The notes beneath the pieces were generated by a model that made no database searches, was not told the origin of the DNA, and saw nothing but the letters and a program-made list of their open reading frames with translations. From an uncultured Oscillospiraceae bacterium (GTDB taxonomy: Bacteria; Bacillota; Clostridia; Oscillospirales; Oscillospiraceae): a stretch of DNA of 49,954 nucleotides. Shown here one piece after another: positions 1 through 49,954 of the stretch. The stretch lies in NCBI GenBank assembly GCA_947626265.1, contig CANQRM010000022.1, positions 1-49,954 of the forward strand. The letters are read 5' to 3'. Position 1 is the stretch's first letter. Every line of letters begins with the position of its first letter. A program made the position numbers and the translations under genes.

Positions 1-69
1 CACGAAGATCACGTCGCCGGACGTCACGCGGTACTGCTTGCCGCCGGTCTCGATGATAGCGTGCTTCAT
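1..69 (-). CDS. rplU: 50S ribosomal protein L21, N-terminal part
   Basis: Only the first 23 codons are inside the window; the gene continues off the left edge. The reverse-strand reading begins MKHAIIETGGKQYRV and continues with TSGDVIFV, the characteristic start of bacterial L21 (Met-x-x-Ile-x-x-Gly-Gly-Lys-Gln-Tyr-x-Val). L21 binds 23S rRNA in the large subunit, and in Firmicutes rplU usually heads an rplU-(ysxB)-rpmA operon. A purine-rich GGAAGGAAA site lies just upstream of the ATG. A promoter and a structured leader precede it. Confidence 0.93.
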   Translation of the reverse strand, partial: MKHAIIETGGKQYRVTSGDVIFV

Positions 70-150
70 GTTTGAAATTTCCTTCCTTTCGGGCTCGCTG
101 TCCCGGGTGCGGGGCCATGCCCCGGCTTGCATACCCTTTCAAAGCGGCTA
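70..150 (-). promoter_or_regulatory. rplU 5' leader, possible L21 autoregulatory leader
   Basis: Between the rplU promoter and start codon is an untranslated leader of about 80 nt. Read on the minus strand it can form a GC-rich hairpin (CGGGGC, ATG, GCCCCG), flanked by GGGT and ACCC segments that could pair outside it, before the GGAAGGAAA ribosome binding site. Firmicutes often have an L21 leader RNA at this place (Rfam L21_leader). The position and length fit, but a covariance-model match was not made, so the assignment is tentative. Confidence 0.4.
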
Positions 151-154
151 TAGT

Positions 155-183
155 ATATTACCATCTGTTTTGACCGTTGTCAA
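155..183 (-). promoter_or_regulatory. sigma-A-type promoter of rplU
   Basis: The minus strand has TTGACA (178-183), a 17-nt spacer, and TAATAT (155-160). This is close to the vegetative consensus and correctly oriented toward rplU. It lies back-to-back with the sigma-factor promoter at 212-240. Confidence 0.75.
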
Positions 184-211
184 CAGTTTTTCTCTTATAT
201 CTTATTTATAA

Positions 212-240
212 TTGACCCAGGGGCGGGGATGGGATATATT
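212..240 (+). promoter_or_regulatory. promoter of the sigma/anti-sigma operon
   Basis: TTGACC (212-217), a 17-nt spacer and TATATT (235-240) precede the sigma-factor gene. The predicted transcript starts near 247, leaving a leader of about 65 nt. Confidence 0.55.
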
Positions 241-311
241 TTTGCCGCAATGTGAAATATCCGTGTCCAAAACGGTACTGTATGGGTGTGGACGGAAAGG
301 AGGCGGCGGGA

Positions 312-869
312 TTGGATGACAGCGATATCATCGCTCTGTTCTTTGAGCGCTCGGAGCGGGCGGTGGAGGAGCTGGCGCGCAAATACGGCCCGGCGGCGAA
401 GCGCCTGGCGGCCAACATCCTGGGCGACGGCCGGGACGCGGAGGAGTGCGTCAGCGACGGGTACATGGCCCTGTGGAACGCCATCCCGCCGGAGCGGCCC
501 GCGTCCCTGGGCGGGTACTTCTGCCGCACAGTGCGGAACATCGCCGCCAAGCGGTACCGGGTGAATGCCGCCCAAAAGCGCAACTGCCATTATGACGCGG
601 CGCTGGACGAGCTGGCGGAGTGCGTAGCCGCGCCAGGGGGCGTGGAGGACGAGTTGAACGCCAAAGAACTGACCGCCGCCATAGACCGCTTTTTGGACGG
701 ACTGGACTACCGGGACCGGTACATATTCATGCGCCGGTACTGGTACGGGGACGACCTGACAGTGATAGCCAATGAAACCGGCCTTGCCAAACGCCGCGTC
801 AGCGTGCGCCTTTTCCGTCTGCGGGAAAAGCTGAAAGACCAACTTGTAAAGGAGGGTATGATCCCATGA
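312..869 (+). CDS. sigma-70 family (ECF-like) RNA polymerase sigma factor
   Basis: An alternative sigma factor of about 185 residues. Region 2 is visible as AKRLAANILGDGRDAEECVS followed by a DGYMALWNAIPPERP segment; region 4 is the C-terminal YRDRYIFMRRYWYGDDLTVIA helix-turn-helix. I chose the TTG at 312 because AGGAGG sits 8 nt upstream and the product then begins (M)DDSDIIALFF, the usual start of this subfamily. An in-frame ATG at 252 would add 20 residues without a good Shine-Dalgarno sequence. The stop codon overlaps the next gene (ATGA), so sigma factor and membrane partner are translationally coupled. The target regulon is not evident; no obvious second copy of an unusual promoter is seen upstream. 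Confidence 0.85.
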   Translation: MDDSDIIALFFERSERAVEELARKYGPAAKRLAANILGDGRDAEECVSDGYMALWNAIPPERPASLGGYFCRTVRNIAAKRYRVNAAQKRNCHYDAALDELAECVAAPGGVEDELNAKELTAAIDRFLDGLDYRDRYIFMRRYWYGDDLTVIANETGLAKRRVSVRLFRLREKLKDQLVKEGMIP

Positions 870-2005
870 CGCGGGAGGAATGGACGGAAGCCCTGGGCGG
901 CATAGCCGACCGGCATGTGACCGCCGCGCTCCGCTATGACCCGGATGGCGCATACGCCTCCGGGGAAAGGAGTACTGATATGGGCAAGAGAAAAAATATA
1001 AAACGCATGGCCGTGCTGGCCCTGGCCGCCGCGCTGGTGTTGGCATTGGGCGTGACCGCCTATGCCGCCCTGGACGGGGCGGAATGGTTCAGAAAGTGGT
1101 TCGCCGCATCCAGCGGGACGGAGCTCACTGAGGGGCAGATGGAGTATATCGACCATGCCGCCGCAGACGTGGGCCAGTCCGTCACCACCGGCGGCTGGAC
1201 CGTGACGCTGGACTCGGCCATGACCGATGGGGAGCACGTGTTCATGAACCTGACTGCCCGGCCTGAGGATGGGGAGACGGAGCTCCATAACACCGACCTG
1301 TACGGCCTGCTGACCAGCACGGACCCGGACGCGCCGGAGGACCTTTTTTACGGCGCGGCGATGAGCTCCTTTGACCAGAAGGACGGCGCCGCCATCCAGC
1401 TGGTGGAAAAGACCGTCCACTCCAAATACCTGGACCGGGACATCGACTTCTCCTATCCCCTGGTCCTGACGCTGGAATATCTGGAGAACGGGCCCGACGG
1501 CGAGGAGACCTATGTGGAGGGCCCCTGGGTCTTTGAGTTCACCGTGACTCCCGGCGAGGGCGGGGAGATGGAGCTGGTGACAGAGCCCTTCACCGCCAGG
1601 GCCCGGTTCGTCCATACGTATCTGAACGGCGAGCCCTTCGATTGGACGACCCTGGAGCCGGGGACCATGATCGACAGCGACGACGGCCTGGAGACACGGT
1701 TTGAGGACGTGGACGTGACTGTCACCAGCCTGCGGCTCAACTCCATGGGCGCCGTGTGCACCTATGTGTATGAGGGCGAGTACGCCCAGTACGAGGGCCC
1801 GGAGAGCGGTCCTGACATTGGCGCGAGCCTGGACATCGAACTGGCCGGCGGCAGCGGCAAAGCGGATATCGCGAGCGCAGGCGGCGGCTGGGAGGAGGCG
1901 CAGCAGGTCCATGTGACCCGCTATGAGTTCGGCGCGCCCATCGACCTGGACGAGGTGACCGCCGTCACCTTCCAGGGCCATGAGCTGATGGCGCAGGAGA
2001 AGTAA
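866..2005 (+). CDS. membrane anti-sigma-like protein with DUF4179-type extracellular domain
   Basis: 379 residues. A cytoplasmic N-terminal stretch of about 45 residues (MTREEWTEALGGIADRHV...) is followed by one transmembrane helix (about 48-68, rich in Ala/Leu/Val). A large acidic extracellular domain then starts around residue 70 and contains GGWTVTLDSAMTDGEHVF, typical of DUF4179 proteins. Genes of this architecture almost always lie directly behind an ECF-like sigma factor, as here (4-nt overlap), and are thought to hold the sigma factor inactive until a surface signal arrives. No canonical zinc HxxxCxxC anti-sigma motif is visible in the N-terminus, so inhibition may use a different contact surface. 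Function is inferred from context and topology. Confidence 0.75.
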   Translation: MTREEWTEALGGIADRHVTAALRYDPDGAYASGERSTDMGKRKNIKRMAVLALAAALVLALGVTAYAALDGAEWFRKWFAASSGTELTEGQMEYIDHAAADVGQSVTTGGWTVTLDSAMTDGEHVFMNLTARPEDGETELHNTDLYGLLTSTDPDAPEDLFYGAAMSSFDQKDGAAIQLVEKTVHSKYLDRDIDFSYPLVLTLEYLENGPDGEETYVEGPWVFEFTVTPGEGGEMELVTEPFTARARFVHTYLNGEPFDWTTLEPGTMIDSDDGLETRFEDVDVTVTSLRLNSMGAVCTYVYEGEYAQYEGPESGPDIGASLDIELAGGSGKADIASAGGGWEEAQQVHVTRYEFGAPIDLDEVTAVTFQGHELMAQEK

Positions 2006-2026
2006 GCCGCGCGAAATAGAACAATG

Positions 2027-2050
2027 CCGCCCGGGCATCTGCCCGGGCGG
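2027..2050. terminator. bidirectional hairpin terminator
   Basis: A perfect 11-bp stem (2027-2037 with 2040-2050; CCGCCCGGGCA and its complement) closes on a 2-nt loop. It lies between the convergent anti-sigma-like gene and the NimA-like gene. T-rich sequence follows on both sides, slightly better on the minus strand. Confidence 0.75.
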
Positions 2051-2059
2051 TACTCTATG

Positions 2060-2542
2060 TTATTGCGGTTTTAATAGTCCCTTTGCCTGCTTGCCGGTCA
2101 GGTGGTCGATGGTGATCTCGAAGCAGGCCACATGGGCCAGGTCCTTGTTGACCTCCGCCCGGACCTTTTCCGGCACGGGGTTGAATTTGAACCCCAGGTC
2201 ATAGACGGCCCGCTCCGCCTCGGCTCCCTCCAGGAGCCGGGCGTGGCCGAAGGCAACGGCGCTTTTGTAATACGTGGCAAACTCGTCGGGGATGACGTCG
2301 TTTCTCTCCACCACGCAGAAGCTCACCTTGGGTTCGCGCATCAGGGCGTCGAACTTGTGGCCTTCTTTGGCGCAGTGGAAGTATATTTTGCCGTCCTTAT
2401 AGACGTAGTTCAGCGGCACGGCGTAGGGGTAGCCCTCGTCCCCCAGCACGGCCAGGACGCCGTCCGCGCCCCGGCGGAGGATGTCCTCGGTCTCGGCAGG
2501 GGAGAGCTCCTGCCGGGTCCGGCGCATAGGCCTGAATGCCAT
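2060..2542 (-). CDS. pyridoxamine 5'-phosphate oxidase-family flavoprotein (NimA-like)
   Basis: 160 residues of the split-barrel FMN-binding family. The start MAFRPMRRTRQELSPAE and the motif GVLAVLGDEGYPYAVPLNYV, followed by KIYFHCAKEGHKFDAL and PKVSFCVVE, are typical of the NimA-like/PNPOx-related subgroup found in many anaerobes. Some members reduce nitroimidazoles, but most have unknown substrates. The ATG at 2542 is preferred to a longer reading because GGAGG lies 7 nt upstream and it begins right after the ackA stop. It is therefore the second gene of an ackA operon. Flavin binding is inferred from the family; the physiological substrate is unknown. Confidence 0.85.
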   Translation of the reverse strand: MAFRPMRRTRQELSPAETEDILRRGADGVLAVLGDEGYPYAVPLNYVYKDGKIYFHCAKEGHKFDALMREPKVSFCVVERNDVIPDEFATYYKSAVAFGHARLLEGAEAERAVYDLGFKFNPVPEKVRAEVNKDLAHVACFEITIDHLTGKQAKGLLKPQ

Positions 2543-2543
2543 G

Positions 2544-3740
2544 TCAGCCCTCCACCAATTGTTTGGTGTCCCGGGCGATGACCAGCTCCTCATTGGTGGG
2601 AATGACCATGATCTTCACCTTGCTGTCGGCCTTGGAGATGAACCTATCCTCGCCCTTCTTGGCGTTGCAGCCCGGGCAAAGCTCCGCGCCGAGATAGGTG
2701 AGATACTGGCAGATCTCGGCCCGCATCCGGGCGTCGTTCTCGCCCACGCCGGCGGTGAAGATGATGCCGTCCACGCCGTTCATGGCCGCGGCGTAGGCGC
2801 CCACGGTCTTGGCCACGGCATAGGCGAACATATCCAGGGCCAGGGCGGCCCGCTCGTTGCCCTCCCCGGCGGCCTTGGTCAGGTCCCGGAAGTCGGAGCC
2901 CACGCCGGAGACGCCCAGCACGCCGGACTTCTTGTTGAGCTCATTGGTGATGGTAGCCACGTCCTTGCCGGTGTTCTGGCAGAGGTAATCGGGGATGGAC
3001 ACGTCGATGTCACCGCAGCGGGTGCCCATGGGCAGGCCGGCGATGGGGGTGAAGCCCATGGAGGTGTCCACGCACTTGCCCCCGTCGATGGCGCAGATGG
3101 AGCTGCCGTTGCCCATGTGGCAGGAGATGAGCTTCAGTTCCTCAATGGGTTTACCCATGAGCTTGGCCGCCTGGCCGGAGACATAGCGGTGGCTGGTGCC
3201 GTGGAAGCCGTAGCGGCGGACCTTGAGGTCGGTATAATACTCGTAGGGGATGGCGTACATGAACGCCTTGCCGGGCATGGTCTGGTGGAAGGCAGTGTCG
3301 AACACGGCCACCTGGGGCACATCGCCCATCACCGCCTTACAGGCGTTGATGCCGGTGATGTTGGCGGGGTTATGCAGCGGCGCCAGGGGCACGCACTCCT
3401 CGATGGCGGCCATCACCGCGTCGTCGATGACCACGGAGGCGGCAAACTTTTCTCCGCCGTGGACCACCCGGTGGCCCACCGCGCCGATCTCGGACATGTC
3501 CGCCACCACGCCGTATTCGGCGGAAGTGAGCTTATCCAGCACCGCGGCGATGGCCTCGGTGTGGGTGGGCATGGCCACGTCCTCATCGAAGGTGGGCTTG
3601 CCGTTCTGGGGCTGATGCTTCAGGTGGCCGTCGATGCCGATGCGCTCGCAAAGGCCCTTGGCCAGGAGGGACTCATCGTCCATATCCAGCAGTTGATACT
3701 TCAGCGAGGAACTGCCGCAGTTGATCACAAGAATTTTCAT
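2544..3740 (-). CDS. ackA: acetate kinase
   Basis: 398 residues, the standard family length. It interconverts acetyl phosphate plus ADP with acetate plus ATP, the substrate-level phosphorylation step of acetate fermentation in the cytoplasm. Diagnostic segments: MKILVINCGSSSLKYQLLD at the N-terminus, GHRVVHGGEKF, VAVFDTAFHQTMP, RRYGFHGTSHRYV, SCHMGNGSSICAI, DTSMGFTPLAG-type loop (here DTSMGFTPIAGLPMGTRCGD) and FTAGVGEN near the C-terminus. AAAGGGG precedes the ATG. No phosphotransacetylase (pta) gene lies next to it. It is divergent from tmcAL, whose enzyme consumes acetate. Confidence 0.98.
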   Translation of the reverse strand: MKILVINCGSSSLKYQLLDMDDESLLAKGLCERIGIDGHLKHQPQNGKPTFDEDVAMPTHTEAIAAVLDKLTSAEYGVVADMSEIGAVGHRVVHGGEKFAASVVIDDAVMAAIEECVPLAPLHNPANITGINACKAVMGDVPQVAVFDTAFHQTMPGKAFMYAIPYEYYTDLKVRRYGFHGTSHRYVSGQAAKLMGKPIEELKLISCHMGNGSSICAIDGGKCVDTSMGFTPIAGLPMGTRCGDIDVSIPDYLCQNTGKDVATITNELNKKSGVLGVSGVGSDFRDLTKAAGEGNERAALALDMFAYAVAKTVGAYAAAMNGVDGIIFTAGVGENDARMRAEICQYLTYLGAELCPGCNAKKGEDRFISKADSKVKIMVIPTNEELVIARDTKQLVEG

Positions 3741-3847
3741 GGTTGACCCCTTTCGTCTTGTAAAAAAATAAAAACCGTGTAAAATGGTCTTTGGATACTA
3801 TTTGATATTTTAGCGCATTTTTGGAAAAACGCAAGAGGGAGGCAGCC

Positions 3848-5044
3848 ATGAACGTCATCGGCGTCGTGGGGGAGTTCAACCCCTTCCATCTGGGGCATTT
3901 TGAGCACTTTGTGAAAAGCCGCGAACAGCTGGGCGCAGACGCGCCCATCGTATGCGTCATGAGCGGCGACTTCGTTCAGCGGGGCGGCCCCGCCTGCTTT
4001 GATAAGCACCTCCGGGCCCGGATGGCCGCCGAAGGCGGCGCGGACCTGGTGTTCGAGCTGCCCCTGCCCTGGTGCACCGCCTCGGCGGAGGGCTTCGCCA
4101 TGGGCGCAGTGGGGCTTTTGGATGCCTTGGGTGTGGTGACCCACCTCTCCTTCGGCAGCGAGGCGGGGACGCTGGCGCCTCTCACGGCCCTCGCCATCGC
4201 GGCGGCGGAGCCGGACAATATCGAGCGCATCAAGGCGGAGATGGCCGAGGGCATGCCCTTTGCCGCCGCCCGGGAGAAGGTGCTCCATGAGACCCTGGGG
4301 GAGGAGTCCCGGCTCTTGCAGACGCCCAACAACATCCTGGCGGTGGAATATATCAAGGCCCTCATCGGCATCAAAAGCCCCATGCAGGCCGTGACCACCC
4401 TGCGGCGGGAGTCGGTCCACGACGCCATGGCCGGGGGCCGGCTTCGCAGCGCGGCACAGCTCCGGGCCATGCTGGGCTCGGGGGAGGACGTGACGCCCTT
4501 CATGCCTGAGACAGCCGCGCGGCTGGCGGCGGGGGCCATGAAGGAGGGGCGGGGACCGGTCACCCTGGAGAGCCTGGAGCAGGGCGTCATGGCCCGGCTG
4601 CGGGCCCTGGGGCCCGAAGACTTCGCCGCCCTGCCCGACGCCACGGAGGGGCTGGAAAACCGCCTCTATAAGGCCGTGCGGGACGAGGGGAGCCTGCTCT
4701 CTCTGCTTGCGGCGGTGAAGACGAAGCGGTATCCTCTGAGCCGCCTGCGGCGGATGGTGACCTGCGCCGCCTTGGGCGTGCGGGCGGACATGATGCGCCC
4801 GGTGCCGCCCTATGCCCGGCTTTTGGCCTCCACCCAGAGGGGCCGGGACCTGCTGCGGGAGATGGACGGGAAGACCCGGGTGCCCATCCTGACGAAGCCT
4901 GCCGCGGTCAAAGACCTGCCCGCCCCGGCGGGGGAGATATTCGACCTCACCGCCGCGGCCCGGGACTTTTACGTGCTGGGCTATGAGGCGGCAGAGGAGC
5001 GCACCGGCGGCTCCGACTGGCGGGCAAGCCCCGTGACGGTGTAA
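3848..5044 (+). CDS. tmcAL: tRNA(Met) cytidine acetate ligase
   Basis: 398 residues of the HIGH-like nucleotidyltransferase family. The N-terminus MNVIGVVGEFNPFHLGHFEH carries the nucleotide-binding HLGH motif, followed by VMSGDFVQRGGPA and LVFELPLPWCTASAEGFA, diagnostic of TmcAL (YlbM). The enzyme activates acetate with ATP and transfers the acetyl group to wobble cytidine 34 of elongator tRNA-Met, making ac4C. The start at 3848 has GGGAGG 6 nt upstream; nine additional in-frame codons upstream lack such a site. It heads a plus-strand translation/metabolism cluster with prfA 6 nt downstream and is divergent from ackA, the enzyme that sets the acetate pool. Confidence 0.93.
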   Translation: MNVIGVVGEFNPFHLGHFEHFVKSREQLGADAPIVCVMSGDFVQRGGPACFDKHLRARMAAEGGADLVFELPLPWCTASAEGFAMGAVGLLDALGVVTHLSFGSEAGTLAPLTALAIAAAEPDNIERIKAEMAEGMPFAAAREKVLHETLGEESRLLQTPNNILAVEYIKALIGIKSPMQAVTTLRRESVHDAMAGGRLRSAAQLRAMLGSGEDVTPFMPETAARLAAGAMKEGRGPVTLESLEQGVMARLRALGPEDFAALPDATEGLENRLYKAVRDEGSLLSLLAAVKTKRYPLSRLRRMVTCAALGVRADMMRPVPPYARLLASTQRGRDLLREMDGKTRVPILTKPAAVKDLPAPAGEIFDLTAAARDFYVLGYEAAEERTGGSDWRASPVTV

Positions 5045-5050
5045 TGGCGA

Positions 5051-6121
5051 ATGGATGAAAAATTATTACAAATCGAAGACCGGTACGATAAGCTCTCCGC
5101 ACGGATGGAGGACCCGGACACCTACGCCCAGCCGGGGCTGTACGCGGCTCTTGCCAAGGAGCGGAAGGACCTGGAGCCGGTGGTGGAGGCCTGGCGGGCG
5201 GTGAAGCGCCTGCGGGCCGATATGGCCGGGGCGGAGGATATGCTGGCCGAGGCCGACCCGGAGCTGCAGGCCCTGGCCCGGGAGGAGCTGGACGCCGCCC
5301 GGGAGGCCCTGCCGGCGGCGGAGCTTACGCTCAAGACCCTGCTGCTGCCTCGCGACCCCAACGACGAGAAGAACGTCATCGTGGAGATACGGGGCGGCGT
5401 GGGGGGCGAGGAGTCGGCCCTGTTCGCCGCCAGCCTCTACCGGATGTATTCCATGTACGCCGAGAGCCGGGGCTGGACCGTATCCATCGCCAACATCAAT
5501 GAGACGGACTTGGGCGGCATAAAAGAGATCAGTTTTGTCATCGAGGGCCAGGGGGCATATTCCCGCTTCAAGTTCGAGAGCGGCGTCCACCGGGTCCAGC
5601 GGGTGCCGGAGACGGAGACCCAGGGGCGGGTGCACACCTCCACGGTCACGGTGGCGGTGCTGCCGGAGGCGGACGAGACGGAGTATGCGCTGGACATGAA
5701 CGACGTGCGCATCGATGTGTTCCGCTCCTCCGGGGCCGGGGGCCAGAAGGTGAACAAGACCTCCAGCGCCATCCGGGTGACCCATATCCCCACCGGCACG
5801 GTGGTGGAGTGCCAGGACGAGCGCAGCCAGTATAAGAACAAGGACCGGGCCCTTTCCATTTTGGCCGCCCGCCTGGCCCAGGCCGAGCGGGACAAAAAGG
5901 CGGCGGAACGGGCGGACCAGCGCCGCAGCCAGGTGGGCACCGGCATGCGAAACGAGCGCATCCGCACCTATAACTTCCCTCAGGGACGGGTGACGGACCA
6001 CCGCATCGGCCTCACCGTATACCGCATCGACGCCGTGATGAACGGGGACCTGGACGAGATCATCGATGCCCTCGTCACCGCCGACCAGGCGGAGCGGCTC
6101 AGGCAGGAGGAGCAGACGTGA
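5051..6121 (+). CDS. prfA: peptide chain release factor 1
   Basis: 356 residues. RF1 recognises UAA and UAG and triggers peptidyl-tRNA hydrolysis on the ribosome. The catalytic GGQ is at residues 230-232 within SSGAGGQKVNKTSSAIRVTH. The codon-recognition tripeptide is P-E-T in RVQRVPETETQGRVHTSTVT, the PxT form of RF1 rather than the SPF of RF2. The gene starts 6 nt after tmcAL and its TGA overlaps the GTG start of the next gene. In many bacteria prmC, the methyltransferase that modifies the GGQ glutamine, follows prfA; here that place is taken directly by the TsaC-CoaE fusion. Confidence 0.97.
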   Translation: MDEKLLQIEDRYDKLSARMEDPDTYAQPGLYAALAKERKDLEPVVEAWRAVKRLRADMAGAEDMLAEADPELQALAREELDAAREALPAAELTLKTLLLPRDPNDEKNVIVEIRGGVGGEESALFAASLYRMYSMYAESRGWTVSIANINETDLGGIKEISFVIEGQGAYSRFKFESGVHRVQRVPETETQGRVHTSTVTVAVLPEADETEYALDMNDVRIDVFRSSGAGGQKVNKTSSAIRVTHIPTGTVVECQDERSQYKNKDRALSILAARLAQAERDKKAAERADQRRSQVGTGMRNERIRTYNFPQGRVTDHRIGLTVYRIDAVMNGDLDEIIDALVTADQAERLRQEEQT

Positions 6122-7323
6122 AGACGGAGCGTATCACCGACAATATCGCCCGGGCGGCGGAGGTCATCCGGGCCGGGGGCCTGGTGGCCGTGCCCACGGA
6201 GACGGTATACGGCCTCGCGGGAAACGGCATGGACCCCGCCGCCGTGGAGAGGATATATGAGGTGAAGGGCCGGCCCGCGGTGAAACCCCTGAGCCTCATG
6301 GTGCCGGGACCCGGGGCCTTGGACAAATACGGCCGGAACGTGCCCCGGGGGGCATACGTGCTGGCGGAGGCATTCTGGCCCGGGCCGCTGACCATAGTGG
6401 TGGAAGCGATACCGGAAATACCCGCGATCGTCCTGGCTGGTGGGGCTACGGTGGGGCTCAGGTGCCCGGATTCGCCCAAAACGCTGGAATTGCTGCGTTT
6501 GGCGGACCTGCCCCTGGCGGCCCCTTCCGCCAACCCCTCCGGGGCCCCCAGTCCCAAGACCGCGGAGGATGTGCTGGGCTATTTTGACGGCCAGATAGAG
6601 GCCGTCATCGACGGCGGGCCCTGCGGTATCGGCACCGAGAGCACCATCATCGATCTGTCCGCGAGCCCCTATCGCATCCTGCGGCAGGGAGCCCTTCCGG
6701 AGGCGGACATCCGCCGGGCGCTGGTGAAGAGCCTCACAGTGGTGGGCGTCACCGGCGGCACCGGGGCGGGGAAGACCACGGCCCTGGACTCCTTAAGGGA
6801 CATGGGTGCGCTGGTGCTGGACGCGGACGCGGTGTACCATGAGCTGTGTGAGCAGGGCGGGCCCATGCTGGACGCCATCGCCGCCCGGTTCCCCGGCTCC
6901 GTGGAGGACGGGGTATTGCAGCGCAAAAAGCTGGGCGCGGTGGTGTTCTCCGACCCCGCCACCCTGGCGGATCTGGACCGCATCACCATCCACCACGTGG
7001 TAGAGGAGCTGGATAAGCGCCTGGCCCAGTTCGCCGCCTTCGGCGGGCGATATGCCGCCATCGACGCCATCAATTTGATCGGCACGGAGGCGGAAAGCCG
7101 CCTGGATACCTTAGTGGGGGTGCTGGCCCCGGAGGACGTGCGGGCCGGACGGCTGGTGGCCCGGGAGGGCGTCAGTATGGACTACGCCTTAAAGCGCATC
7201 CGGGCCCAGAAGCCCGACAGCTTTTTTGAGGCCCACTGCGACCACATTTTGCACAACGACGGCAGCCGGGAGGACTTCCGGCGGGCCTGCGATGAACTAT
7301 TCAAGAACATTCTGGAGGATTAA
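6118..7323 (+). CDS. fusion of threonylcarbamoyl-AMP synthase (TsaC/Sua5) and dephospho-CoA kinase (CoaE)
   Basis: 401 residues with two recognisable enzymes. Residues 1 to about 205 are a YrdC/TsaC domain: VAVPTETVYGLAGNG, the KGRPAVKPLSLMV substrate loop, APSANPSGAPSPKT and GTESTIIDLS. It makes threonylcarbamoyl-AMP for t6A37 of ANN-decoding tRNAs. Residues about 208-401 are a CoaE kinase: P-loop GVTGGTGAGKTT, VLDADAVYHEL, and a KRIRAQ-type lid region; this step is the last in coenzyme A synthesis. The second half replaces the C-terminal SUA5 domain often found after YrdC. The start is the GTG at 6118 with AGGAGG upstream, overlapping the prfA stop. Both active sites look intact, so a bifunctional enzyme is the simplest reading. 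Confidence 0.9.
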   Translation: MKTERITDNIARAAEVIRAGGLVAVPTETVYGLAGNGMDPAAVERIYEVKGRPAVKPLSLMVPGPGALDKYGRNVPRGAYVLAEAFWPGPLTIVVEAIPEIPAIVLAGGATVGLRCPDSPKTLELLRLADLPLAAPSANPSGAPSPKTAEDVLGYFDGQIEAVIDGGPCGIGTESTIIDLSASPYRILRQGALPEADIRRALVKSLTVVGVTGGTGAGKTTALDSLRDMGALVLDADAVYHELCEQGGPMLDAIAARFPGSVEDGVLQRKKLGAVVFSDPATLADLDRITIHHVVEELDKRLAQFAAFGGRYAAIDAINLIGTEAESRLDTLVGVLAPEDVRAGRLVAREGVSMDYALKRIRAQKPDSFFEAHCDHILHNDGSREDFRRACDELFKNILED

Positions 7324-7326
7324 GCC

Positions 7327-8712
7327 ATGGACGAGATGAAAAAGACCCTGCTCTATGAACCCAAAAACGGCTACGACCGGCTGGACGCCGCCGAGCGCAT
7401 GGCCCTGGAGGACTACTGCCGGGGCTATATGGACTACCTCTCTGCCGCCCGCACCGAGCGGGAGGCGGTGGCGGAGGCCGTGAAGCTGGCGGAGAAGGCG
7501 GGCTTTACGGATGTGGAGAGCCTCACTGGGCCCATCCGGCCGGGGCAGAAGGTATATTGGAGCAACCGGGGCAAGGCCCTGCTGCTGGCGGTGGGGGGCA
7601 AAAAGCCCATGAGCGCCGGGTTCGTGGTGGAGGCGGCCCATGTGGACGCGCCCCGGCTGGACTTAAAGCAGCTGCCTTTGTTTGAGGACACGGAGCTTGG
7701 GTATCTGCGCACCCACTACTACGGCGGCATCAAGAAATACCAGTGGACGGCCATCCCCTTGGAGATACACGGCGTGGCAGCCCTGAAGGACGGCTCCACC
7801 GTGGAGATCGTCATCGGCCGGGACCCGGCGGACCCACAGTTTGTCATCACGGACCTGCTGCCCCACCTGGCCCAGGACCAGATGCAAAAGACCCTGGCCA
7901 AGGGCGTGGAGGGGGAGAAGCTCTGCATCCTGGCGGGCAGCGTGCCCTATGCCGGGGAGGGCGACGGCCGGGTGAAGCTGGCGGTCATGAGCCTTCTCAA
8001 TGACCGGTACGGCATCACGGAGGAGGACCTGATCTCCGCCGAGCTGGAGGCGGTGCCCGCCTTCGAGGTGCGGGAGCTGGGCCTGGACAGGAGCCTCATC
8101 GGCGGCTACGGCCAGGACGACCGGGTCTGCGCCTACGCGGAGCTGGCGGCCATATTGGAGACGGAGAACCCCGAGCGCACCGCGGTGTGCATCCTGGCGG
8201 ACAAGGAGGAGATAGGCTCCTACGGCGTCACCGGCATGACCAGTCAGGCCTTTGAGTGGTTCGTGGAAAAGCTCTGCGGCGGCACATGCACCCTCCAGGA
8301 GAGCTTCGCCCACAGCTTCTGCGTCTCTGCGGACGTGACGGCGGCGCTGGACCCCATGTATCCCGAGGTAAGCGAAAAGCAGAACGCTGCCCGCCTCAAC
8401 TACGGCGTGGGCTTTTGCAAATTCACCGGCTCCCGGGGCAAATCCGGGGCCAGCGACGCCTCCGCCGAGCTGGTGGGCTATCTGCGTCGCCTCTGCGACG
8501 AGGGAGGCGTGGCCTGGCAGATGTGCGAGCTGGGCAAGGTGGACCAGGGCGGCGGCGGCACCGTGGCGCTGGACATGGCCATGCGCAACATCGACACCAT
8601 CGACGCGGGCGTGCCGGTGCTCAGTATGCACTCTCCCTTTGAGACCACGGCCAAGTTCGACTGCTACATGACCTATAAGTGCATGAAGGCGGCCTATAAT
8701 GCCAGGGGCTGA
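7327..8712 (+). CDS. M18 family metallo-aminopeptidase
   Basis: 461 residues, the usual size for the bacterial aspartyl/leucyl aminopeptidase 1 (M18) group. It removes N-terminal residues from peptides in the cytoplasm using two zinc ions. Likely metal ligands and catalytic residues are visible in order: His in EAAHVDAPRLD, Asp in GYGQDDRVCAY, Glu-Glu in LADKEEIGSYG, Asp in CVSADVTAALD and the C-terminal His in LSMHSPFETT. It begins 3 nt after the TsaC-CoaE stop and runs into the macrodomain gene, so it belongs to the same transcription unit. Substrate preference cannot be read from the sequence. Confidence 0.93.
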   Translation: MDEMKKTLLYEPKNGYDRLDAAERMALEDYCRGYMDYLSAARTEREAVAEAVKLAEKAGFTDVESLTGPIRPGQKVYWSNRGKALLLAVGGKKPMSAGFVVEAAHVDAPRLDLKQLPLFEDTELGYLRTHYYGGIKKYQWTAIPLEIHGVAALKDGSTVEIVIGRDPADPQFVITDLLPHLAQDQMQKTLAKGVEGEKLCILAGSVPYAGEGDGRVKLAVMSLLNDRYGITEEDLISAELEAVPAFEVRELGLDRSLIGGYGQDDRVCAYAELAAILETENPERTAVCILADKEEIGSYGVTGMTSQAFEWFVEKLCGGTCTLQESFAHSFCVSADVTAALDPMYPEVSEKQNAARLNYGVGFCKFTGSRGKSGASDASAELVGYLRRLCDEGGVAWQMCELGKVDQGGGGTVALDMAMRNIDTIDAGVPVLSMHSPFETTAKFDCYMTYKCMKAAYNARG

Positions 8713-8713
8713 C

Positions 8714-9493
8714 ATGACCCAGGCGGAACGCCGGCGGTTCCTCATCGACAGGCTTCTGGCGGAGGGCTCTCCCTATGGGACCGGGACGGTGCCCGGGGAC
8801 CCGGGGGAGCAGCGGCGGCTTTTGCGGGGGCTCATGAACGTGCGTCGGCCTGCCCCCATCGGGGAGGACTTTCTCGCGGTGCAGGATGAGTATCTGCGGG
8901 CCGAGACCGCCGCCAAGGGCGTCACCGACGCGGATACGCTGCCCGAAGCGGAGCCGGGCATATGCCTGTGGCAGGGGGACATCACCGCCCTCAGGTGCGG
9001 CGCCATCGTGAACGCCGCCAACTCCGGCATGACGGGCTGCTACGTCCCCGGCCACAACTGCATCGATAACTGCATCCACACCTTCGCCGGTATCCAACTG
9101 CGGCTGGAATGCGCCCGCATTATGGAAAAACAGGGCTATCCCGAGCCCACGGGCACCGCCAAGATCACGCCGGGGTACGCTCTGCCCTGCGATTGGGTGC
9201 TGCACACGGTGGGACCCATCATCGAGGGGGCCGTGACGGGGGAGGACGAGCGGCTTTTGGCAAGCTGCTACCGGTCCTGCCTGGACCTGGCGGCAGAGAA
9301 AAATGTGCAAAGCGTGGCGTTCTGCTGCATCTCCACGGGGGTGTTCCGCTTCCCCAAGGCCCACGCCGCCCGGGTGGCGGTGGACACGGTCCGGGCCTGG
9401 CGGCGGGAGCACAGGTCCGACATCAAAGTGATATTCGTGGTCCACGGAGGGGAGAACTATGCCATCTACCGGGAACTGCTCAGAACCACTTGA
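8714..9493 (+). CDS. zinc-dependent macrodomain protein-ADP-ribose hydrolase
   Basis: About 259 residues. An N-terminal helical segment (MTQAERRRFLIDRLLAE) precedes a macrodomain with WQGDITALRCGAIVNAANSG. The segment MTGCYVPGHNCIDNCIHTF carries the Cys/His pattern of the zinc-containing Zn-Macro (SpyMacroD-like) subgroup. These enzymes remove ADP-ribose from proteins. The next gene, overlapping by 35 nt, is a class M sirtuin; such pairs act as writer (SirTM) and eraser (macrodomain) of protein ADP-ribosylation. The ATG at 8714 lies directly after the M18 stop and gives the usual N-terminus; an in-frame ATG at 8699 would add five residues. Confidence 0.93.
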   Translation: MTQAERRRFLIDRLLAEGSPYGTGTVPGDPGEQRRLLRGLMNVRRPAPIGEDFLAVQDEYLRAETAAKGVTDADTLPEAEPGICLWQGDITALRCGAIVNAANSGMTGCYVPGHNCIDNCIHTFAGIQLRLECARIMEKQGYPEPTGTAKITPGYALPCDWVLHTVGPIIEGAVTGEDERLLASCYRSCLDLAAEKNVQSVAFCCISTGVFRFPKAHAARVAVDTVRAWRREHRSDIKVIFVVHGGENYAIYRELLRTT

Positions 9494-10304
9494 GCGGCTG
9501 AAAGAGGCCCTGGACGGGGCCGAAGCGGTCATTGTGGGCGCGGGAGCGGGCCTTTCCACGGCGGCGGGCTTCGGGTACGGCGGCCGCCGGTTCGAAAAGT
9601 ACTTTTCCGACTTTGCCGCGAAATACGGCATCCGGGACATGTATTCCGGCGGGTTCTATCCCTTTGAGACGCCCGAGGAATACTGGGCCTGGTGGAGCCG
9701 CCACATATGGGTGAACCGGTACGTGGACCCGCCCCTGCCGGTATATGAAAAACTGCTGGACTTGGTGGGGAAGAAAGACTACTTCGTTATCACCACCAAC
9801 GTGGACCACTGCTTCCAGAAGGCGGGGTTCGACAAGGCGCGGCTTTTCTATACCCAGGGGGACTATGGCCTTTTTCAGTGCTCCCAGCCCTGCCGGCAGG
9901 AGACATACGACAACGCCGATATCATCCGGCGGATGGTGGAGGAGCAGGAAAATATGCGCGTGCCAACGGAATTGCTGCCCCGGTGCCCCCGGTGCGGCCG
10001 GCCCATGACCGTGAACCTGCGGGCGGATGACAAATTCGTGGAGGACACAGGCTGGCACGCCGCCGCCCGGCGGTACGCCGCGTTCCTGGAAGCCCATGAA
10101 CATGGAAAGGTCCTCTACTGGGAGCTGGGCGTGGGGTACAACACCCCCGGCATCATCAAGTACCCCTTCTGGCAGATGACCGCGGAGAACCCCGAGGCCA
10201 CATACGCCTGCATGAACCGGAGCAATGCCGTTGCCCCGAAGGGGATACAGCCCCGGAGCATATGCATCCCCGGGGATATATGGGCCAACCTGTCCCGGCT
10301 CTGA
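9459..10304 (+). CDS. class M sirtuin (SirTM), predicted protein ADP-ribosyltransferase
   Basis: 281 residues. The NAD-binding core shows VIVGAGAGLSTAAGF and ITTNVDHCFQKAGFD (Asn 114 and Asp 116 region). The place of the usual sirtuin catalytic His is Gln 133 in YTQGDYGLFQC, the hallmark of SirTM enzymes that ADP-ribosylate rather than deacetylate. Two cysteine pairs (CSQPC and CPRC) form the zinc site. In Staphylococcus and Streptococcus SirTM modifies a lipoylated GcvH-like protein encoded nearby; no GcvH-L or lipoate ligase gene is present here, so the target is unknown. GGAGGGG lies in the end of the macrodomain gene. A strong terminator ends the unit. Confidence 0.92.
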   Translation: MPSTGNCSEPLERLKEALDGAEAVIVGAGAGLSTAAGFGYGGRRFEKYFSDFAAKYGIRDMYSGGFYPFETPEEYWAWWSRHIWVNRYVDPPLPVYEKLLDLVGKKDYFVITTNVDHCFQKAGFDKARLFYTQGDYGLFQCSQPCRQETYDNADIIRRMVEEQENMRVPTELLPRCPRCGRPMTVNLRADDKFVEDTGWHAAARRYAAFLEAHEHGKVLYWELGVGYNTPGIIKYPFWQMTAENPEATYACMNRSNAVAPKGIQPRSICIPGDIWANLSRL

Positions 10305-10321
10305 ACATAATAATGTACACG

Positions 10322-10351
10322 CGCCCCGGCGGAATGCCGGGGCGTTTTCTT
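10322..10351 (+). terminator. intrinsic terminator after the SirTM operon
   Basis: A perfect 9-bp stem (CGCCCCGGC 10322-10330 with 10336-10344) and a 5-nt loop are followed by TTTTCTT. Confidence 0.92.
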
Positions 10352-10370
10352 GTTCAAAAGCGAAATCCAA

Positions 10371-10546
10371 GAATATTCATTATTGAGTGAATAGACGAAA
10401 GAGTCGCGATATTCACTAAAAATGAAATATTCACAAATATGGCAGGATAACCGGTGAAATTATGCATAAATACAGAAGTTTGATAGTGGTGATTCTTTGT
10501 GTGAATTGGAAATAATATGCGAAAACTACGAATATAATTCATTTTT
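10371..10546 (+). promoter_or_regulatory. cluster of ARG-box-like palindromes upstream of binding protein 1
   Basis: This AT-rich stretch is unlike the flanks and carries several near-palindromes of the ArgR/AhrC type: GAATATTC (10371-10378), TGAAATATTCA (10423-10433), a TGAAATTATGCATAA segment (about 10455-10469) and GAATATAATTC (10530-10540), the last immediately upstream of the -35 box. The arginine repressor of Firmicutes binds TGAAT-AT-rich-ATTCA motifs. A homologous array precedes the second binding-protein gene. Regulation by an arginine-type repressor is an inference from motif form, number and the cargo of the operon. Confidence 0.6.
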
Positions 10547-10549
10547 GGA

Positions 10550-10579
10550 TTGACAAAGAGCATGGAGAGGGGCTATACT
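10550..10579 (+). promoter_or_regulatory. promoter of amino-acid binding protein 1
   Basis: TTGACA (10550-10555), 18 nt, TATACT (10574-10579). A short hairpin (CGGTC/GACCG, 10587-10602) lies at the predicted extreme 5' end of the transcript and is conserved in the paralogous promoter at 11793. Confidence 0.85.
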
Positions 10580-10650
10580 GACGCCACGGTCGGTGATGAC
10601 CGGACAAATCTTTTGATAGAAAAACTTTTTTGCGCGAGGAGACAATTACC

Positions 10651-11529
10651 ATGAAGAAGATACTTGCTTTCGTGATGGCTGTTATGATGCTGGCCGCTCT
10701 GGCCGTGCCCGCCATGGCCTCGGAGGATGTGCTGACTGTGGCCCTGAGCCCGGACTTCGCCCCGCTGGAGTTCGTGGATACCTCCAAATCCGGCCAGGAC
10801 CAGTATGTGGGCTTCGACGTGTCCCTGGCCAAGTTCATCGCCCAGGAGATGGGCAAGGAACTGGTCATCAAGCCCATGAGCTTTGACGCCTGCCAGGCCG
10901 CCGTGCAGACCGGCGCGGTAGACATGTCCATCTCCGGCTATCACTACACCGAGGAGCGGGCGGCCAACTTCAACCTGTCCGATAACTACTACACCGGCGA
11001 CGGCGCCACCGGCCAGGTGATCATCACCCTGAAGGAGCACGAGGGCGAGTGGACCACGGCCGAGGATTTCGCGGACCTGACCGTGGGCGCTCAGTCCGCC
11101 TCCCTGCAGCTGCAGCTGTGCCAGACGAAGCTGCCCGAGGGCGTGAATATCAAACAGTTCTCCGACATCGGCACTGCCGTGGAGGCTCTGCGTAACGGCA
11201 ACATCGATGCTCTTGCTCTGGCGGAGGAGAACAGCGTGGCCGTTCTGGCCAACAATGACGCCCTGGCCCTGACCGGCTTCATGTTCGAGATCGACGAGAG
11301 CCAGGAGGCCAACCTCCTGATCATGCAGAAGGGTGCGGACGAACTGACCGAGCAGGTCAACGCCATCCTGGCCAAGGCGCTGGAGGAGGGCCTGTATGAG
11401 CAGTGGGCCGCCGAGGCCAATGAGCTGGCCGGCGTCGAGACCGCCGAGGACGTGTCCTATGACGACGAGGGCAACGCCATCGTGGCCGAGGAGGAGGCCC
11501 CCGCCGAGGCGGAGGAAGCCGCTGAATAA
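10651..11529 (+). CDS. amino-acid ABC transporter substrate-binding protein (copy 1)
   Basis: 292 residues, family 3 extracellular solute-binding fold (polar amino acids, GlnH/ArtJ-like). A Sec signal peptide (MKKILAFVMAVMMLAALAVP then AMA-SE) is followed by TVALSPDFAPLEFVDTSK, VGFDVSLAKFIAQEMGKEL and PMSFDACQAAVQTGAVDMSI. There is no lipobox cysteine, unusual for a Gram-positive binding protein. The protein ends in a very acidic Glu/Ala tail after YDDEGNAI. AGGAG precedes the ATG at 10651; an in-frame ATG 21 nt upstream is less likely. It is nearly a duplicate of the next gene. A terminator follows, so this copy may be transcribed alone. The ligand is probably an amino acid such as arginine, judging by the operator sites. 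Confidence 0.92.
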   Translation: MKKILAFVMAVMMLAALAVPAMASEDVLTVALSPDFAPLEFVDTSKSGQDQYVGFDVSLAKFIAQEMGKELVIKPMSFDACQAAVQTGAVDMSISGYHYTEERAANFNLSDNYYTGDGATGQVIITLKEHEGEWTTAEDFADLTVGAQSASLQLQLCQTKLPEGVNIKQFSDIGTAVEALRNGNIDALALAEENSVAVLANNDALALTGFMFEIDESQEANLLIMQKGADELTEQVNAILAKALEEGLYEQWAAEANELAGVETAEDVSYDDEGNAIVAEEEAPAEAEEAAE

Positions 11530-11546
11530 ACCACCGCCACTTTCAG

Positions 11547-11578
11547 GCGCACGGCCGGATCTTCGGCCGTGCGCTTTT
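11547..11578 (+). terminator. intrinsic terminator after binding protein 1
   Basis: Perfect 11-bp stem (11547-11557 with 11564-11574), 6-nt loop, then TTTT. Confidence 0.9.
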
Positions 11579-11611
11579 CCCTATAACGCGTTCGTGTGGG
11601 AGATGTATTCG

Positions 11612-11784
11612 TGAATATTCATTTTTGAATGAATAGGCGGGAAGCCATGAATATTCACACTAAAATGAATTATTCATAGATATGACCGTAAAATTGGTGA
11701 AAATGTGCATAAATACAGAGGCGCGTTAGGGGTGATTCTTTGTGCGGATGGGAAAATATATGCAAAATATGCGAATAAAATTCA
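11612..11784 (+). promoter_or_regulatory. cluster of ARG-box-like palindromes upstream of binding protein 2
   Basis: Perfect or near-perfect palindromes TGAATATTCA (11612-11621 and again 11648-11657), TGAATTATTCA (11666-11676) and GAATAAAATTC (11773-11783) precede the promoter. The last touches the -35 region exactly as in copy 1. The whole block is homologous to 10371-10546, including a shared GTGCATAAATACAGA-type segment, so the regulatory region was duplicated together with the gene. Confidence 0.65.
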
Positions 11785-11792
11785 TTTTTGGG

Positions 11793-11822
11793 TTGACAGG
11801 GAGAGGCGCAAGGGGCTATACT
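11793..11822 (+). promoter_or_regulatory. promoter of amino-acid binding protein 2 and the ABC operon
   Basis: TTGACA (11793-11798), 18 nt, TATACT (11817-11822), identical in form to the copy 1 promoter. A 5'-end hairpin ACGGTC/GACCGT (11829-11846) follows. Confidence 0.85.
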
Positions 11823-11885
11823 GACGCCACGGTCGGTCATGACCGTTAAATCGAAAAACTTTTTTTCAGCGAGGAGACATTTACC

Positions 11886-12767
11886 ATGAAGAAGATGCTT
11901 GCTTTTGTGATGGCCGTCATGATGCTGGCCGCCTTGGCTGTGCCCGCCATGGCCTCTGAGAAGACGGAGCTGACCGTGGCCCTGAGCCCGGACTTCGCTC
12001 CCATGGAGTTCGTGGACACCTCCAAGTCCGGTCAGGACCAGTACGTTGGCTTCGACGTGTCCCTGGCCAAGTACATCGCAGAGGAGATGGGCCTGGAGCT
12101 GGCCATCAAGCCCATGAGCTTTGACGCCTGCCAGGCCGCCGTGCAGACCGGCGCGGTGGATATGTCCATCTCCGGCTATACCTACACCGAGGAGCGGGCC
12201 GAGAACTTCAACCTGTCCGACTACTACTACACCGGCGGCGACGCCACCGGCCAGACCATCATCACCCTGAAGGAGAACGAGGGCGCCTGGACCGCCGCCG
12301 AGGACTTCGCGGACCTGACCGTGGGCGCGCAGATCGCCTCCCTGCAGATGAACCTGTGCAACAGCCAGCTGCCCGAGGGCACTACCATCAAGACCTTCAC
12401 CGACATCGGCACCGCCGTGGAGGCCCTGCGTAACGGCAACATCGACGCGCTGGCCGTGTCCGAGGACAACGCCAACGCCATCCTGGCCAACAACGACGCC
12501 CTGGCCCTGACCGGATTCATGTTCGAGATCGACGAGGCCCAGGAGGCCAACCTCATCCTTATGAAGAAGGGTGCGGACGAGATGACCGAGCAGGTCAACG
12601 CCATCCTGGCGAAGGCCCAGGAAGCGGGTCTCTATACGGAGTGGATCGCCGAGGCCAACGAGCTGGCCGGCATCGAGACCGCCGAGGACGTTTCCTACGA
12701 CGACGAGGGCAACGCCATCGAGGCCGAGGAGGAAGCTCCCGCCGAGGCGGAGGAAGCCGCCGAATAA
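11886..12767 (+). CDS. amino-acid ABC transporter substrate-binding protein (copy 2)
   Basis: 293 residues and collinear over its whole length with copy 1. It has the same signal peptide, the same core motifs (LSPDFAPMEFVDTSK, PMSFDACQAAVQTGAVDMSI) and the same acidic tail ending EAPAEAEEAAE. Differences cluster in the middle (LQMNLCNSQLPEGTTIKTF versus LQLQLCQTKLPEGVNIKQF), suggesting shifted ligand preference or affinity. It too lacks a lipobox cysteine. GAGGAG lies upstream of the ATG. The permease and ATPase follow beyond an internal terminator, so both binding proteins probably dock on the same permease. Confidence 0.93.
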   Translation: MKKMLAFVMAVMMLAALAVPAMASEKTELTVALSPDFAPMEFVDTSKSGQDQYVGFDVSLAKYIAEEMGLELAIKPMSFDACQAAVQTGAVDMSISGYTYTEERAENFNLSDYYYTGGDATGQTIITLKENEGAWTAAEDFADLTVGAQIASLQMNLCNSQLPEGTTIKTFTDIGTAVEALRNGNIDALAVSEDNANAILANNDALALTGFMFEIDEAQEANLILMKKGADEMTEQVNAILAKAQEAGLYTEWIAEANELAGIETAEDVSYDDEGNAIEAEEEAPAEAEEAAE

Positions 12768-12784
12768 ACCGCCGGTTTTTTCAA

Positions 12785-12817
12785 GCGCATGGCCGGACTG
12801 ACCGGCCATGCGCTTTT
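12785..12817 (+). terminator. internal terminator between binding protein 2 and permease
   Basis: Perfect 12-bp stem (12785-12796 with 12802-12813), 5-nt loop, TTTT. Because the downstream permease has no promoter of its own that I can see, partial read-through would give more binding protein than permease. Confidence 0.85.
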
Positions 12818-12854
12818 CCCTGGAACGACGCCCGCACAGAGGGAGGATACATCC

Positions 12855-13529
12855 TTGACTGAGTACTTCAACAACATCGTAAAGATCCTGCAAAACTACT
12901 GGCAGGTCTTTTTCCTGACCGGCGTGAGCATCACGCTGCTGCTGTCCCTGGTGACCGTGGCCGCCGGGTCGGTGCTGGGCACATTTCTCTGCCTGGGCCG
13001 CATGGCGAAGTTCAAGCCCCTGAACTGGGTGGTCATCGCCATCGTGGAGGTGGTCCGGGGCACGCCCCTGCTGCTGCAGCTGTACATAGGCTATTTCCTG
13101 GTGCCCAAGCTGCTGCCCTTCTCCATCCCTGACATCGTGAGCGTGGGCGCGGCGCTGGTGATAAACTCCGCCTGCTACGTCTCCGAGGTGTTCCGCTCCG
13201 GCATCCAGGCGGTGGACCGGGGCCAGACCGAGGCGGCCCGGAGCCTGGGCATGTCCGGCGGCCAGACCATGCGGAAGATCGTCCTGCCCCAGGCCATCAA
13301 GAACATCCTGCCCGCCCTGGGCAATGAGTTCGTCACCATCATCAAGGAGACATCCCTGGCCTCTACCTTCTTTGTGGGAGACCTGATGACCTCCTACCTG
13401 ATCGTCAAGGGCAACACCTACCTCACCATGGAATGCCTGATGATCGTGGGCGCGACCTATTTCGTGCTGACATTCGTGCTGAGCAAGCTGCTGGGCGTGT
13501 TCGAGAGGAGGCTGAAGGCCAGTGATTAA
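12855..13529 (+). CDS. amino-acid ABC transporter permease (HisM/GlnP-like)
   Basis: 224 residues with about five membrane segments. The cytoplasmic EAA loop that contacts the ATPase is [20 protein letters not shown] followed by [15 protein letters not shown], and [13 protein letters not shown] is typical of polar amino-acid permeases. The start is taken as the TTG at 12855, with GGGAGG 8 nt upstream; an ATG at 12789 lies inside the preceding terminator stem and is not credible. The end overlaps the ATPase gene by 8 nt. It probably works as a homodimer since there is only one permease gene. Confidence 0.92.
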
Positions 13530-14262
13530 GACCGAGAATCTCCATAAGAGCTTTCAGATCAAGGGCCAGCCGCCCCTTCACGTGCTCAAGGGCGTGAGCG
13601 AGCATGTGGATAAGGGCGAGGTGGTGTCCATCATCGGCCCCTCCGGCGGCGGCAAGAGCACTTTCCTGCGGTGCCTGAACCTGCTGGAAAAGCCGGAGGA
13701 GGGGAAGATATTCTTCGAGGGCGTGGAGATCACCAACGCTAAGGTGGACATCAACGTCCACCGGCAGAAGATGGGCATGGTGTTCCAGCACTTCAACGTG
13801 TTCCCCCATCTGTCCGTGAAGGAGAATATCACCATCGCCCCCACCATGGTGAAGAAGATGGACCAAAAGCTCGCCGACGAGAAGGCCATGGACCTCTTGA
13901 ATCGGGTGGGTCTGGCCGACAAGGCTTCGGAGCACCCCAGCCGCCTTTCCGGCGGCCAGAAGCAGCGCCTCGCCATCGTCCGGGCCCTGGCCATGGAGCC
14001 GGACGTGATGCTCTTCGACGAGCCCACCTCCGCCCTGGACCCGGAGATGGTGGGGGAGGTGCTGGAGGTCATCAAGGGCCTGGTGAAGACGGGCATGACC
14101 TCCGTCATCGTCACCCATGAGATGGGCTTTGCCCGGGAGGTGTCCGACCGGGTGCTCTTCATGGACGGGGGCGTCATCGCCGAGAGCGGCAAGCCCGAGG
14201 ACGTGTTCCAGCATCCCCAGAACCCCCGGACGAAGGAATTTCTGAGCAAGGTGCTCTATTAA
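13522..14262 (+). CDS. amino-acid ABC transporter ATP-binding protein (GlnQ/HisP-like)
   Basis: 246 residues. Walker A is GPSGGGKST, the ABC signature [17 protein letters not shown], Walker [13 protein letters not shown], and the switch histidine is in VTHEMGFA. It powers the importer formed with the upstream permease and the two binding proteins. Start is GTG at 13522, inside the end of the permease gene, with GAGGAGG upstream. The length and the [15 protein letters not shown] segment match the polar amino-acid transport family. Confidence 0.96.
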
Positions 14263-14270
14263 AAATATGC

Positions 14271-14296
14271 AAGGCCGCCTTTTCAGGCGGCCTTTG
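14271..14296 (+). terminator. terminator after the amino-acid ABC operon
   Basis: 9-bp stem AAGGCCGCC (14271-14279) with its complement (14286-14294); the T tail is short, so efficiency may be modest and some read-through into the amidohydrolase gene is possible. Confidence 0.7.
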
Positions 14297-14313
14297 TACC
14301 AAAGGAGACAGCC

Positions 14314-15768
14314 ATGGATATAAAGGAGATGAAAAAGGCCATCGGGGCCTATGTGGACGCCCACGCTCAGGAGTATATAGACCTGGCCAACAGCATATGG
14401 GAGTACGCGGAGCTGTCCCTGAAGGAATATAAGTCCGCGGCGCTGTTCACGGAGCTTTTGAAAAAGGAGGGCTTCACCGTCCGGGAGAACCTCTGCGGCA
14501 TCGCCACCGCCTTCAGCGGAAGTTTTGGCTCCGGCGCGCCCCACATCGGCATTCTGGGCGAGTTCGACGCCCTGTCCGGCCTGAGCCAGAAGGCGGGAGC
14601 GCTGGAGCGGGAGGAGCTTGTGAAAAACGGCTCCGGCCACGGCTGCGGTCATAACCTGCTGGGAGCGGGCTCCTTCGCGGCGGCCTGCGCCGTGAAGGAC
14701 TTTCTGCAAAAGACGGGCCTGCCCGGCACCGTGACCTTCTACGGCTGCCCCGGGGAGGAGGGCGGCGCCTCCAAGGCCTATATGGCCCGGGACGGCCTCT
14801 GGAAGGAGCTGGACTGCGCGCTGAGCTGGCACCCCGGCGACACCAACGAGCTCATGACCGGCACCAACAACTCCTGCACCCAGGTGCTGTATAAATTCAA
14901 GGGCGTGGCCGCCCATGCCGCCTCGAACCCCTATGAAGGCCGGTCCGCCCTGGACGCGGTGGAGCTGATGAACGTGGGGGTGCAGTACCTGCGGGAGCAC
15001 ATGCCGCCCCAGGGGCGCATCCACTATGCCATGGTGGACGGCGGCGGCCTTTCCCCCAACGTGGTCCAGCCCCACGCCTCGGTGCTGTATATGGTCCGGT
15101 CTCAGCGGGTGAAGGACACGCTGGAGCTGCAGCGGCGGGTGGACCTGATCGCCCAGGGAGCCGCCATGATGACCGAGACCACCTATGAGCGCATATTCGT
15201 GGACGGCACGGCGGACCTTCTGCCCAACACGGCGCTGGAAAAGGTGCTGCACGACAATATGCTGGCCACGGCCCTGCCCGCCTACACCAAGGAGGAGTGG
15301 GCCTTCGCCGAGGACCTTAAAAAGACCTTCCCGCCCACGGACGAGCTGCCCGGGGACGCGCCCAAGTGGTCGGAGGAGATCAAAGCCTTCGTGAAGGAGA
15401 CGACGGAGAACGGCGAGCGCGCCATCAACGACTTCGTCATGCCTTTTCTCTCCAGCAACGAGTTCGCCCCCGGCTCCACAGACGTGGGGGACGTGAGCTG
15501 GCTCACGCCTACGGCGGAGATCACCGCGGCCACCTGGCCCTCCGGCTCGCCGGGCCACTCCTGGCAGAACGTGTCCTGCGGGGCCACGTCGGTAGCGGAC
15601 AAGGGCATGCTCTACGCCGCCAAGGTCCTGGCCGGGGCGGCGGCGGACCTGTTCGCCGATACGAGCCTCATTGACGGGGCCAAGGCGGAGTTCGCCAAAC
15701 GCACCGAGGGCGGCGGCTATGTGTGTCCCATCCCTGCGGACGCGGTCCCCTATGTGATAGAGGAATGA
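14314..15768 (+). CDS. M20 family amidohydrolase, AbgB-like
   Basis: 484 residues, the length of p-aminobenzoyl-glutamate hydrolase subunit B-type peptidases. Metal-site motifs are visible: IGILGEFDALSGLSQ, GHGCGHNLLGAGS, YGCPGEEGGASK and the dimerisation/His loop GVAAHAASNPYEGRSALDAVE, with GSPGHSW near the C-terminus. The family hydrolyses amide bonds of aminoacyl or folate-breakdown conjugates in the cytoplasm. It follows an amino-acid importer after a weak terminator, so it may process an imported conjugate. No AbgA partner is adjacent. AAGGAGA precedes the ATG. Exact substrate is not determinable. Confidence 0.87.
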   Translation: MDIKEMKKAIGAYVDAHAQEYIDLANSIWEYAELSLKEYKSAALFTELLKKEGFTVRENLCGIATAFSGSFGSGAPHIGILGEFDALSGLSQKAGALEREELVKNGSGHGCGHNLLGAGSFAAACAVKDFLQKTGLPGTVTFYGCPGEEGGASKAYMARDGLWKELDCALSWHPGDTNELMTGTNNSCTQVLYKFKGVAAHAASNPYEGRSALDAVELMNVGVQYLREHMPPQGRIHYAMVDGGGLSPNVVQPHASVLYMVRSQRVKDTLELQRRVDLIAQGAAMMTETTYERIFVDGTADLLPNTALEKVLHDNMLATALPAYTKEEWAFAEDLKKTFPPTDELPGDAPKWSEEIKAFVKETTENGERAINDFVMPFLSSNEFAPGSTDVGDVSWLTPTAEITAATWPSGSPGHSWQNVSCGATSVADKGMLYAAKVLAGAAADLFADTSLIDGAKAEFAKRTEGGGYVCPIPADAVPYVIEE

Positions 15769-15774
15769 TGATGA

Positions 15775-15818
15775 GCCGCCTGCCGGTCTCCCTTGGGGAG
15801 ACTTGACAGGCGGCTTTT
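15775..15818 (+). terminator. terminator after the AbgB-like gene
   Basis: Outer stem GCCGCCTG (15775-15782) with CAGGCGGC (15807-15814), an inner GTCTCC/GGGGAGAC hairpin, then TTTT. The -35 box of the following lar promoter lies inside its right half. Confidence 0.85.
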
Positions 15819-15832
15819 CGCTATGATAAAAT
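15803..15832 (+). promoter_or_regulatory. probable lar operon promoter, overlapping a terminator
   Basis: TTGACA (15803-15808), 18 nt, TAAAAT (15827-15832). The -35 element is embedded in the loop and right arm of the AbgB terminator hairpin. The predicted transcript would start near 15839 and carry a structured leader of about 115 nt. Confidence 0.55.
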
Positions 15833-15837
15833 TTTTT

Positions 15838-15941
15838 GGCGGGACAAATATCCGGCGTCCGGCGCGAAAGTGCCCCCGCCGGCAAAGCGTTGGTACCGGA
15901 AGGCGTTGGCCTCGCAGGAGCGGGGCGGCGCCTTCCCTTTT
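15838..15941 (+). promoter_or_regulatory. structured 5' leader of larB with terminator-like hairpin
   Basis: The leader can fold into a closed 5' domain: GGCGGG (15838-15843) pairs with CCCGCC (15875-15880), enclosing a GNRA-type hairpin GGCGC-GAAA-GTGCC (15861-15874). A joint CCGG (15879-15882)/CCGG (15896-15899) pairing can follow. A long 3' hairpin then pairs GGAAGGCG (15898-15905) with CGCCTTCC (15929-15936), enclosing CCTCGC-AGGA-GCGGGG, and ends in CTTTT just before the GGAGG of larB. This is the layout of an attenuator or riboswitch. I could not match it to a known class. Confidence 0.45.
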
Positions 15942-15953
15942 GGAGGACTACTT

Positions 15954-16709
15954 ATGACCAGCGAGACGAAAAGCATACTGGAGGCGGTGCGGGCCGGGTC
16001 CATGACCGTGGACGAGGCCCTTTTGAAGCTGAAGACCGCCCCCTATGAGGACATCGGCTACGCCCGGGTGGACCTGCACCGGAAGGTGCGCCAGGGGGCG
16101 GCGGAGGTCATCTACGGCGCGGGAAAGACCCCGGAGCAGATCGCGGGCATATGCGACGCCATGGCGAAAAACGGCCAGAATCGCATCCTTATCACCCGCA
16201 TGAGCCCGGAGGCGGCCGCCTTCGCGGGTAGGGGCCGGGACCTGGACTACCACCCGGAGGCCCGGGTGGGCATCATCGGCGGTATCCCCGCCCCGGACGG
16301 CATCGGCACCGTGGTGGTGGCCACCGGCGGCACCAGCGACATCCCCGTGGCGGAGGAGGCGGCCCTGACGGCGGAGGTCCACGGAAACGCAGTGGCAAGG
16401 CTCTACGACGTGGGCGTGTCCGGCCTGCACAGGCTTTTGGACAAAAAGGAGACCATCATGACCGCCAGCGTCATCATCGCCATCGCGGGCATGGAGGGGG
16501 CCCTGGCCAGCGTGATCGGCGGGCTCGCCGACTGCCCGGTCATCGCCGTGCCCACCAGCGTGGGCTACGGGGCGGCGTTCAATGGCCTCAGCGCCCTTTT
16601 GAGCATGCTCAACTCCTGCGCCAGCGGCGTGAGCGTGGTCAACATCGACAACGGCTTCGGCGCCGGATACCTGGCCGGCATGATCAACCACATGGAGGCG
16701 AAAAAATGA
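15954..16709 (+). CDS. larB: nickel-pincer cofactor biosynthesis protein LarB
   Basis: 251 residues. LarB carboxylates and hydrolyses nicotinic acid adenine dinucleotide to pyridinium-3,5-dicarboxylate mononucleotide, the first step to the nickel-pincer nucleotide. The C-terminal two thirds resemble AIR carboxylase (PurE): VVVATGGTSDIPVAEEAALT, GVSGLHRLLD, AIAGMEGALASVIGGL and AVPTSVGYGAAFNGL. The N-terminal region has the LarB-type YARVDLHRKVRQGAAEVIY segment. The ATG at 15954 follows GGAGG by 7 nt. The end overlaps larC by 4 nt. Confidence 0.95.
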   Translation: MTSETKSILEAVRAGSMTVDEALLKLKTAPYEDIGYARVDLHRKVRQGAAEVIYGAGKTPEQIAGICDAMAKNGQNRILITRMSPEAAAFAGRGRDLDYHPEARVGIIGGIPAPDGIGTVVVATGGTSDIPVAEEAALTAEVHGNAVARLYDVGVSGLHRLLDKKETIMTASVIIAIAGMEGALASVIGGLADCPVIAVPTSVGYGAAFNGLSALLSMLNSCASGVSVVNIDNGFGAGYLAGMINHMEAKK

Positions 16710-17920
16710 GGACGCTGTACTTAGACTGCGCCATGGGCGCGGCGGGGGATATGCTCTCCGCGGCGCTCATCGAGCTGCTGCCGGACCCGGCGGGGTTCGT
16801 GGAGAAACTGAACGCCCTGGGCATCCCCGGGGTGGAATATAAGCTGGAAAAGGCCCAAAAGTGCGGCGTCACGGGCAGCCATATGACCGTGCTGGTCCAC
16901 GGGGAAGAGGAGGACCATGCCCTGCACCACCATCATGACCATGAGCACGGGCATGAGCACGACCATGAGCATCACCACCACAGTGGCCTGCACGACATCG
17001 AGCATCTGGTGCGGGACCATCTGGCCCTGCCGGAGAAGGTCCGGGAGGACGTGCTGGCGGTGTACGGGATCATCGCGGAGGCGGAGAGCCACGTCCACGG
17101 CGTGCCTGTGCCGGAGATACATTTTCACGAGGTGGGCACGCTGGATGCGGTGGCGGACGTGACGGCGGTGTGCCTGGCCATGGCGGAGCTTTCGCCGGAC
17201 GCGGTGGTGTGTTCGCCGGTGCATGTGGGCGCCGGACAGGTGAAGTGCGCCCACGGCATCCTGCCGGTGCCCGCCCCGGCCACGGCGTATATTTTAAAGG
17301 ATGTGCCCATCTACGGCGGCCAGATACAGGGTGAACTCTGCACCCCCACGGGGGCGGCCCTTTTGAAGCATTTTGCCACGTCCTTCGGCCCCATGCCCCT
17401 GATGCGCCCCACGGCCGTGGGCTACGGCATGGGCGGGCGGGACTACCCCGCCGCCAACTGCGTGCGGGCCATCCTGGGCGAGAGCATGGAGGGCGGCACG
17501 GACGAGATGGTGGAGCTTTCCTGCAACGTGGACGACATGACCGCGGAGGCGGTGGGCTTTGCCATGGAGCGGCTTTTTGATGCCGGGGCCCGGGAGGTCT
17601 ACACCGTGCCCATCGGCATGAAAAAATCCCGTCCCGGCACCCTCCTGCGGGTGATCTGCGCCCCGGCGGACAGGGGGAAGATGGTGGAGCTGCTCTTTAA
17701 GTATACCACCACCATCGGCGTCCGGGAAGCAGAGACAAAGCGCTATGTGCTCGCCCGGCGGGAGGAGACGCTGGACACCCCCTTCGGCTCTGTGCGGCGG
17801 AAGGTATCGGAGGGATACGGTGTGAGCCGGGTGAAGTATGAGTACGAGGACCTGGCCCGCGTCGCCCGGGAGAAGGGCGTGAGCCTCCGGGCGGCGGAGG
17901 ACATGGTGGAGGGCCGCTGA
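16706..17920 (+). CDS. larC: nickel insertion protein LarC, with His-rich metal-binding segment
   Basis: 404 residues in one reading frame. LarC is a CTP-dependent cyclometallase that inserts nickel into the pincer nucleotide. The N-terminus LYLDCAMGAAGDMLSAAL is diagnostic, with a His/Asp/Glu-rich stretch at about residues 71-93 (HHHHDHEHGHEHDHEHHHH) likely to store or deliver nickel. Later motifs include IHFHEVGTLDAVADV, GELCTPTGAALLKHF and DDMTAEAVGFAMERL, then the C-terminal domain. In Lactiplantibacillus the gene is split and joined by ribosomal frameshifting; here no frameshift is needed. The end shares one base with larE. Confidence 0.95.
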   Translation: MRTLYLDCAMGAAGDMLSAALIELLPDPAGFVEKLNALGIPGVEYKLEKAQKCGVTGSHMTVLVHGEEEDHALHHHHDHEHGHEHDHEHHHHSGLHDIEHLVRDHLALPEKVREDVLAVYGIIAEAESHVHGVPVPEIHFHEVGTLDAVADVTAVCLAMAELSPDAVVCSPVHVGAGQVKCAHGILPVPAPATAYILKDVPIYGGQIQGELCTPTGAALLKHFATSFGPMPLMRPTAVGYGMGGRDYPAANCVRAILGESMEGGTDEMVELSCNVDDMTAEAVGFAMERLFDAGAREVYTVPIGMKKSRPGTLLRVICAPADRGKMVELLFKYTTTIGVREAETKRYVLARREETLDTPFGSVRRKVSEGYGVSRVKYEYEDLARVAREKGVSLRAAEDMVEGR

Positions 17921-18720
17921 TGGACGCTCTGCACGAAAAAAAGAAGGCCCTGGAGGAATACCTCCGGGGGCTGGGGAGCTTGGCGGTGGCCTATTCCGCC
18001 GGGGTGGACTCCACGTTTTTGCTGGCTGCGGCCCATGAGGCGCTGGGGGAGAAGGTCCTGGCCGTGACGGCTCGGAGCGTTCTCTGCCCTGCGCGGGAGA
18101 CCGAGGAGGCGGAGGCCTTCTGCCGGGTCCGGGGCATAGAACATATCGTTCTAAACTACGACGCCCTGGCCGTGCCGGGGGTCAAGGGCAATCCCCCCGA
18201 TAGGTGCTACCTGTGCAAAAAGGCCCTGTTCGGCGAGGTGTTGGAAGCGGCCCGTGAGCGGGGCATAGAGCACGTGGCCGAGGGCTCCAACGCCGACGAC
18301 GAGGGGGACTACCGGCCCGGGATGAAGGCCGTGGCGGAGCTGGGGATACTGAGCCCCCTGCGGGAAGTGCGCCTCACGAAGGAGGAGATACGGGCCCTGT
18401 CCCGCCAGATGGGCCTGGACACCTGGGACAAGCCCAGCATGGCGTGCCTCGCCAGCCGGTTCGTCTACGGCGAGACCCTTACGCCGGAGAAGCTCCAAAT
18501 GGTGGCCCGGGCGGAGCAGAAGCTGCGGGACTGGGGCTTTTCCCAGATGCGTGTGCGGGTCCACGGGGACCTGGCCAGGGTGGAGGTGCTGCCGGAGGAG
18601 TTTGCCCGGCTCATCGTCCACGCGGAGGAACTGGACGAGTACCTGCGGGGCCTGGGTTTTGCCTATGCGGCCCTGGACCTGGCAGGCTATAAGACCGGCA
18701 GCATGAATCGGACGCTGTGA
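17920..18720 (+). CDS. larE: pyridinium-3,5-biscarboxylate mononucleotide sulfurtransferase LarE
   Basis: 266 residues. The PP-loop ATP site is AVAYSAGVDSTFLLAAA. LarE adenylates the substrate carboxylates and supplies sulfur. The donor cysteine of the sacrificial type is present as Cys 176 in KPSMACLASRF, and there is also a CxxC pair, Cys 96 and Cys 99, in DRCYLCKKALF. Three cysteines arranged this way have been associated with LarE proteins that carry a [4Fe-4S] cluster; whether this one does is an inference. The operon lacks larA, so the nickel-pincer racemase or epimerase that uses the cofactor must be elsewhere. Confidence 0.95.
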   Translation: MDALHEKKKALEEYLRGLGSLAVAYSAGVDSTFLLAAAHEALGEKVLAVTARSVLCPARETEEAEAFCRVRGIEHIVLNYDALAVPGVKGNPPDRCYLCKKALFGEVLEAARERGIEHVAEGSNADDEGDYRPGMKAVAELGILSPLREVRLTKEEIRALSRQMGLDTWDKPSMACLASRFVYGETLTPEKLQMVARAEQKLRDWGFSQMRVRVHGDLARVEVLPEEFARLIVHAEELDEYLRGLGFAYAALDLAGYKTGSMNRTL

Positions 18721-18731
18721 AAGGGGGCTTC

Positions 18732-19646
18732 ATGAAAAGATATATGCTCTCCGCCGCGGCGGCGCTGTGCCTGGCCGCCCTGCTGAGCACATCGGCGTGG
18801 GCGGAGGACGGGCCCCGGCTCACGGCCGCGCGGGAATATGCGGACAGCGCGCTGGACGTGGAATATGACTTTCTCTATGAGGACGGCCAATCCCTGCCCT
18901 GTAAGGGCCGGAAAAATGTGTGGGGCGACCACACCATCGTACTCTATGAGGGCAGCAGCCAGGAGAGGACGATAGACGGCATGCCCAGCCTGCAATGGAC
19001 CTATGCCTATGACGGGGCCGGCCGCCTGACGGAGGAGACCGAGACCTGGCCCAGCGGCAACGTCTATATCGCCCGCAAGATGTACGGTGAAAGCGGCCTG
19101 CTCACCCGGGAGGAATGGGTGTCGCCCGAGACCGGGACCTCCGGGATGGACTACACCTATGACCGGGAGGGGCACCTCGTCAAAAGCGCCGCGGACGACA
19201 ACGGCGTCGTCGGGAATGTGTACGAATACGACTGCGACGAGGCGGGGCGTATCACGGCCCAGCGGTTCTACAGCGTCACGGATTGGGACGGGGAGGGGCA
19301 GCCTGCGGCCATCTGGCCGGAGCCCGTCAACGAGACCCACTGTGTCTACGACGACGCCGGGCGCGTGGTGACCGAGACGTTCCTGTATGACGGCGAACTG
19401 GACGCGGAGACGGCCTATACCTACGTGGACGACCCCTGCTTCGTCATCCGGTATGGCGAAAAGCGGGACTATCTGAACGACAGGACCGAGAGCCTCTGCG
19501 AGTTTTTCGTGAACGACAGCGCGGGGAAAGCGGTTTTGTACTTTTCCCTCCCCGGAGAGCCGGAGCTTACGCGGGACGAAGCGGGCCGGCTTATCCAGGC
19601 GGAGACGGGGGAGCGGGTGTTGGAATTCACCTACGGGGACAAGTGA
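18732..19646 (+). CDS. secreted protein with degenerate YD/RHS-like repeats
   Basis: 304 residues, no assigned family. A Sec signal peptide (MKRYMLSAAAALCLAALLST, cleavage near AWA-ED) is followed by repeats of the form WTYAYDGAGRLTEETE, MDYTYDREGHLVKSA, YEYDCDEAGRITAQ and CVYDDAGRVVTE. These resemble the tyrosine-aspartate (YD) repeats of RHS proteins and usually form a beta-rich extracellular shell. It lacks an RHS core or toxin domain. The ATG at 18732 has AAAGGGGG upstream and begins 11 nt after larE, so it may be cotranscribed with lar, though a functional link is unproven. Confidence 0.7.
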   Translation: MKRYMLSAAAALCLAALLSTSAWAEDGPRLTAAREYADSALDVEYDFLYEDGQSLPCKGRKNVWGDHTIVLYEGSSQERTIDGMPSLQWTYAYDGAGRLTEETETWPSGNVYIARKMYGESGLLTREEWVSPETGTSGMDYTYDREGHLVKSAADDNGVVGNVYEYDCDEAGRITAQRFYSVTDWDGEGQPAAIWPEPVNETHCVYDDAGRVVTETFLYDGELDAETAYTYVDDPCFVIRYGEKRDYLNDRTESLCEFFVNDSAGKAVLYFSLPGEPELTRDEAGRLIQAETGERVLEFTYGDK

Positions 19647-19649
19647 TGT

Positions 19650-19700
19650 CTCTCCCTCCGACCGCCTTCGGCGGCCACCTCCCTCGTCAGAGGGAGGCTT
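19650..19700. repeat. REP-like palindromic intergenic element
   Basis: A composite palindrome: CCGCC-TTC-GGCGG followed by CCTCCCTC-GTCA-GAGGGAGG. Elements with this CCTCC...GGCGGCCACCTCCC...GGAGG layout occur in many copies in intergenic spaces of gut Clostridia. Only one copy is visible in this window, so the repeat status rests on recognition. Confidence 0.5.
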
Positions 19701-19711
19701 ATAAAAGGAAA

Positions 19712-19740
19712 GGGCGCGTTTGAAACGCGCCCTTGTTTGC
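19712..19740. terminator. bidirectional terminator between convergent genes
   Basis: 8-bp stem GGGCGCGT/ACGCGCCC (19712-19719 with 19725-19732) extendable into the loop, TTGTTT after it on the plus strand and an A-rich 5' side giving T-rich sequence on the minus strand. Confidence 0.75.
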
Positions 19741-19747
19741 TGCCTAT

Positions 19748-20629
19748 TTACAGATTGCTTTCCTTCTTGTTGCCGGTGCGGCGGAGGAAGCTGCCAAGCT
19801 CCGTGAGGCACAGCAGCGTCAGTACCAGAAACGCCCCGGGGATGAGGATGATCCACCAGGCCCCGGTGGTGAGGGCGGTGTTCGCTTGAGACAGGAGGCT
19901 GCCCCAGGACACGGTCTCCAGAGGCAATCCCATGCCCATAAAGCTCAGGGTGGACTCGGTCAGGATGGCGCCGCGCACGGCCATGACCGCCATGAAGAGC
20001 ACCGACGGCATCAGGTCCGGCGCCAGGTGGCTGCGGAGAACATGGAAAAACCCGCCGCCCATGGCCCGGGAGGCCAGCACATATTCGCTCCCGGCCAGGC
20101 GCCGCACCTCCGTGCGCACCACCTTCGCCATGCTCATCCAGCCCGTGGCCCCCACGGCCAGGGCGATGGAGAGGACGCTGGCCCTGCCCATGGCGGCCTG
20201 CAGGAGCAGCACCGTCAGCAGGCTGGGCATGGAGAGGAATATCTCCCCCAGGCGCATGAGCATCCTGTCCAGCCACCCGGGCCCCAGGCCCGCGGCGGCT
20301 CCGTAGATAAGGGCGATGGCGGTGGATATGGCCGCGGCCAGCAGGCCGATGGCGAGGGAGGTGCGCCCGCCAGCCCATATCATGGCGAACATGTCCCGGC
20401 CCAGGGTATCCGTGCCGAAGGGATAGGCCCCGCAGGGGGCGCGGGCGGCGTTCATAAGGTCCATATACCCCGGGTCCCGGGGGGTGAAGAGCCCGCCGAA
20501 CAGGCAGCCCCAAATAATGACGCCTAAGAGCCCCACGGCCCAGAGGGGCGGCCTCTCCCGCTTTTCCAGGGTGACCGACGGCGGAGGCGGGGCGGGGCGG
20601 AGGCCCGTAAGCGCAAAGCGTTCATCCAT
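19748..20629 (-). CDS. ABC transporter permease, DppC/NikC-like
   Basis: 293 residues, second permease of a family-5 (peptide/nickel) importer. An N-terminal cytoplasmic part is followed by a membrane helix (LWAVGLLGVIIWGCLFGGLF), the typical YPFGTDTLGRDMFAMIWAGGR segment, several further helices and the EAA loop EYVLASRAMGGGFFHVLRSHL. It overlaps the upstream permease gene by 8 nt and ends at a shared terminator, with no ATPase gene after it. Nickel or peptide specificity cannot be read from the permease itself. Confidence 0.9.
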   Translation of the reverse strand: MDERFALTGLRPAPPPPSVTLEKRERPPLWAVGLLGVIIWGCLFGGLFTPRDPGYMDLMNAARAPCGAYPFGTDTLGRDMFAMIWAGGRTSLAIGLLAAAISTAIALIYGAAAGLGPGWLDRMLMRLGEIFLSMPSLLTVLLLQAAMGRASVLSIALAVGATGWMSMAKVVRTEVRRLAGSEYVLASRAMGGGFFHVLRSHLAPDLMPSVLFMAVMAVRGAILTESTLSFMGMGLPLETVSWGSLLSQANTALTTGAWWIILIPGAFLVLTLLCLTELGSFLRRTGNKKESNL

Positions 20630-21611
20630 GGCCGGAGCCCTCCCTTCGGGACAGGGTGCGGGGGTCGATGCGCCCGCCCAGGGCTTGGGCGATAAGCCCG
20701 CATACCATGACCACCGCCCCGGCCAGCAGGCACAGGGCCATCAGAAGATCGTAGTCCTGATACCGGGCGCTCTCGTAGGTGAGAGAGCCCAGCCCGGGAT
20801 AGGAGAACACCATCTCTACGATGTAGGTGCTGCCCAGAATGTGGGGCAGGTCCAGGGCCATGAGGCCGAGGTAGGCGGGCAGGACGTTGCGCAGACAGTG
20901 GCGGAAAAGGACCCGACGCCTGCCCAGGCCCATGGACCCGGCCAGCAGCACATAGTCCCCGCGGACCTGCTCCGAGAGCATGTTGCGGAGCATATAAGCG
21001 TAGTACCATAGATGGCCCGTCACCACCACCGCGAGGGGCAGCACCAGATGCCGGGCCCGGTCCCCAGCCGTGCTTCCCCCCGCTCCCAGGGACCATGCCC
21101 CAGAGCTGGGCAGCAGGCGCAGATATACGGAGAAGATGAGGATCAGCACCAGGGCCAGCCAGAACTCAGGGATGCAGGTGGTGACGGTTCCAAGTTTACA
21201 TAATACTTTATCCGGCCAACGGTCCTCGTACCATACGCACAGGGCGGCCAGCGCCGGGGCCAGCAGGAAGATGAGGATGAAGCCCGATCCGCCCAGCAGG
21301 AGGGTGTTCCCGGCCCGGTCTTTTATGACTTGGCTCACGTCCTCCCGGTATTTATAGGACATGCCCAGGTCCCCATGGAGGGCGTTTTTGAGCCACCGGG
21401 CATATTGGACGGGCAGAGGGTCATCGAGCCCCAGCTGCGCCTCCGTCTGTGCCCGCTCTTCGGCCGTGAGGCGTTCCGCCCGCTCCCCGTACCAGGCCGC
21501 CAGCGGGTCCCCGGGGGCCAGATGGGCCGCCCAGAACACCGCCAGGGACAGCACGAAAAGGCTCCCCAGCAGCCCGGGCAGCTTTTTCAGGATGGCGAGC
21601 AGAGCGTTCAT
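20622..21611 (-). CDS. ABC transporter permease, DppB/NikB-like
   Basis: 329 residues with about six membrane helices. It shows the N-terminal helix and extracellular QLGLDDPLPVQYARWLKNAL then HGDLGMSY typical of DppB/OppB/NikB, and the EAA loop DYVLLAGSMGLGRRRVLFRH. GGAGTAAG precedes the ATG, 9 nt after the binding-protein stop. It forms the membrane channel with the DppC-like protein. An intact EAA loop implies an ATPase partner, which must be encoded elsewhere or shared with another importer. Confidence 0.9.
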   Translation of the reverse strand: MNALLAILKKLPGLLGSLFVLSLAVFWAAHLAPGDPLAAWYGERAERLTAEERAQTEAQLGLDDPLPVQYARWLKNALHGDLGMSYKYREDVSQVIKDRAGNTLLLGGSGFILIFLLAPALAALCVWYEDRWPDKVLCKLGTVTTCIPEFWLALVLILIFSVYLRLLPSSGAWSLGAGGSTAGDRARHLVLPLAVVVTGHLWYYAYMLRNMLSEQVRGDYVLLAGSMGLGRRRVLFRHCLRNVLPAYLGLMALDLPHILGSTYIVEMVFSYPGLGSLTYESARYQDYDLLMALCLLAGAVVMVCGLIAQALGGRIDPRTLSRREGSGHG

Positions 21612-21619
21612 GTTTTGTC

Positions 21620-23158
21620 TTACTCCATGGTCCAGTCGGTCACGTTCCAGAAGATGCCCACGCCGTGGTGGCCCAGGACCGTGTCCGGTGCGATGCCGCG
21701 GAGGGTCTCTTTTGCCACGTAGTCCGCGTCGATGTAGGCGATAAAGGCGTAGGCCGGGTCGTCGGCCAGGGCCTTCTGGAAGGCGGCGTAGGCCTCCGTA
21801 CGTTCGGCGGGATCGTCCGTCTCCCGGGCCTCGGTCAGGTACTTGTCCACCTCGGCGTTGGAGTAGCCGCTGTAGTTGGCGCCCTTGTCCGTGCCGAAAA
21901 CTTTATACGTGTGGTCGTCGGCGTCGAAGGGACTGCCCCAGCCGATGAGGTAGGCCATCTGGCTGCCCCAGTCCACCACGGGGGGTATCTCCGCCGTCAC
22001 GTCCAGGCCCACTTCCCGCAGCTGCTGGGCGGCGGCCCGGGCCATGTCCAGGCGCACCTGGTCCCCGGCGGCCACGTCTATGACGAAGCCCAGTCTCTCG
22101 CCGTTCCGGTAATAGAAGCCGTCGTCGCCCAGCTCCGCCCCGGCTGATTCCAGGATGGCCCGGGCCCGGTCCGGGTCGTAGTCATAATGGTCCACATCCG
22201 GGCAGTTATACTCGTTGCGCTGCAGAGGACTGTAGGCCGGCTCCCCGTGGCCCAGGAGCACCGCCTGGACGATGGCCTCCCGATCGATGGCGCAGCACAC
22301 GGCGGGGATGATATCCCGGTTTTCCGTCCAGTAGGGGTTGCGGAAATTGAAGAGGATGCCCCGGTAGTCGGAGGTGGTCATGTCGTAGACCGCGTACCCC
22401 TCCCGGTCCAGAAAGTTCTCCGCGTCCCGGGGAGTGAGCTGGGCCAGGTCCAGCTCCCCGGAGTGCATCTGCATGGCCCGGACGCTGTCGTCGGGCACGA
22501 TCTTGAACACGATGCGGTCGATGTTCGCGGGCACGAGGAAATAGTCCTCGTTTTTCACCAGGGTGATGGCCTGGCCCTCGTCCCAGCGCTCCAGCCTGTA
22601 GGGCCCGGTGCCGATGGGGTGACGGAAAAAGTCCGAGGTCTGAAAGTCCTCGCCGTCTAAAAGGTGCCGGGGCAGGATGGGCATGGTCATGTAGTCCAGG
22701 AACGCCGCGTTGGGCGCGGAGAGGGTGAAGCGGACGGTGAGCTCGTCCAGCACGTCGATGGCCGCCACATCCTCATAGTTGGGGGCGTTTTCCGAGAGGT
22801 TATTAGGGTCCATGATGGCCTCAATGGTGAACTGCACATCCTCCGCGGTGAAGGGCGCGCCGTCGTGCCAGGTGACGCCGGGGCGGAGATGGAAGGTATA
22901 GGCGCAGGCAGCCTCGTCATAGTCCCAGCTCTCAGCCAGTGCGGGGATGACGCCGTTGTCCCTGTCGTGGGCGGTCAGGCCGTTGAACAGCAGGATATTG
23001 ATCTCCCCGTGCTCGTCCATGGCGGGGTTTATCCTCGTATAGTCCCCGCTTGCGTACACGAGCGTGGTCTCCCCGTCCGCCGCCAGAGCCATGGGGCAGA
23101 GGGACAGGGCGAGGGAGAGAAGGAGCAGTATCAAAGCTGTTTTTTTCAGCATGTTCAT
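21620..23158 (-). CDS. family 5 extracellular substrate-binding protein (peptide/nickel type)
   Basis: 512 residues, typical of DppA/OppA/NikA. The start MNMLKKTALILLLLSLALSL is a signal peptide with likely cleavage after MALA. A cysteine at about position 22 lies in LSLCP, which does not fit the lipobox rule, so membrane anchoring is doubtful. Family features: YTFHLRPGVTWHDGAPFTAE, HPIGTGPYRLERWDEGQ and AIDREAIVQAVLLGHGEPAY. AAGGAAAG precedes the ATG. It is divergent from a His-rich metal-sensor repressor and lies downstream of the nickel-cofactor lar operon, which makes nickel (or a nickel chelate) a reasonable ligand guess; oligopeptide remains possible. Confidence 0.88.
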   Translation of the reverse strand: MNMLKKTALILLLLSLALSLCPMALAADGETTLVYASGDYTRINPAMDEHGEINILLFNGLTAHDRDNGVIPALAESWDYDEAACAYTFHLRPGVTWHDGAPFTAEDVQFTIEAIMDPNNLSENAPNYEDVAAIDVLDELTVRFTLSAPNAAFLDYMTMPILPRHLLDGEDFQTSDFFRHPIGTGPYRLERWDEGQAITLVKNEDYFLVPANIDRIVFKIVPDDSVRAMQMHSGELDLAQLTPRDAENFLDREGYAVYDMTTSDYRGILFNFRNPYWTENRDIIPAVCCAIDREAIVQAVLLGHGEPAYSPLQRNEYNCPDVDHYDYDPDRARAILESAGAELGDDGFYYRNGERLGFVIDVAAGDQVRLDMARAAAQQLREVGLDVTAEIPPVVDWGSQMAYLIGWGSPFDADDHTYKVFGTDKGANYSGYSNAEVDKYLTEARETDDPAERTEAYAAFQKALADDPAYAFIAYIDADYVAKETLRGIAPDTVLGHHGVGIFWNVTDWTME

Positions 23159-23272
23159 GTTTTTTCTTTCCTTTTCGGCGGCCAACCAGTATAATAGGGC
23201 TGTAAACACTTTGATTTTATCAGCCCCGTTCCCGGCTCGCAAGCCGGGTGGGGGGATAGAAAAGGAGCGGCA
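23159..23272. promoter_or_regulatory. divergent control region between binding protein and metal-sensor gene
   Basis: The 114-bp spacer contains TATAAT on the plus strand (23190-23195) and TATACT on the minus strand (23188-23193), overlapping each other. A 7-bp inverted repeat CCCGGCT/AGCCGGG (23231-23237 with 23242-23248) is followed directly by TGGGGGGATAG (23249-23259). A G-run flanked by AT-rich ends is typical of operators of the CsoR/RcnR/InrS family. I infer autoregulation by the adjacent repressor; no symmetric C-tract partner was found. Confidence 0.5.
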
Positions 23273-23596
23273 ATGAGCCAGCAGCAGGACCACGAATACA
23301 TGCACGCCCACGGCATCGCCCACAGCCACGGCCATGTCCATGAAAACCAAAAGGCGGTGGTGAACCGCCTGGCCCGGGCCATCGGCCACCTGGAGAAGGT
23401 GAAGCGGATGGTGGAGGCGGGGGAGGACTGCTCCGAGGTGCTGGTGCAGCTGGCCGCCGTGCGCTCCGCCCTGGCCAGCACCGGCAAGGTCATTTTGCAG
23501 GACCACATGCGCCACTGCATAGTGGACGCCATCAACGCCGGGGACCAGACCGCTGTGGACGACCTGTGCCAGGCGGTGGAGAAGCTGATAAAATGA
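23273..23596 (+). CDS. CsoR/RcnR-family metal-sensing repressor, InrS-like
   Basis: 107 residues, all-helical DUF156 fold. The N-terminal extension is His-rich (HEYMHAHGIAHSHGHVHEN, residues 7-25), and the metal-ligand positions are Cys 53, His 78 and Cys 82. The C-x24-H-x3-C spacing is that of CsoR, and together with His 21 it coincides in numbering with the nickel ligands described for cyanobacterial InrS. Proteins of this family bind DNA without metal and release it on binding Cu(I), Ni(II), Co(II) or formaldehyde. Next to lar genes and a NikA-type binding protein, nickel is the best guess. AAGGAG precedes the ATG. Confidence 0.9.
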   Translation: MSQQQDHEYMHAHGIAHSHGHVHENQKAVVNRLARAIGHLEKVKRMVEAGEDCSEVLVQLAAVRSALASTGKVILQDHMRHCIVDAINAGDQTAVDDLCQAVEKLIK

Positions 23597-23612
23597 CCGG
23601 AAGAAAGATACT

Positions 23613-23641
23613 TTGCGTTTTTTGACTGCATAAGCTATAAT
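23613..23641 (+). promoter_or_regulatory. promoter of the hydrogenase gene
   Basis: TTGCGT (23613-23618), 17 nt, TATAAT (23636-23641), 30 nt before the hydrogenase ATG. Confidence 0.65.
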
Positions 23642-23671
23642 ATCGTCAGCAATATCACAAGGAGAGAGACT

Positions 23672-25123
23672 ATGGTAACCAACGACGAGGCCATTGCCCG
23701 GGTAAAACATGAGGTCATGCGGGAAGTCTGCCGCCTGGCCTGGGAGGGAAAGCTGGACGAGGAGCGGGAGCAGATACCCTACCGCATGTTCCCCGGCCCC
23801 CAGGCCACGTTCCGCTGCTGCGTATACAAGGAGCGGGAGATCGTCCGCCAGCGGGTGCGCCTGGCGGAGGGGAAGAGCCCCACGGGCGTCCACTCCACCA
23901 ACATCGTCCAGGTCATCAACGCGGCCTGCGAGGAGTGCCCCATCGCGTCCTATATCGTCACGGACAACTGCCGCAAGTGCATGGGCAAGGCCTGTCAGAA
24001 CTCCTGTCAGTTCGGGGCCATCTCCATGGGCCCCAACCGGTCCTACATAGACCCCAACAAGTGCCGGGAATGCGGCAAGTGCGCCGCCGCCTGCCCCTAC
24101 AACGCCATCGCCCACCTGGAGCGGCCCTGCAAGCGGGTCTGCCCCGTGGACGCCATCACCTACGATGAGTACGGCATCTGCCGCATCGACGAGGAAAAGT
24201 GCATCCGCTGCGGCATATGCATCCACAACTGCCCCTTCGGCGCCATCGGCACCATCTCCACCGTGGTCCAGGTGATAGAGGCCATCAAGACGGGTAAAAA
24301 GGTGGTGGCCATGCTGGCCCCCGCCACGGAGGGCCAGTTCGGCCCGGACATCACCATGGCCAGCTGGCGCACGGCGCTGAAAAAGGCCGGGTTCGCCGAT
24401 ATGGTGGAGGTGGGCCTGGGGGGCGACCTGACCGCCGCCTCCGAGGCGGTGGAATGGGCGGAGGCTTACAAGGAGGGGAAGAAGATGACCACCTCCTGCT
24501 GCCCGGCCTTCGTGAACATGATAAAGACCCACTTCCCGGCCCTGGCCGGGAACATGTCCACCACCGTCAGCCCCATGTGCGGCGTGAGCCGCTACCTGAA
24601 GCAGCAGGACCCCGAGACCGTCACCGTGTTCGTGGGTCCCTGCATCGCCAAAAAGAGCGAGGCCGCGGACCACGCCGTGAAGGGCAACGCCGACTTCGTC
24701 CTGACCTACGGGGAGATACGCTCGCTTCTCTATGGCAGGGACATCGAGCTGGAGCCGGAGCCCGACGACGTGCAGCAGAGCAGCGTCTACGGCAAGCGCT
24801 TCGGCGACGGCGGCGGCGTCACCGCCGCGGTGCTGCGCTGCTTTGAGGAAATGGGCGAGGACATAAAGCCGGAGGTCATGAAGTGCTCCGGCGCGGCGGA
24901 GTGCAAAAAGGCGCTGCTCTTAATGAAGGCGGGCCGCCTCCCGGCGGACTTCATCGAGGGCATGGTGTGCGAGGGCGGCTGCGTGGGCGGCCCCAGCAAG
25001 AACATGACCGTGCTGGAGTCCAAAAAGGCCCGGGACGCCCTCATCGCCAAGGCCGACAAGCGAGGCGTGCTGGAGAACCTCAAGGCCCTCGGCGCCGACA
25101 AGGTGCCCACGCACCGGGCGTAA
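23672..25123 (+). CDS. monomeric [FeFe] hydrogenase (group B-like)
   Basis: 483 residues. Ferredoxin-like cluster motifs occupy residues about 98-190 (CRKCMGKACQNSC, CRECGKCAAACPYN, CIRCGICIHNCPFG), and the H-cluster domain follows. The three H-cluster signatures are TTSCCPAFVNMI, FVGPCIAKKSE and EGMVCEGGCVGGPSK. The Phe in TSCCPAF and the GPCIAKK form differ from the group A consensus (TSCCPxW, MPCxxK) and suit the group B family common in Clostridia. It catalyses reversible proton reduction with ferredoxin in the cytoplasm. AAGGAGAGAG precedes the ATG. HydEFG maturases are not in the window. Confidence 0.93.
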   Translation: MVTNDEAIARVKHEVMREVCRLAWEGKLDEEREQIPYRMFPGPQATFRCCVYKEREIVRQRVRLAEGKSPTGVHSTNIVQVINAACEECPIASYIVTDNCRKCMGKACQNSCQFGAISMGPNRSYIDPNKCRECGKCAAACPYNAIAHLERPCKRVCPVDAITYDEYGICRIDEEKCIRCGICIHNCPFGAIGTISTVVQVIEAIKTGKKVVAMLAPATEGQFGPDITMASWRTALKKAGFADMVEVGLGGDLTAASEAVEWAEAYKEGKKMTTSCCPAFVNMIKTHFPALAGNMSTTVSPMCGVSRYLKQQDPETVTVFVGPCIAKKSEAADHAVKGNADFVLTYGEIRSLLYGRDIELEPEPDDVQQSSVYGKRFGDGGGVTAAVLRCFEEMGEDIKPEVMKCSGAAECKKALLLMKAGRLPADFIEGMVCEGGCVGGPSKNMTVLESKKARDALIAKADKRGVLENLKALGADKVPTHRA

Positions 25124-25136
25124 AAAAGAAAAAATA

Positions 25137-25173
25137 CAGAGCGGACCCCATATACCGGGGCCCGCTCTGCTTT
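25137..25173 (+). terminator. terminator after the hydrogenase gene
   Basis: Stem CAGAGCGG-A-CCCC with GGGG-C-CCGCTCTG (25137-25149 with 25157-25169), one internal mismatch, tail CTTTG. Confidence 0.75.
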
Positions 25174-25236
25174 GTCCACGGCGAAAAACACGGAGGAAAT
25201 GTGGGAAATCTTTCCGGACGCGGCCAAAATGGAAGA

Positions 25237-25264
25237 AAATGTCTTGCATTAAATGTCTTGCATT
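25237..25264 (+). repeat. perfect 14-bp tandem duplication carrying a -35 element
   Basis: AAATGTCTTGCATT occurs twice head to tail (25237-25250 and 25251-25264). The second copy supplies the TTGCAT -35 box of the following promoter, so the first copy offers an alternative hexamer 14 bp upstream. Confidence 0.95.
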
Positions 25265-25286
25265 AAATAGATGAAAGAGCTATAAT
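25258..25286 (+). promoter_or_regulatory. promoter of the cell-wall-repeat transglutaminase gene
   Basis: TTGCAT (25258-25263), 17 nt, TATAAT (25281-25286). The leader contains a run of nine G (25305-25313) and is about 90 nt long. A hairpin-like TTGGGATGAAATGTCCCAA segment (about 25342-25360) precedes the ribosome binding site. Confidence 0.75.
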
Positions 25287-25379
25287 CAGTTGATTATTAT
25301 ACCCGGGGGGGGGTATTGTTCGTCTCCCTCGGGCTGTACTTTGGGATGAAATGTCCCAAGAAGGGAAGGAAACAGGAAA

Positions 25380-26996
25380 ATGAAAAAGACTGTATTTGCT
25401 GTGCTGGCAGCGGCGGCGCTGGTGCTGACCCTGGGCGCCACGGCCCTGGCCGCCGGCGAGGCGGCAGACCCCTTTGCGGCGCCGGCGGCGGTGGAGGACG
25501 TCTCCGAGCCCGCGGCGCCGGAAGCGATCGCGGACGAGGTGGCCGATGACATTGCCCCCGCGCCGGATGCGGCCCCGGCGGAGGACGGCTCCAGCACCGA
25601 TACGGACGCGCCGGTGCAGACCGCGCCCCCTGAAAACCGGCCCGACGGCTGGTACGGCAGGGACGGCTACTGGTATTACTACAAGGGCGGCTACCGGGTC
25701 GTGTCCGACTGGGTCACGGACGCCGGCGAGCGGTATTATTTCGACGCCGACGGCCGCATGGCCACGGGCATCTGTGACGTCGACGGCCAGACCTTCTGGT
25801 TCAACACCAGCCACAACGGCTCCTACGGCGCCATGAAGAGCGGCTGGTACGGAAAGGACGGCTATTGGTACTGGTTCTCCGAAGAGGGCCCCATGGTGAT
25901 GGTCGACTGGGCCACCGACGGCAAGGACGAGTATTACTTCGACGCCGAGGGCAGGATGGTCACCGGCCTTCAGGAGATCGACGGCCGGACCTATTTCTTC
26001 AACACCAAGCACGACGGCGCTTACGGCGCCATGCGCACCGGCTGGCAGGGCATCGGCGGCTACTGGTACTGGTTCGACTCTCCCTCCGGCCAGATGGTCC
26101 GCTCCGACTGGCGCTATAACGGCGGCAACAAGTTCTTCCTGGACTGGGAAGGCCATATGGCCACCGGCCTTTATGAGGTGGAAGACGGCCAGTTCTATTA
26201 CTTCAACACCAGCCACGACGGCGCTTACGGCGCCATGCGCACCGGCTGGCAGGCCGCGGGCGGCTATTACCGCTGGTTCTCCCCGGAGAACGGCGTCATG
26301 GCGGTCTCCCAGTGGGTCACCGACGGCGGCAAGCGCTACTACGTGGACGCGGACGGCCAGATGGTCACCGGCCTGTACGAAGTCGGCGGCATTACATACT
26401 ACTTCAACGAACATCATGACGGCACCTACGGCGCCATGGCGGACCATCAGACCTATCTGAACGGCGAGATGTACATGTTCGCCCCGGACGGCACCCTTAT
26501 GCGGAATACCACCGTGTCGCTGCTGGGCAAGACCTGGAACGTGAATGAAAACGGCGTCATCGTGGGCTATGTGACCCCGGCGGGCCGTCAGGCCGCGGCG
26601 GTCCTGGACCAGGTGGGTTGGAACCTGCGCTCTGCCTTCAACTGGGTCACGAGGCTCCGCTATGCCAACCGCTGGCTGCGGGCCCCCGCGGGCGCGGTAC
26701 ATACGGAGTGGTACGCCAACTACGGCTTTACCAACCACTACGGCAACTGCTACGTGATGAATTCCACCCTGTACCAGATGATCAAGATGATGGGCTACGA
26801 GGTCTACTTCGTGGAGGGCGGCGTGCTGAACTCCAACGGGTATCTGGCACCCCACGGCTGGACGGAGGTCTATCACGACGGCGTGCAGTATGTGTACGAC
26901 GCCAATTTCACCAACGAGACCGGCATGAACGGCTTCCGTATCCGCTACGGCCAGTCCGGAACCTGGCGCTACGCCCAGTATAAGCGGGTCGACTGA
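25380..26996 (+). CDS. secreted cell-wall-binding-repeat protein with C-terminal transglutaminase-like domain
   Basis: 538 residues. A signal peptide (MKKTVFAVLAAAALVLTLGA, cleavage near ALA-AG) and an acidic Ala/Pro-rich linker (about 26-88) lead to five or more aromatic repeats of the choline/glucan-binding type (residues about 89-380; WYGRDGYWYYYKGG, RYYFDADGRMATGI, TYFFNTKHDGAYGAMRTGW). The C-terminus (about 400-538) looks like a transglutaminase-type cysteine hydrolase: Cys 457 in HYGNCYVMN, His 492 in APHGWTEVY and Asp 507 in YVYDANF form a C-H-D triad. Such proteins sit on the envelope and may cleave or cross-link peptides there. GGAAGGAAA precedes the ATG. The substrate is unknown. 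Confidence 0.82.
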   Translation: MKKTVFAVLAAAALVLTLGATALAAGEAADPFAAPAAVEDVSEPAAPEAIADEVADDIAPAPDAAPAEDGSSTDTDAPVQTAPPENRPDGWYGRDGYWYYYKGGYRVVSDWVTDAGERYYFDADGRMATGICDVDGQTFWFNTSHNGSYGAMKSGWYGKDGYWYWFSEEGPMVMVDWATDGKDEYYFDAEGRMVTGLQEIDGRTYFFNTKHDGAYGAMRTGWQGIGGYWYWFDSPSGQMVRSDWRYNGGNKFFLDWEGHMATGLYEVEDGQFYYFNTSHDGAYGAMRTGWQAAGGYYRWFSPENGVMAVSQWVTDGGKRYYVDADGQMVTGLYEVGGITYYFNEHHDGTYGAMADHQTYLNGEMYMFAPDGTLMRNTTVSLLGKTWNVNENGVIVGYVTPAGRQAAAVLDQVGWNLRSAFNWVTRLRYANRWLRAPAGAVHTEWYANYGFTNHYGNCYVMNSTLYQMIKMMGYEVYFVEGGVLNSNGYLAPHGWTEVYHDGVQYVYDANFTNETGMNGFRIRYGQSGTWRYAQYKRVD

Positions 26997-27020
26997 TCAA
27001 AAAGAAAGGAAGAGCGATCG

Positions 27021-27701
27021 ATGAAGAACACGATGAAAAAGCTGGGGGCCCTGCTGCTGGCCCTGGTAATGGTCCTGAGCCTGGGTGTTACAGCCTTCGC
27101 CGAGGCCGAGACTGAGCCTGCCGGGGAAGAGGACCTGTCCGCCCTGGCCCGCATCGGCGAGGAGACGGATACCTGCCGCATGGTCAAGATCACCAACCTC
27201 ACCGGCACGGACATCATGGGCCTGAATATCCGCAAGAGCGGCGAGTGGGAGTTCTCCGGCGAGCTTCTGGCCGAGGGCGACAACTTCGAGAAGGAAGAGG
27301 TCAGCCTCTTCTGCTATGAGCCCGAGACGGCCGATGAGGCCACCGCCACCGACGCGGAGGCGGAGGAAGAGACCGAGGCTGAGCCCGTGCTCTACGACAT
27401 CCAGATCGTCTGGACCGACTGGACCGTGGGCGTGCTGTATAACGTGGAACTGGACGACATGGACGAGGCGGAGCTCCAGCGGTCCTGGAACAGCCTGCCC
27501 TATATCGTCTATAAGAGCCTGGAAAGCGGCGAGGAAGTGAATACCGAGGAGGCCGAGACGGCCGCCTATCTTGCCGATCCCGCGAATTCCCAGTCCTCCG
27601 GCGGCTCTTCCAGCGGCGGTTCCTCCGGCGGCGGCAGCTCCTCTTCCGGCGGTTCCTACGGCGGCGACTCCGGCTGCATCGATAACGGCCTGCTCTGGTA
27701 A
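27021..27701 (+). CDS. secreted acidic protein with Gly/Ser-rich C-terminal tail
   Basis: 226 residues, no family recognised. A signal peptide (MKNTMKKLGALLLALVMVLS, cleavage near AFA-EA) is followed by a domain that begins CRMVKITNLTGTDIMGLNIR and continues with LYDIQIVWTDWTVGVLYNVE, interrupted by an acidic Ala/Glu/Thr linker. The C-terminus is a Gly/Ser-rich stretch of about 30 residues ending GCIDNGLLW. The ATG at 27021 has AAAGGAAG upstream; a second in-frame ATG at 27033 would also keep the signal peptide. It lies 24 nt after the transglutaminase-like gene and 9 nt before the acyltransferase gene, pointing to one surface operon. Confidence 0.7.
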   Translation: MKNTMKKLGALLLALVMVLSLGVTAFAEAETEPAGEEDLSALARIGEETDTCRMVKITNLTGTDIMGLNIRKSGEWEFSGELLAEGDNFEKEEVSLFCYEPETADEATATDAEAEEETEAEPVLYDIQIVWTDWTVGVLYNVELDDMDEAELQRSWNSLPYIVYKSLESGEEVNTEEAETAAYLADPANSQSSGGSSSGGSSGGGSSSSGGSYGGDSGCIDNGLLW

Positions 27702-27710
27702 GAGACTTCC

Positions 27711-28739
27711 GTGAACGGCAAGCGAAACGCCGGCTTTGACTGCCTGCGGGCCACGGCGTGCCTTTTCATCATCCTGCTCCATACCAGCTACTCCACCGTC
27801 CTCATGTACCCCATCCAGTTCACCTCCCGGCGGGCGGCCATCGAGGGCATGGTGCAGCACAACCTGATGTGGGCCGTGCCCTGCTTCATCATGGTGACGG
27901 GGGCGCTGCTCCTGCCGCCGGAGAAGCACATCACCTACCGGGACCTCTTTGGAAAGTACATCGCCCGGGTGGTGAAGGCCATCGTCCTGTTCGGCGTGCT
28001 GTTCGTGGCGCTGGAGATGCTCTTTGACCCCACCCGGCGGACGGGGGCCTATTTCCTGCAGGGCCTTTACAAGGTCTTCACGGGGGACAGCTGGTCCCAC
28101 ATGTGGTACCTTTACTGCCTGCTGGGCCTTTACCTGCTGATGCCCTTTTACAAAAAGGCGGCGGAGCTGGGAGAGAGGGATATGCTGTACCTGATGGGGC
28201 TGTACGCCCTGTTCATGTCCGCCATCCCGTGCCTGGAGGCGGTGGGGGTGCGCTGCGGGTTTTATATCCACGTGTCCAGCGTCTATCCGCTGTACCTGTT
28301 CATGGGCTATTGGCTGCGGCGCTGGGGAGCAAAGCACAGCCGCGCCTTCTACGCCGGGCTCTTTCTCGCCGCCACGGCGGCCATCGCGGTGCTGAGCTAT
28401 GTGCGGGTGATGGGCAATATCCAGACCTTGGATGTGCTTTTCGAGTACAACTCCCCGCTGGTCATCGTCCAGTCCCTGGGCGTGGCCGGGTGGTTTTTCC
28501 AGATCGGGGATGAGCCCTCGCCGGTGAAGAAGGTGCTGGCCAACATCGACCGCCACTCCTTCGGGATATACCTCATCCACATGGCCTATATCCGGCTGCT
28601 CTATAAGCACCTGCACTTCGACCCCTTCCGGTACGGCGGCCTGGCGGGGATATTGCTCACAGCGCTCATCGCCTTCGGGTTGGCCTATGTGACCGACATG
28701 GTCATGAAAAAGCTGCCTATAGTCAGGAAAATCGTATAA
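27711..28739 (+). CDS. acyltransferase 3 family membrane protein
   Basis: 342 residues with about ten membrane segments. The start NAGFDCLRATACLFIILLHT carries the Arg and His expected of acyltransferase-3 proteins, with WAVPCFIMVTGALLLPPEKH, SHMWYLYCLLGLYLLMPFYK and HSFGIYLIHMAYIRLL downstream. The family O-acylates cell-surface carbohydrates or exported molecules. GTG start at 27711, 9 nt after the secreted protein. It may modify the surface polymer that the neighbouring repeat proteins bind; that link is contextual only. A strong terminator follows. Confidence 0.85.
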   Translation: MNGKRNAGFDCLRATACLFIILLHTSYSTVLMYPIQFTSRRAAIEGMVQHNLMWAVPCFIMVTGALLLPPEKHITYRDLFGKYIARVVKAIVLFGVLFVALEMLFDPTRRTGAYFLQGLYKVFTGDSWSHMWYLYCLLGLYLLMPFYKKAAELGERDMLYLMGLYALFMSAIPCLEAVGVRCGFYIHVSSVYPLYLFMGYWLRRWGAKHSRAFYAGLFLAATAAIAVLSYVRVMGNIQTLDVLFEYNSPLVIVQSLGVAGWFFQIGDEPSPVKKVLANIDRHSFGIYLIHMAYIRLLYKHLHFDPFRYGGLAGILLTALIAFGLAYVTDMVMKKLPIVRKIV

Positions 28740-28745
28740 CGCATC

Positions 28746-28778
28746 CGTGCGGCAGGGAGATCCTGCCGCACGCTTTTT
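28746..28778 (+). terminator. intrinsic terminator after the acyltransferase gene
   Basis: Perfect 11-bp stem CGTGCGGCAGG (28746-28756) with 28762-28772, 5-nt loop, CTTTTT. Confidence 0.92.
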
Positions 28779-28862
28779 ATGCCATCGGGGTTTTCTTTTC
28801 GTCCTTCGCGCAGTATAATAGCGTTGTTCCGTCCCAAACCGACATATGACAAGGAGGTCCAC

Positions 28863-30806
28863 ATGCCGATGAAGATGAAACGAACGCTCTGCCTCATGCT
28901 GGCGCTTATGATGGTGCTGGCCCTGGCCCAGCCCGCCCTGGCGGCGGGGGTGACCTATATGCCCGGCGTGACCGCCGAGATGTCGGACCCCGCCTATTGG
29001 GCGGCAATGGAGGAGAACCCGGAAGAGGTGATACTTACCCCGGAGGAGATAGAGGCCTTCAACGCGGACACCGCTCTGCGGGAGGGGACCATGGTCATGG
29101 ACCTGCGCCAGGCCCCGGAGGGCTTCGACGGCCCGGAGCGCAACGAGATGGTGGCCTCCTCCGCGGCCTCGGACGCGGAGTATTACCTGGGCTGGACCTA
29201 TAAGGGCAACGGCGAACCCGCCGACCAGGCCTATTTCGACGCCATGATCGCCAACTGCAATGACCCCACCGCCACCGGCTGGATGCCCATCCGCTACGCC
29301 GTGGCTGTGGAGCGGACGCTTCTGCAGGTGTTCCCCAGCGACCAGCCCATACTGGACGACCCCAACGACGTGGACTTTGACTACCAGGCCCTCAGCGGCA
29401 TCAAGGTCAACGAGCCCATGATCCTCTACACCACCTCCGCCGACGGGCAGTATTACCTGGCCCGCATCGCCAGCTGCTCCGGCTGGGTGAAAGCGGAGGA
29501 CGTGGCCATCTGCGCCGACAGGGAGGAGTGGCTCTCCGCCTGGGACCTGCCTTCCGAGAAGCTTCTGGTGGTCTACGGCAACAAGGAGTATACCGACGAG
29601 TCCATCTCCCATCCCGAGACGGCCCGGCGGATGCTCACCGCGGGCACGACCCTGGAGCTGGTGACGGACCTGCAGCCCGACCAGCTCATCGGCAACCGCT
29701 CGCCCTATCATAACTACGTGGTGTATCTGCCCGTGCGGCGGGCCGACGGCAGCTACGAAAAGCAGATGGCCCTCATCCCCGAGACCGCCCATGTCAGCGT
29801 GGGGTATCTGCCCCTGACAAAGGAGAACATCGCCCTGGCGGCATTGCAGAACCTGGGCGACGCCTACGGCTGGGGCGGCATGATGGACGTGGACGACTGC
29901 TCCGGCATGATCTGCACCATCTACCGCTGCTTCGGCCTGAGCATCGGCCGCAACGGCAACTGGCAGGCCAACATGAACATCGAGAAGATCGACATGCACG
30001 GCATGTGCCTGGAGGAGAAGCGGCTCATCCTGGACGAACTGCCCCTGGGCGCTTCCCTGTGCTTCGACGGCCACGAGATGATGTACTTGGGCAAGGTGGA
30101 CGGCCAGTATTACGTGGTCAGCACCGTGAGCAGCATCGTCAGCCCCTATACCGGCAGCATCCTCCGCACCCGGGACGTGATGATCAACACCCTGGAGGTG
30201 AAACGGGGCAGCGGCAAGACCTGGCTGGGGGCCCTCAACATGGTGTTCATGCCCTGCTACGCCAAGCTGGAAGGCAAGAGCTATGACTTCCCCCAGACCC
30301 AGTGGTACCACGATGGGGTGTCCTGGTGCATCTCCAATGGCGTCATGCCGGGTCTGGACATAGACGACATTTTTGGCATCGGCATGGACGCGGACAGGGC
30401 GGACCTGGCCTATGGGCTTTGGATGCTGGCCGGCGCGCCGGTGCCCGAGACCGCCCCTGAGCCGGAAACGGCCCCGGACGCCACCCCCGCGCCCACCCCC
30501 GAACCCACGCCGGAGCCTCCCTATCCCTTTAACGACGTGGCCGCCGACGACCCCGCCCGCATTGCCATTGCCTGGGCGGCGGAGCAGGGATTCATGGCGG
30601 GGGAGAACGGCGCTTTTGACCCCAATGGGACCATCAGCGGCCCGGAGGCGTATGAGGCGCTGGAAAAGCTGGCCGGGACGCAGAGCCTGACCCTGGACGG
30701 CACCGTATCGGAGTATCTGGATGAAGACGCGGTGGTCCGGGAGGACCTGGCCATGGCCTTCTACGGCTACGGGCAGATATTCGACCAGTCCCAGTCCGTG
30801 GGCTGA
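28863..30806 (+). CDS. secreted NlpC/P60 peptidase with SH3-like and SLH domains
   Basis: 647 residues. A signal peptide (MPMKMKRTLCLMLALMMVLA, cleavage near ALA-AG) is followed by SH3-like regions (about 120-330; WMPIRYAVAVERTLLQVFPS, YYLARIASCSGWVKAEDVAI), as in YgiM/SH3-NlpC proteins. An NlpC/P60 domain has Cys 346 in DVDDCSGMICTIYRCFG and His 404 in CFDGHEMMYLG. It likely cuts peptidoglycan stem peptides. A Pro/Thr/Glu linker (about 530-555) precedes an S-layer-homology segment (YPFNDVAADDPARIAIAWAA and GFMAGENGAFDPNGTISGPE), anchoring it to the wall. The ATG at 28863 has AAGGAGG upstream; TATAAT at 28814-28819 is a likely -10. Confidence 0.85.
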   Translation: MPMKMKRTLCLMLALMMVLALAQPALAAGVTYMPGVTAEMSDPAYWAAMEENPEEVILTPEEIEAFNADTALREGTMVMDLRQAPEGFDGPERNEMVASSAASDAEYYLGWTYKGNGEPADQAYFDAMIANCNDPTATGWMPIRYAVAVERTLLQVFPSDQPILDDPNDVDFDYQALSGIKVNEPMILYTTSADGQYYLARIASCSGWVKAEDVAICADREEWLSAWDLPSEKLLVVYGNKEYTDESISHPETARRMLTAGTTLELVTDLQPDQLIGNRSPYHNYVVYLPVRRADGSYEKQMALIPETAHVSVGYLPLTKENIALAALQNLGDAYGWGGMMDVDDCSGMICTIYRCFGLSIGRNGNWQANMNIEKIDMHGMCLEEKRLILDELPLGASLCFDGHEMMYLGKVDGQYYVVSTVSSIVSPYTGSILRTRDVMINTLEVKRGSGKTWLGALNMVFMPCYAKLEGKSYDFPQTQWYHDGVSWCISNGVMPGLDIDDIFGIGMDADRADLAYGLWMLAGAPVPETAPEPETAPDATPAPTPEPTPEPPYPFNDVAADDPARIAIAWAAEQGFMAGENGAFDPNGTISGPEAYEALEKLAGTQSLTLDGTVSEYLDEDAVVREDLAMAFYGYGQIFDQSQSVG

Positions 30807-30819
30807 AAAACAAAAGATA

Positions 30820-30853
30820 AGCGGCCCTGCCGGTGACGGTGGGGCCGCTTTTG
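30820..30853 (+). terminator. terminator after the NlpC/P60 gene
   Basis: 8-bp stem AGCGGCCC (30820-30827) with GGGCCGCT (30842-30849), an inner CCGGTGACGG loop, and TTTTG. Confidence 0.75.
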
Positions 30854-30917
30854 TGAGATAGTTCAATAATAAAATGGCAAATAAGGCGAATTTTGGGCTC
30901 GCTTTTTGGATGTAATA

Positions 30918-30926
30918 TGATATAAT
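30918..30926 (+). promoter_or_regulatory. extended -10 promoter element of the MFS/ligase/phosphatase operon
   Basis: TGATATAAT matches the extended -10 form TGnTATAAT and lies about 72 nt before the MFS start. No good -35 box sits at 16-18 nt, as is common for extended -10 promoters. The surrounding 80 nt are noticeably AT-rich. Confidence 0.5.
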
Positions 30927-30998
30927 CATAAAATGTGAAAAAGGCGGGGCCGGCTGAGAGGGCGCGGCCCCCGCTTCCCGGGCGGAGGGATATATAGT

Positions 30999-32888
30999 AT
31001 GCAGAACAAAAAGACAAGGCTGTCGCTGCTCATCGGCTCCACGGCGGTCATCATGATCGTGCTGCTGTTTCTGTGGGTGCTGAACATGAACGAGAGCGAC
31101 AGCATCCAGCAGATGTTGCACCTTTGCATCTTCCTTTTGGGCGGCGCCGCCATCATCACGGTGGCCGTGTTCTTCCTGAAGGGCCCGGCTCTGAACGTGG
31201 ACGGGAAGGTGGAGACCGGCAACATCCTTGCCATGATGGTCTCCGTGCTGGTGGTCATCCTGCTTGCCTTCTCCTTCGCCTCCTACTCCCAGAAGGACCA
31301 GCAGCTGCGCTATGAGATGTACGGCGACATGCGCCAGATGATAAGCCGCCTGGAGACCGCCAACAGCAGCGAGTACGCCGATATCCTGAACGAGACGGTG
31401 GAGAACAGCGACAGCTGCGACGGCGCCTATATCCTGGACGCCAACGGGCGGGTGTACGCCTCCTCCGGGGCCATGCTCCTGGCGGGCCGGGAGGGGATGG
31501 AGGAATACGAGTTCCCCTTCATCAACGACTCCCGGGTGGTCTTCTGGGTCAACGAGAGCTACCGCACCCAACAGATATTCGCCATCTGGCTGGAGCTTCT
31601 CACCACCTTGGTCATATCCGTATTCTTCTCCGTGGAGATGGTATGGGGCATGATCGGGCTGGTGACGAGAAAGAGCTCCGGCTCCGACGGACGGCCCGCC
31701 GCCCTCAGCTTCGTGCGGCAGACCGCGTTTTTGTTCTACTTTGCCTCCCGGCTGTCCGCGGCCTTCATACCCATCATGGCCAAGGCCCTGAACACCTCCC
31801 TGTTCGGCATGGACGCCAACATGGCCGCGGGCCTGCCCCAGTCCGCCGAGACGCTCCTCACCTGCGTGGCCATCTTTGCCGCCACGGAGCTTCTGACCCG
31901 GAAGGGCTGGAAGCTGCCCTTCATGGCGGGGCTTGGTCTGGTGGCTTTGGGTACGCTTTTGAGCGCCTTTTCGCCGAATCTTCTCGTCTTCATCGCGGCC
32001 CGGGCCGTGGTGGGCCTGGGGTACGGCTTCTGCTGGATGACCCTTCGGAACCTGGCCCTGTTCGGCCAGAACGAGAAGGAGAAGACATGGGGCTTTTCCA
32101 TGCTCAACGCCGGCCTCTACGCCGGCATGAACTGCGGCTCGGCCCTGGGCTCCATCCTGGCTGAGCGGTTCGGCTACCGCAACGTGTTCCTGATGGCGAC
32201 GGTGCTGACCATCCTGTGCAGCCTGTTCATCATCCGCATGGAGAACGCCGTCCTGCCCAAGAGCGAGCAGGCCAAGGAAAAGAAGGAGAGAAGCCCCCTC
32301 AAGATGCGGGACCGGCTGCAGGTCGTGTCCTTCGCCATTTTCATGATCGCCCCCTCCTGCATCGTGGGGTCCTACACCAGCTACTACCTGCCCCTTTATT
32401 ATGACAGCATCGGCCGGGGCGTGTCCGACGTGGGCCGCGCCCAGCTCATCTACGGCCTGCTCATCGTCTATGTGGGGCCGTGGCTGTCGGCCAAGATCAT
32501 CGACAAGTCCGAGAACCTCGTCTGGGCAAACATCGCCTACAACGTCATCTTCTCCGTGGGCCTGCTCACCGCCGGGCTCATGGGCGGCGTCATCGCGTCG
32601 CTGGCCGCGGTGGTGCTGCTGGGCATAGCGGACAGCTTCGGCTTCGGTGTGCAGAACAACTACTTCCTGGCCCTGCCGGCGGTGGCGAACATGAACTCCG
32701 GCAAGAGCCTGTCCTACTTAAGCTTTTTGAAGAAGATCACCGAGATGCTGGGCCCCACGGTCTATTCCATGGCCATCCTGCTGGGCTATGAGCGGGGCCT
32801 CGTGGCTATGGGCGGGCTGTTCATAGCGGCCATCGTGCTGTATGTGGTCACGGGGCTTCCCGGAAAGAAAAGGAGCGTGAGCGCGTGA
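30999..32888 (+). CDS. MFS transporter with N-terminal membrane sensor-like module
   Basis: 629 residues, longer than the usual 400-450 of MFS carriers. The N-terminal part has three membrane helices (about 9-28, 42-60, 77-95) and an extracellular segment (about 96-188) with YILDANGRVYASSGAMLLAG, similar to single Cache/PAS-like sensor folds. Another helix leads into a 12-helix MFS core (about 250-625) with GLGLVALGTLLSAFSPNLLV, RAVVGLGYGFCWMTLRNLAL and GSILAERFGYRNVFLM. The GTGA overlap with the Ddl-like gene shows translational coupling. I infer that the transporter exports or imports the ligase product or substrate under control of the fused sensor; the cargo is unknown. Confidence 0.78.
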   Translation: MQNKKTRLSLLIGSTAVIMIVLLFLWVLNMNESDSIQQMLHLCIFLLGGAAIITVAVFFLKGPALNVDGKVETGNILAMMVSVLVVILLAFSFASYSQKDQQLRYEMYGDMRQMISRLETANSSEYADILNETVENSDSCDGAYILDANGRVYASSGAMLLAGREGMEEYEFPFINDSRVVFWVNESYRTQQIFAIWLELLTTLVISVFFSVEMVWGMIGLVTRKSSGSDGRPAALSFVRQTAFLFYFASRLSAAFIPIMAKALNTSLFGMDANMAAGLPQSAETLLTCVAIFAATELLTRKGWKLPFMAGLGLVALGTLLSAFSPNLLVFIAARAVVGLGYGFCWMTLRNLALFGQNEKEKTWGFSMLNAGLYAGMNCGSALGSILAERFGYRNVFLMATVLTILCSLFIIRMENAVLPKSEQAKEKKERSPLKMRDRLQVVSFAIFMIAPSCIVGSYTSYYLPLYYDSIGRGVSDVGRAQLIYGLLIVYVGPWLSAKIIDKSENLVWANIAYNVIFSVGLLTAGLMGGVIASLAAVVLLGIADSFGFGVQNNYFLALPAVANMNSGKSLSYLSFLKKITEMLGPTVYSMAILLGYERGLVAMGGLFIAAIVLYVVTGLPGKKRSVSA

Positions 32889-33820
32889 AAGTTGCCATTG
32901 TATACGGCGGGACGTCCAGCGAGGCGCATGCCTCCACGAAAAATGCCAGGAGCATCGAGAGCGTCCTGCGGCAGAAGGGCTACGACGTGTGCATGCTGGA
33001 GTACGGCCGGGACATGGTCCATACCCTGCGGGAAGAGAAGGCCGACATCGTGTACCTCTGTGTGCAGGGAAAGTACCACGGCGACGGCACGCTGCAGGCC
33101 ATGCTGGACCACGAGGGCATCCCCTATACCGGCAGCCGCACCCACGCGGCCATGCTCATCAATGATAAAATACTCTGCAAATTCCTCTTCGACCACTACG
33201 GCGTGCCCACGCCCCGGTGGACCATCCTGCGGAAGGAGGAATATGAGCGGGGAGACTTCGATTATTCCGCGCTGGGTTATCCTTTCGTGGCGAAGGCGCC
33301 CAGCCAGGGCGGCAGCTTCGGCATCGAGCTCATCCGCTCCCCGGAGGACCTGGGGAAGATGGCCCATGTGTTTCAGTATGACGACCCCATTCTCCTGGAA
33401 GAGTTCATCGACGGCGGGTTTTACACCGTGGGGCTCTTTGAGAAGGAGGGAAAGCTCATCACCCTCAAATGCGTGGAGGGGGTGGAGACCCTGTCCGGAG
33501 AACGGGTCCACAAGAAGAACGACCTGACGCTGTTCACCGGGGAATACGGCGTGGAGCCGCCGAAGCTGGATGAAAAGCTCCTGCACGAGATGGAGCGGAC
33601 GGCGGAGAAGGTATTCAAGATCACCAGCGCGAAGGATGTGGCCAGGGTGGACTTCATGGTGAGCCACGATGGCGGCGAGATCTACACATTGGAGATCAAC
33701 GCGGTGCCGGGACTGAAACGGGAGAGCCTGATGCCCCGGGAGGCGGAGTATAGCGGCATAGCCTACGAGGAAATGGTGGAGGACATATTGCTGTCCGCCT
33801 GGAACAGCAGGGAGGGATAA
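32885..33820 (+). CDS. ATP-grasp ligase related to D-alanine-D-alanine ligase
   Basis: 311 residues, the Ddl family length. Ddl-like features: VAIVYGGTSSEAHAS at the N-terminus, LINDKILCKFLFDHYGVPTP, the ATP-grasp loop VAKAPSQGGSFGIELI, and the metal site RVDFMVS...LEINAVPGL followed by LMPREAEYSGIAYEEMVEDI. The segment that is HGxxGEDGxxQ in true Ddl enzymes reads VQGKYHGDGTLQAML here, so substrate-site residues differ. It likely joins two amino acids or an amino acid and an amine with ATP, but D-Ala-D-Ala synthesis should not be assumed. GTG start at 32885 overlaps the MFS stop; the phosphatase follows 3 nt later. Confidence 0.8.
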   Translation: MKVAIVYGGTSSEAHASTKNARSIESVLRQKGYDVCMLEYGRDMVHTLREEKADIVYLCVQGKYHGDGTLQAMLDHEGIPYTGSRTHAAMLINDKILCKFLFDHYGVPTPRWTILRKEEYERGDFDYSALGYPFVAKAPSQGGSFGIELIRSPEDLGKMAHVFQYDDPILLEEFIDGGFYTVGLFEKEGKLITLKCVEGVETLSGERVHKKNDLTLFTGEYGVEPPKLDEKLLHEMERTAEKVFKITSAKDVARVDFMVSHDGGEIYTLEINAVPGLKRESLMPREAEYSGIAYEEMVEDILLSAWNSREG

Positions 33821-33823
33821 CAG

Positions 33824-36352
33824 ATGTTTAAAAACATGAAGATCGGCGTCAAAATACTGCTGGTGGTCCTGGTCATGTCCCTGGGCACCCTGCTGGTGGT
33901 GTTCATCAACTCCTATCTCTCGATGGGGAACCTGACCGACGAGTTCCAGAAGACCAACATCACCCTGGGTCTCACCGCCTCCGACGATAGCCAGGAGGCA
34001 CTGCAGGCCCAAGCGGAGGAGTATCTGGGGCGCATCGCCCAGAAGCAGGCCCTGTATTCCAACGCCCAGCTGGTGGAGATCAGCCGCATGGTCACGTCCT
34101 TGGCGGACTACGTGGAGTATCTCTATGATAACGCCGACCAGTACGGCGGCCGGGAGCTGCCCCTGCCCGACGAGACCGTGGACGGGGAGGCAAGCAGCAA
34201 GTACATGCTGGCCCCGGGGGTGGTGAAGACCGCCGCCCTTTCCCGGGAAATAGAGCTTTTGTCCAACTGCGAGTCCATCTTTGGGCCCCTGCTGGAGGAG
34301 AACGACCTTCTGGACAACATCTACGCCGGCACCGTCAGCGGCATATCCTACCGGTATTCCCGGTCCAACTCCTACGACCCCACCTACGACCCCCGGGAGC
34401 GGGGATGGTACAAGACGGCGTCGGAGCACCCGGGCAGGACCGTGTGGCTGGATACCTACCTTGACTCCTACGGCAACACCTGCATCACCGCCGCCAGGGC
34501 GTTCTGCGACGAGGACGGCCTGGTGGTGGGCGTGGTGGCCTCGGACGTGAAGCTGCAGGCGCTGCTGGACGAGATCACCACCGCCAAGATCGGCGAGAGC
34601 GGCTACGCCTTCGTGATCGATAACAAGGGCACCCTCATCGCCCACCCCCAGTACTTCGACGAGGGCTTTGATTCAGACCTGACCGCCCACGTGGGCCAGG
34701 ACAGCCAGAGCGGCAACCTGGAGACCCTAGTGCAGGCCAACGCCGGCCTTGTGGGCCTTACCCTGGACGGGGTGGACAGCTACGTGGCCTGGCACTATCT
34801 GGGCCAGACGGGATGGAGGCTCTGCATCAGCGTGGATAAGGCGGAGGTCATCCGCCCCGCCGTGGAGACGAAGCAGACCATCGACGCCATGACCGACGAG
34901 GCCCAGGAGACCACCCAGAGCACCCTGTCGGGCATCATGAAGGGCTTCATCATCTTCTTCGCCGCCGTGGGCATCGTGGTCATCATCATCTCCTTCGCCG
35001 TGGCCGGCAGCATCACCCGGCCCATCCAGAAGCTGGCCCGGAACGTGGAGCGCATCGGCAAGGGCGAGCTGGACAAGAAGGTGGAGGTGGAGTCCACCGA
35101 TGAGATCGGCAACCTGGCCGCCACGTTCAACGACATGCTGGACGACCTGAACGACCATATCCGGCAGCTCACCGACGTCACCGCCGAGAAGGAGCGCATC
35201 GGCGCGGAGCTGGACATCGCCACCCACATCCAGAGCTCCATGCTGCCCTGCATCTTCCCGGCCTTCCCGGGGCGGCCGGAGGTGGACATCTACGCCACCA
35301 TGAACCCTGCCAAGGAGGTGGGCGGCGACTTCTACGACTTCTTCATGGTGGACGACACCCACCTGGCCATCGTCATGGCGGACGTGTCCGGCAAGGGCGT
35401 GCCCGCGGCGCTGTTCATGGTCATCGGCAAGACCCTCATCAAGGACCACACCACCTCGGGCCGGGACCTGGGCGAGGTGTTCATGGAGGTCAACAAGCTC
35501 TTATGCGAGGGCAACGGCGAGGAGATGTTCATCACCGCCTTCGAGGGCGTGCTGGACCTGGAGACCGGCGTGCTGAACTTCGTCAACGCCGGCCATGAGA
35601 CCCCCTTCATCCGCCGGGCGGGGAGGTATGTCCCCGAGAAGGTCCGCGCCGGGTTCGTCCTGGCGGGCATGGAGACCACCCGCTACCGCATGGGCAGTAT
35701 GCAGCTGGAGGAGGGCGACGCCCTGTTCCAGTACACCGACGGCGTCACCGAGGCCACCAGTGCGCAGAAGGAGCTGTACGGCATGGAGCGGCTGGAAGCG
35801 GTGCTCAACAAATACGCGGACGCCACGCCGGCGGAGCTGCTGCCGGCCGTCAAGGCGGATATCGACGCCTTTGTGGGCGACGCGCCCCAGTTCGACGACA
35901 TCACTATGCTGTGTCTGGAGTTTAAAAAGAAAATGAATGTATCTGATCCCAACGAGATGACCGTGGAGGCCACGCTGGAGAACATCCCCGCCGTGACGGA
36001 GTTTGTGGACCGGCACCTGGAGGCCCTGGACTGCCCCATCAAGGCCCAGACCCAGATCGACGTGGCCATCGACGAGCTGTTCAGCAACATCGCCCGCTAC
36101 GCCTACGACCCCTCCGGCCCGGCCACCGTCCGGGTGGATGTGGATGAGGAACCCCTGTCGGTGCGCGTCACCTTCATCGACCACGGCAAGCCCTATGACC
36201 CCCTGGCCAAAGCGGACCCGGACGTGACATTGTCTGCGGAGGACCGCCAGATCGGCGGCCTGGGCATCTTCATGGTGAAGAAGTCCATGGACGACGTGAA
36301 ATACGAGTACAAGGACGGCCAGAACATCCTCACCATCCGTAAAGATCTGTAA
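33824..36352 (+). CDS. membrane SpoIIE-type PP2C phosphatase with Cache, HAMP and HATPase (anti-sigma kinase) domains
   Basis: 842 residues. N-terminal helix (about 9-30), extracellular double Cache-type sensor (about 40-345; YDPTYDPRERGWYKTASEHP), second helix (372-396) and HAMP linker (about 398-450; RPIQKLARNVERIGKGELDK) precede a SpoIIE PP2C domain (about 465-700; GGDFYDFF, DVSGKGVPAALFM, DDITMLCLE). An RsbW-like HATPase (about 705-842) carries DELFSNIARYAY, DHGKPYDPL and GGLGIFMVKK. Such proteins dephosphorylate STAS anti-anti-sigma factors in response to an outside signal; here the opposing kinase module is on the same chain. No STAS or sigma gene is adjacent. Confidence 0.9.
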   Translation: MFKNMKIGVKILLVVLVMSLGTLLVVFINSYLSMGNLTDEFQKTNITLGLTASDDSQEALQAQAEEYLGRIAQKQALYSNAQLVEISRMVTSLADYVEYLYDNADQYGGRELPLPDETVDGEASSKYMLAPGVVKTAALSREIELLSNCESIFGPLLEENDLLDNIYAGTVSGISYRYSRSNSYDPTYDPRERGWYKTASEHPGRTVWLDTYLDSYGNTCITAARAFCDEDGLVVGVVASDVKLQALLDEITTAKIGESGYAFVIDNKGTLIAHPQYFDEGFDSDLTAHVGQDSQSGNLETLVQANAGLVGLTLDGVDSYVAWHYLGQTGWRLCISVDKAEVIRPAVETKQTIDAMTDEAQETTQSTLSGIMKGFIIFFAAVGIVVIIISFAVAGSITRPIQKLARNVERIGKGELDKKVEVESTDEIGNLAATFNDMLDDLNDHIRQLTDVTAEKERIGAELDIATHIQSSMLPCIFPAFPGRPEVDIYATMNPAKEVGGDFYDFFMVDDTHLAIVMADVSGKGVPAALFMVIGKTLIKDHTTSGRDLGEVFMEVNKLLCEGNGEEMFITAFEGVLDLETGVLNFVNAGHETPFIRRAGRYVPEKVRAGFVLAGMETTRYRMGSMQLEEGDALFQYTDGVTEATSAQKELYGMERLEAVLNKYADATPAELLPAVKADIDAFVGDAPQFDDITMLCLEFKKKMNVSDPNEMTVEATLENIPAVTEFVDRHLEALDCPIKAQTQIDVAIDELFSNIARYAYDPSGPATVRVDVDEEPLSVRVTFIDHGKPYDPLAKADPDVTLSAEDRQIGGLGIFMVKKSMDDVKYEYKDGQNILTIRKDL

Positions 36353-36371
36353 GGATAGAAAGTGAATAAGA

Positions 36372-36405
36372 ACAGAGCCGCCGGGTCTCCGGCGGCTCTG
36401 TTTAT
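36372..36405 (+). terminator. intrinsic terminator after the phosphatase gene
   Basis: Perfect 13-bp stem ACAGAGCCGCCGG (36372-36384) with 36389-36401, 4-nt loop, TTATT. It overlaps the left copy of a 54-bp direct repeat. Confidence 0.92.
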
Positions 36406-36427
36406 TAGACGTATGTTGCTGGCTCAT
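36374..36427. repeat. left copy of a 54-bp imperfect direct repeat (tnpV 3'-end relic)
   Basis: Aligned without gaps to 46812-46865, 42 of 54 positions match, including an 11-bp perfect core ATTAGACGTAT. The right copy covers the last codons of tnpV (IYV-stop) and sequence beyond; the left copy would encode the same terminal Tyr-Val-stop on the minus strand with no gene in front. It marks the change from host-like to accessory sequence. Confidence 0.8.
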
Positions 36428-36467
36428 GGGCGGTTTCATGCTGCGCTGTTATTCTGCGTTCCGGTCA

Positions 36468-38276
36468 TCAGGCGTCCCCGTCTTGTCCCGGAGCGTCAAG
36501 GGAGTCAACAAGGCGCTTTATATCGATGACATATACCGGGGATACGTTCATCATGGTCATGCGATGCGTACTGCATGTGATGCATTCATGCCCTATGTTA
36601 AGAGGATTGTTCTTTTCTATGGGCGTTACTGTAATTCCCACATCCTCCAGCGAGGCAAGGTCATCGTCTGTGACTTCCCAGCAGACGATATAATCCATCT
36701 CGTCAAACATCTTTCTATAATCGCTGTAATCTTTTCTTATATTTTTCAGATGCGACTTGAATTCTATTATGACCTCCCGTTTCCTTTCCCCGCAGACCCA
36801 CTGCGCGGTGAGATCATATCGGTCGCGGTAGCCGGAAATCATCGGGATTACGTCCTTGATTTTGCCCATTCCGATCAGCTCATAAAAGATAGCGGCGACA
36901 GACGCCTCCTGATTCATCGGGGACTTTAAAAAGGGAAGTGAATTTGAGCCGATATCCAACAACCCGCGAACCGTGGTTATGTATGTAACCCTGTCCCAAT
37001 CGTCCTGACCGTTGATTGTATCGACATTCCCTGTTATATAGGCGCCAATTTCGCGGTGAAAACGGTTGAAGATACTTCTTGCGAAGTCCTGATACATGCT
37101 GACGGCCCGGCCGTATATGGATTTCCGTCCGATGTCAAATTTCAGCTGGTTGTCTTGAAAAAGAATGAAAATATTTGACCAGTATCCCGATGCGCCGGTC
37201 TTTGGCTGGCTGATCCTGATACCGGTGGGCATGTCCTTCACGACGGCGTAAATGCCCTCATGGAATAAAAGCTCCTCATGGTCTTCCGCCCAGCGCTCGT
37301 CCTTCTCGTCTTCCAGCTTCTTTTTAATAGCGGGATCAATGAATTCGGAAAGCGTATTCCAGGCCCTTGATGAGGGAACAAAACATGCCCAGTAATCTAT
37401 GGAGCGGTCAGAATTCCGCCCGATTTTCGCGTTTCCCCTGCAGAACACAATCTTATGCTTAAGCATATTGCGCTTTGCGTCGTCCGTTCGGTTCTGCTTC
37501 TGATACCACGCCTTATACACGTCAAGATCGAGGCAGCCATCCTCGCCCACGGCCTCTGTGGGAAGCATATATCTGAAGGGTATAATCTTATTGCCGGAGG
37601 AGCGGCCGTTTATATCGGTCATATCGAAACAGACGTTGATTTTAGGCGGCGCGTTCCGGGAATCGTTCCACAAAAAGGCCGTGCTGCCGACAGCGGTGCG
37701 CGTGCGGAGAACGTATTCCATCTGGGGGATTGTAAGAGAAAACAGGGCGTCGTTATCAATGCCCTTCAGATAGATTTTCGTGCCCCTGCAGGGCTCTTCG
37801 CTGGTGCTGAAGTCGAGCTTCGGCTCTTTGGTTTCATCGGAAGACTGCTTCCAAAGCCGCGCGTCCGTTATACGCGCGCTGGCCGTTCCCGTGGCATCGC
37901 CGGTTGTGATTTCAAAGAATGTACTTTGAAAATAGGCAAATGTCAATCCGACGCCTTTCTCTCCTATAAGGCGGGGGTCATCTGATTTGTTGGTGGAAAA
38001 GGGCTTGAGCAGAGGGCGAAGGTCAGAAGGGGGAATGCCGCAGCCGTCGTCCGTGATTTCAATTTCCTTTTTTTGGCAGTCGATTTTGATATCTATCCTG
38101 CCGGATATGGCCCTGCCCTCGTCGCTCGATCGTTTTATGATCGCGTCCACGGAGTTTTGAAGCAATTCGGCCAAAATGTCCCAATAGTTGTTGTAGCTGT
38201 CGTCAATATTGAGAATGCTCTTGCGAATGTTGCTGATGGTTGGGGACAGGAAACTATAAATGTTCTCTTCAGCCAT
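36468..38276 (-). CDS. GHKL-type ATPase with C-terminal PD-(D/E)xK-like domain, candidate defence protein
   Basis: 602 residues. The N-terminal Bergerat ATPase fold shows Glu 37 and Asn 41 in ELLQNSVDAI, DDGCGIP at 76-82 and GEKGVGLTF at 105-113, with RGTKIYLKG further on. This is the Hsp90/MutL/MORC-like arrangement. Near the C-terminus Asp 488 and Glu 505-x-Lys 507 in YDLTAQWVCGERKREVIIEF and the following KSHLKN resemble a PD-(D/E)xK nuclease core. MORC/MutL-like ATPases next to restriction systems have been predicted to remodel DNA for cleavage. GAGAGG precedes the ATG. Codon use is more AT-rich than the host genes. Function as an anti-phage effector is inferred from domains and neighbourhood. 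Confidence 0.75.
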   Translation of the reverse strand: MAEENIYSFLSPTISNIRKSILNIDDSYNNYWDILAELLQNSVDAIIKRSSDEGRAISGRIDIKIDCQKKEIEITDDGCGIPPSDLRPLLKPFSTNKSDDPRLIGEKGVGLTFAYFQSTFFEITTGDATGTASARITDARLWKQSSDETKEPKLDFSTSEEPCRGTKIYLKGIDNDALFSLTIPQMEYVLRTRTAVGSTAFLWNDSRNAPPKINVCFDMTDINGRSSGNKIIPFRYMLPTEAVGEDGCLDLDVYKAWYQKQNRTDDAKRNMLKHKIVFCRGNAKIGRNSDRSIDYWACFVPSSRAWNTLSEFIDPAIKKKLEDEKDERWAEDHEELLFHEGIYAVVKDMPTGIRISQPKTGASGYWSNIFILFQDNQLKFDIGRKSIYGRAVSMYQDFARSIFNRFHREIGAYITGNVDTINGQDDWDRVTYITTVRGLLDIGSNSLPFLKSPMNQEASVAAIFYELIGMGKIKDVIPMISGYRDRYDLTAQWVCGERKREVIIEFKSHLKNIRKDYSDYRKMFDEMDYIVCWEVTDDDLASLEDVGITVTPIEKNNPLNIGHECITCSTHRMTMMNVSPVYVIDIKRLVDSLDAPGQDGDA

Positions 38277-38323
38277 AACCCGGTACCTCTCTTTATCTGA
38301 TAATTATCAACTAGGGTACAATC

Positions 38324-38455
38324 ATTCCCACTCGCCGAGGAGAAGATGATTCTAAACGCTCTTGTTTAGATGATATGACTTCTCCTTATATGATTTGATA
38401 CCGATTATCCAACGATCACGCTGTTGCTGAGCGGATGTTATCAAATTTGTATCAG
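38324..38455. other. att-like site, left
   Basis: The site contains ATTCCCACTCGC (38324-38335; GCGAGTGGGAAT on the minus strand, the core found at the 3' end of guaA), then 17 nt ending ATTC, then TAAACGCTCTTGTTTA (38353-38368), GATTTGATACC (38392-38402) and TTATCAAATTTGTATCAG (38438-38455). The first blocks recur with identical 17-nt spacing at 49878-49922, and the other motifs recur near them. The surrounding guaA coding sequence is absent. No convincing gene lies in 38277-38475. Confidence 0.65.
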
Positions 38456-38475
38456 GGTAGCGCGGAAAACTACTG

Positions 38476-38658
38476 TTATAATCTCATGAGATAAGATATA
38501 ACCGCGGTACGGATTTCTTCTGGGGAGCGTCCAACATCAATTATAGAAATTACATTTTGTTTGATTTCATCAGAATAATTCTGACTTCCTCTTACGATGC
38601 CCTTTAAGGTCTCCTTGTACAGATGTTCCTGTAGTTTCTCTTCTTCTATAGTACTCAT
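38476..38658 (-). CDS. small protein of unknown function downstream of hsdR
   Basis: 60 residues, rich in Glu/Lys/Ile and predicted helical (MSTIEEEKLQEHLYKETLKG ... SIIDVGRSPEEIRTAVISYL). No family recognised. GGAAGAG lies about 8 nt before the ATG, and the gene begins 17 nt after the hsdR stop in the same direction, which supports a genuine last gene of the restriction operon. It could be a small regulator or inhibitor of the restriction complex, but nothing in the sequence proves that. Confidence 0.5.
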   Translation of the reverse strand: MSTIEEEKLQEHLYKETLKGIVRGSQNYSDEIKQNVISIIDVGRSPEEIRTAVISYLMRL

Positions 38659-38675
38659 TTGATTTTCTCTTCCTT

Positions 38676-41600
38676 CTACGCCGCGGCGGCATTGGCGTTG
38701 ATACGGTCGATGACGCGCCGGATACCGGCCCAGACGGCGAGGTCCGTGAACACCTCTACGATACTGCCCTGGTCGGTGAAAGGGGGATCCTGCAGCACGG
38801 ACAGGTCCTTCATGAGCCCGTTGTGGACGATGTATTCCACGATTTGGTTGACGAAATATATCTGCCGGCTGTCAAGATTCGTGCCCTCCAGGTACTCCGA
38901 GAAGGCGGCCTTGGCGGCGTTCATATCCAGGCCCACGACCTCCCGGACGAATTCGCCCAGGGGCTTGGAGCCGTATTCCGCTTCATAATCCTCTTTCGTG
39001 CCCACCTCGCTCCAGAGGATAGCCTCCAACTGCTTCACATCAGCCTCGGTCAGAGGCACGTTGCTCCGCAGCTTGGCGATGGCGGCGTTGTCCGGATGCT
39101 GCCGCACATAATACTCCGCCTTGGCCCGGTAGTTTTTCAGCTCATCGCTGTCCAGCTCCGCGTCCTTCCACTCCATGGAGAGTATCTCGTCGGCGAAATC
39201 GGTGTCGTAGTGCAAATGGGGTTTTGGTATATATTTTATCAGGTCACGCAGGCACCGGCGGATGTGCTCGAATTCGTTGATGCCAGCGGTATCCAGATAG
39301 TCCGTGTGCAGGATGCGGTCGACGAGCTCTGCCTGCATCATAATCTCCGGGATGTTGGCGACGCCGGCCACGGCTCTGACCTTTTTCATCAGGTCGCTCC
39401 GGGCGCGGGCATATTTCTTCCCGGCGAGATACGCAAGCTCTATGCCGTACATCAGCGCGTCGAAGCGCAGAGCCTTGGGGTCATCCTGCTCCGGCTCGAT
39501 CAGCGGCGCCAGCTCCTCGCCCATGAGCAGCGTGTCCTCATAGGTCAGCGCCTGGTAGTTCTTCTCCTCTGCGTACAGCTCCACATATTTCAGGTGCTGC
39601 CGCACGGCGAAGTTCTCCCGGTTCAGCTGCCGCACCTTTCCCGCCATATCCTCTACCAGCGAGGCGCGGAACGTCGTGAGCTCCGGCGTCTGATAGGCCA
39701 GATTCTGCAGTTTGAAGGCGATCTGGGCTTTCAGATGGAAAAGGGCGCCGGACAGGGCCAGCATATTTTTTGAGGGCCGGCTGCCGCCCATGCGGAAGAA
39801 CGCAAAGTTGCCGCAGAAGTCGAAGATGTAAAACCTGCTCTTGTCCTCGCCGTCTATGAGCCCCGGGCACAGCCGGGTGCCCCGGCCGATCATCTGCCAA
39901 AACTTGGCCTTGCTCATGACCTTCTTGAAGAACACCAGGTTCAACACCTCCGGCACGTCGATGCCGGTGTCCAGCATATCCACGGAGATGGCGATCTGGG
40001 GCAGCTTTTTTGGGTCGGAGAACTCGTCGATGGCGCTTTGGGCGTAGTTGATGTAGTTGTCGATGACCTTGGCGTAGCCTGTGAGATGGGGGTATTCCTT
40101 GCCGAATATCTCCAATATTTTTTCCGCGTGGGTGTGGTTCTTCGCAAAGATGATGGTCTTGCCGATTTTATTGCCGTAGTCGATCTTCAAGCCCTCCGTC
40201 ATAAGAACGTGCAGCACCTGGCGGATGGTGTCCTCGTTGAATACCCACTCGTTCAGGGCGGAGGCGGCGATGCGCTCGGGCAGCTCCCCGTTCTCGTCCA
40301 CAAAGGTCTCCTCATAGGCTAGCTTATCCTCCTCAGAGAGGTCGTCGTATACGATGCCCTCCCGGACAAACTTCTGCTCTGCCTCCACCGAAACGAAGTC
40401 CACGAGATATCCGTCCTTCACCGCCTGGGCCAGCTCATAGCCATAGGTAGGCACACCGCTCTCCAGCTCGAATATCTCATAGGTGTTCTTGTCAATGTCG
40501 TCTTTGGGCGTGGCGGTCAGGCCCACCAGCGGCGCGTCGAAGTATGTAAAGATGTCCTTGTACTTGTTGTAGATGGAGCGGTGTGCCTCATCGCATATGA
40601 CCAGGTCGAAGTGGCCGCAGGTGAACAGCTTACCCTCCTCGTCCCGGGCCGCGTCGATGCAGTTCATCATGGTCTGGTAGGTGGAGAACACGCCGTGGGC
40701 GGTGTAATTATCCTTCTCCTCGCAGAGGTTCGTAACGGAGAGGTCGGGCAGAAGGTTTACAAAGCTGCGCTTGGCCTGGGTGACCAGACTGCTGCGGTCG
40801 GCCAGGAAGAGGACGTTCTTTATCCAGCCCTGCTCCAGCAGCACCTTCACCAGAGCGATGACCGTCCGGGTCTTGCCGGAGCCGGTGGCCATGACCAGCA
40901 GGGCCTTGCGGCGGTTCTTCCGCCCAAAGGCGTCGCACACCGCCTTGACGGCGCCCTCTTGGTAGTAGCGCCCGGCGATGGCCTTGTCTACTATGATATT
41001 CTTCAGGCCGGAGCGCATGGACTGGAGGTTAAAGAGCTTTTCCAGGTCCCGCTTGGAGTAGATGGCCGCCACCTTCCGCTCAGGGTACTGGTTGTCCACG
41101 ATGCGGGTCTCGAAGCCGTTGGTGAGGAACACCACCGGCCGGCGGCCCTGCCTTTTCTCGATGATGTCCGCATAGAGTTTCGCCTGCTGGCGGCCCTTGG
41201 ACACATCCACGCAGGTGCGCTTTGCCTCGATGACCGCCAGCGCCCGGCCGTCGCTGCCGTAGAGCACATAGTCGGCATAGCCCACCTCGCTCTGGTTGGG
41301 CATGCCAAGCAGTTCCACCTCGTTCAGCCAGTCTCGGCCCTCGGTCCAGCCCGCGTCGGTGAGCATGGCGTCGATGTAGAGCTTGCGGGTCGTGTACTCG
41401 GACAGATCCAGAGGCTTGGGCACATAGGTCTGCTGCTGCTGGGCCCGGCGGGCGGACAGTTCCTCCTTCAGGGCCCGGTTCTCCTCCATGAGCTTTTCCA
41501 GGTCCGCCTCCACCTCCGGCGGGACGGTGGGCGCGGCCTGTGACTCCTGCCGGAGGAGCGAGGGGTCAAATGTGCGCTCGGCGTAATCCTCCGCGTAGCA

Positions 41601-41969
41601 ATAGGCCACGAAGTCCAGGAACACGAACAGGTTTTCCAGGCACAGCTCCGCCTGCTCCCGGCTGACCTTCCGGCCGCTGTGGGCGGCGTTGTTGCCAACT
41701 TTGCGGATGAAGTTCATCCGCCGCCAGATGTCCGCGCCCACAATGTCCCGGAAGTCCTCGGCGTTCATGAGGCTGACCAGCGTGTCCTGCCAGGGCTTGT
41801 CCAGGGCCTTGTCTACGGAGTACATCCACTTCACGGCGAACTCCATCGCCCTGCGGCAGTTGAGCACGCAGGCGTCCAGATCCATATGCAGCAGCTTCTC
41901 CGCCGACGCCGCCACCTCCCCGAAGGGGGCGAAATCGGCGTCAGAGAGGAGAAAATCAAAGTTGGTCAT
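38676..41969 (-). CDS. hsdR: type I restriction enzyme R subunit (EcoEI-like)
   Basis: 1097 residues. An N-terminal DUF4145-like helical domain (about 1-135; RRAMEFAVKWMYSVDKAL) is followed by a short coiled coil. The nuclease domain has ADYVLYGSDGRALAVIEAKRT (PD-(D/E)xK type). Helicase domains show VMATGSGKTRTVIALVKVLL, CDEAHRSIYNKY, VGLTATPKDD and MIGRGTRLCPGLIDGE, and the C-terminal part is EcoEI R-like. HsdR translocates and cuts unmodified DNA as part of R2M2S. AAGGAGG lies 8 nt before the ATG but is sealed in a perfect inverted repeat. The gene is GC-rich, in contrast to the DUF2806 and S genes just upstream. Confidence 0.95.
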   Translation of the reverse strand: MTNFDFLLSDADFAPFGEVAASAEKLLHMDLDACVLNCRRAMEFAVKWMYSVDKALDKPWQDTLVSLMNAEDFRDIVGADIWRRMNFIRKVGNNAAHSGRKVSREQAELCLENLFVFLDFVAYCYAEDYAERTFDPSLLRQESQAAPTVPPEVEADLEKLMEENRALKEELSARRAQQQQTYVPKPLDLSEYTTRKLYIDAMLTDAGWTEGRDWLNEVELLGMPNQSEVGYADYVLYGSDGRALAVIEAKRTCVDVSKGRQQAKLYADIIEKRQGRRPVVFLTNGFETRIVDNQYPERKVAAIYSKRDLEKLFNLQSMRSGLKNIIVDKAIAGRYYQEGAVKAVCDAFGRKNRRKALLVMATGSGKTRTVIALVKVLLEQGWIKNVLFLADRSSLVTQAKRSFVNLLPDLSVTNLCEEKDNYTAHGVFSTYQTMMNCIDAARDEEGKLFTCGHFDLVICDEAHRSIYNKYKDIFTYFDAPLVGLTATPKDDIDKNTYEIFELESGVPTYGYELAQAVKDGYLVDFVSVEAEQKFVREGIVYDDLSEEDKLAYEETFVDENGELPERIAASALNEWVFNEDTIRQVLHVLMTEGLKIDYGNKIGKTIIFAKNHTHAEKILEIFGKEYPHLTGYAKVIDNYINYAQSAIDEFSDPKKLPQIAISVDMLDTGIDVPEVLNLVFFKKVMSKAKFWQMIGRGTRLCPGLIDGEDKSRFYIFDFCGNFAFFRMGGSRPSKNMLALSGALFHLKAQIAFKLQNLAYQTPELTTFRASLVEDMAGKVRQLNRENFAVRQHLKYVELYAEEKNYQALTYEDTLLMGEELAPLIEPEQDDPKALRFDALMYGIELAYLAGKKYARARSDLMKKVRAVAGVANIPEIMMQAELVDRILHTDYLDTAGINEFEHIRRCLRDLIKYIPKPHLHYDTDFADEILSMEWKDAELDSDELKNYRAKAEYYVRQHPDNAAIAKLRSNVPLTEADVKQLEAILWSEVGTKEDYEAEYGSKPLGEFVREVVGLDMNAAKAAFSEYLEGTNLDSRQIYFVNQIVEYIVHNGLMKDLSVLQDPPFTDQGSIVEVFTDLAVWAGIRRVIDRINANAAAA

Positions 41970-41984
41970 AGGAGGGCACCTCCT
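41970..41984 (-). promoter_or_regulatory. hairpin sequestering the hsdR ribosome binding site
   Basis: On the minus strand AGGAGG-TGC-CCTCCT directly precedes the hsdR ATG. The left arm is the Shine-Dalgarno sequence itself and the right arm ends one base before the start codon region. The stem would lower HsdR synthesis unless ribosomes finishing the DUF2806 gene, whose TAA overlaps it, open it. Confidence 0.55.
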
Positions 41985-42961
41985 TATGATTTTTGAAAAA
42001 CTTTTATGGGTTCGGATTCGTAACTAGTTGTAGTACCATGAATCGATTGGACCTTGTGTATAGATATATTAACGGGATACTTTGAAAAAAACTCTTCGGC
42101 TAAATTGATAACGTATTCTCTTCTTTCGCCAGTATCTATGATGCTTAATAATTCCATGCCGGCTGTGGTTAATGAGTAAACTCCGGGAGAAAAACTGATT
42201 TCATTATCACTAAGTCCTGATACTTTAATCAAATAGTCTTTACTGCGTATATTTACCTCTCTAAATGAAATGACTTTGTAGTTTAGAGCGATATGCTCAT
42301 TTGAAATAATCAAGCCGCAATCATCAAGCAATTGAATATTAGAATAGTAAACACTATGGCGCTTCAAAAAATCTTGATTAGATAGGATAAAGCCCAATTC
42401 TCCGGCCATCATCACAAGTGGGGCAACTTTTTGGAACACTTCTGCCTCTGCTCTAGAAAGGCTTTTAATAACTTCCAGCGTTCTTAAAGAAAAACTTCCG
42501 GGCTGCTTGATTTCTCCAGAAAGAATCTTGCTCCATATGAATTGCAGCTCTTCGGAACTTATATCTTTTGAAATGTCGAAGAATCGTGTTATCCAGTCAT
42601 CATCAACCGGCGCATCAGAAACAGGCTCATCACTAATTTGAGCGATTTCATTTGCAGCAAACTGAAGTACATTCTCTATGTTTTGCTCTCGGCGAATAGA
42701 GTCTGCAATTTGCCTCTGCTGTGCGCGGAAAGCAAGTGCTTCGGGAGTACGCTCACGAGCGTTTAGTTCTCCATTGATATAGACTATCTCCATATCTGGG
42801 TTATCACGAATAGTTTGCAGTTTCCTTTCATCTGCATATGCGTCTGCCTCAGCTTGTTTCTTTGTCCACCGCGGGCCTTTGATTCTTTGGATTATTTCCG
42901 CGAATTTGTTTGCTGCCTTGGCAGTTTCAGCGGTAGCTTCAATTAAAGATTCTGGATCCAT
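41984..42961 (-). CDS. DUF2806 domain-containing protein inside the type I RM operon
   Basis: 325 residues. The central part (WITRFFDISKDISSEELQFI then WSKILSGEIKQPGSFSLRTL) and the preceding FAANEIAQISDEPV segment are typical of DUF2806 proteins. The N-terminus is a charged helical stretch (KGPRWTKKQAEADAYADERK). No catalytic motif is visible. GAGGAG precedes the ATG at 42961. Base composition is strikingly AT-rich, like hsdS and unlike hsdM and hsdR. Its placement between S and R suggests an accessory or regulator of the restriction complex; the biochemical role is unknown. Confidence 0.75.
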   Translation of the reverse strand: MDPESLIEATAETAKAANKFAEIIQRIKGPRWTKKQAEADAYADERKLQTIRDNPDMEIVYINGELNARERTPEALAFRAQQRQIADSIRREQNIENVLQFAANEIAQISDEPVSDAPVDDDWITRFFDISKDISSEELQFIWSKILSGEIKQPGSFSLRTLEVIKSLSRAEAEVFQKVAPLVMMAGELGFILSNQDFLKRHSVYYSNIQLLDDCGLIISNEHIALNYKVISFREVNIRSKDYLIKVSGLSDNEISFSPGVYSLTTAGMELLSIIDTGERREYVINLAEEFFSKYPVNISIHKVQSIHGTTTSYESEPIKVFQKS

Positions 42962-42976
42962 ATGATTCTCCTCTCT

Positions 42977-44137
42977 TTATCCAAAATATTTCTGCATCAG
43001 GCTGTCGAAGAGCAGCTGGGCCTTATCCAGCGCGTTCTGTACGGCGGCTTTTGATTTTTCGACTTGGGAAACAAACGTGTAAAATGATTCTTGAATGTGA
43101 ATTGGTGGCAGAATAATATTGGTGTTAAGAATGCCGTCTTGACTGATTGTAGTCATTGTTGCTGTTTTTGCATGCCTGAGTACTTGGTGCCTATAGTAGT
43201 CAGTGGTGGTTAGTACTTGGATAAACTCTGGGACACAAATATCCGTGTTTAAAGGTACTCGAATCACATGACATTCAAAAACCGTGTTATTTGGCACATC
43301 CTTTGGAACAATAGATGCTTTCCCGATGCCTTCTGCTACGAGAGATGAACGGCAGAATAAGACATCTCCATATTGTAATTTTAATTTTTTGATGTTGTCA
43401 TCCGTTATATTTGTTTTCGGTAATCCATCACACTGAGAATACATGCGATTTACCACATTTGCAACGCCTAAAATAGAAGCATTTCCAGTGTTTGTATATT
43501 CTTCCCGTTTTGCAAAATACCCGTTTGAAGCTTTTTCTCTGATCACCTCGGAAAGTTGCACTTGTGGCCATTTCAGGGGGTTCTGTATCGGTTCCCCAAA
43601 CATCTCAACAAATCGGGCTTTGACGAGTTCGTCCAGCTTCACGAGTTGCTGCTTGTAAAGAAGAGTAAGCTTACTAATGCTATTTGTAACATCTACAATT
43701 TCCTGTTGTTTTACTAACGAGGGAAGAGGAATCTCTTTATTTAGCAAATCCTTAGTGCCCAGCCGAGGCATCTTTGCACCTGCGGTTTTTGATGATGCCC
43801 ATGTGGCAAAACAGTTTGAACGAAGATATATAGCTAAGTACTCTCTAGTAATAATATCAACATTTGGACGTAACGGCAACATCTCTGAAGTGGCGTATCC
43901 AGCCTGCAGAGGGAGCACTACCTTATTAAGGTTGGGACGTAGTTTAGAATATAAAACATTTCCGGTGTCAAATTGAATAATTGAACCGTTCAGTTCTTTC
44001 TTTGAAACATAGTTGTATGCAAGAATATTACCCGTCTTCTGCTCGACCATATCCAAATTCAACAACCACACCTGCTCGTTGGTATTCTCTAACGTGCTAG
44101 GCGAAACGGTTACAATATCTCCTAGCCTTGCCATCAC
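42977..44137 (-). CDS. hsdS: type I restriction-modification specificity subunit S
   Basis: 386 residues with the two target-recognition domains and the conserved spacer helices. TRD1 is about 1-135, followed by IPLPSLVKQQEIVDVTNSIS and VKARFVEMFGEP; TRD2 is about 180-330, then IILPPIHIQESFYTFVSQVE and AQLLFDSLMQKYFG. HsdS chooses the bipartite recognition sequence for M and R. The GTG at 44137 overlaps the hsdM stop; the adjacent ATG at 44134 is an equal alternative. It is AT-rich relative to hsdM, a common sign of recombined specificity genes. Confidence 0.93.
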   Translation of the reverse strand: MMARLGDIVTVSPSTLENTNEQVWLLNLDMVEQKTGNILAYNYVSKKELNGSIIQFDTGNVLYSKLRPNLNKVVLPLQAGYATSEMLPLRPNVDIITREYLAIYLRSNCFATWASSKTAGAKMPRLGTKDLLNKEIPLPSLVKQQEIVDVTNSISKLTLLYKQQLVKLDELVKARFVEMFGEPIQNPLKWPQVQLSEVIREKASNGYFAKREEYTNTGNASILGVANVVNRMYSQCDGLPKTNITDDNIKKLKLQYGDVLFCRSSLVAEGIGKASIVPKDVPNNTVFECHVIRVPLNTDICVPEFIQVLTTTDYYRHQVLRHAKTATMTTISQDGILNTNIILPPIHIQESFYTFVSQVEKSKAAVQNALDKAQLLFDSLMQKYFG

Positions 44138-45630
44138 AACATCGCCTCCAGCTCATCCATCGTCCTGCCGACCTCGGCTTCCAGCGCCCGCAGCTCCGCC
44201 ATGATCTCGCTTGTGGGCGGGTACTCCACGGGGACATACTCGGTCTTTTTGTACTTGTTGATGGAGAGGTCATAGTCGTTCCCGGCGATCTCATCCCTGG
44301 GGACCAGGAAGCTTTGGTCCGTGCGGGCGCGGGACGCCTCCGCAGCCAGATCATGGAACCGGGCCACGACATCGGGGATGTCGTTTTCCTTGGTGGGCGT
44401 GCGCTTGTCATCCAGGCTGAACCCGTCGGCCCGCATGTCGTAAAACCATACCTTATCCGTGCCGCCGTGGCCGGTCTTGGTGAATACCAGCACGGCGGTG
44501 GACACGCCGGCATAGGGCTTGAATACCCCGGAGGGCATGGATACCACGGCCTCCAGGCGGTTGTTCTCAATGAGCTCTTTACGAATGGCCCTGTGGGCGG
44601 TGGAGGAGCCGAACAGCACCCCGTCCGGGACGATGCAGGCGCAGCGGCCGCCTACCTTCAGCATCCGCAGAAACAGCGCCAAAAACAGCAGCTCCGTCTT
44701 TTTCGTCTTGCAGACCTTTAAGAGGTCCGCGCTGACGATGTCTGCGTCCAGGCTGCCCTTGAAGGGGGGATTGGCCAGGATGAGGGAATACTTCTCCCGG
44801 TCCGGGTTCTGGTCGCTGAGGCTGTCCCGGTACTCGATGAAGGGGTTGTCCACGCCGTGGGTCATCATGTTCATGGCGCCGATGCGGAGCATGGTCCGGT
44901 CCATGTCGTAGCCGTGGAACATGTGGTTCATGTAGTGGTCCATATGTCGGCGGTCAAAAAACACGTCCGCCTTGCGGTTTTCCTTCAGGTAGTCGCTGAC
45001 GGCCACCAGGAACCCGGAGGTGCCGCAGGCCGGGTCGCAGACCGTGTCGTCCGGCTCGGGCCGGAGCATGTCCACCATCATGCGGATGATGTGCCGGGGT
45101 GTACGGAACTGGCCGTTGACGCCGGCAGTGGAGAGCCTGGACAGGAGATATTCATACACGTCGCCCCGCACGTCGGCGGACTGGACCTGTTCCATCTGGG
45201 CATAAATGCCATCCATGGCCGTGACCACCTTGTCCAGGATCAGCGGCGTGGGCAGCTTGAAGATGGCGTCGGACATATACTTGGAATAGGCGCTCTCCTT
45301 GTCCCCGTGCAGCTCCTTGATGAAGGGAAACACCCATTCCTGAACGACGGAGTACATCTGCGCCGCAGGGAAATCGTGGAACGTGCTCCATTTGAGCTGG
45401 CTGCCGTCGATGGTGCGGCCGCCCAGATGTACCTCCGGGGGGAACATGCTCTCATAGGGCAGGCCCAGCATGGCGCTCTCCAAAGACCGGCGCCTGTCCG
45501 CCTCGTCAAGGTCGTGGATGAACATGAGGTAGGTCATCTGTTCGATCACGTCCAGGGGGTTGGTGAGCCCGCCGGTCCAGAATATCTCCCAGAGGCTGTC
45601 GATTTTGTTTTTCAGCTCGCCTGTTACCAT
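44134..45630 (-). CDS. hsdM: type I restriction-modification N6-adenine methyltransferase subunit M
   Basis: 498 residues. An N-terminal helical HsdM_N domain (LWEIFWTGGLTNPLDVIEQM) precedes the methyltransferase, with SAM-binding motif I DPACGTSGFLVAV and catalytic motif IV LILANPPFKG. GQFRTPRHIIRMMVDML is the typical HsdM lead-in. It methylates adenine in the sequence defined by HsdS. GGGAGAGAG lies upstream inside the end of fic, whose stop is one base from this start, so the two are cotranscribed. Confidence 0.96.
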   Translation of the reverse strand: MVTGELKNKIDSLWEIFWTGGLTNPLDVIEQMTYLMFIHDLDEADRRRSLESAMLGLPYESMFPPEVHLGGRTIDGSQLKWSTFHDFPAAQMYSVVQEWVFPFIKELHGDKESAYSKYMSDAIFKLPTPLILDKVVTAMDGIYAQMEQVQSADVRGDVYEYLLSRLSTAGVNGQFRTPRHIIRMMVDMLRPEPDDTVCDPACGTSGFLVAVSDYLKENRKADVFFDRRHMDHYMNHMFHGYDMDRTMLRIGAMNMMTHGVDNPFIEYRDSLSDQNPDREKYSLILANPPFKGSLDADIVSADLLKVCKTKKTELLFLALFLRMLKVGGRCACIVPDGVLFGSSTAHRAIRKELIENNRLEAVVSMPSGVFKPYAGVSTAVLVFTKTGHGGTDKVWFYDMRADGFSLDDKRTPTKENDIPDVVARFHDLAAEASRARTDQSFLVPRDEIAGNDYDLSINKYKKTEYVPVEYPPTSEIMAELRALEAEVGRTMDELEAML

Positions 45631-45631
45631 G

Positions 45632-46690
45632 TCAATCTCTCTCCCTGTTCCATGTGTATGCGGTGTAGCGCCCGCCGCCCAGCTTGATGACCTGGCCGGA
45701 CTTTACCAGCTCGTTCAGCGCCCGCTGCACCGTGATCTGAGCGACGTCCGGGCATTTTATCATGATCTCTGCCTTTGTGATCTTTCCCAGCGTCCCCTTG
45801 ATGACCTCCCGCACCCGGTCGGGCTTGGACAGTTCCGGGTCGGTCAAAAGCTGCGCCCGGTCGTTGAACTCCCGATAGGCCGCAGCCACCACGCCCAGCA
45901 TATACCGGGCAAAGGGGGCGTAATCGTTGGCCTCCTCATGCCAGCGGTCAGAGCTCTCCTGCAGCACCTCGTAATAGGTCTCCTTGGATGTCTCAATGAG
46001 CCGCTCGATGGAGATATATCTTCCTACTGCATAGCCGGCCCGGTAGAGGAGCAGCAGTGTCAGCAGCCTGCTCATACGGCCGTTGCCGTCGTTGAAGGGG
46101 TGGATGCAGAGAAAGTCCAGGATAAACATGGGCATGAGCAGCAGCGGGTCCAGGGCCGGGTCCCGCAGGGCCTCGTCGTATGCCGCGCACAGCCGGTCCG
46201 TGGCCTCTGAGGCCTCCCACGCGGGGACGGGCTGGAAACGCACCGCCTTGTTCCCATCGGCGTCCATTTCCTCAATGATGTTATCGGAATTCTTATAGTG
46301 CCCGCCGATGGAGAGACCGCTGTATTTATAGAGATCCCGGTGGAGCTGCAAAATGACAGAGGGCCGGAGGGGGATATAGTCGTGACTTTCGTGGATGGTA
46401 GCCAGAACATCCCGATATCCGGCGATCTCCTTTTCGCCGCGGGTCTTGGGCATGGTTTTCTCCCGCACGATCTTCTTCAGCCGCTCGTCCGACGTGTAGA
46501 TGCCCTCAATCTTGTTGGATGCCTCGGTGCTCTGGATCTTGGCGATCTCCACTAGTTGGGTGAGCGTGTCCTCTTTGGTTCCCATGAGTTTGGCTTGTTC
46601 GCCCTTGAACTCGTGGATCTGGGACAGCAGCGCCACGATGTCGGGGACGAGAAGGGCGTCATATTTGCTTATAAAGTCGTAATTACGCAT
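45632..46690 (-). CDS. Fic family protein (predicted AMP transferase) leading the RM operon
   Basis: 352 residues. The Fic active-site motif is HPFNDGNGRMSRLL (His 197 to Arg 205), and an N-terminal inhibitory-helix motif S58-x-x-x-E62-G63 is present in EASNKIEGIY, so it is a self-inhibited class II Fic. The C-terminus (about 285-352) is a winged helix-like domain (KITKAEIMIKCPDVAQITVQ, ALNELVKSGQVIKL). Such proteins transfer AMP to target proteins in the cytoplasm, and the wHTH may bind the repeated boxes around its own promoter. It is the first gene of the restriction operon; AGGTGA precedes the ATG. Confidence 0.9.
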   Translation of the reverse strand: MRNYDFISKYDALLVPDIVALLSQIHEFKGEQAKLMGTKEDTLTQLVEIAKIQSTEASNKIEGIYTSDERLKKIVREKTMPKTRGEKEIAGYRDVLATIHESHDYIPLRPSVILQLHRDLYKYSGLSIGGHYKNSDNIIEEMDADGNKAVRFQPVPAWEASEATDRLCAAYDEALRDPALDPLLLMPMFILDFLCIHPFNDGNGRMSRLLTLLLLYRAGYAVGRYISIERLIETSKETYYEVLQESSDRWHEEANDYAPFARYMLGVVAAAYREFNDRAQLLTDPELSKPDRVREVIKGTLGKITKAEIMIKCPDVAQITVQRALNELVKSGQVIKLGGGRYTAYTWNRERD

Positions 46691-46705
46691 AGAATCACCT
46701 GGATC

Positions 46706-46791
46706 GAAGATAATGTTGCAAATTGATTATACGACCATAGATATATATTCGTCAACAGTTAATTACATCATTTTTGAAGATAATGATGCAA
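46706..46791 (-). promoter_or_regulatory. fic-hsd operon promoter flanked by repeated boxes
   Basis: Minus-strand promoter: TTGACG (46750-46755), 18 nt, TATAAT (46726-46731). Two 16-bp direct repeats differing at one base flank it: GAAGATAATGTTGCAA (46706-46721, over the predicted transcription start) and GAAGATAATGATGCAA (46776-46791, upstream of the -35). The second is also part of an inverted repeat (CATCATT/AATGATG). This is a typical operator layout for autoregulation. Confidence 0.7.
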
Positions 46792-46811
46792 TTAAACGTC
46801 TCAAAAAGTTA

Positions 46812-46865
46812 AGAGCCGCCGGATGACCGGCAGATCTATTCATTAGACGTATATCACCTGCTCAT
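46812..46865. repeat. right copy of the 54-bp imperfect direct repeat
   Basis: Pairs with 36374-36427 (42 of 54 identical, no gaps). It includes a degenerate terminator hairpin (GCCGG-ATGA-CCGGC) and the last seven codons of tnpV. Confidence 0.8.
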
Positions 46866-47220
46866 ACACGATCTCCTCTGCGCGGTGGCGGATGCTGTTC
46901 ATGCGCTGCACCCACTGCATTTGGTCTGTGGCTTTTAGCGCTTCCGTTACCTGTTCCTGCTCTGCCGTCTGGGTCACTAGCTGAAAGAGGAGAGAGCGGG
47001 CTTGCTCGTCTACTGCCGCCAGGTGTCTGTTCAGTTGGCAGGTGGTGAGAAGATAGGAGTAGGTGCCGCGCCGGTGCTGCTGCAGGAACTGCAGGCGGCG
47101 CCGGCCCCACGCCCCTATGGGCTTTTCTTCTTCGGCTGGTAGTGTTCTGTCCGGGACATAGTAGTCCTCCTGGAGCGTGTAGATGGTGCCGGTCTGTTCG
47201 TCAACATAGTGCTTTTTCAT
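46843..47220 (-). CDS. tnpV: TnpV family transposon-encoded protein
   Basis: 125 residues. The pattern MKKHYVDEQTGTIYTLQEDY, LPAEEEKPIGAWGRRRLQFL, RGTYSYLLTTCQLNRHL and a C-terminal IVYEQVIYV matches the TnpV proteins known from the Tn4451-type mobilisable elements of Clostridia. Their role is not established, possibly accessory to excision. The ATG at 47220 gives the family-typical start; sequence further upstream in frame is the multi-hairpin element and is not expected to be coding. It marks the accessory segment as mobile-element DNA. Confidence 0.85.
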   Translation of the reverse strand: MKKHYVDEQTGTIYTLQEDYYVPDRTLPAEEEKPIGAWGRRRLQFLQQHRRGTYSYLLTTCQLNRHLAAVDEQARSLLFQLVTQTAEQEQVTEALKATDQMQWVQRMNSIRHRAEEIVYEQVIYV

Positions 47221-47267
47221 GTTCTTATCCGTCCTTTCAAAATCGATGTAGACTTGACTGCTATATA

Positions 47268-47385
47268 CCAACAAGCATCGTGTTTTGGGGACAAAACACA
47301 GGCTTTTGGGATATCCCAAGCCCTTAGAGGTTTCAGGATGCCTCCTGAAAGGTGTTTGTGGGAGCACAAACACGATGCTTGTTGG
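47268..47385. repeat. 118-bp element: 15-bp inverted repeat enclosing four hairpins (candidate oriT or small mobile/regulatory element)
   Basis: CCAACAAGCATCGTG (47268-47282) and its exact complement (47371-47385) bracket four self-complementary units: GTGTTTTG-GGGA-CAAAACAC (47280-47299), GGCT(TT)TGGGAT/ATCCCAAGCC (47301-47322), TTTCAGGA-TGCC-TCCTGAAA (47331-47350) and GTGTTTGTG-GGAG-CACAAACAC (47352-47373). The first and last hairpins compete with the outer stem, giving alternative folds. It sits between a MobC-like gene and tnpV. Confidence 0.8.
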
Positions 47386-47398
47386 GTAATCACATTTG

Positions 47399-47722
47399 TC
47401 ATGTTTCTCTCCTCATGCCGTCCATGATGGCTGCGATCATTTGTATCGTTTCCAGCAGTTCGCCGTCAACGCTGGCGCCGTTTTCGATGCGGCGAAGTTG
47501 GTCCAAAACGGCAGCCAGTTGATCACGCAGGGCCTTGTAGACTTTTGGATTTCCCTGCACTACCACTGCCCGGCATAAGAGCCGGTCGGTGATGTAGTCC
47601 TGCTTCGTCAGCCCGGACAGGCGTACCGCCGTGTCGATCTGGGCGCTTTCCTCCGGGGAAACGCGGAAGGCGACGGTCTTGCTCCGCCAGCGGTTATTTC
47701 TGTCGAGATTCTTATGGGACAT
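47399..47722 (-). CDS. MobC/ribbon-helix-helix-like mobilisation accessory protein
   Basis: 107 residues. NRWRSKTVAFRVSPEESAQIDTAVRLSGLT read as the start of a ribbon-helix-helix fold (quoted here in two parts: NRWRSKTVAFRVSPEE and SAQIDTAVRLSGLTKQDY), followed by a helical C-terminus (ALRDQLAAVLDQLRRIENGA). This is the general form of plasmid mobilisation accessory proteins found beside integrase genes in Firmicute elements. AAAGGAG precedes the ATG at 47722, which lies inside the end of the integrase gene. A DNA-binding role at the adjacent multi-hairpin element is plausible but not shown. No relaxase is in the window. Confidence 0.6.
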   Translation of the reverse strand: MSHKNLDRNNRWRSKTVAFRVSPEESAQIDTAVRLSGLTKQDYITDRLLCRAVVVQGNPKVYKALRDQLAAVLDQLRRIENGASVDGELLETIQMIAAIMDGMRRET

Positions 47723-48808
47723 TTCCGGCTCCTTTCCCTGTGCGCTCCATGTCCAGCCGGTCGGCCATCTCCGTCTGCCGGGTGGGGAACAGATGGGCGT
47801 AGCGGTAGGTGATGTCGATGCTCTCGTGGCCCACTCGCTCGGCAATGGCCAGAGCGGTGAAACCCATATCTATGAGCAGGGAAACATGGGAGTGGCGCAG
47901 GTCGTGTATCCTGATCCGCTTGACGCCGGTGGCCTTGCAGCCGCGTTCCATTTCATGCTTCAGGTAGTGTTTGCTGATGGGAAATATCCTGTCTGTTTCC
48001 CCGGCGCTGTAGAACATTTTGAAGTAATCCTGCATCTCGTCACAGAGAAATTTTGGCATGGATATGACCCGGTTGCTCTTTCGGGTTTTGGGCTGGTGAT
48101 CACATCCTGGCCCTTCAGCCGCTGATACGATTTGGTGATGGAGACTGTTCCGGCTTTGAAGTCAAAATCCGATGGCGTGAGCGCCAGTAGCTCGCCCTCC
48201 CGGATGCCGCACCAGTAGAGCATCTCAAAAGCGTAATAGGAAAGAGGCTTGTCCATCATGGCGTCCGCGAAACGCAGATATTCCTCCTTTGTCCAGAACT
48301 GCATCTCCTGCCGCTCCTTCTCACCCATGGCGCCGGCCTTTGCTGCGGGGTTGGCTTGTAGACCGTAGTAGCGGACAGCATGGTTGAAGATGGCGCTCAA
48401 CTGATTGTGGATAGATTTAAGATAAGTGGGAGAGTAGAGCTTGCCGCTGGGGGCTGTCTGGGAACGCATCTCGTTCTGCCATGCCAGCACATCTTTGGCC
48501 GTTATTTCGGACAGCCGGCGCTGTCCGAAATAGGGCAGGAGTTTCTTCTGGATGACGCTCTCCTTGGACAGCCATGTGTTCAGCTTGAGCTTGGATTTGA
48601 CGTCCCGTTCATATAGCTGGACAAAGCTCGCAAAGGTCATGTTCACATCTGCCTGTTTCTGCATGAGAAACTCCCGTTCCCAGGCCTGGGCATCCCGTTT
48701 GGTGCGCAGGCCGCGCTTGCATTTCTGCTTGCGCTCGCCCCTCCAGTCCGTGTACCGGCACATGACGTACCATGTGCCATTTTTGTCCCGATAGACCGGC
48801 ATTTTCAT
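47712..48808 (-). pseudogene. int: tyrosine recombinase/integrase, interrupted by a frameshift
   Basis: The N-terminal part (48808 down to about 48090) has an AP2-like arm-binding region (MPVYRDKNGTWYVMCRYTDW), a SAM-like core-binding domain and the first catalytic Arg in YWCGIREGELLAL. The C-terminal part (47712 to about 48085) has HDLRHSHVSLLIDMGF, HESIDITYRYAHLF and the Tyr. The two lie in different frames; restoring one A in the A4 run at 48086-48089 (minus strand) would join VITSPK to TRKSNRVISMPKFLCDEM. The catalytic set R-H-R-H-Y is otherwise complete. AAAGGAG precedes the ATG, which overlaps the excisionase stop. Confidence 0.88.
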
Positions 48809-49005
48809 CTGCTCCTTTCATGGTGGTCTTTGGTGCTGTAAAACTGCTCGTGGAAAAACTTACGGTCGATCCGGCCTGCAATGGTGATACAGCCGGTCTT
48901 TTTCAGCTCTTCATTCATAGCCCGTATGAGTTTATATGCGTAGGGGATGGAAACACCCAGCTCCTCCGCGACTTCATTCACTCGCATGAACATCGTTCCC
49001 GCCAA
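48805..49005 (-). CDS. xis: excisionase-like helix-turn-helix protein
   Basis: About 66 residues: MFMRVNEVAEELGVSIPYAY (start region and recognition helix), KLIRAMNEELKKTG, CITIAGRIDRKFFHEQFY. This is the MerR/Xis-type HTH used by many Firmicute integrative elements to direct excision. The TTG at 49005 is chosen because AGGAGAAC lies just upstream; ATG codons at 48993 and 48987 are alternatives. The stop overlaps the integrase start (ATGA). Its promoter carries two repressor-type operators. Confidence 0.8.
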   Translation of the reverse strand: MAGTMFMRVNEVAEELGVSIPYAYKLIRAMNEELKKTGCITIAGRIDRKFFHEQFYSTKDHHERSR

Positions 49006-49023
49006 ATTGTTCTCCTCCCTCGC

Positions 49024-49146
49024 TAAACTGTTTTGTTTAATAATTATTATACTAAACATATTTGTTTCGTCAAGCTTTGAGAGATATAAATTTAAACTTT
49101 TTCGTTTAATATTCTCTTGACGCGCCTTAAACGTATATGTTATACT
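49024..49146. promoter_or_regulatory. divergent xis/XRE promoters with four TAAAC-N6-GTTTA operators
   Basis: Operators: O1 TAAACTGTTTTGTTTA (49024-49039), O2 TAAACATATTTGTTTC (49053-49068), O3 TAAACTTTTTCGTTTA (49093-49108), O4 TAAACGTATATGTTAT (49128-49143). The minus-strand promoter toward xis is TTGACG (49068-49073), 16 nt, TATAAT (49046-49051), with O2 filling the spacer and O1 just downstream. The plus-strand promoter is TTGACG (49117-49122), 18 nt, TATACT (49141-49146), with O4 in the spacer and O3 upstream. One repressor could thus silence both directions. Confidence 0.8.
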
Positions 49147-49182
49147 GCGCTCAGCATGATTTGCTGGATGGGAGATGCTGAT

Positions 49183-49716
49183 ATGGCGATAGGGGAGCGG
49201 ATACATTTCTTCCGCACACTGCGGGGCATGACGATGAAGTATCTTGGCATGGCGGTGGGGTTCCCGGAAAAAACCGCTGACGTTCGCCTGGCCCAGTATG
49301 AGTCCGGCACAAGGACGCCGAAAGCGGAACTGACCCGGACCCTGGCGTCTGCGTTGGACGTGTCGCCGCTGGCGCTGGATGTGCCGGATATAGACAGCCA
49401 TCTTGGCCTTGCTCATACGCTGTTCGCGCTGGAGGACATCTATGGCCTCGGCGTGGGTGAGCTTGACGGTGAGGTGTGCCTGCGGCTGGACAAGTCCAGG
49501 GGTACGACCTATGTTGAGCTTTTTGACCTGCTCACAGCATGGCAGAAGCAAGCTGCTAAGCTGGCGGCAGGGGAGATCACAAAAGAAGACTATGATAGAT
49601 GGCGTTATCGCTACCCGGAATTTGACACGGAAAACATCTGGGGCAAGATCCCGTCCGAGGAGTTCAGTGATGCGGTGCAGCGGGGTGTAAAGAAACGCGG
49701 CCGAAAAGATGAATAA
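49183..49716 (+). CDS. XRE-family transcriptional regulator of the integrative element
   Basis: 177 residues. The N-terminal HTH is MAIGERIHFFRTLRGMTMKY, LGMAVGFPEKTADVRLAQYE and SGTRTPKAELTRTLASALDV; the C-terminal part (about 75-177) is of unknown fold with ALEDIYGLGVGELDGEVCLR. GGGAG precedes the ATG at 49183; an earlier in-frame TTG coincides with the promoter -35 box and cannot be the start. It is divergent from xis-int, the classic place for the element's master repressor, and probably binds the TAAAC-N6-GTTTA sites around it and at the two att-like sites. Confidence 0.85.
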   Translation: MAIGERIHFFRTLRGMTMKYLGMAVGFPEKTADVRLAQYESGTRTPKAELTRTLASALDVSPLALDVPDIDSHLGLAHTLFALEDIYGLGVGELDGEVCLRLDKSRGTTYVELFDLLTAWQKQAAKLAAGEITKEDYDRWRYRYPEFDTENIWGKIPSEEFSDAVQRGVKKRGRKDE

Positions 49717-49718
49717 CA

Positions 49719-49759
49719 AAAAGCGGACCTGCTGATACCGAATCAGCAGGCCCGCTTTT
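49719..49759 (+). terminator. intrinsic terminator after the XRE gene
   Basis: Long stem AAAGCGG-A-CCTGCTGAT with ATCAGCAGG-C-CCGCTTT (about 49719-49736 with 49742-49759), one mismatch, 5-nt loop, T-rich end. Confidence 0.85.
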
Positions 49760-49800
49760 CATTCGGGCCGTTCGCATAGATAGGCCCGGTCAGGTCGTTG

Positions 49801-49936
49801 TTATCAAATCGTTATCAGAACCGGGAGCGGGGGCAAAGAAATCCCGTGTTTTCAGGGCACAGCGGGTTTCTTTCCTTATTCCCACTCGCAAAATGAAACT
49901 TAATTCTAAACGCTTTTGTTTGGGGGATTTGATACC
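49801..49936. other. att-like site, right
   Basis: TTATCAAATCGTTATCAG (49801-49818), the core ATTCCCACTCGC (49878-49889; on the minus strand it reads GAG TGG GAA TAA, the last codons of guaA), 17 nt ending ATTC, TAAACGCTTTTGTTTG (49907-49922) and GATTTGATACC (49926-49936). In the guaA frame a stop codon occurs eight codons upstream, so this is not the end of an intact guaA. No gene is seen in 49760-49954. Confidence 0.65.
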
Positions 49937-49954
49937 ATTTGATTTTTCCTGATA

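Follow-up and report, generated by a model that had tools for sequence, protein, structure and literature searches.

A rare, mobile gene joining a GHKL ATPase to a predicted PD-(D/E)xK-like nuclease domain beside a type I restriction-modification operon: a plausible single-gene defence enzyme

The window, by which we mean the whole stretch of 49,954 nucleotides analysed here, comes from an uncultured Oscillospiraceae bacterium and carries on its minus strand, in this order, genes for a Fic protein, hsdM, hsdS, a DUF2806 protein, hsdR, a 60-aa ORF and a 602-aa GHKL protein (Table 1). An earlier, sequence-only reading had placed a type I restriction-modification (R-M) operon beside the last of these genes; the operon is real by both Pfam and PADLOC. 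The motifs which that reading had named (E37, N41, DDGCGIP, GEKGVGLTF, D488 and E505-x-K507) are all found in the 602-aa ORF at the residues it had given. Promoter and terminator scans returned 4 candidates vs 3.7 in shuffles and 6 vs 2.6, respectively, and we build no reading on either.

Table 1. Features of the window. Fractions give the number of alignment rows that keep a residue (13 rows in the N-terminal alignment, 14 in the C-terminal one).
Feature	Position	Strand	Basis
GHKL ATPase + PD-(D/E)xK-like protein, 602 aa, ATG start	36468..38276	-	ORF; Pfam HATPase_c_3/HATPase_c; full-length alignment with relatives
C-terminal PD-(D/E)xK-like domain (predicted), residues about 440-590	36507..36959	-	Y487, D488, E505, K507 invariant, 14/14
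E505-F-K507	36756..36764	-	E505, K507 14/14
D488	36813..36815	-	14/14
D-x-GRKS, residues 381-386, candidate basic finger of S5-like second domain	37119..37136	-	D381, G383, R384, K385 12/13; putative role
Pfam-matched GHKL ATPase domain, residues 32-144	37845..38183	-	Pfam
GEKGVGLTF, residues 105-113, G2-type lid box	37938..37964	-	G105, K107, G108 13/13
DDGCGIP, residues 76-82, G1-type box	38031..38051	-	D76, G78, G80 13/13
N-box E37..N41	38154..38168	-	both residues 13/13
60-aa small ORF, between hsdR and GHKL gene; appears part of R-M unit	38476..38658	-	found behind hsdR elsewhere
hsdR, type I restriction subunit; neighbour outside the module	38676..41969	-	Pfam, PADLOC
DUF2806 gene in hsdS-hsdR slot	41984..42961	-	Pfam; TIGR03899 below cut-off
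hsdS	42977..44137	-	Pfam, PADLOC
hsdM	44134..45630	-	Pfam, PADLOC
Fic protein, upstream of hsdM, same strand	45632..46690	-	Pfam, PADLOC
TnpV, tyrosine-integrase-like and excisionase-like genes: mobile-element context	46843..49719	-	Pfam; ICEBs1 excisionase model below cut-off

Pfam recognises the N-terminal part of the protein well above its cut-offs, as HATPase_c_3 (residues 32-144, 42.8 bits vs a cut-off of 25) and as HATPase_c (residues 35-114, 41.4 bits vs 26.4). The N-box Glu and Asn, the DxGxG motif and the G-rich lid are present in 13 of 13 aligned members, and the Bergerat-fold ATPase that had been read from the motifs alone is thereby borne out. Matches from the other libraries fall mainly in this half as well. 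NCBIfam gave 33 sub-threshold matches, among which the 25 best listed all lie in the N-terminal half and include sacsin-like, Hsp90-like, MutL and histidine kinase models; PADLOC matched the GHKL part of TmtA models only. Against the PDB, the single sequence found only histidine kinases, and a full-length profile matched 162 sequences, the best 60 of which were all of the Hsp90 family.

For the C-terminal half we found no convincing match in Pfam, NCBIfam (judged on the best 25 of the 33 matches), PADLOC or the PDB sequences. Pfam returned nothing for this part when the full-length protein was scanned at E<=0.1 or when the last 163 residues were scanned alone at E<=10, and the profile of the C-terminal domain found nothing in the PDB up to E 10. 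When ten family C-termini were scanned, seven gave no Pfam match and three gave weak ones (best E 0.039), none of them to a nuclease. PHROGs returned topoisomerase- and kinase-type GHKL matches for the family, together with families of unknown function and a few weak matches outside the GHKL part; the window protein itself matches phrog_37158 over residues 240-344 (E 0.0022) and phrog_3630 over residues 476-496 (E 0.023). Because the nuclease-like domain has no match in the versions of Pfam, NCBIfam and PADLOC searched, annotation pipelines using those libraries would probably miss it.

The C-terminal alignment comprises 14 members, some pairs of which are just 14-20% identical. The only residues kept in 14 of 14 are Y487, D488, E505 and K507, which make up the predicted PD-(D/E)xK site, a conserved Asp followed by E-x-K; the three residues to which the sequence-only reading had assigned a nuclease therefore pass the conservation check that it proposed. 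F464 and K522 are kept in 13 rows, and Q456-E457 and E466 are invariant among nine closer members, not in the wide 14-sequence set. Left out of this count were a C-terminal remnant close to L003 (L014), an N-terminal remnant (L016) and a partial copy at a contig end (L002); L005 and L012 are interrupted, and their own C-terminal pieces alone entered the alignment. By eye, the motifs come in an order that would fit a PD-(D/E)xK core: a likely helix ahead of D488, a strand carrying E505-x-K507, another likely helix and then a hydrophobic VCW strand.

The N-terminal alignment keeps E37, N41, D44, D76, G78, G80, K97, G105, K107 and G108, among other columns, in 13 of 13 rows. Further along, D381, G383, R384 and K385 are kept in 12 of 13; the remaining row is an L005 piece too short to reach those positions. 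Since the later L005 piece reads GRED at the GRKS site, K385 is not universal. The window gene and its 92%-identical relative, L006, differ by a dN of 0.043 and a dS of 0.70 over the whole gene, 0.042 and 0.79 over residues 1-440, and 0.044 and 0.51 over the remaining C-terminal part. With dN well under dS in both parts, both parts are selected as protein, and in this pair both halves are under purifying selection.

Given the two-part layout, the protein could be a divergent Shedu (SduA), in which case it would simply belong to the known GHKL-Shedu type, with a nuclease too diverged for sequence methods to recognise. The lengths are similar (the fetched GHKL-SduA proteins have 581-587 aa), both have D and E-x-K, and the accessible text of PMC12137116 ties paraMORC3-like proteins to Shedu. 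For the comparison, Shedu nucleases, including a GHKL fusion (L063), were gathered as SduA_C matches from two sets of genomes (4 of 249 and 18 of 247 with a match), and further GHKL-nuclease proteins were taken from plasmids, leaving out L069, whose match comes in two pieces. We then aligned profiles with hhalign, using SduA_C (24 sequences), GHKL-SduA C-termini (3), the C-termini of L071-L074 (4), the window family (14) and HsdR N-termini (10). As positive controls, SduA_C joined the GHKL-SduA C-termini at 96.6% and those of L071-L074 at 95.7%. The window family, by contrast, scored 0.1% with SduA_C, 0.2% with L071-L074 and 0.1% with HsdR N-termini, and its negative controls spanned 0.1-1.6%, the highest with an unrelated set. 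Its best score among the four nuclease sets was with the GHKL-SduA C-termini (3.0%, E 0.015), where E-x-K fell on E-x-K, and a joint profile of 32 sequences scored 0.3%. With filters off, hmmsearch stayed short of the inclusion threshold in both directions (best domain E 0.016, L063).

SduA_C and HsdR N-termini, both of them known nuclease sets, likewise fail to find each other (0.7%; GHKL-SduA vs HsdR reached 21.6%), so that a missing signal is weak evidence and does not disprove a shared fold. A plain Shedu identity was rejected for want of SduA_C (PF14082), to which the Pfam scans of the window protein and its relatives gave no match; L071, L072 and L074 also have no such Pfam match, yet together with L073 they join SduA_C by hhalign, so Pfam alone is not decisive. 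A full-length comparison with GHKL-SduA aligned the GHKL domain only, at 86.9%. A second set reached 97.9% over that domain, but it held L075, later counted in the window family, and this figure is therefore not an independent comparison; in the later nuclease panel and the joint profile, L075 is absent from the Shedu side. Searching the plasmids by megablast with a Shedu locus returned nothing. By these profile comparisons, the C-terminus of the window protein is not a recognisable Shedu domain, which is all that a background score shows, and we consider a drifted Shedu unlikely.

Relatives of the protein are few and widely scattered. One plasmid each of Lactiplantibacillus (28%) and Priestia (25%) carries a full-length relative, and more distant members occur on plasmids of Rhizobium rhizogenes and Halobacterium. 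A scan of genome contigs for short peptide patterns found at least nine loci, a lower bound given the method. Besides the 92%-identical relative in an Acetatifactor MAG, these include six at 41-44%, two from Bacteroidetes MAGs and one each from an archaeal, a bacterium, an Ignavibacteria and an Aquimarina MAG; in Flavobacterium the copy is interrupted, and Lentilactobacillus has a remnant. Scans of viral contigs with the single protein and with A1 found no relative and the scan with A3 found two; one contig holds a 32-34% relative and another an N-terminal remnant. The phage collection yielded no match. Among 99 related genomes, two gave a match in a protein search, the window's own genome included. 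Across the class, the protein search matched 1 of 391 genomes, the window's own, and across the phylum a profile search matched 14 of 398, reaching beyond the GHKL part in the own genome only; both counts are lower bounds, since mostly the 3 best candidates per genome were scored. A C-terminal profile run across the phylum of a Bacteroidota relative matched 1 of 247, which was the seed itself.

The archaeal MAG copy and the bacterial L008 share 59% identity from end to end and 66% in their C-terminal parts. As the two are nearer each other than either is to the window, transfer between domains is suggested, with a binning error of the MAG contig as the alternative.

Altogether we surveyed 17 places (the window, L002-L016 and L075), whose flanks are unequal in length and whose categories overlap. 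The gene is plasmid-borne in four (L003, L004, L005, L075), on viral contigs in two (L015, L016) and broken or a remnant in four (L005, L012, L014, L016). These neighbourhoods tell partly against the sequence-only reading, for which homologues would have defence neighbours: R-M genes lie within 10 kb in only 4 of the 17 (window, L004, L075, L016), and none was seen near in the other 13, about seven of which (L007-L013) appear to have a lone gene among mostly ordinary genes. This last judgement was made by eye on the first 70 residues of each neighbour, apart from one L010 gene that was scanned in Pfam. The family member at L011 adjoins what we take to be a transposase-like gene, and near that at L007 lies a possible toxin-antitoxin pair.

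Loci of the lone kind would suit an enzyme that derives from an R-M ancestor and was recruited to DNA repair (MutL-like) or chromosome handling, and a GHKL domain with a nuclease is the MutL layout too; Iyer et al. (PMC2292703) raised such a role for standalone paraMORC3 proteins. From a repair gene, however, one would expect more stability than this gene shows, which is rare and patchy by the searches above, has copies on plasmids and viral contigs, and is broken in 4 of 17 places, and we regard this alternative as improbable. Scattered as it is among Bacteroidota, Ignavibacteria, Bacillota, an archaeal MAG, plasmids and viral contigs, the gene looks like one often gained and lost, not like a housekeeping one.

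The relation between the gene and the R-M operon can be read from both sides. The hsdR family had a match in 15 genomes, and we read 13 loci (the window, G027 and 11 others; G056 and G094 were left out). A GHKL gene of this kind occurs in one of them, the window, within the stretch read. By eye, cargo-like genes follow hsdR on its strand in three loci (the window, G027 and G092); behind the other hsdR genes are what seem to be ordinary chromosomal genes or spurious frames, G006 being covered for 1.4 kb on this side. The 60-aa ORF was found behind hsdR in L089 (89% over 54 residues), L110 (93% over 60) and L116 (17 residues); the other nine of the 12 loci searched gave no match. At least one other gene separates hsdS and hsdR in all 11 loci where both were seen. 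PADLOC matched four of nine non-GHKL proteins of the R-M loci (PDC-S47, AbiH, a PD_DExK model and DUF4238-Pers), and five of ten R-M-locus neighbour proteins, the replacement gene of G027 among them, had no PADLOC match.

In G027, a sister genome of the same genus, the sequence aligns with window positions 23880-36361 and again with 38496-41987 (hsdR, 91% nt), and an unrelated 502-aa gene, which Pfam does not match above its cut-offs, fills the place of the GHKL gene beside hsdR. L006 shares window positions 36440-38292 only, which is the GHKL gene alone, at 87% nt; its contig is just 8.9 kb long, shows no R-M gene, and has an HNH protein as the next gene downstream. G+C content is 49.6% for the GHKL gene vs 60.5% for the window. 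The gene moves alone, and the single-gene layout proposed by the sequence-only reading is supported; the gene is replaced by another at the type I R-M locus, and it does not depend on the adjoining operon as a constant partner. Were the protein instead an accessory subunit of that type I machine, such as a helper in looping or cleavage that works only with HsdR, HsdM and HsdS, this would fit a GHKL gene on hsdR's strand about 400 bp behind it and the conclusion of PMC2292703 that MORC and paraMORC proteins are mostly R-M system components, but with no R-M gene seen on the L006 contig, 12 of 13 hsdR loci read without the GHKL gene in the stretch read, and another gene at the same place in G027, gene and operon occur apart rather than in constant association, and we rejected this reading as very improbable.

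In G092 (locus L114), hsdR is followed by a gene of 210 aa, by one whose product has DUF5655 and NucS_C and, beyond these two, by one for a GHKL protein of 662 aa. By hhalign, the C-terminus of the L114 GHKL protein joins the GHKL-SduA set at 80.6% and four other GHKL proteins at 90.1%, with just 26.5% for SduA_C and 0.3% for the window family; in Pfam the protein has no SduA_C match and a sub-threshold HSDR_N_2 only. As far as these profiles tell, two proteins of the same layout but with unrelated nuclease sequences occupy comparable places behind hsdR, in one case each. This changeable place, besides the one between hsdS and hsdR, would be a spot in which to seek further unlisted defence genes.

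The explanation that we favour, and hold to be probable, is that this single, horizontally mobile gene encodes a clamp nuclease, gated by ATP, that defends its host against phage and/or plasmids. A defence function is plausible by analogy; we infer the nuclease fold, the cutting activity, the dimer clamp, its trigger and host protection. GHKL proteins bind ATP and dimerise. In the mechanism we propose, the GHKL domain would do both, and the dimer would close a clamp built with the putative S5-like middle region, which bears the conserved GRKS. Closure would occur on an invader-specific DNA or protein cue, and the closed clamp would license the PD-(D/E)xK-like domain, metal-dependent and using D488, E505 and K507, to cut DNA; ATP hydrolysis would then reset the clamp. 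The dimer clamp and its gating are modelled on established GHKL biology and on the model for VcSduA. The interpretation put forward by the sequence-only reading is, as a whole, partly supported.

It is conceivable, though we would rate it somewhat below an even chance, that a GHKL clamp was joined to PD-(D/E)xK nucleases at least twice independently, once in Shedu and once in the unnamed Y-D...E-x-K...VCW family, giving single-gene defence enzymes that can both occupy comparable cargo positions behind hsdR. If so, the clamp would be a portable module that senses and licenses in an ATP-dependent way, and the gene would represent a defence family of its own, so far unlisted. A rare family found in bacteria and at least one archaeal MAG would then join the GHKL-nuclease defence enzymes, and comparing two enzymes with a common clamp and a different cutter would ask what the GHKL clamp senses.

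Several known systems share parts of this layout. TmtA proteins (PADLOC-DB) have the GHKL domain in common, with about 100 of 1655 profile positions matching and a very different size. The BbrUII/HgiDII restriction enzymes (NF050001) share a GHKL-like N-terminus, but the window protein scores 15 bits vs a cut-off of 550. MutL endonuclease also places a nuclease after a GHKL ATPase; the NCBIfam mutl model scores 27.7 bits vs a cut-off of 180, in the GHKL part only and well short of the full-length profile, and a MutL identity was rejected on this score. The accessible text of PMC8011034 reports further GHKL proteins near R-M genes, and that of PMC13092281 (DefensePredictor) mentions HATPase in a figure legend only. 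In the literature the layout is described, and among the papers listed by our searches we found no account of this particular nuclease family, which proves no absence.

Iyer et al. (2008; PMC2292703) described paraMORC3 as GHKL, a proposed S5 domain and, at the C-terminus, an RE-fold domain with E-D-ExK; some of these proteins are standalone, in Proteobacteria and Bacteroidetes. They also noted a GhXhhpXXRhl motif in the S5 domain of the MORC family. Compared through this published description, paraMORC3 and the window family have GHKL and D + E-x-K in common, while for the first Glu of paraMORC3 the window protein offers E457 and E466, invariant among the nine closer members, not in the wide set. 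VcSduA, in the accessible text of PMC12137116 (2025), is a Shedu with an N-terminal GHKL ATPase and DUF4263 encoded by a single gene, of a kind earlier annotated as paraMORC3. With these two precedents, the statement of the sequence-only reading that it knew of no named defence system with exactly the two-part layout is not supported. Like VcSduA, the window protein is a single-gene product with an N-terminal GHKL domain and a C-terminal, here predicted, PD-(D/E)xK domain with a catalytic Lys. The VcSduA nuclease is DUF4263/SduA_C, whereas the window protein does not match SduA_C and scores at background in the profile comparisons; as far as its sequence tells, this rare protein would have a nuclease domain of a different family in a layout already known. 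Other GHKL-SduA proteins stood in for VcSduA in our sequence comparisons, and those fetched align with the window family over the GHKL domain only. Anti-phage action, a prediction for the window protein, is demonstrated for VcSduA as far as the same text goes: it protects E. coli and V. cholerae from phage, and its ATPase and nuclease variants E27A and K557A, both inactive, are the mutant experiment that the sequence-only reading had proposed for the window protein.

We looked at the space between hsdS and hsdR in the window's type I restriction-modification family. At least one extra gene lies there in all 11 loci in which both genes were seen, namely the window, L089 (the hsdR locus of the same-genus genome G027) and L107–L115, which are other fetched loci of this hsdR family. 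Two of the genes filling it carry DUF2806 and two belong to a 410-aa family; one matches AbiH, one matches PDC-S47, and there are also unknowns. This gap is a changeable cargo slot.

Coordinates of features in the window and in related loci
Locus	Feature	Position	Strand
Window	Extra gene between hsdS and hsdR	41984–42961	
Window	60-aa small ORF directly 3' of hsdR	38476–38658	
Window	Fic protein, upstream of hsdM	45632–46690	
L089	502-aa gene occupying the GHKL gene's place	12601–14109	
L114 (genome G092)	210-aa gene, NucS_C/DUF5655 protein and 662-aa GHKL protein, behind related hsdR	462–4009	one strand for all
L015 (viral contig)	GHKL relative	8869–10692	
L016 (viral contig)	N6/N4 methyltransferase, BglII-type endonuclease, N-terminal remnant of the GHKL gene, Schlafen group 3 helicase, one after another	8284–12256	

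The small ORF that follows hsdR is 89–93% conserved in two other genus members (L089 and L110) and partly conserved in a third, L116; the other nine loci searched showed no counterpart. The window's Fic protein is 88–90% identical to the copies in three other genus loci (L107, L108 and L110) and 62% identical to that of a fourth, L111. Elsewhere in the window, Blast against the sister contig showed an internal repeat within a long ORF, at about 25646–26438.

On L015, the order read by eye is an amidase-like gene, the GHKL relative and then, on the opposite strand, an integrase fragment. The place between an amidase-like gene and an integrase is a common site of prophage cargo.

The 502-aa protein of L089 contains a DGQH stretch that we take to resemble DGQHR-domain proteins; the family search with this protein returned nothing above the cut-off. 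The 662-aa GHKL protein of L114 has a Shedu-like C-terminus.
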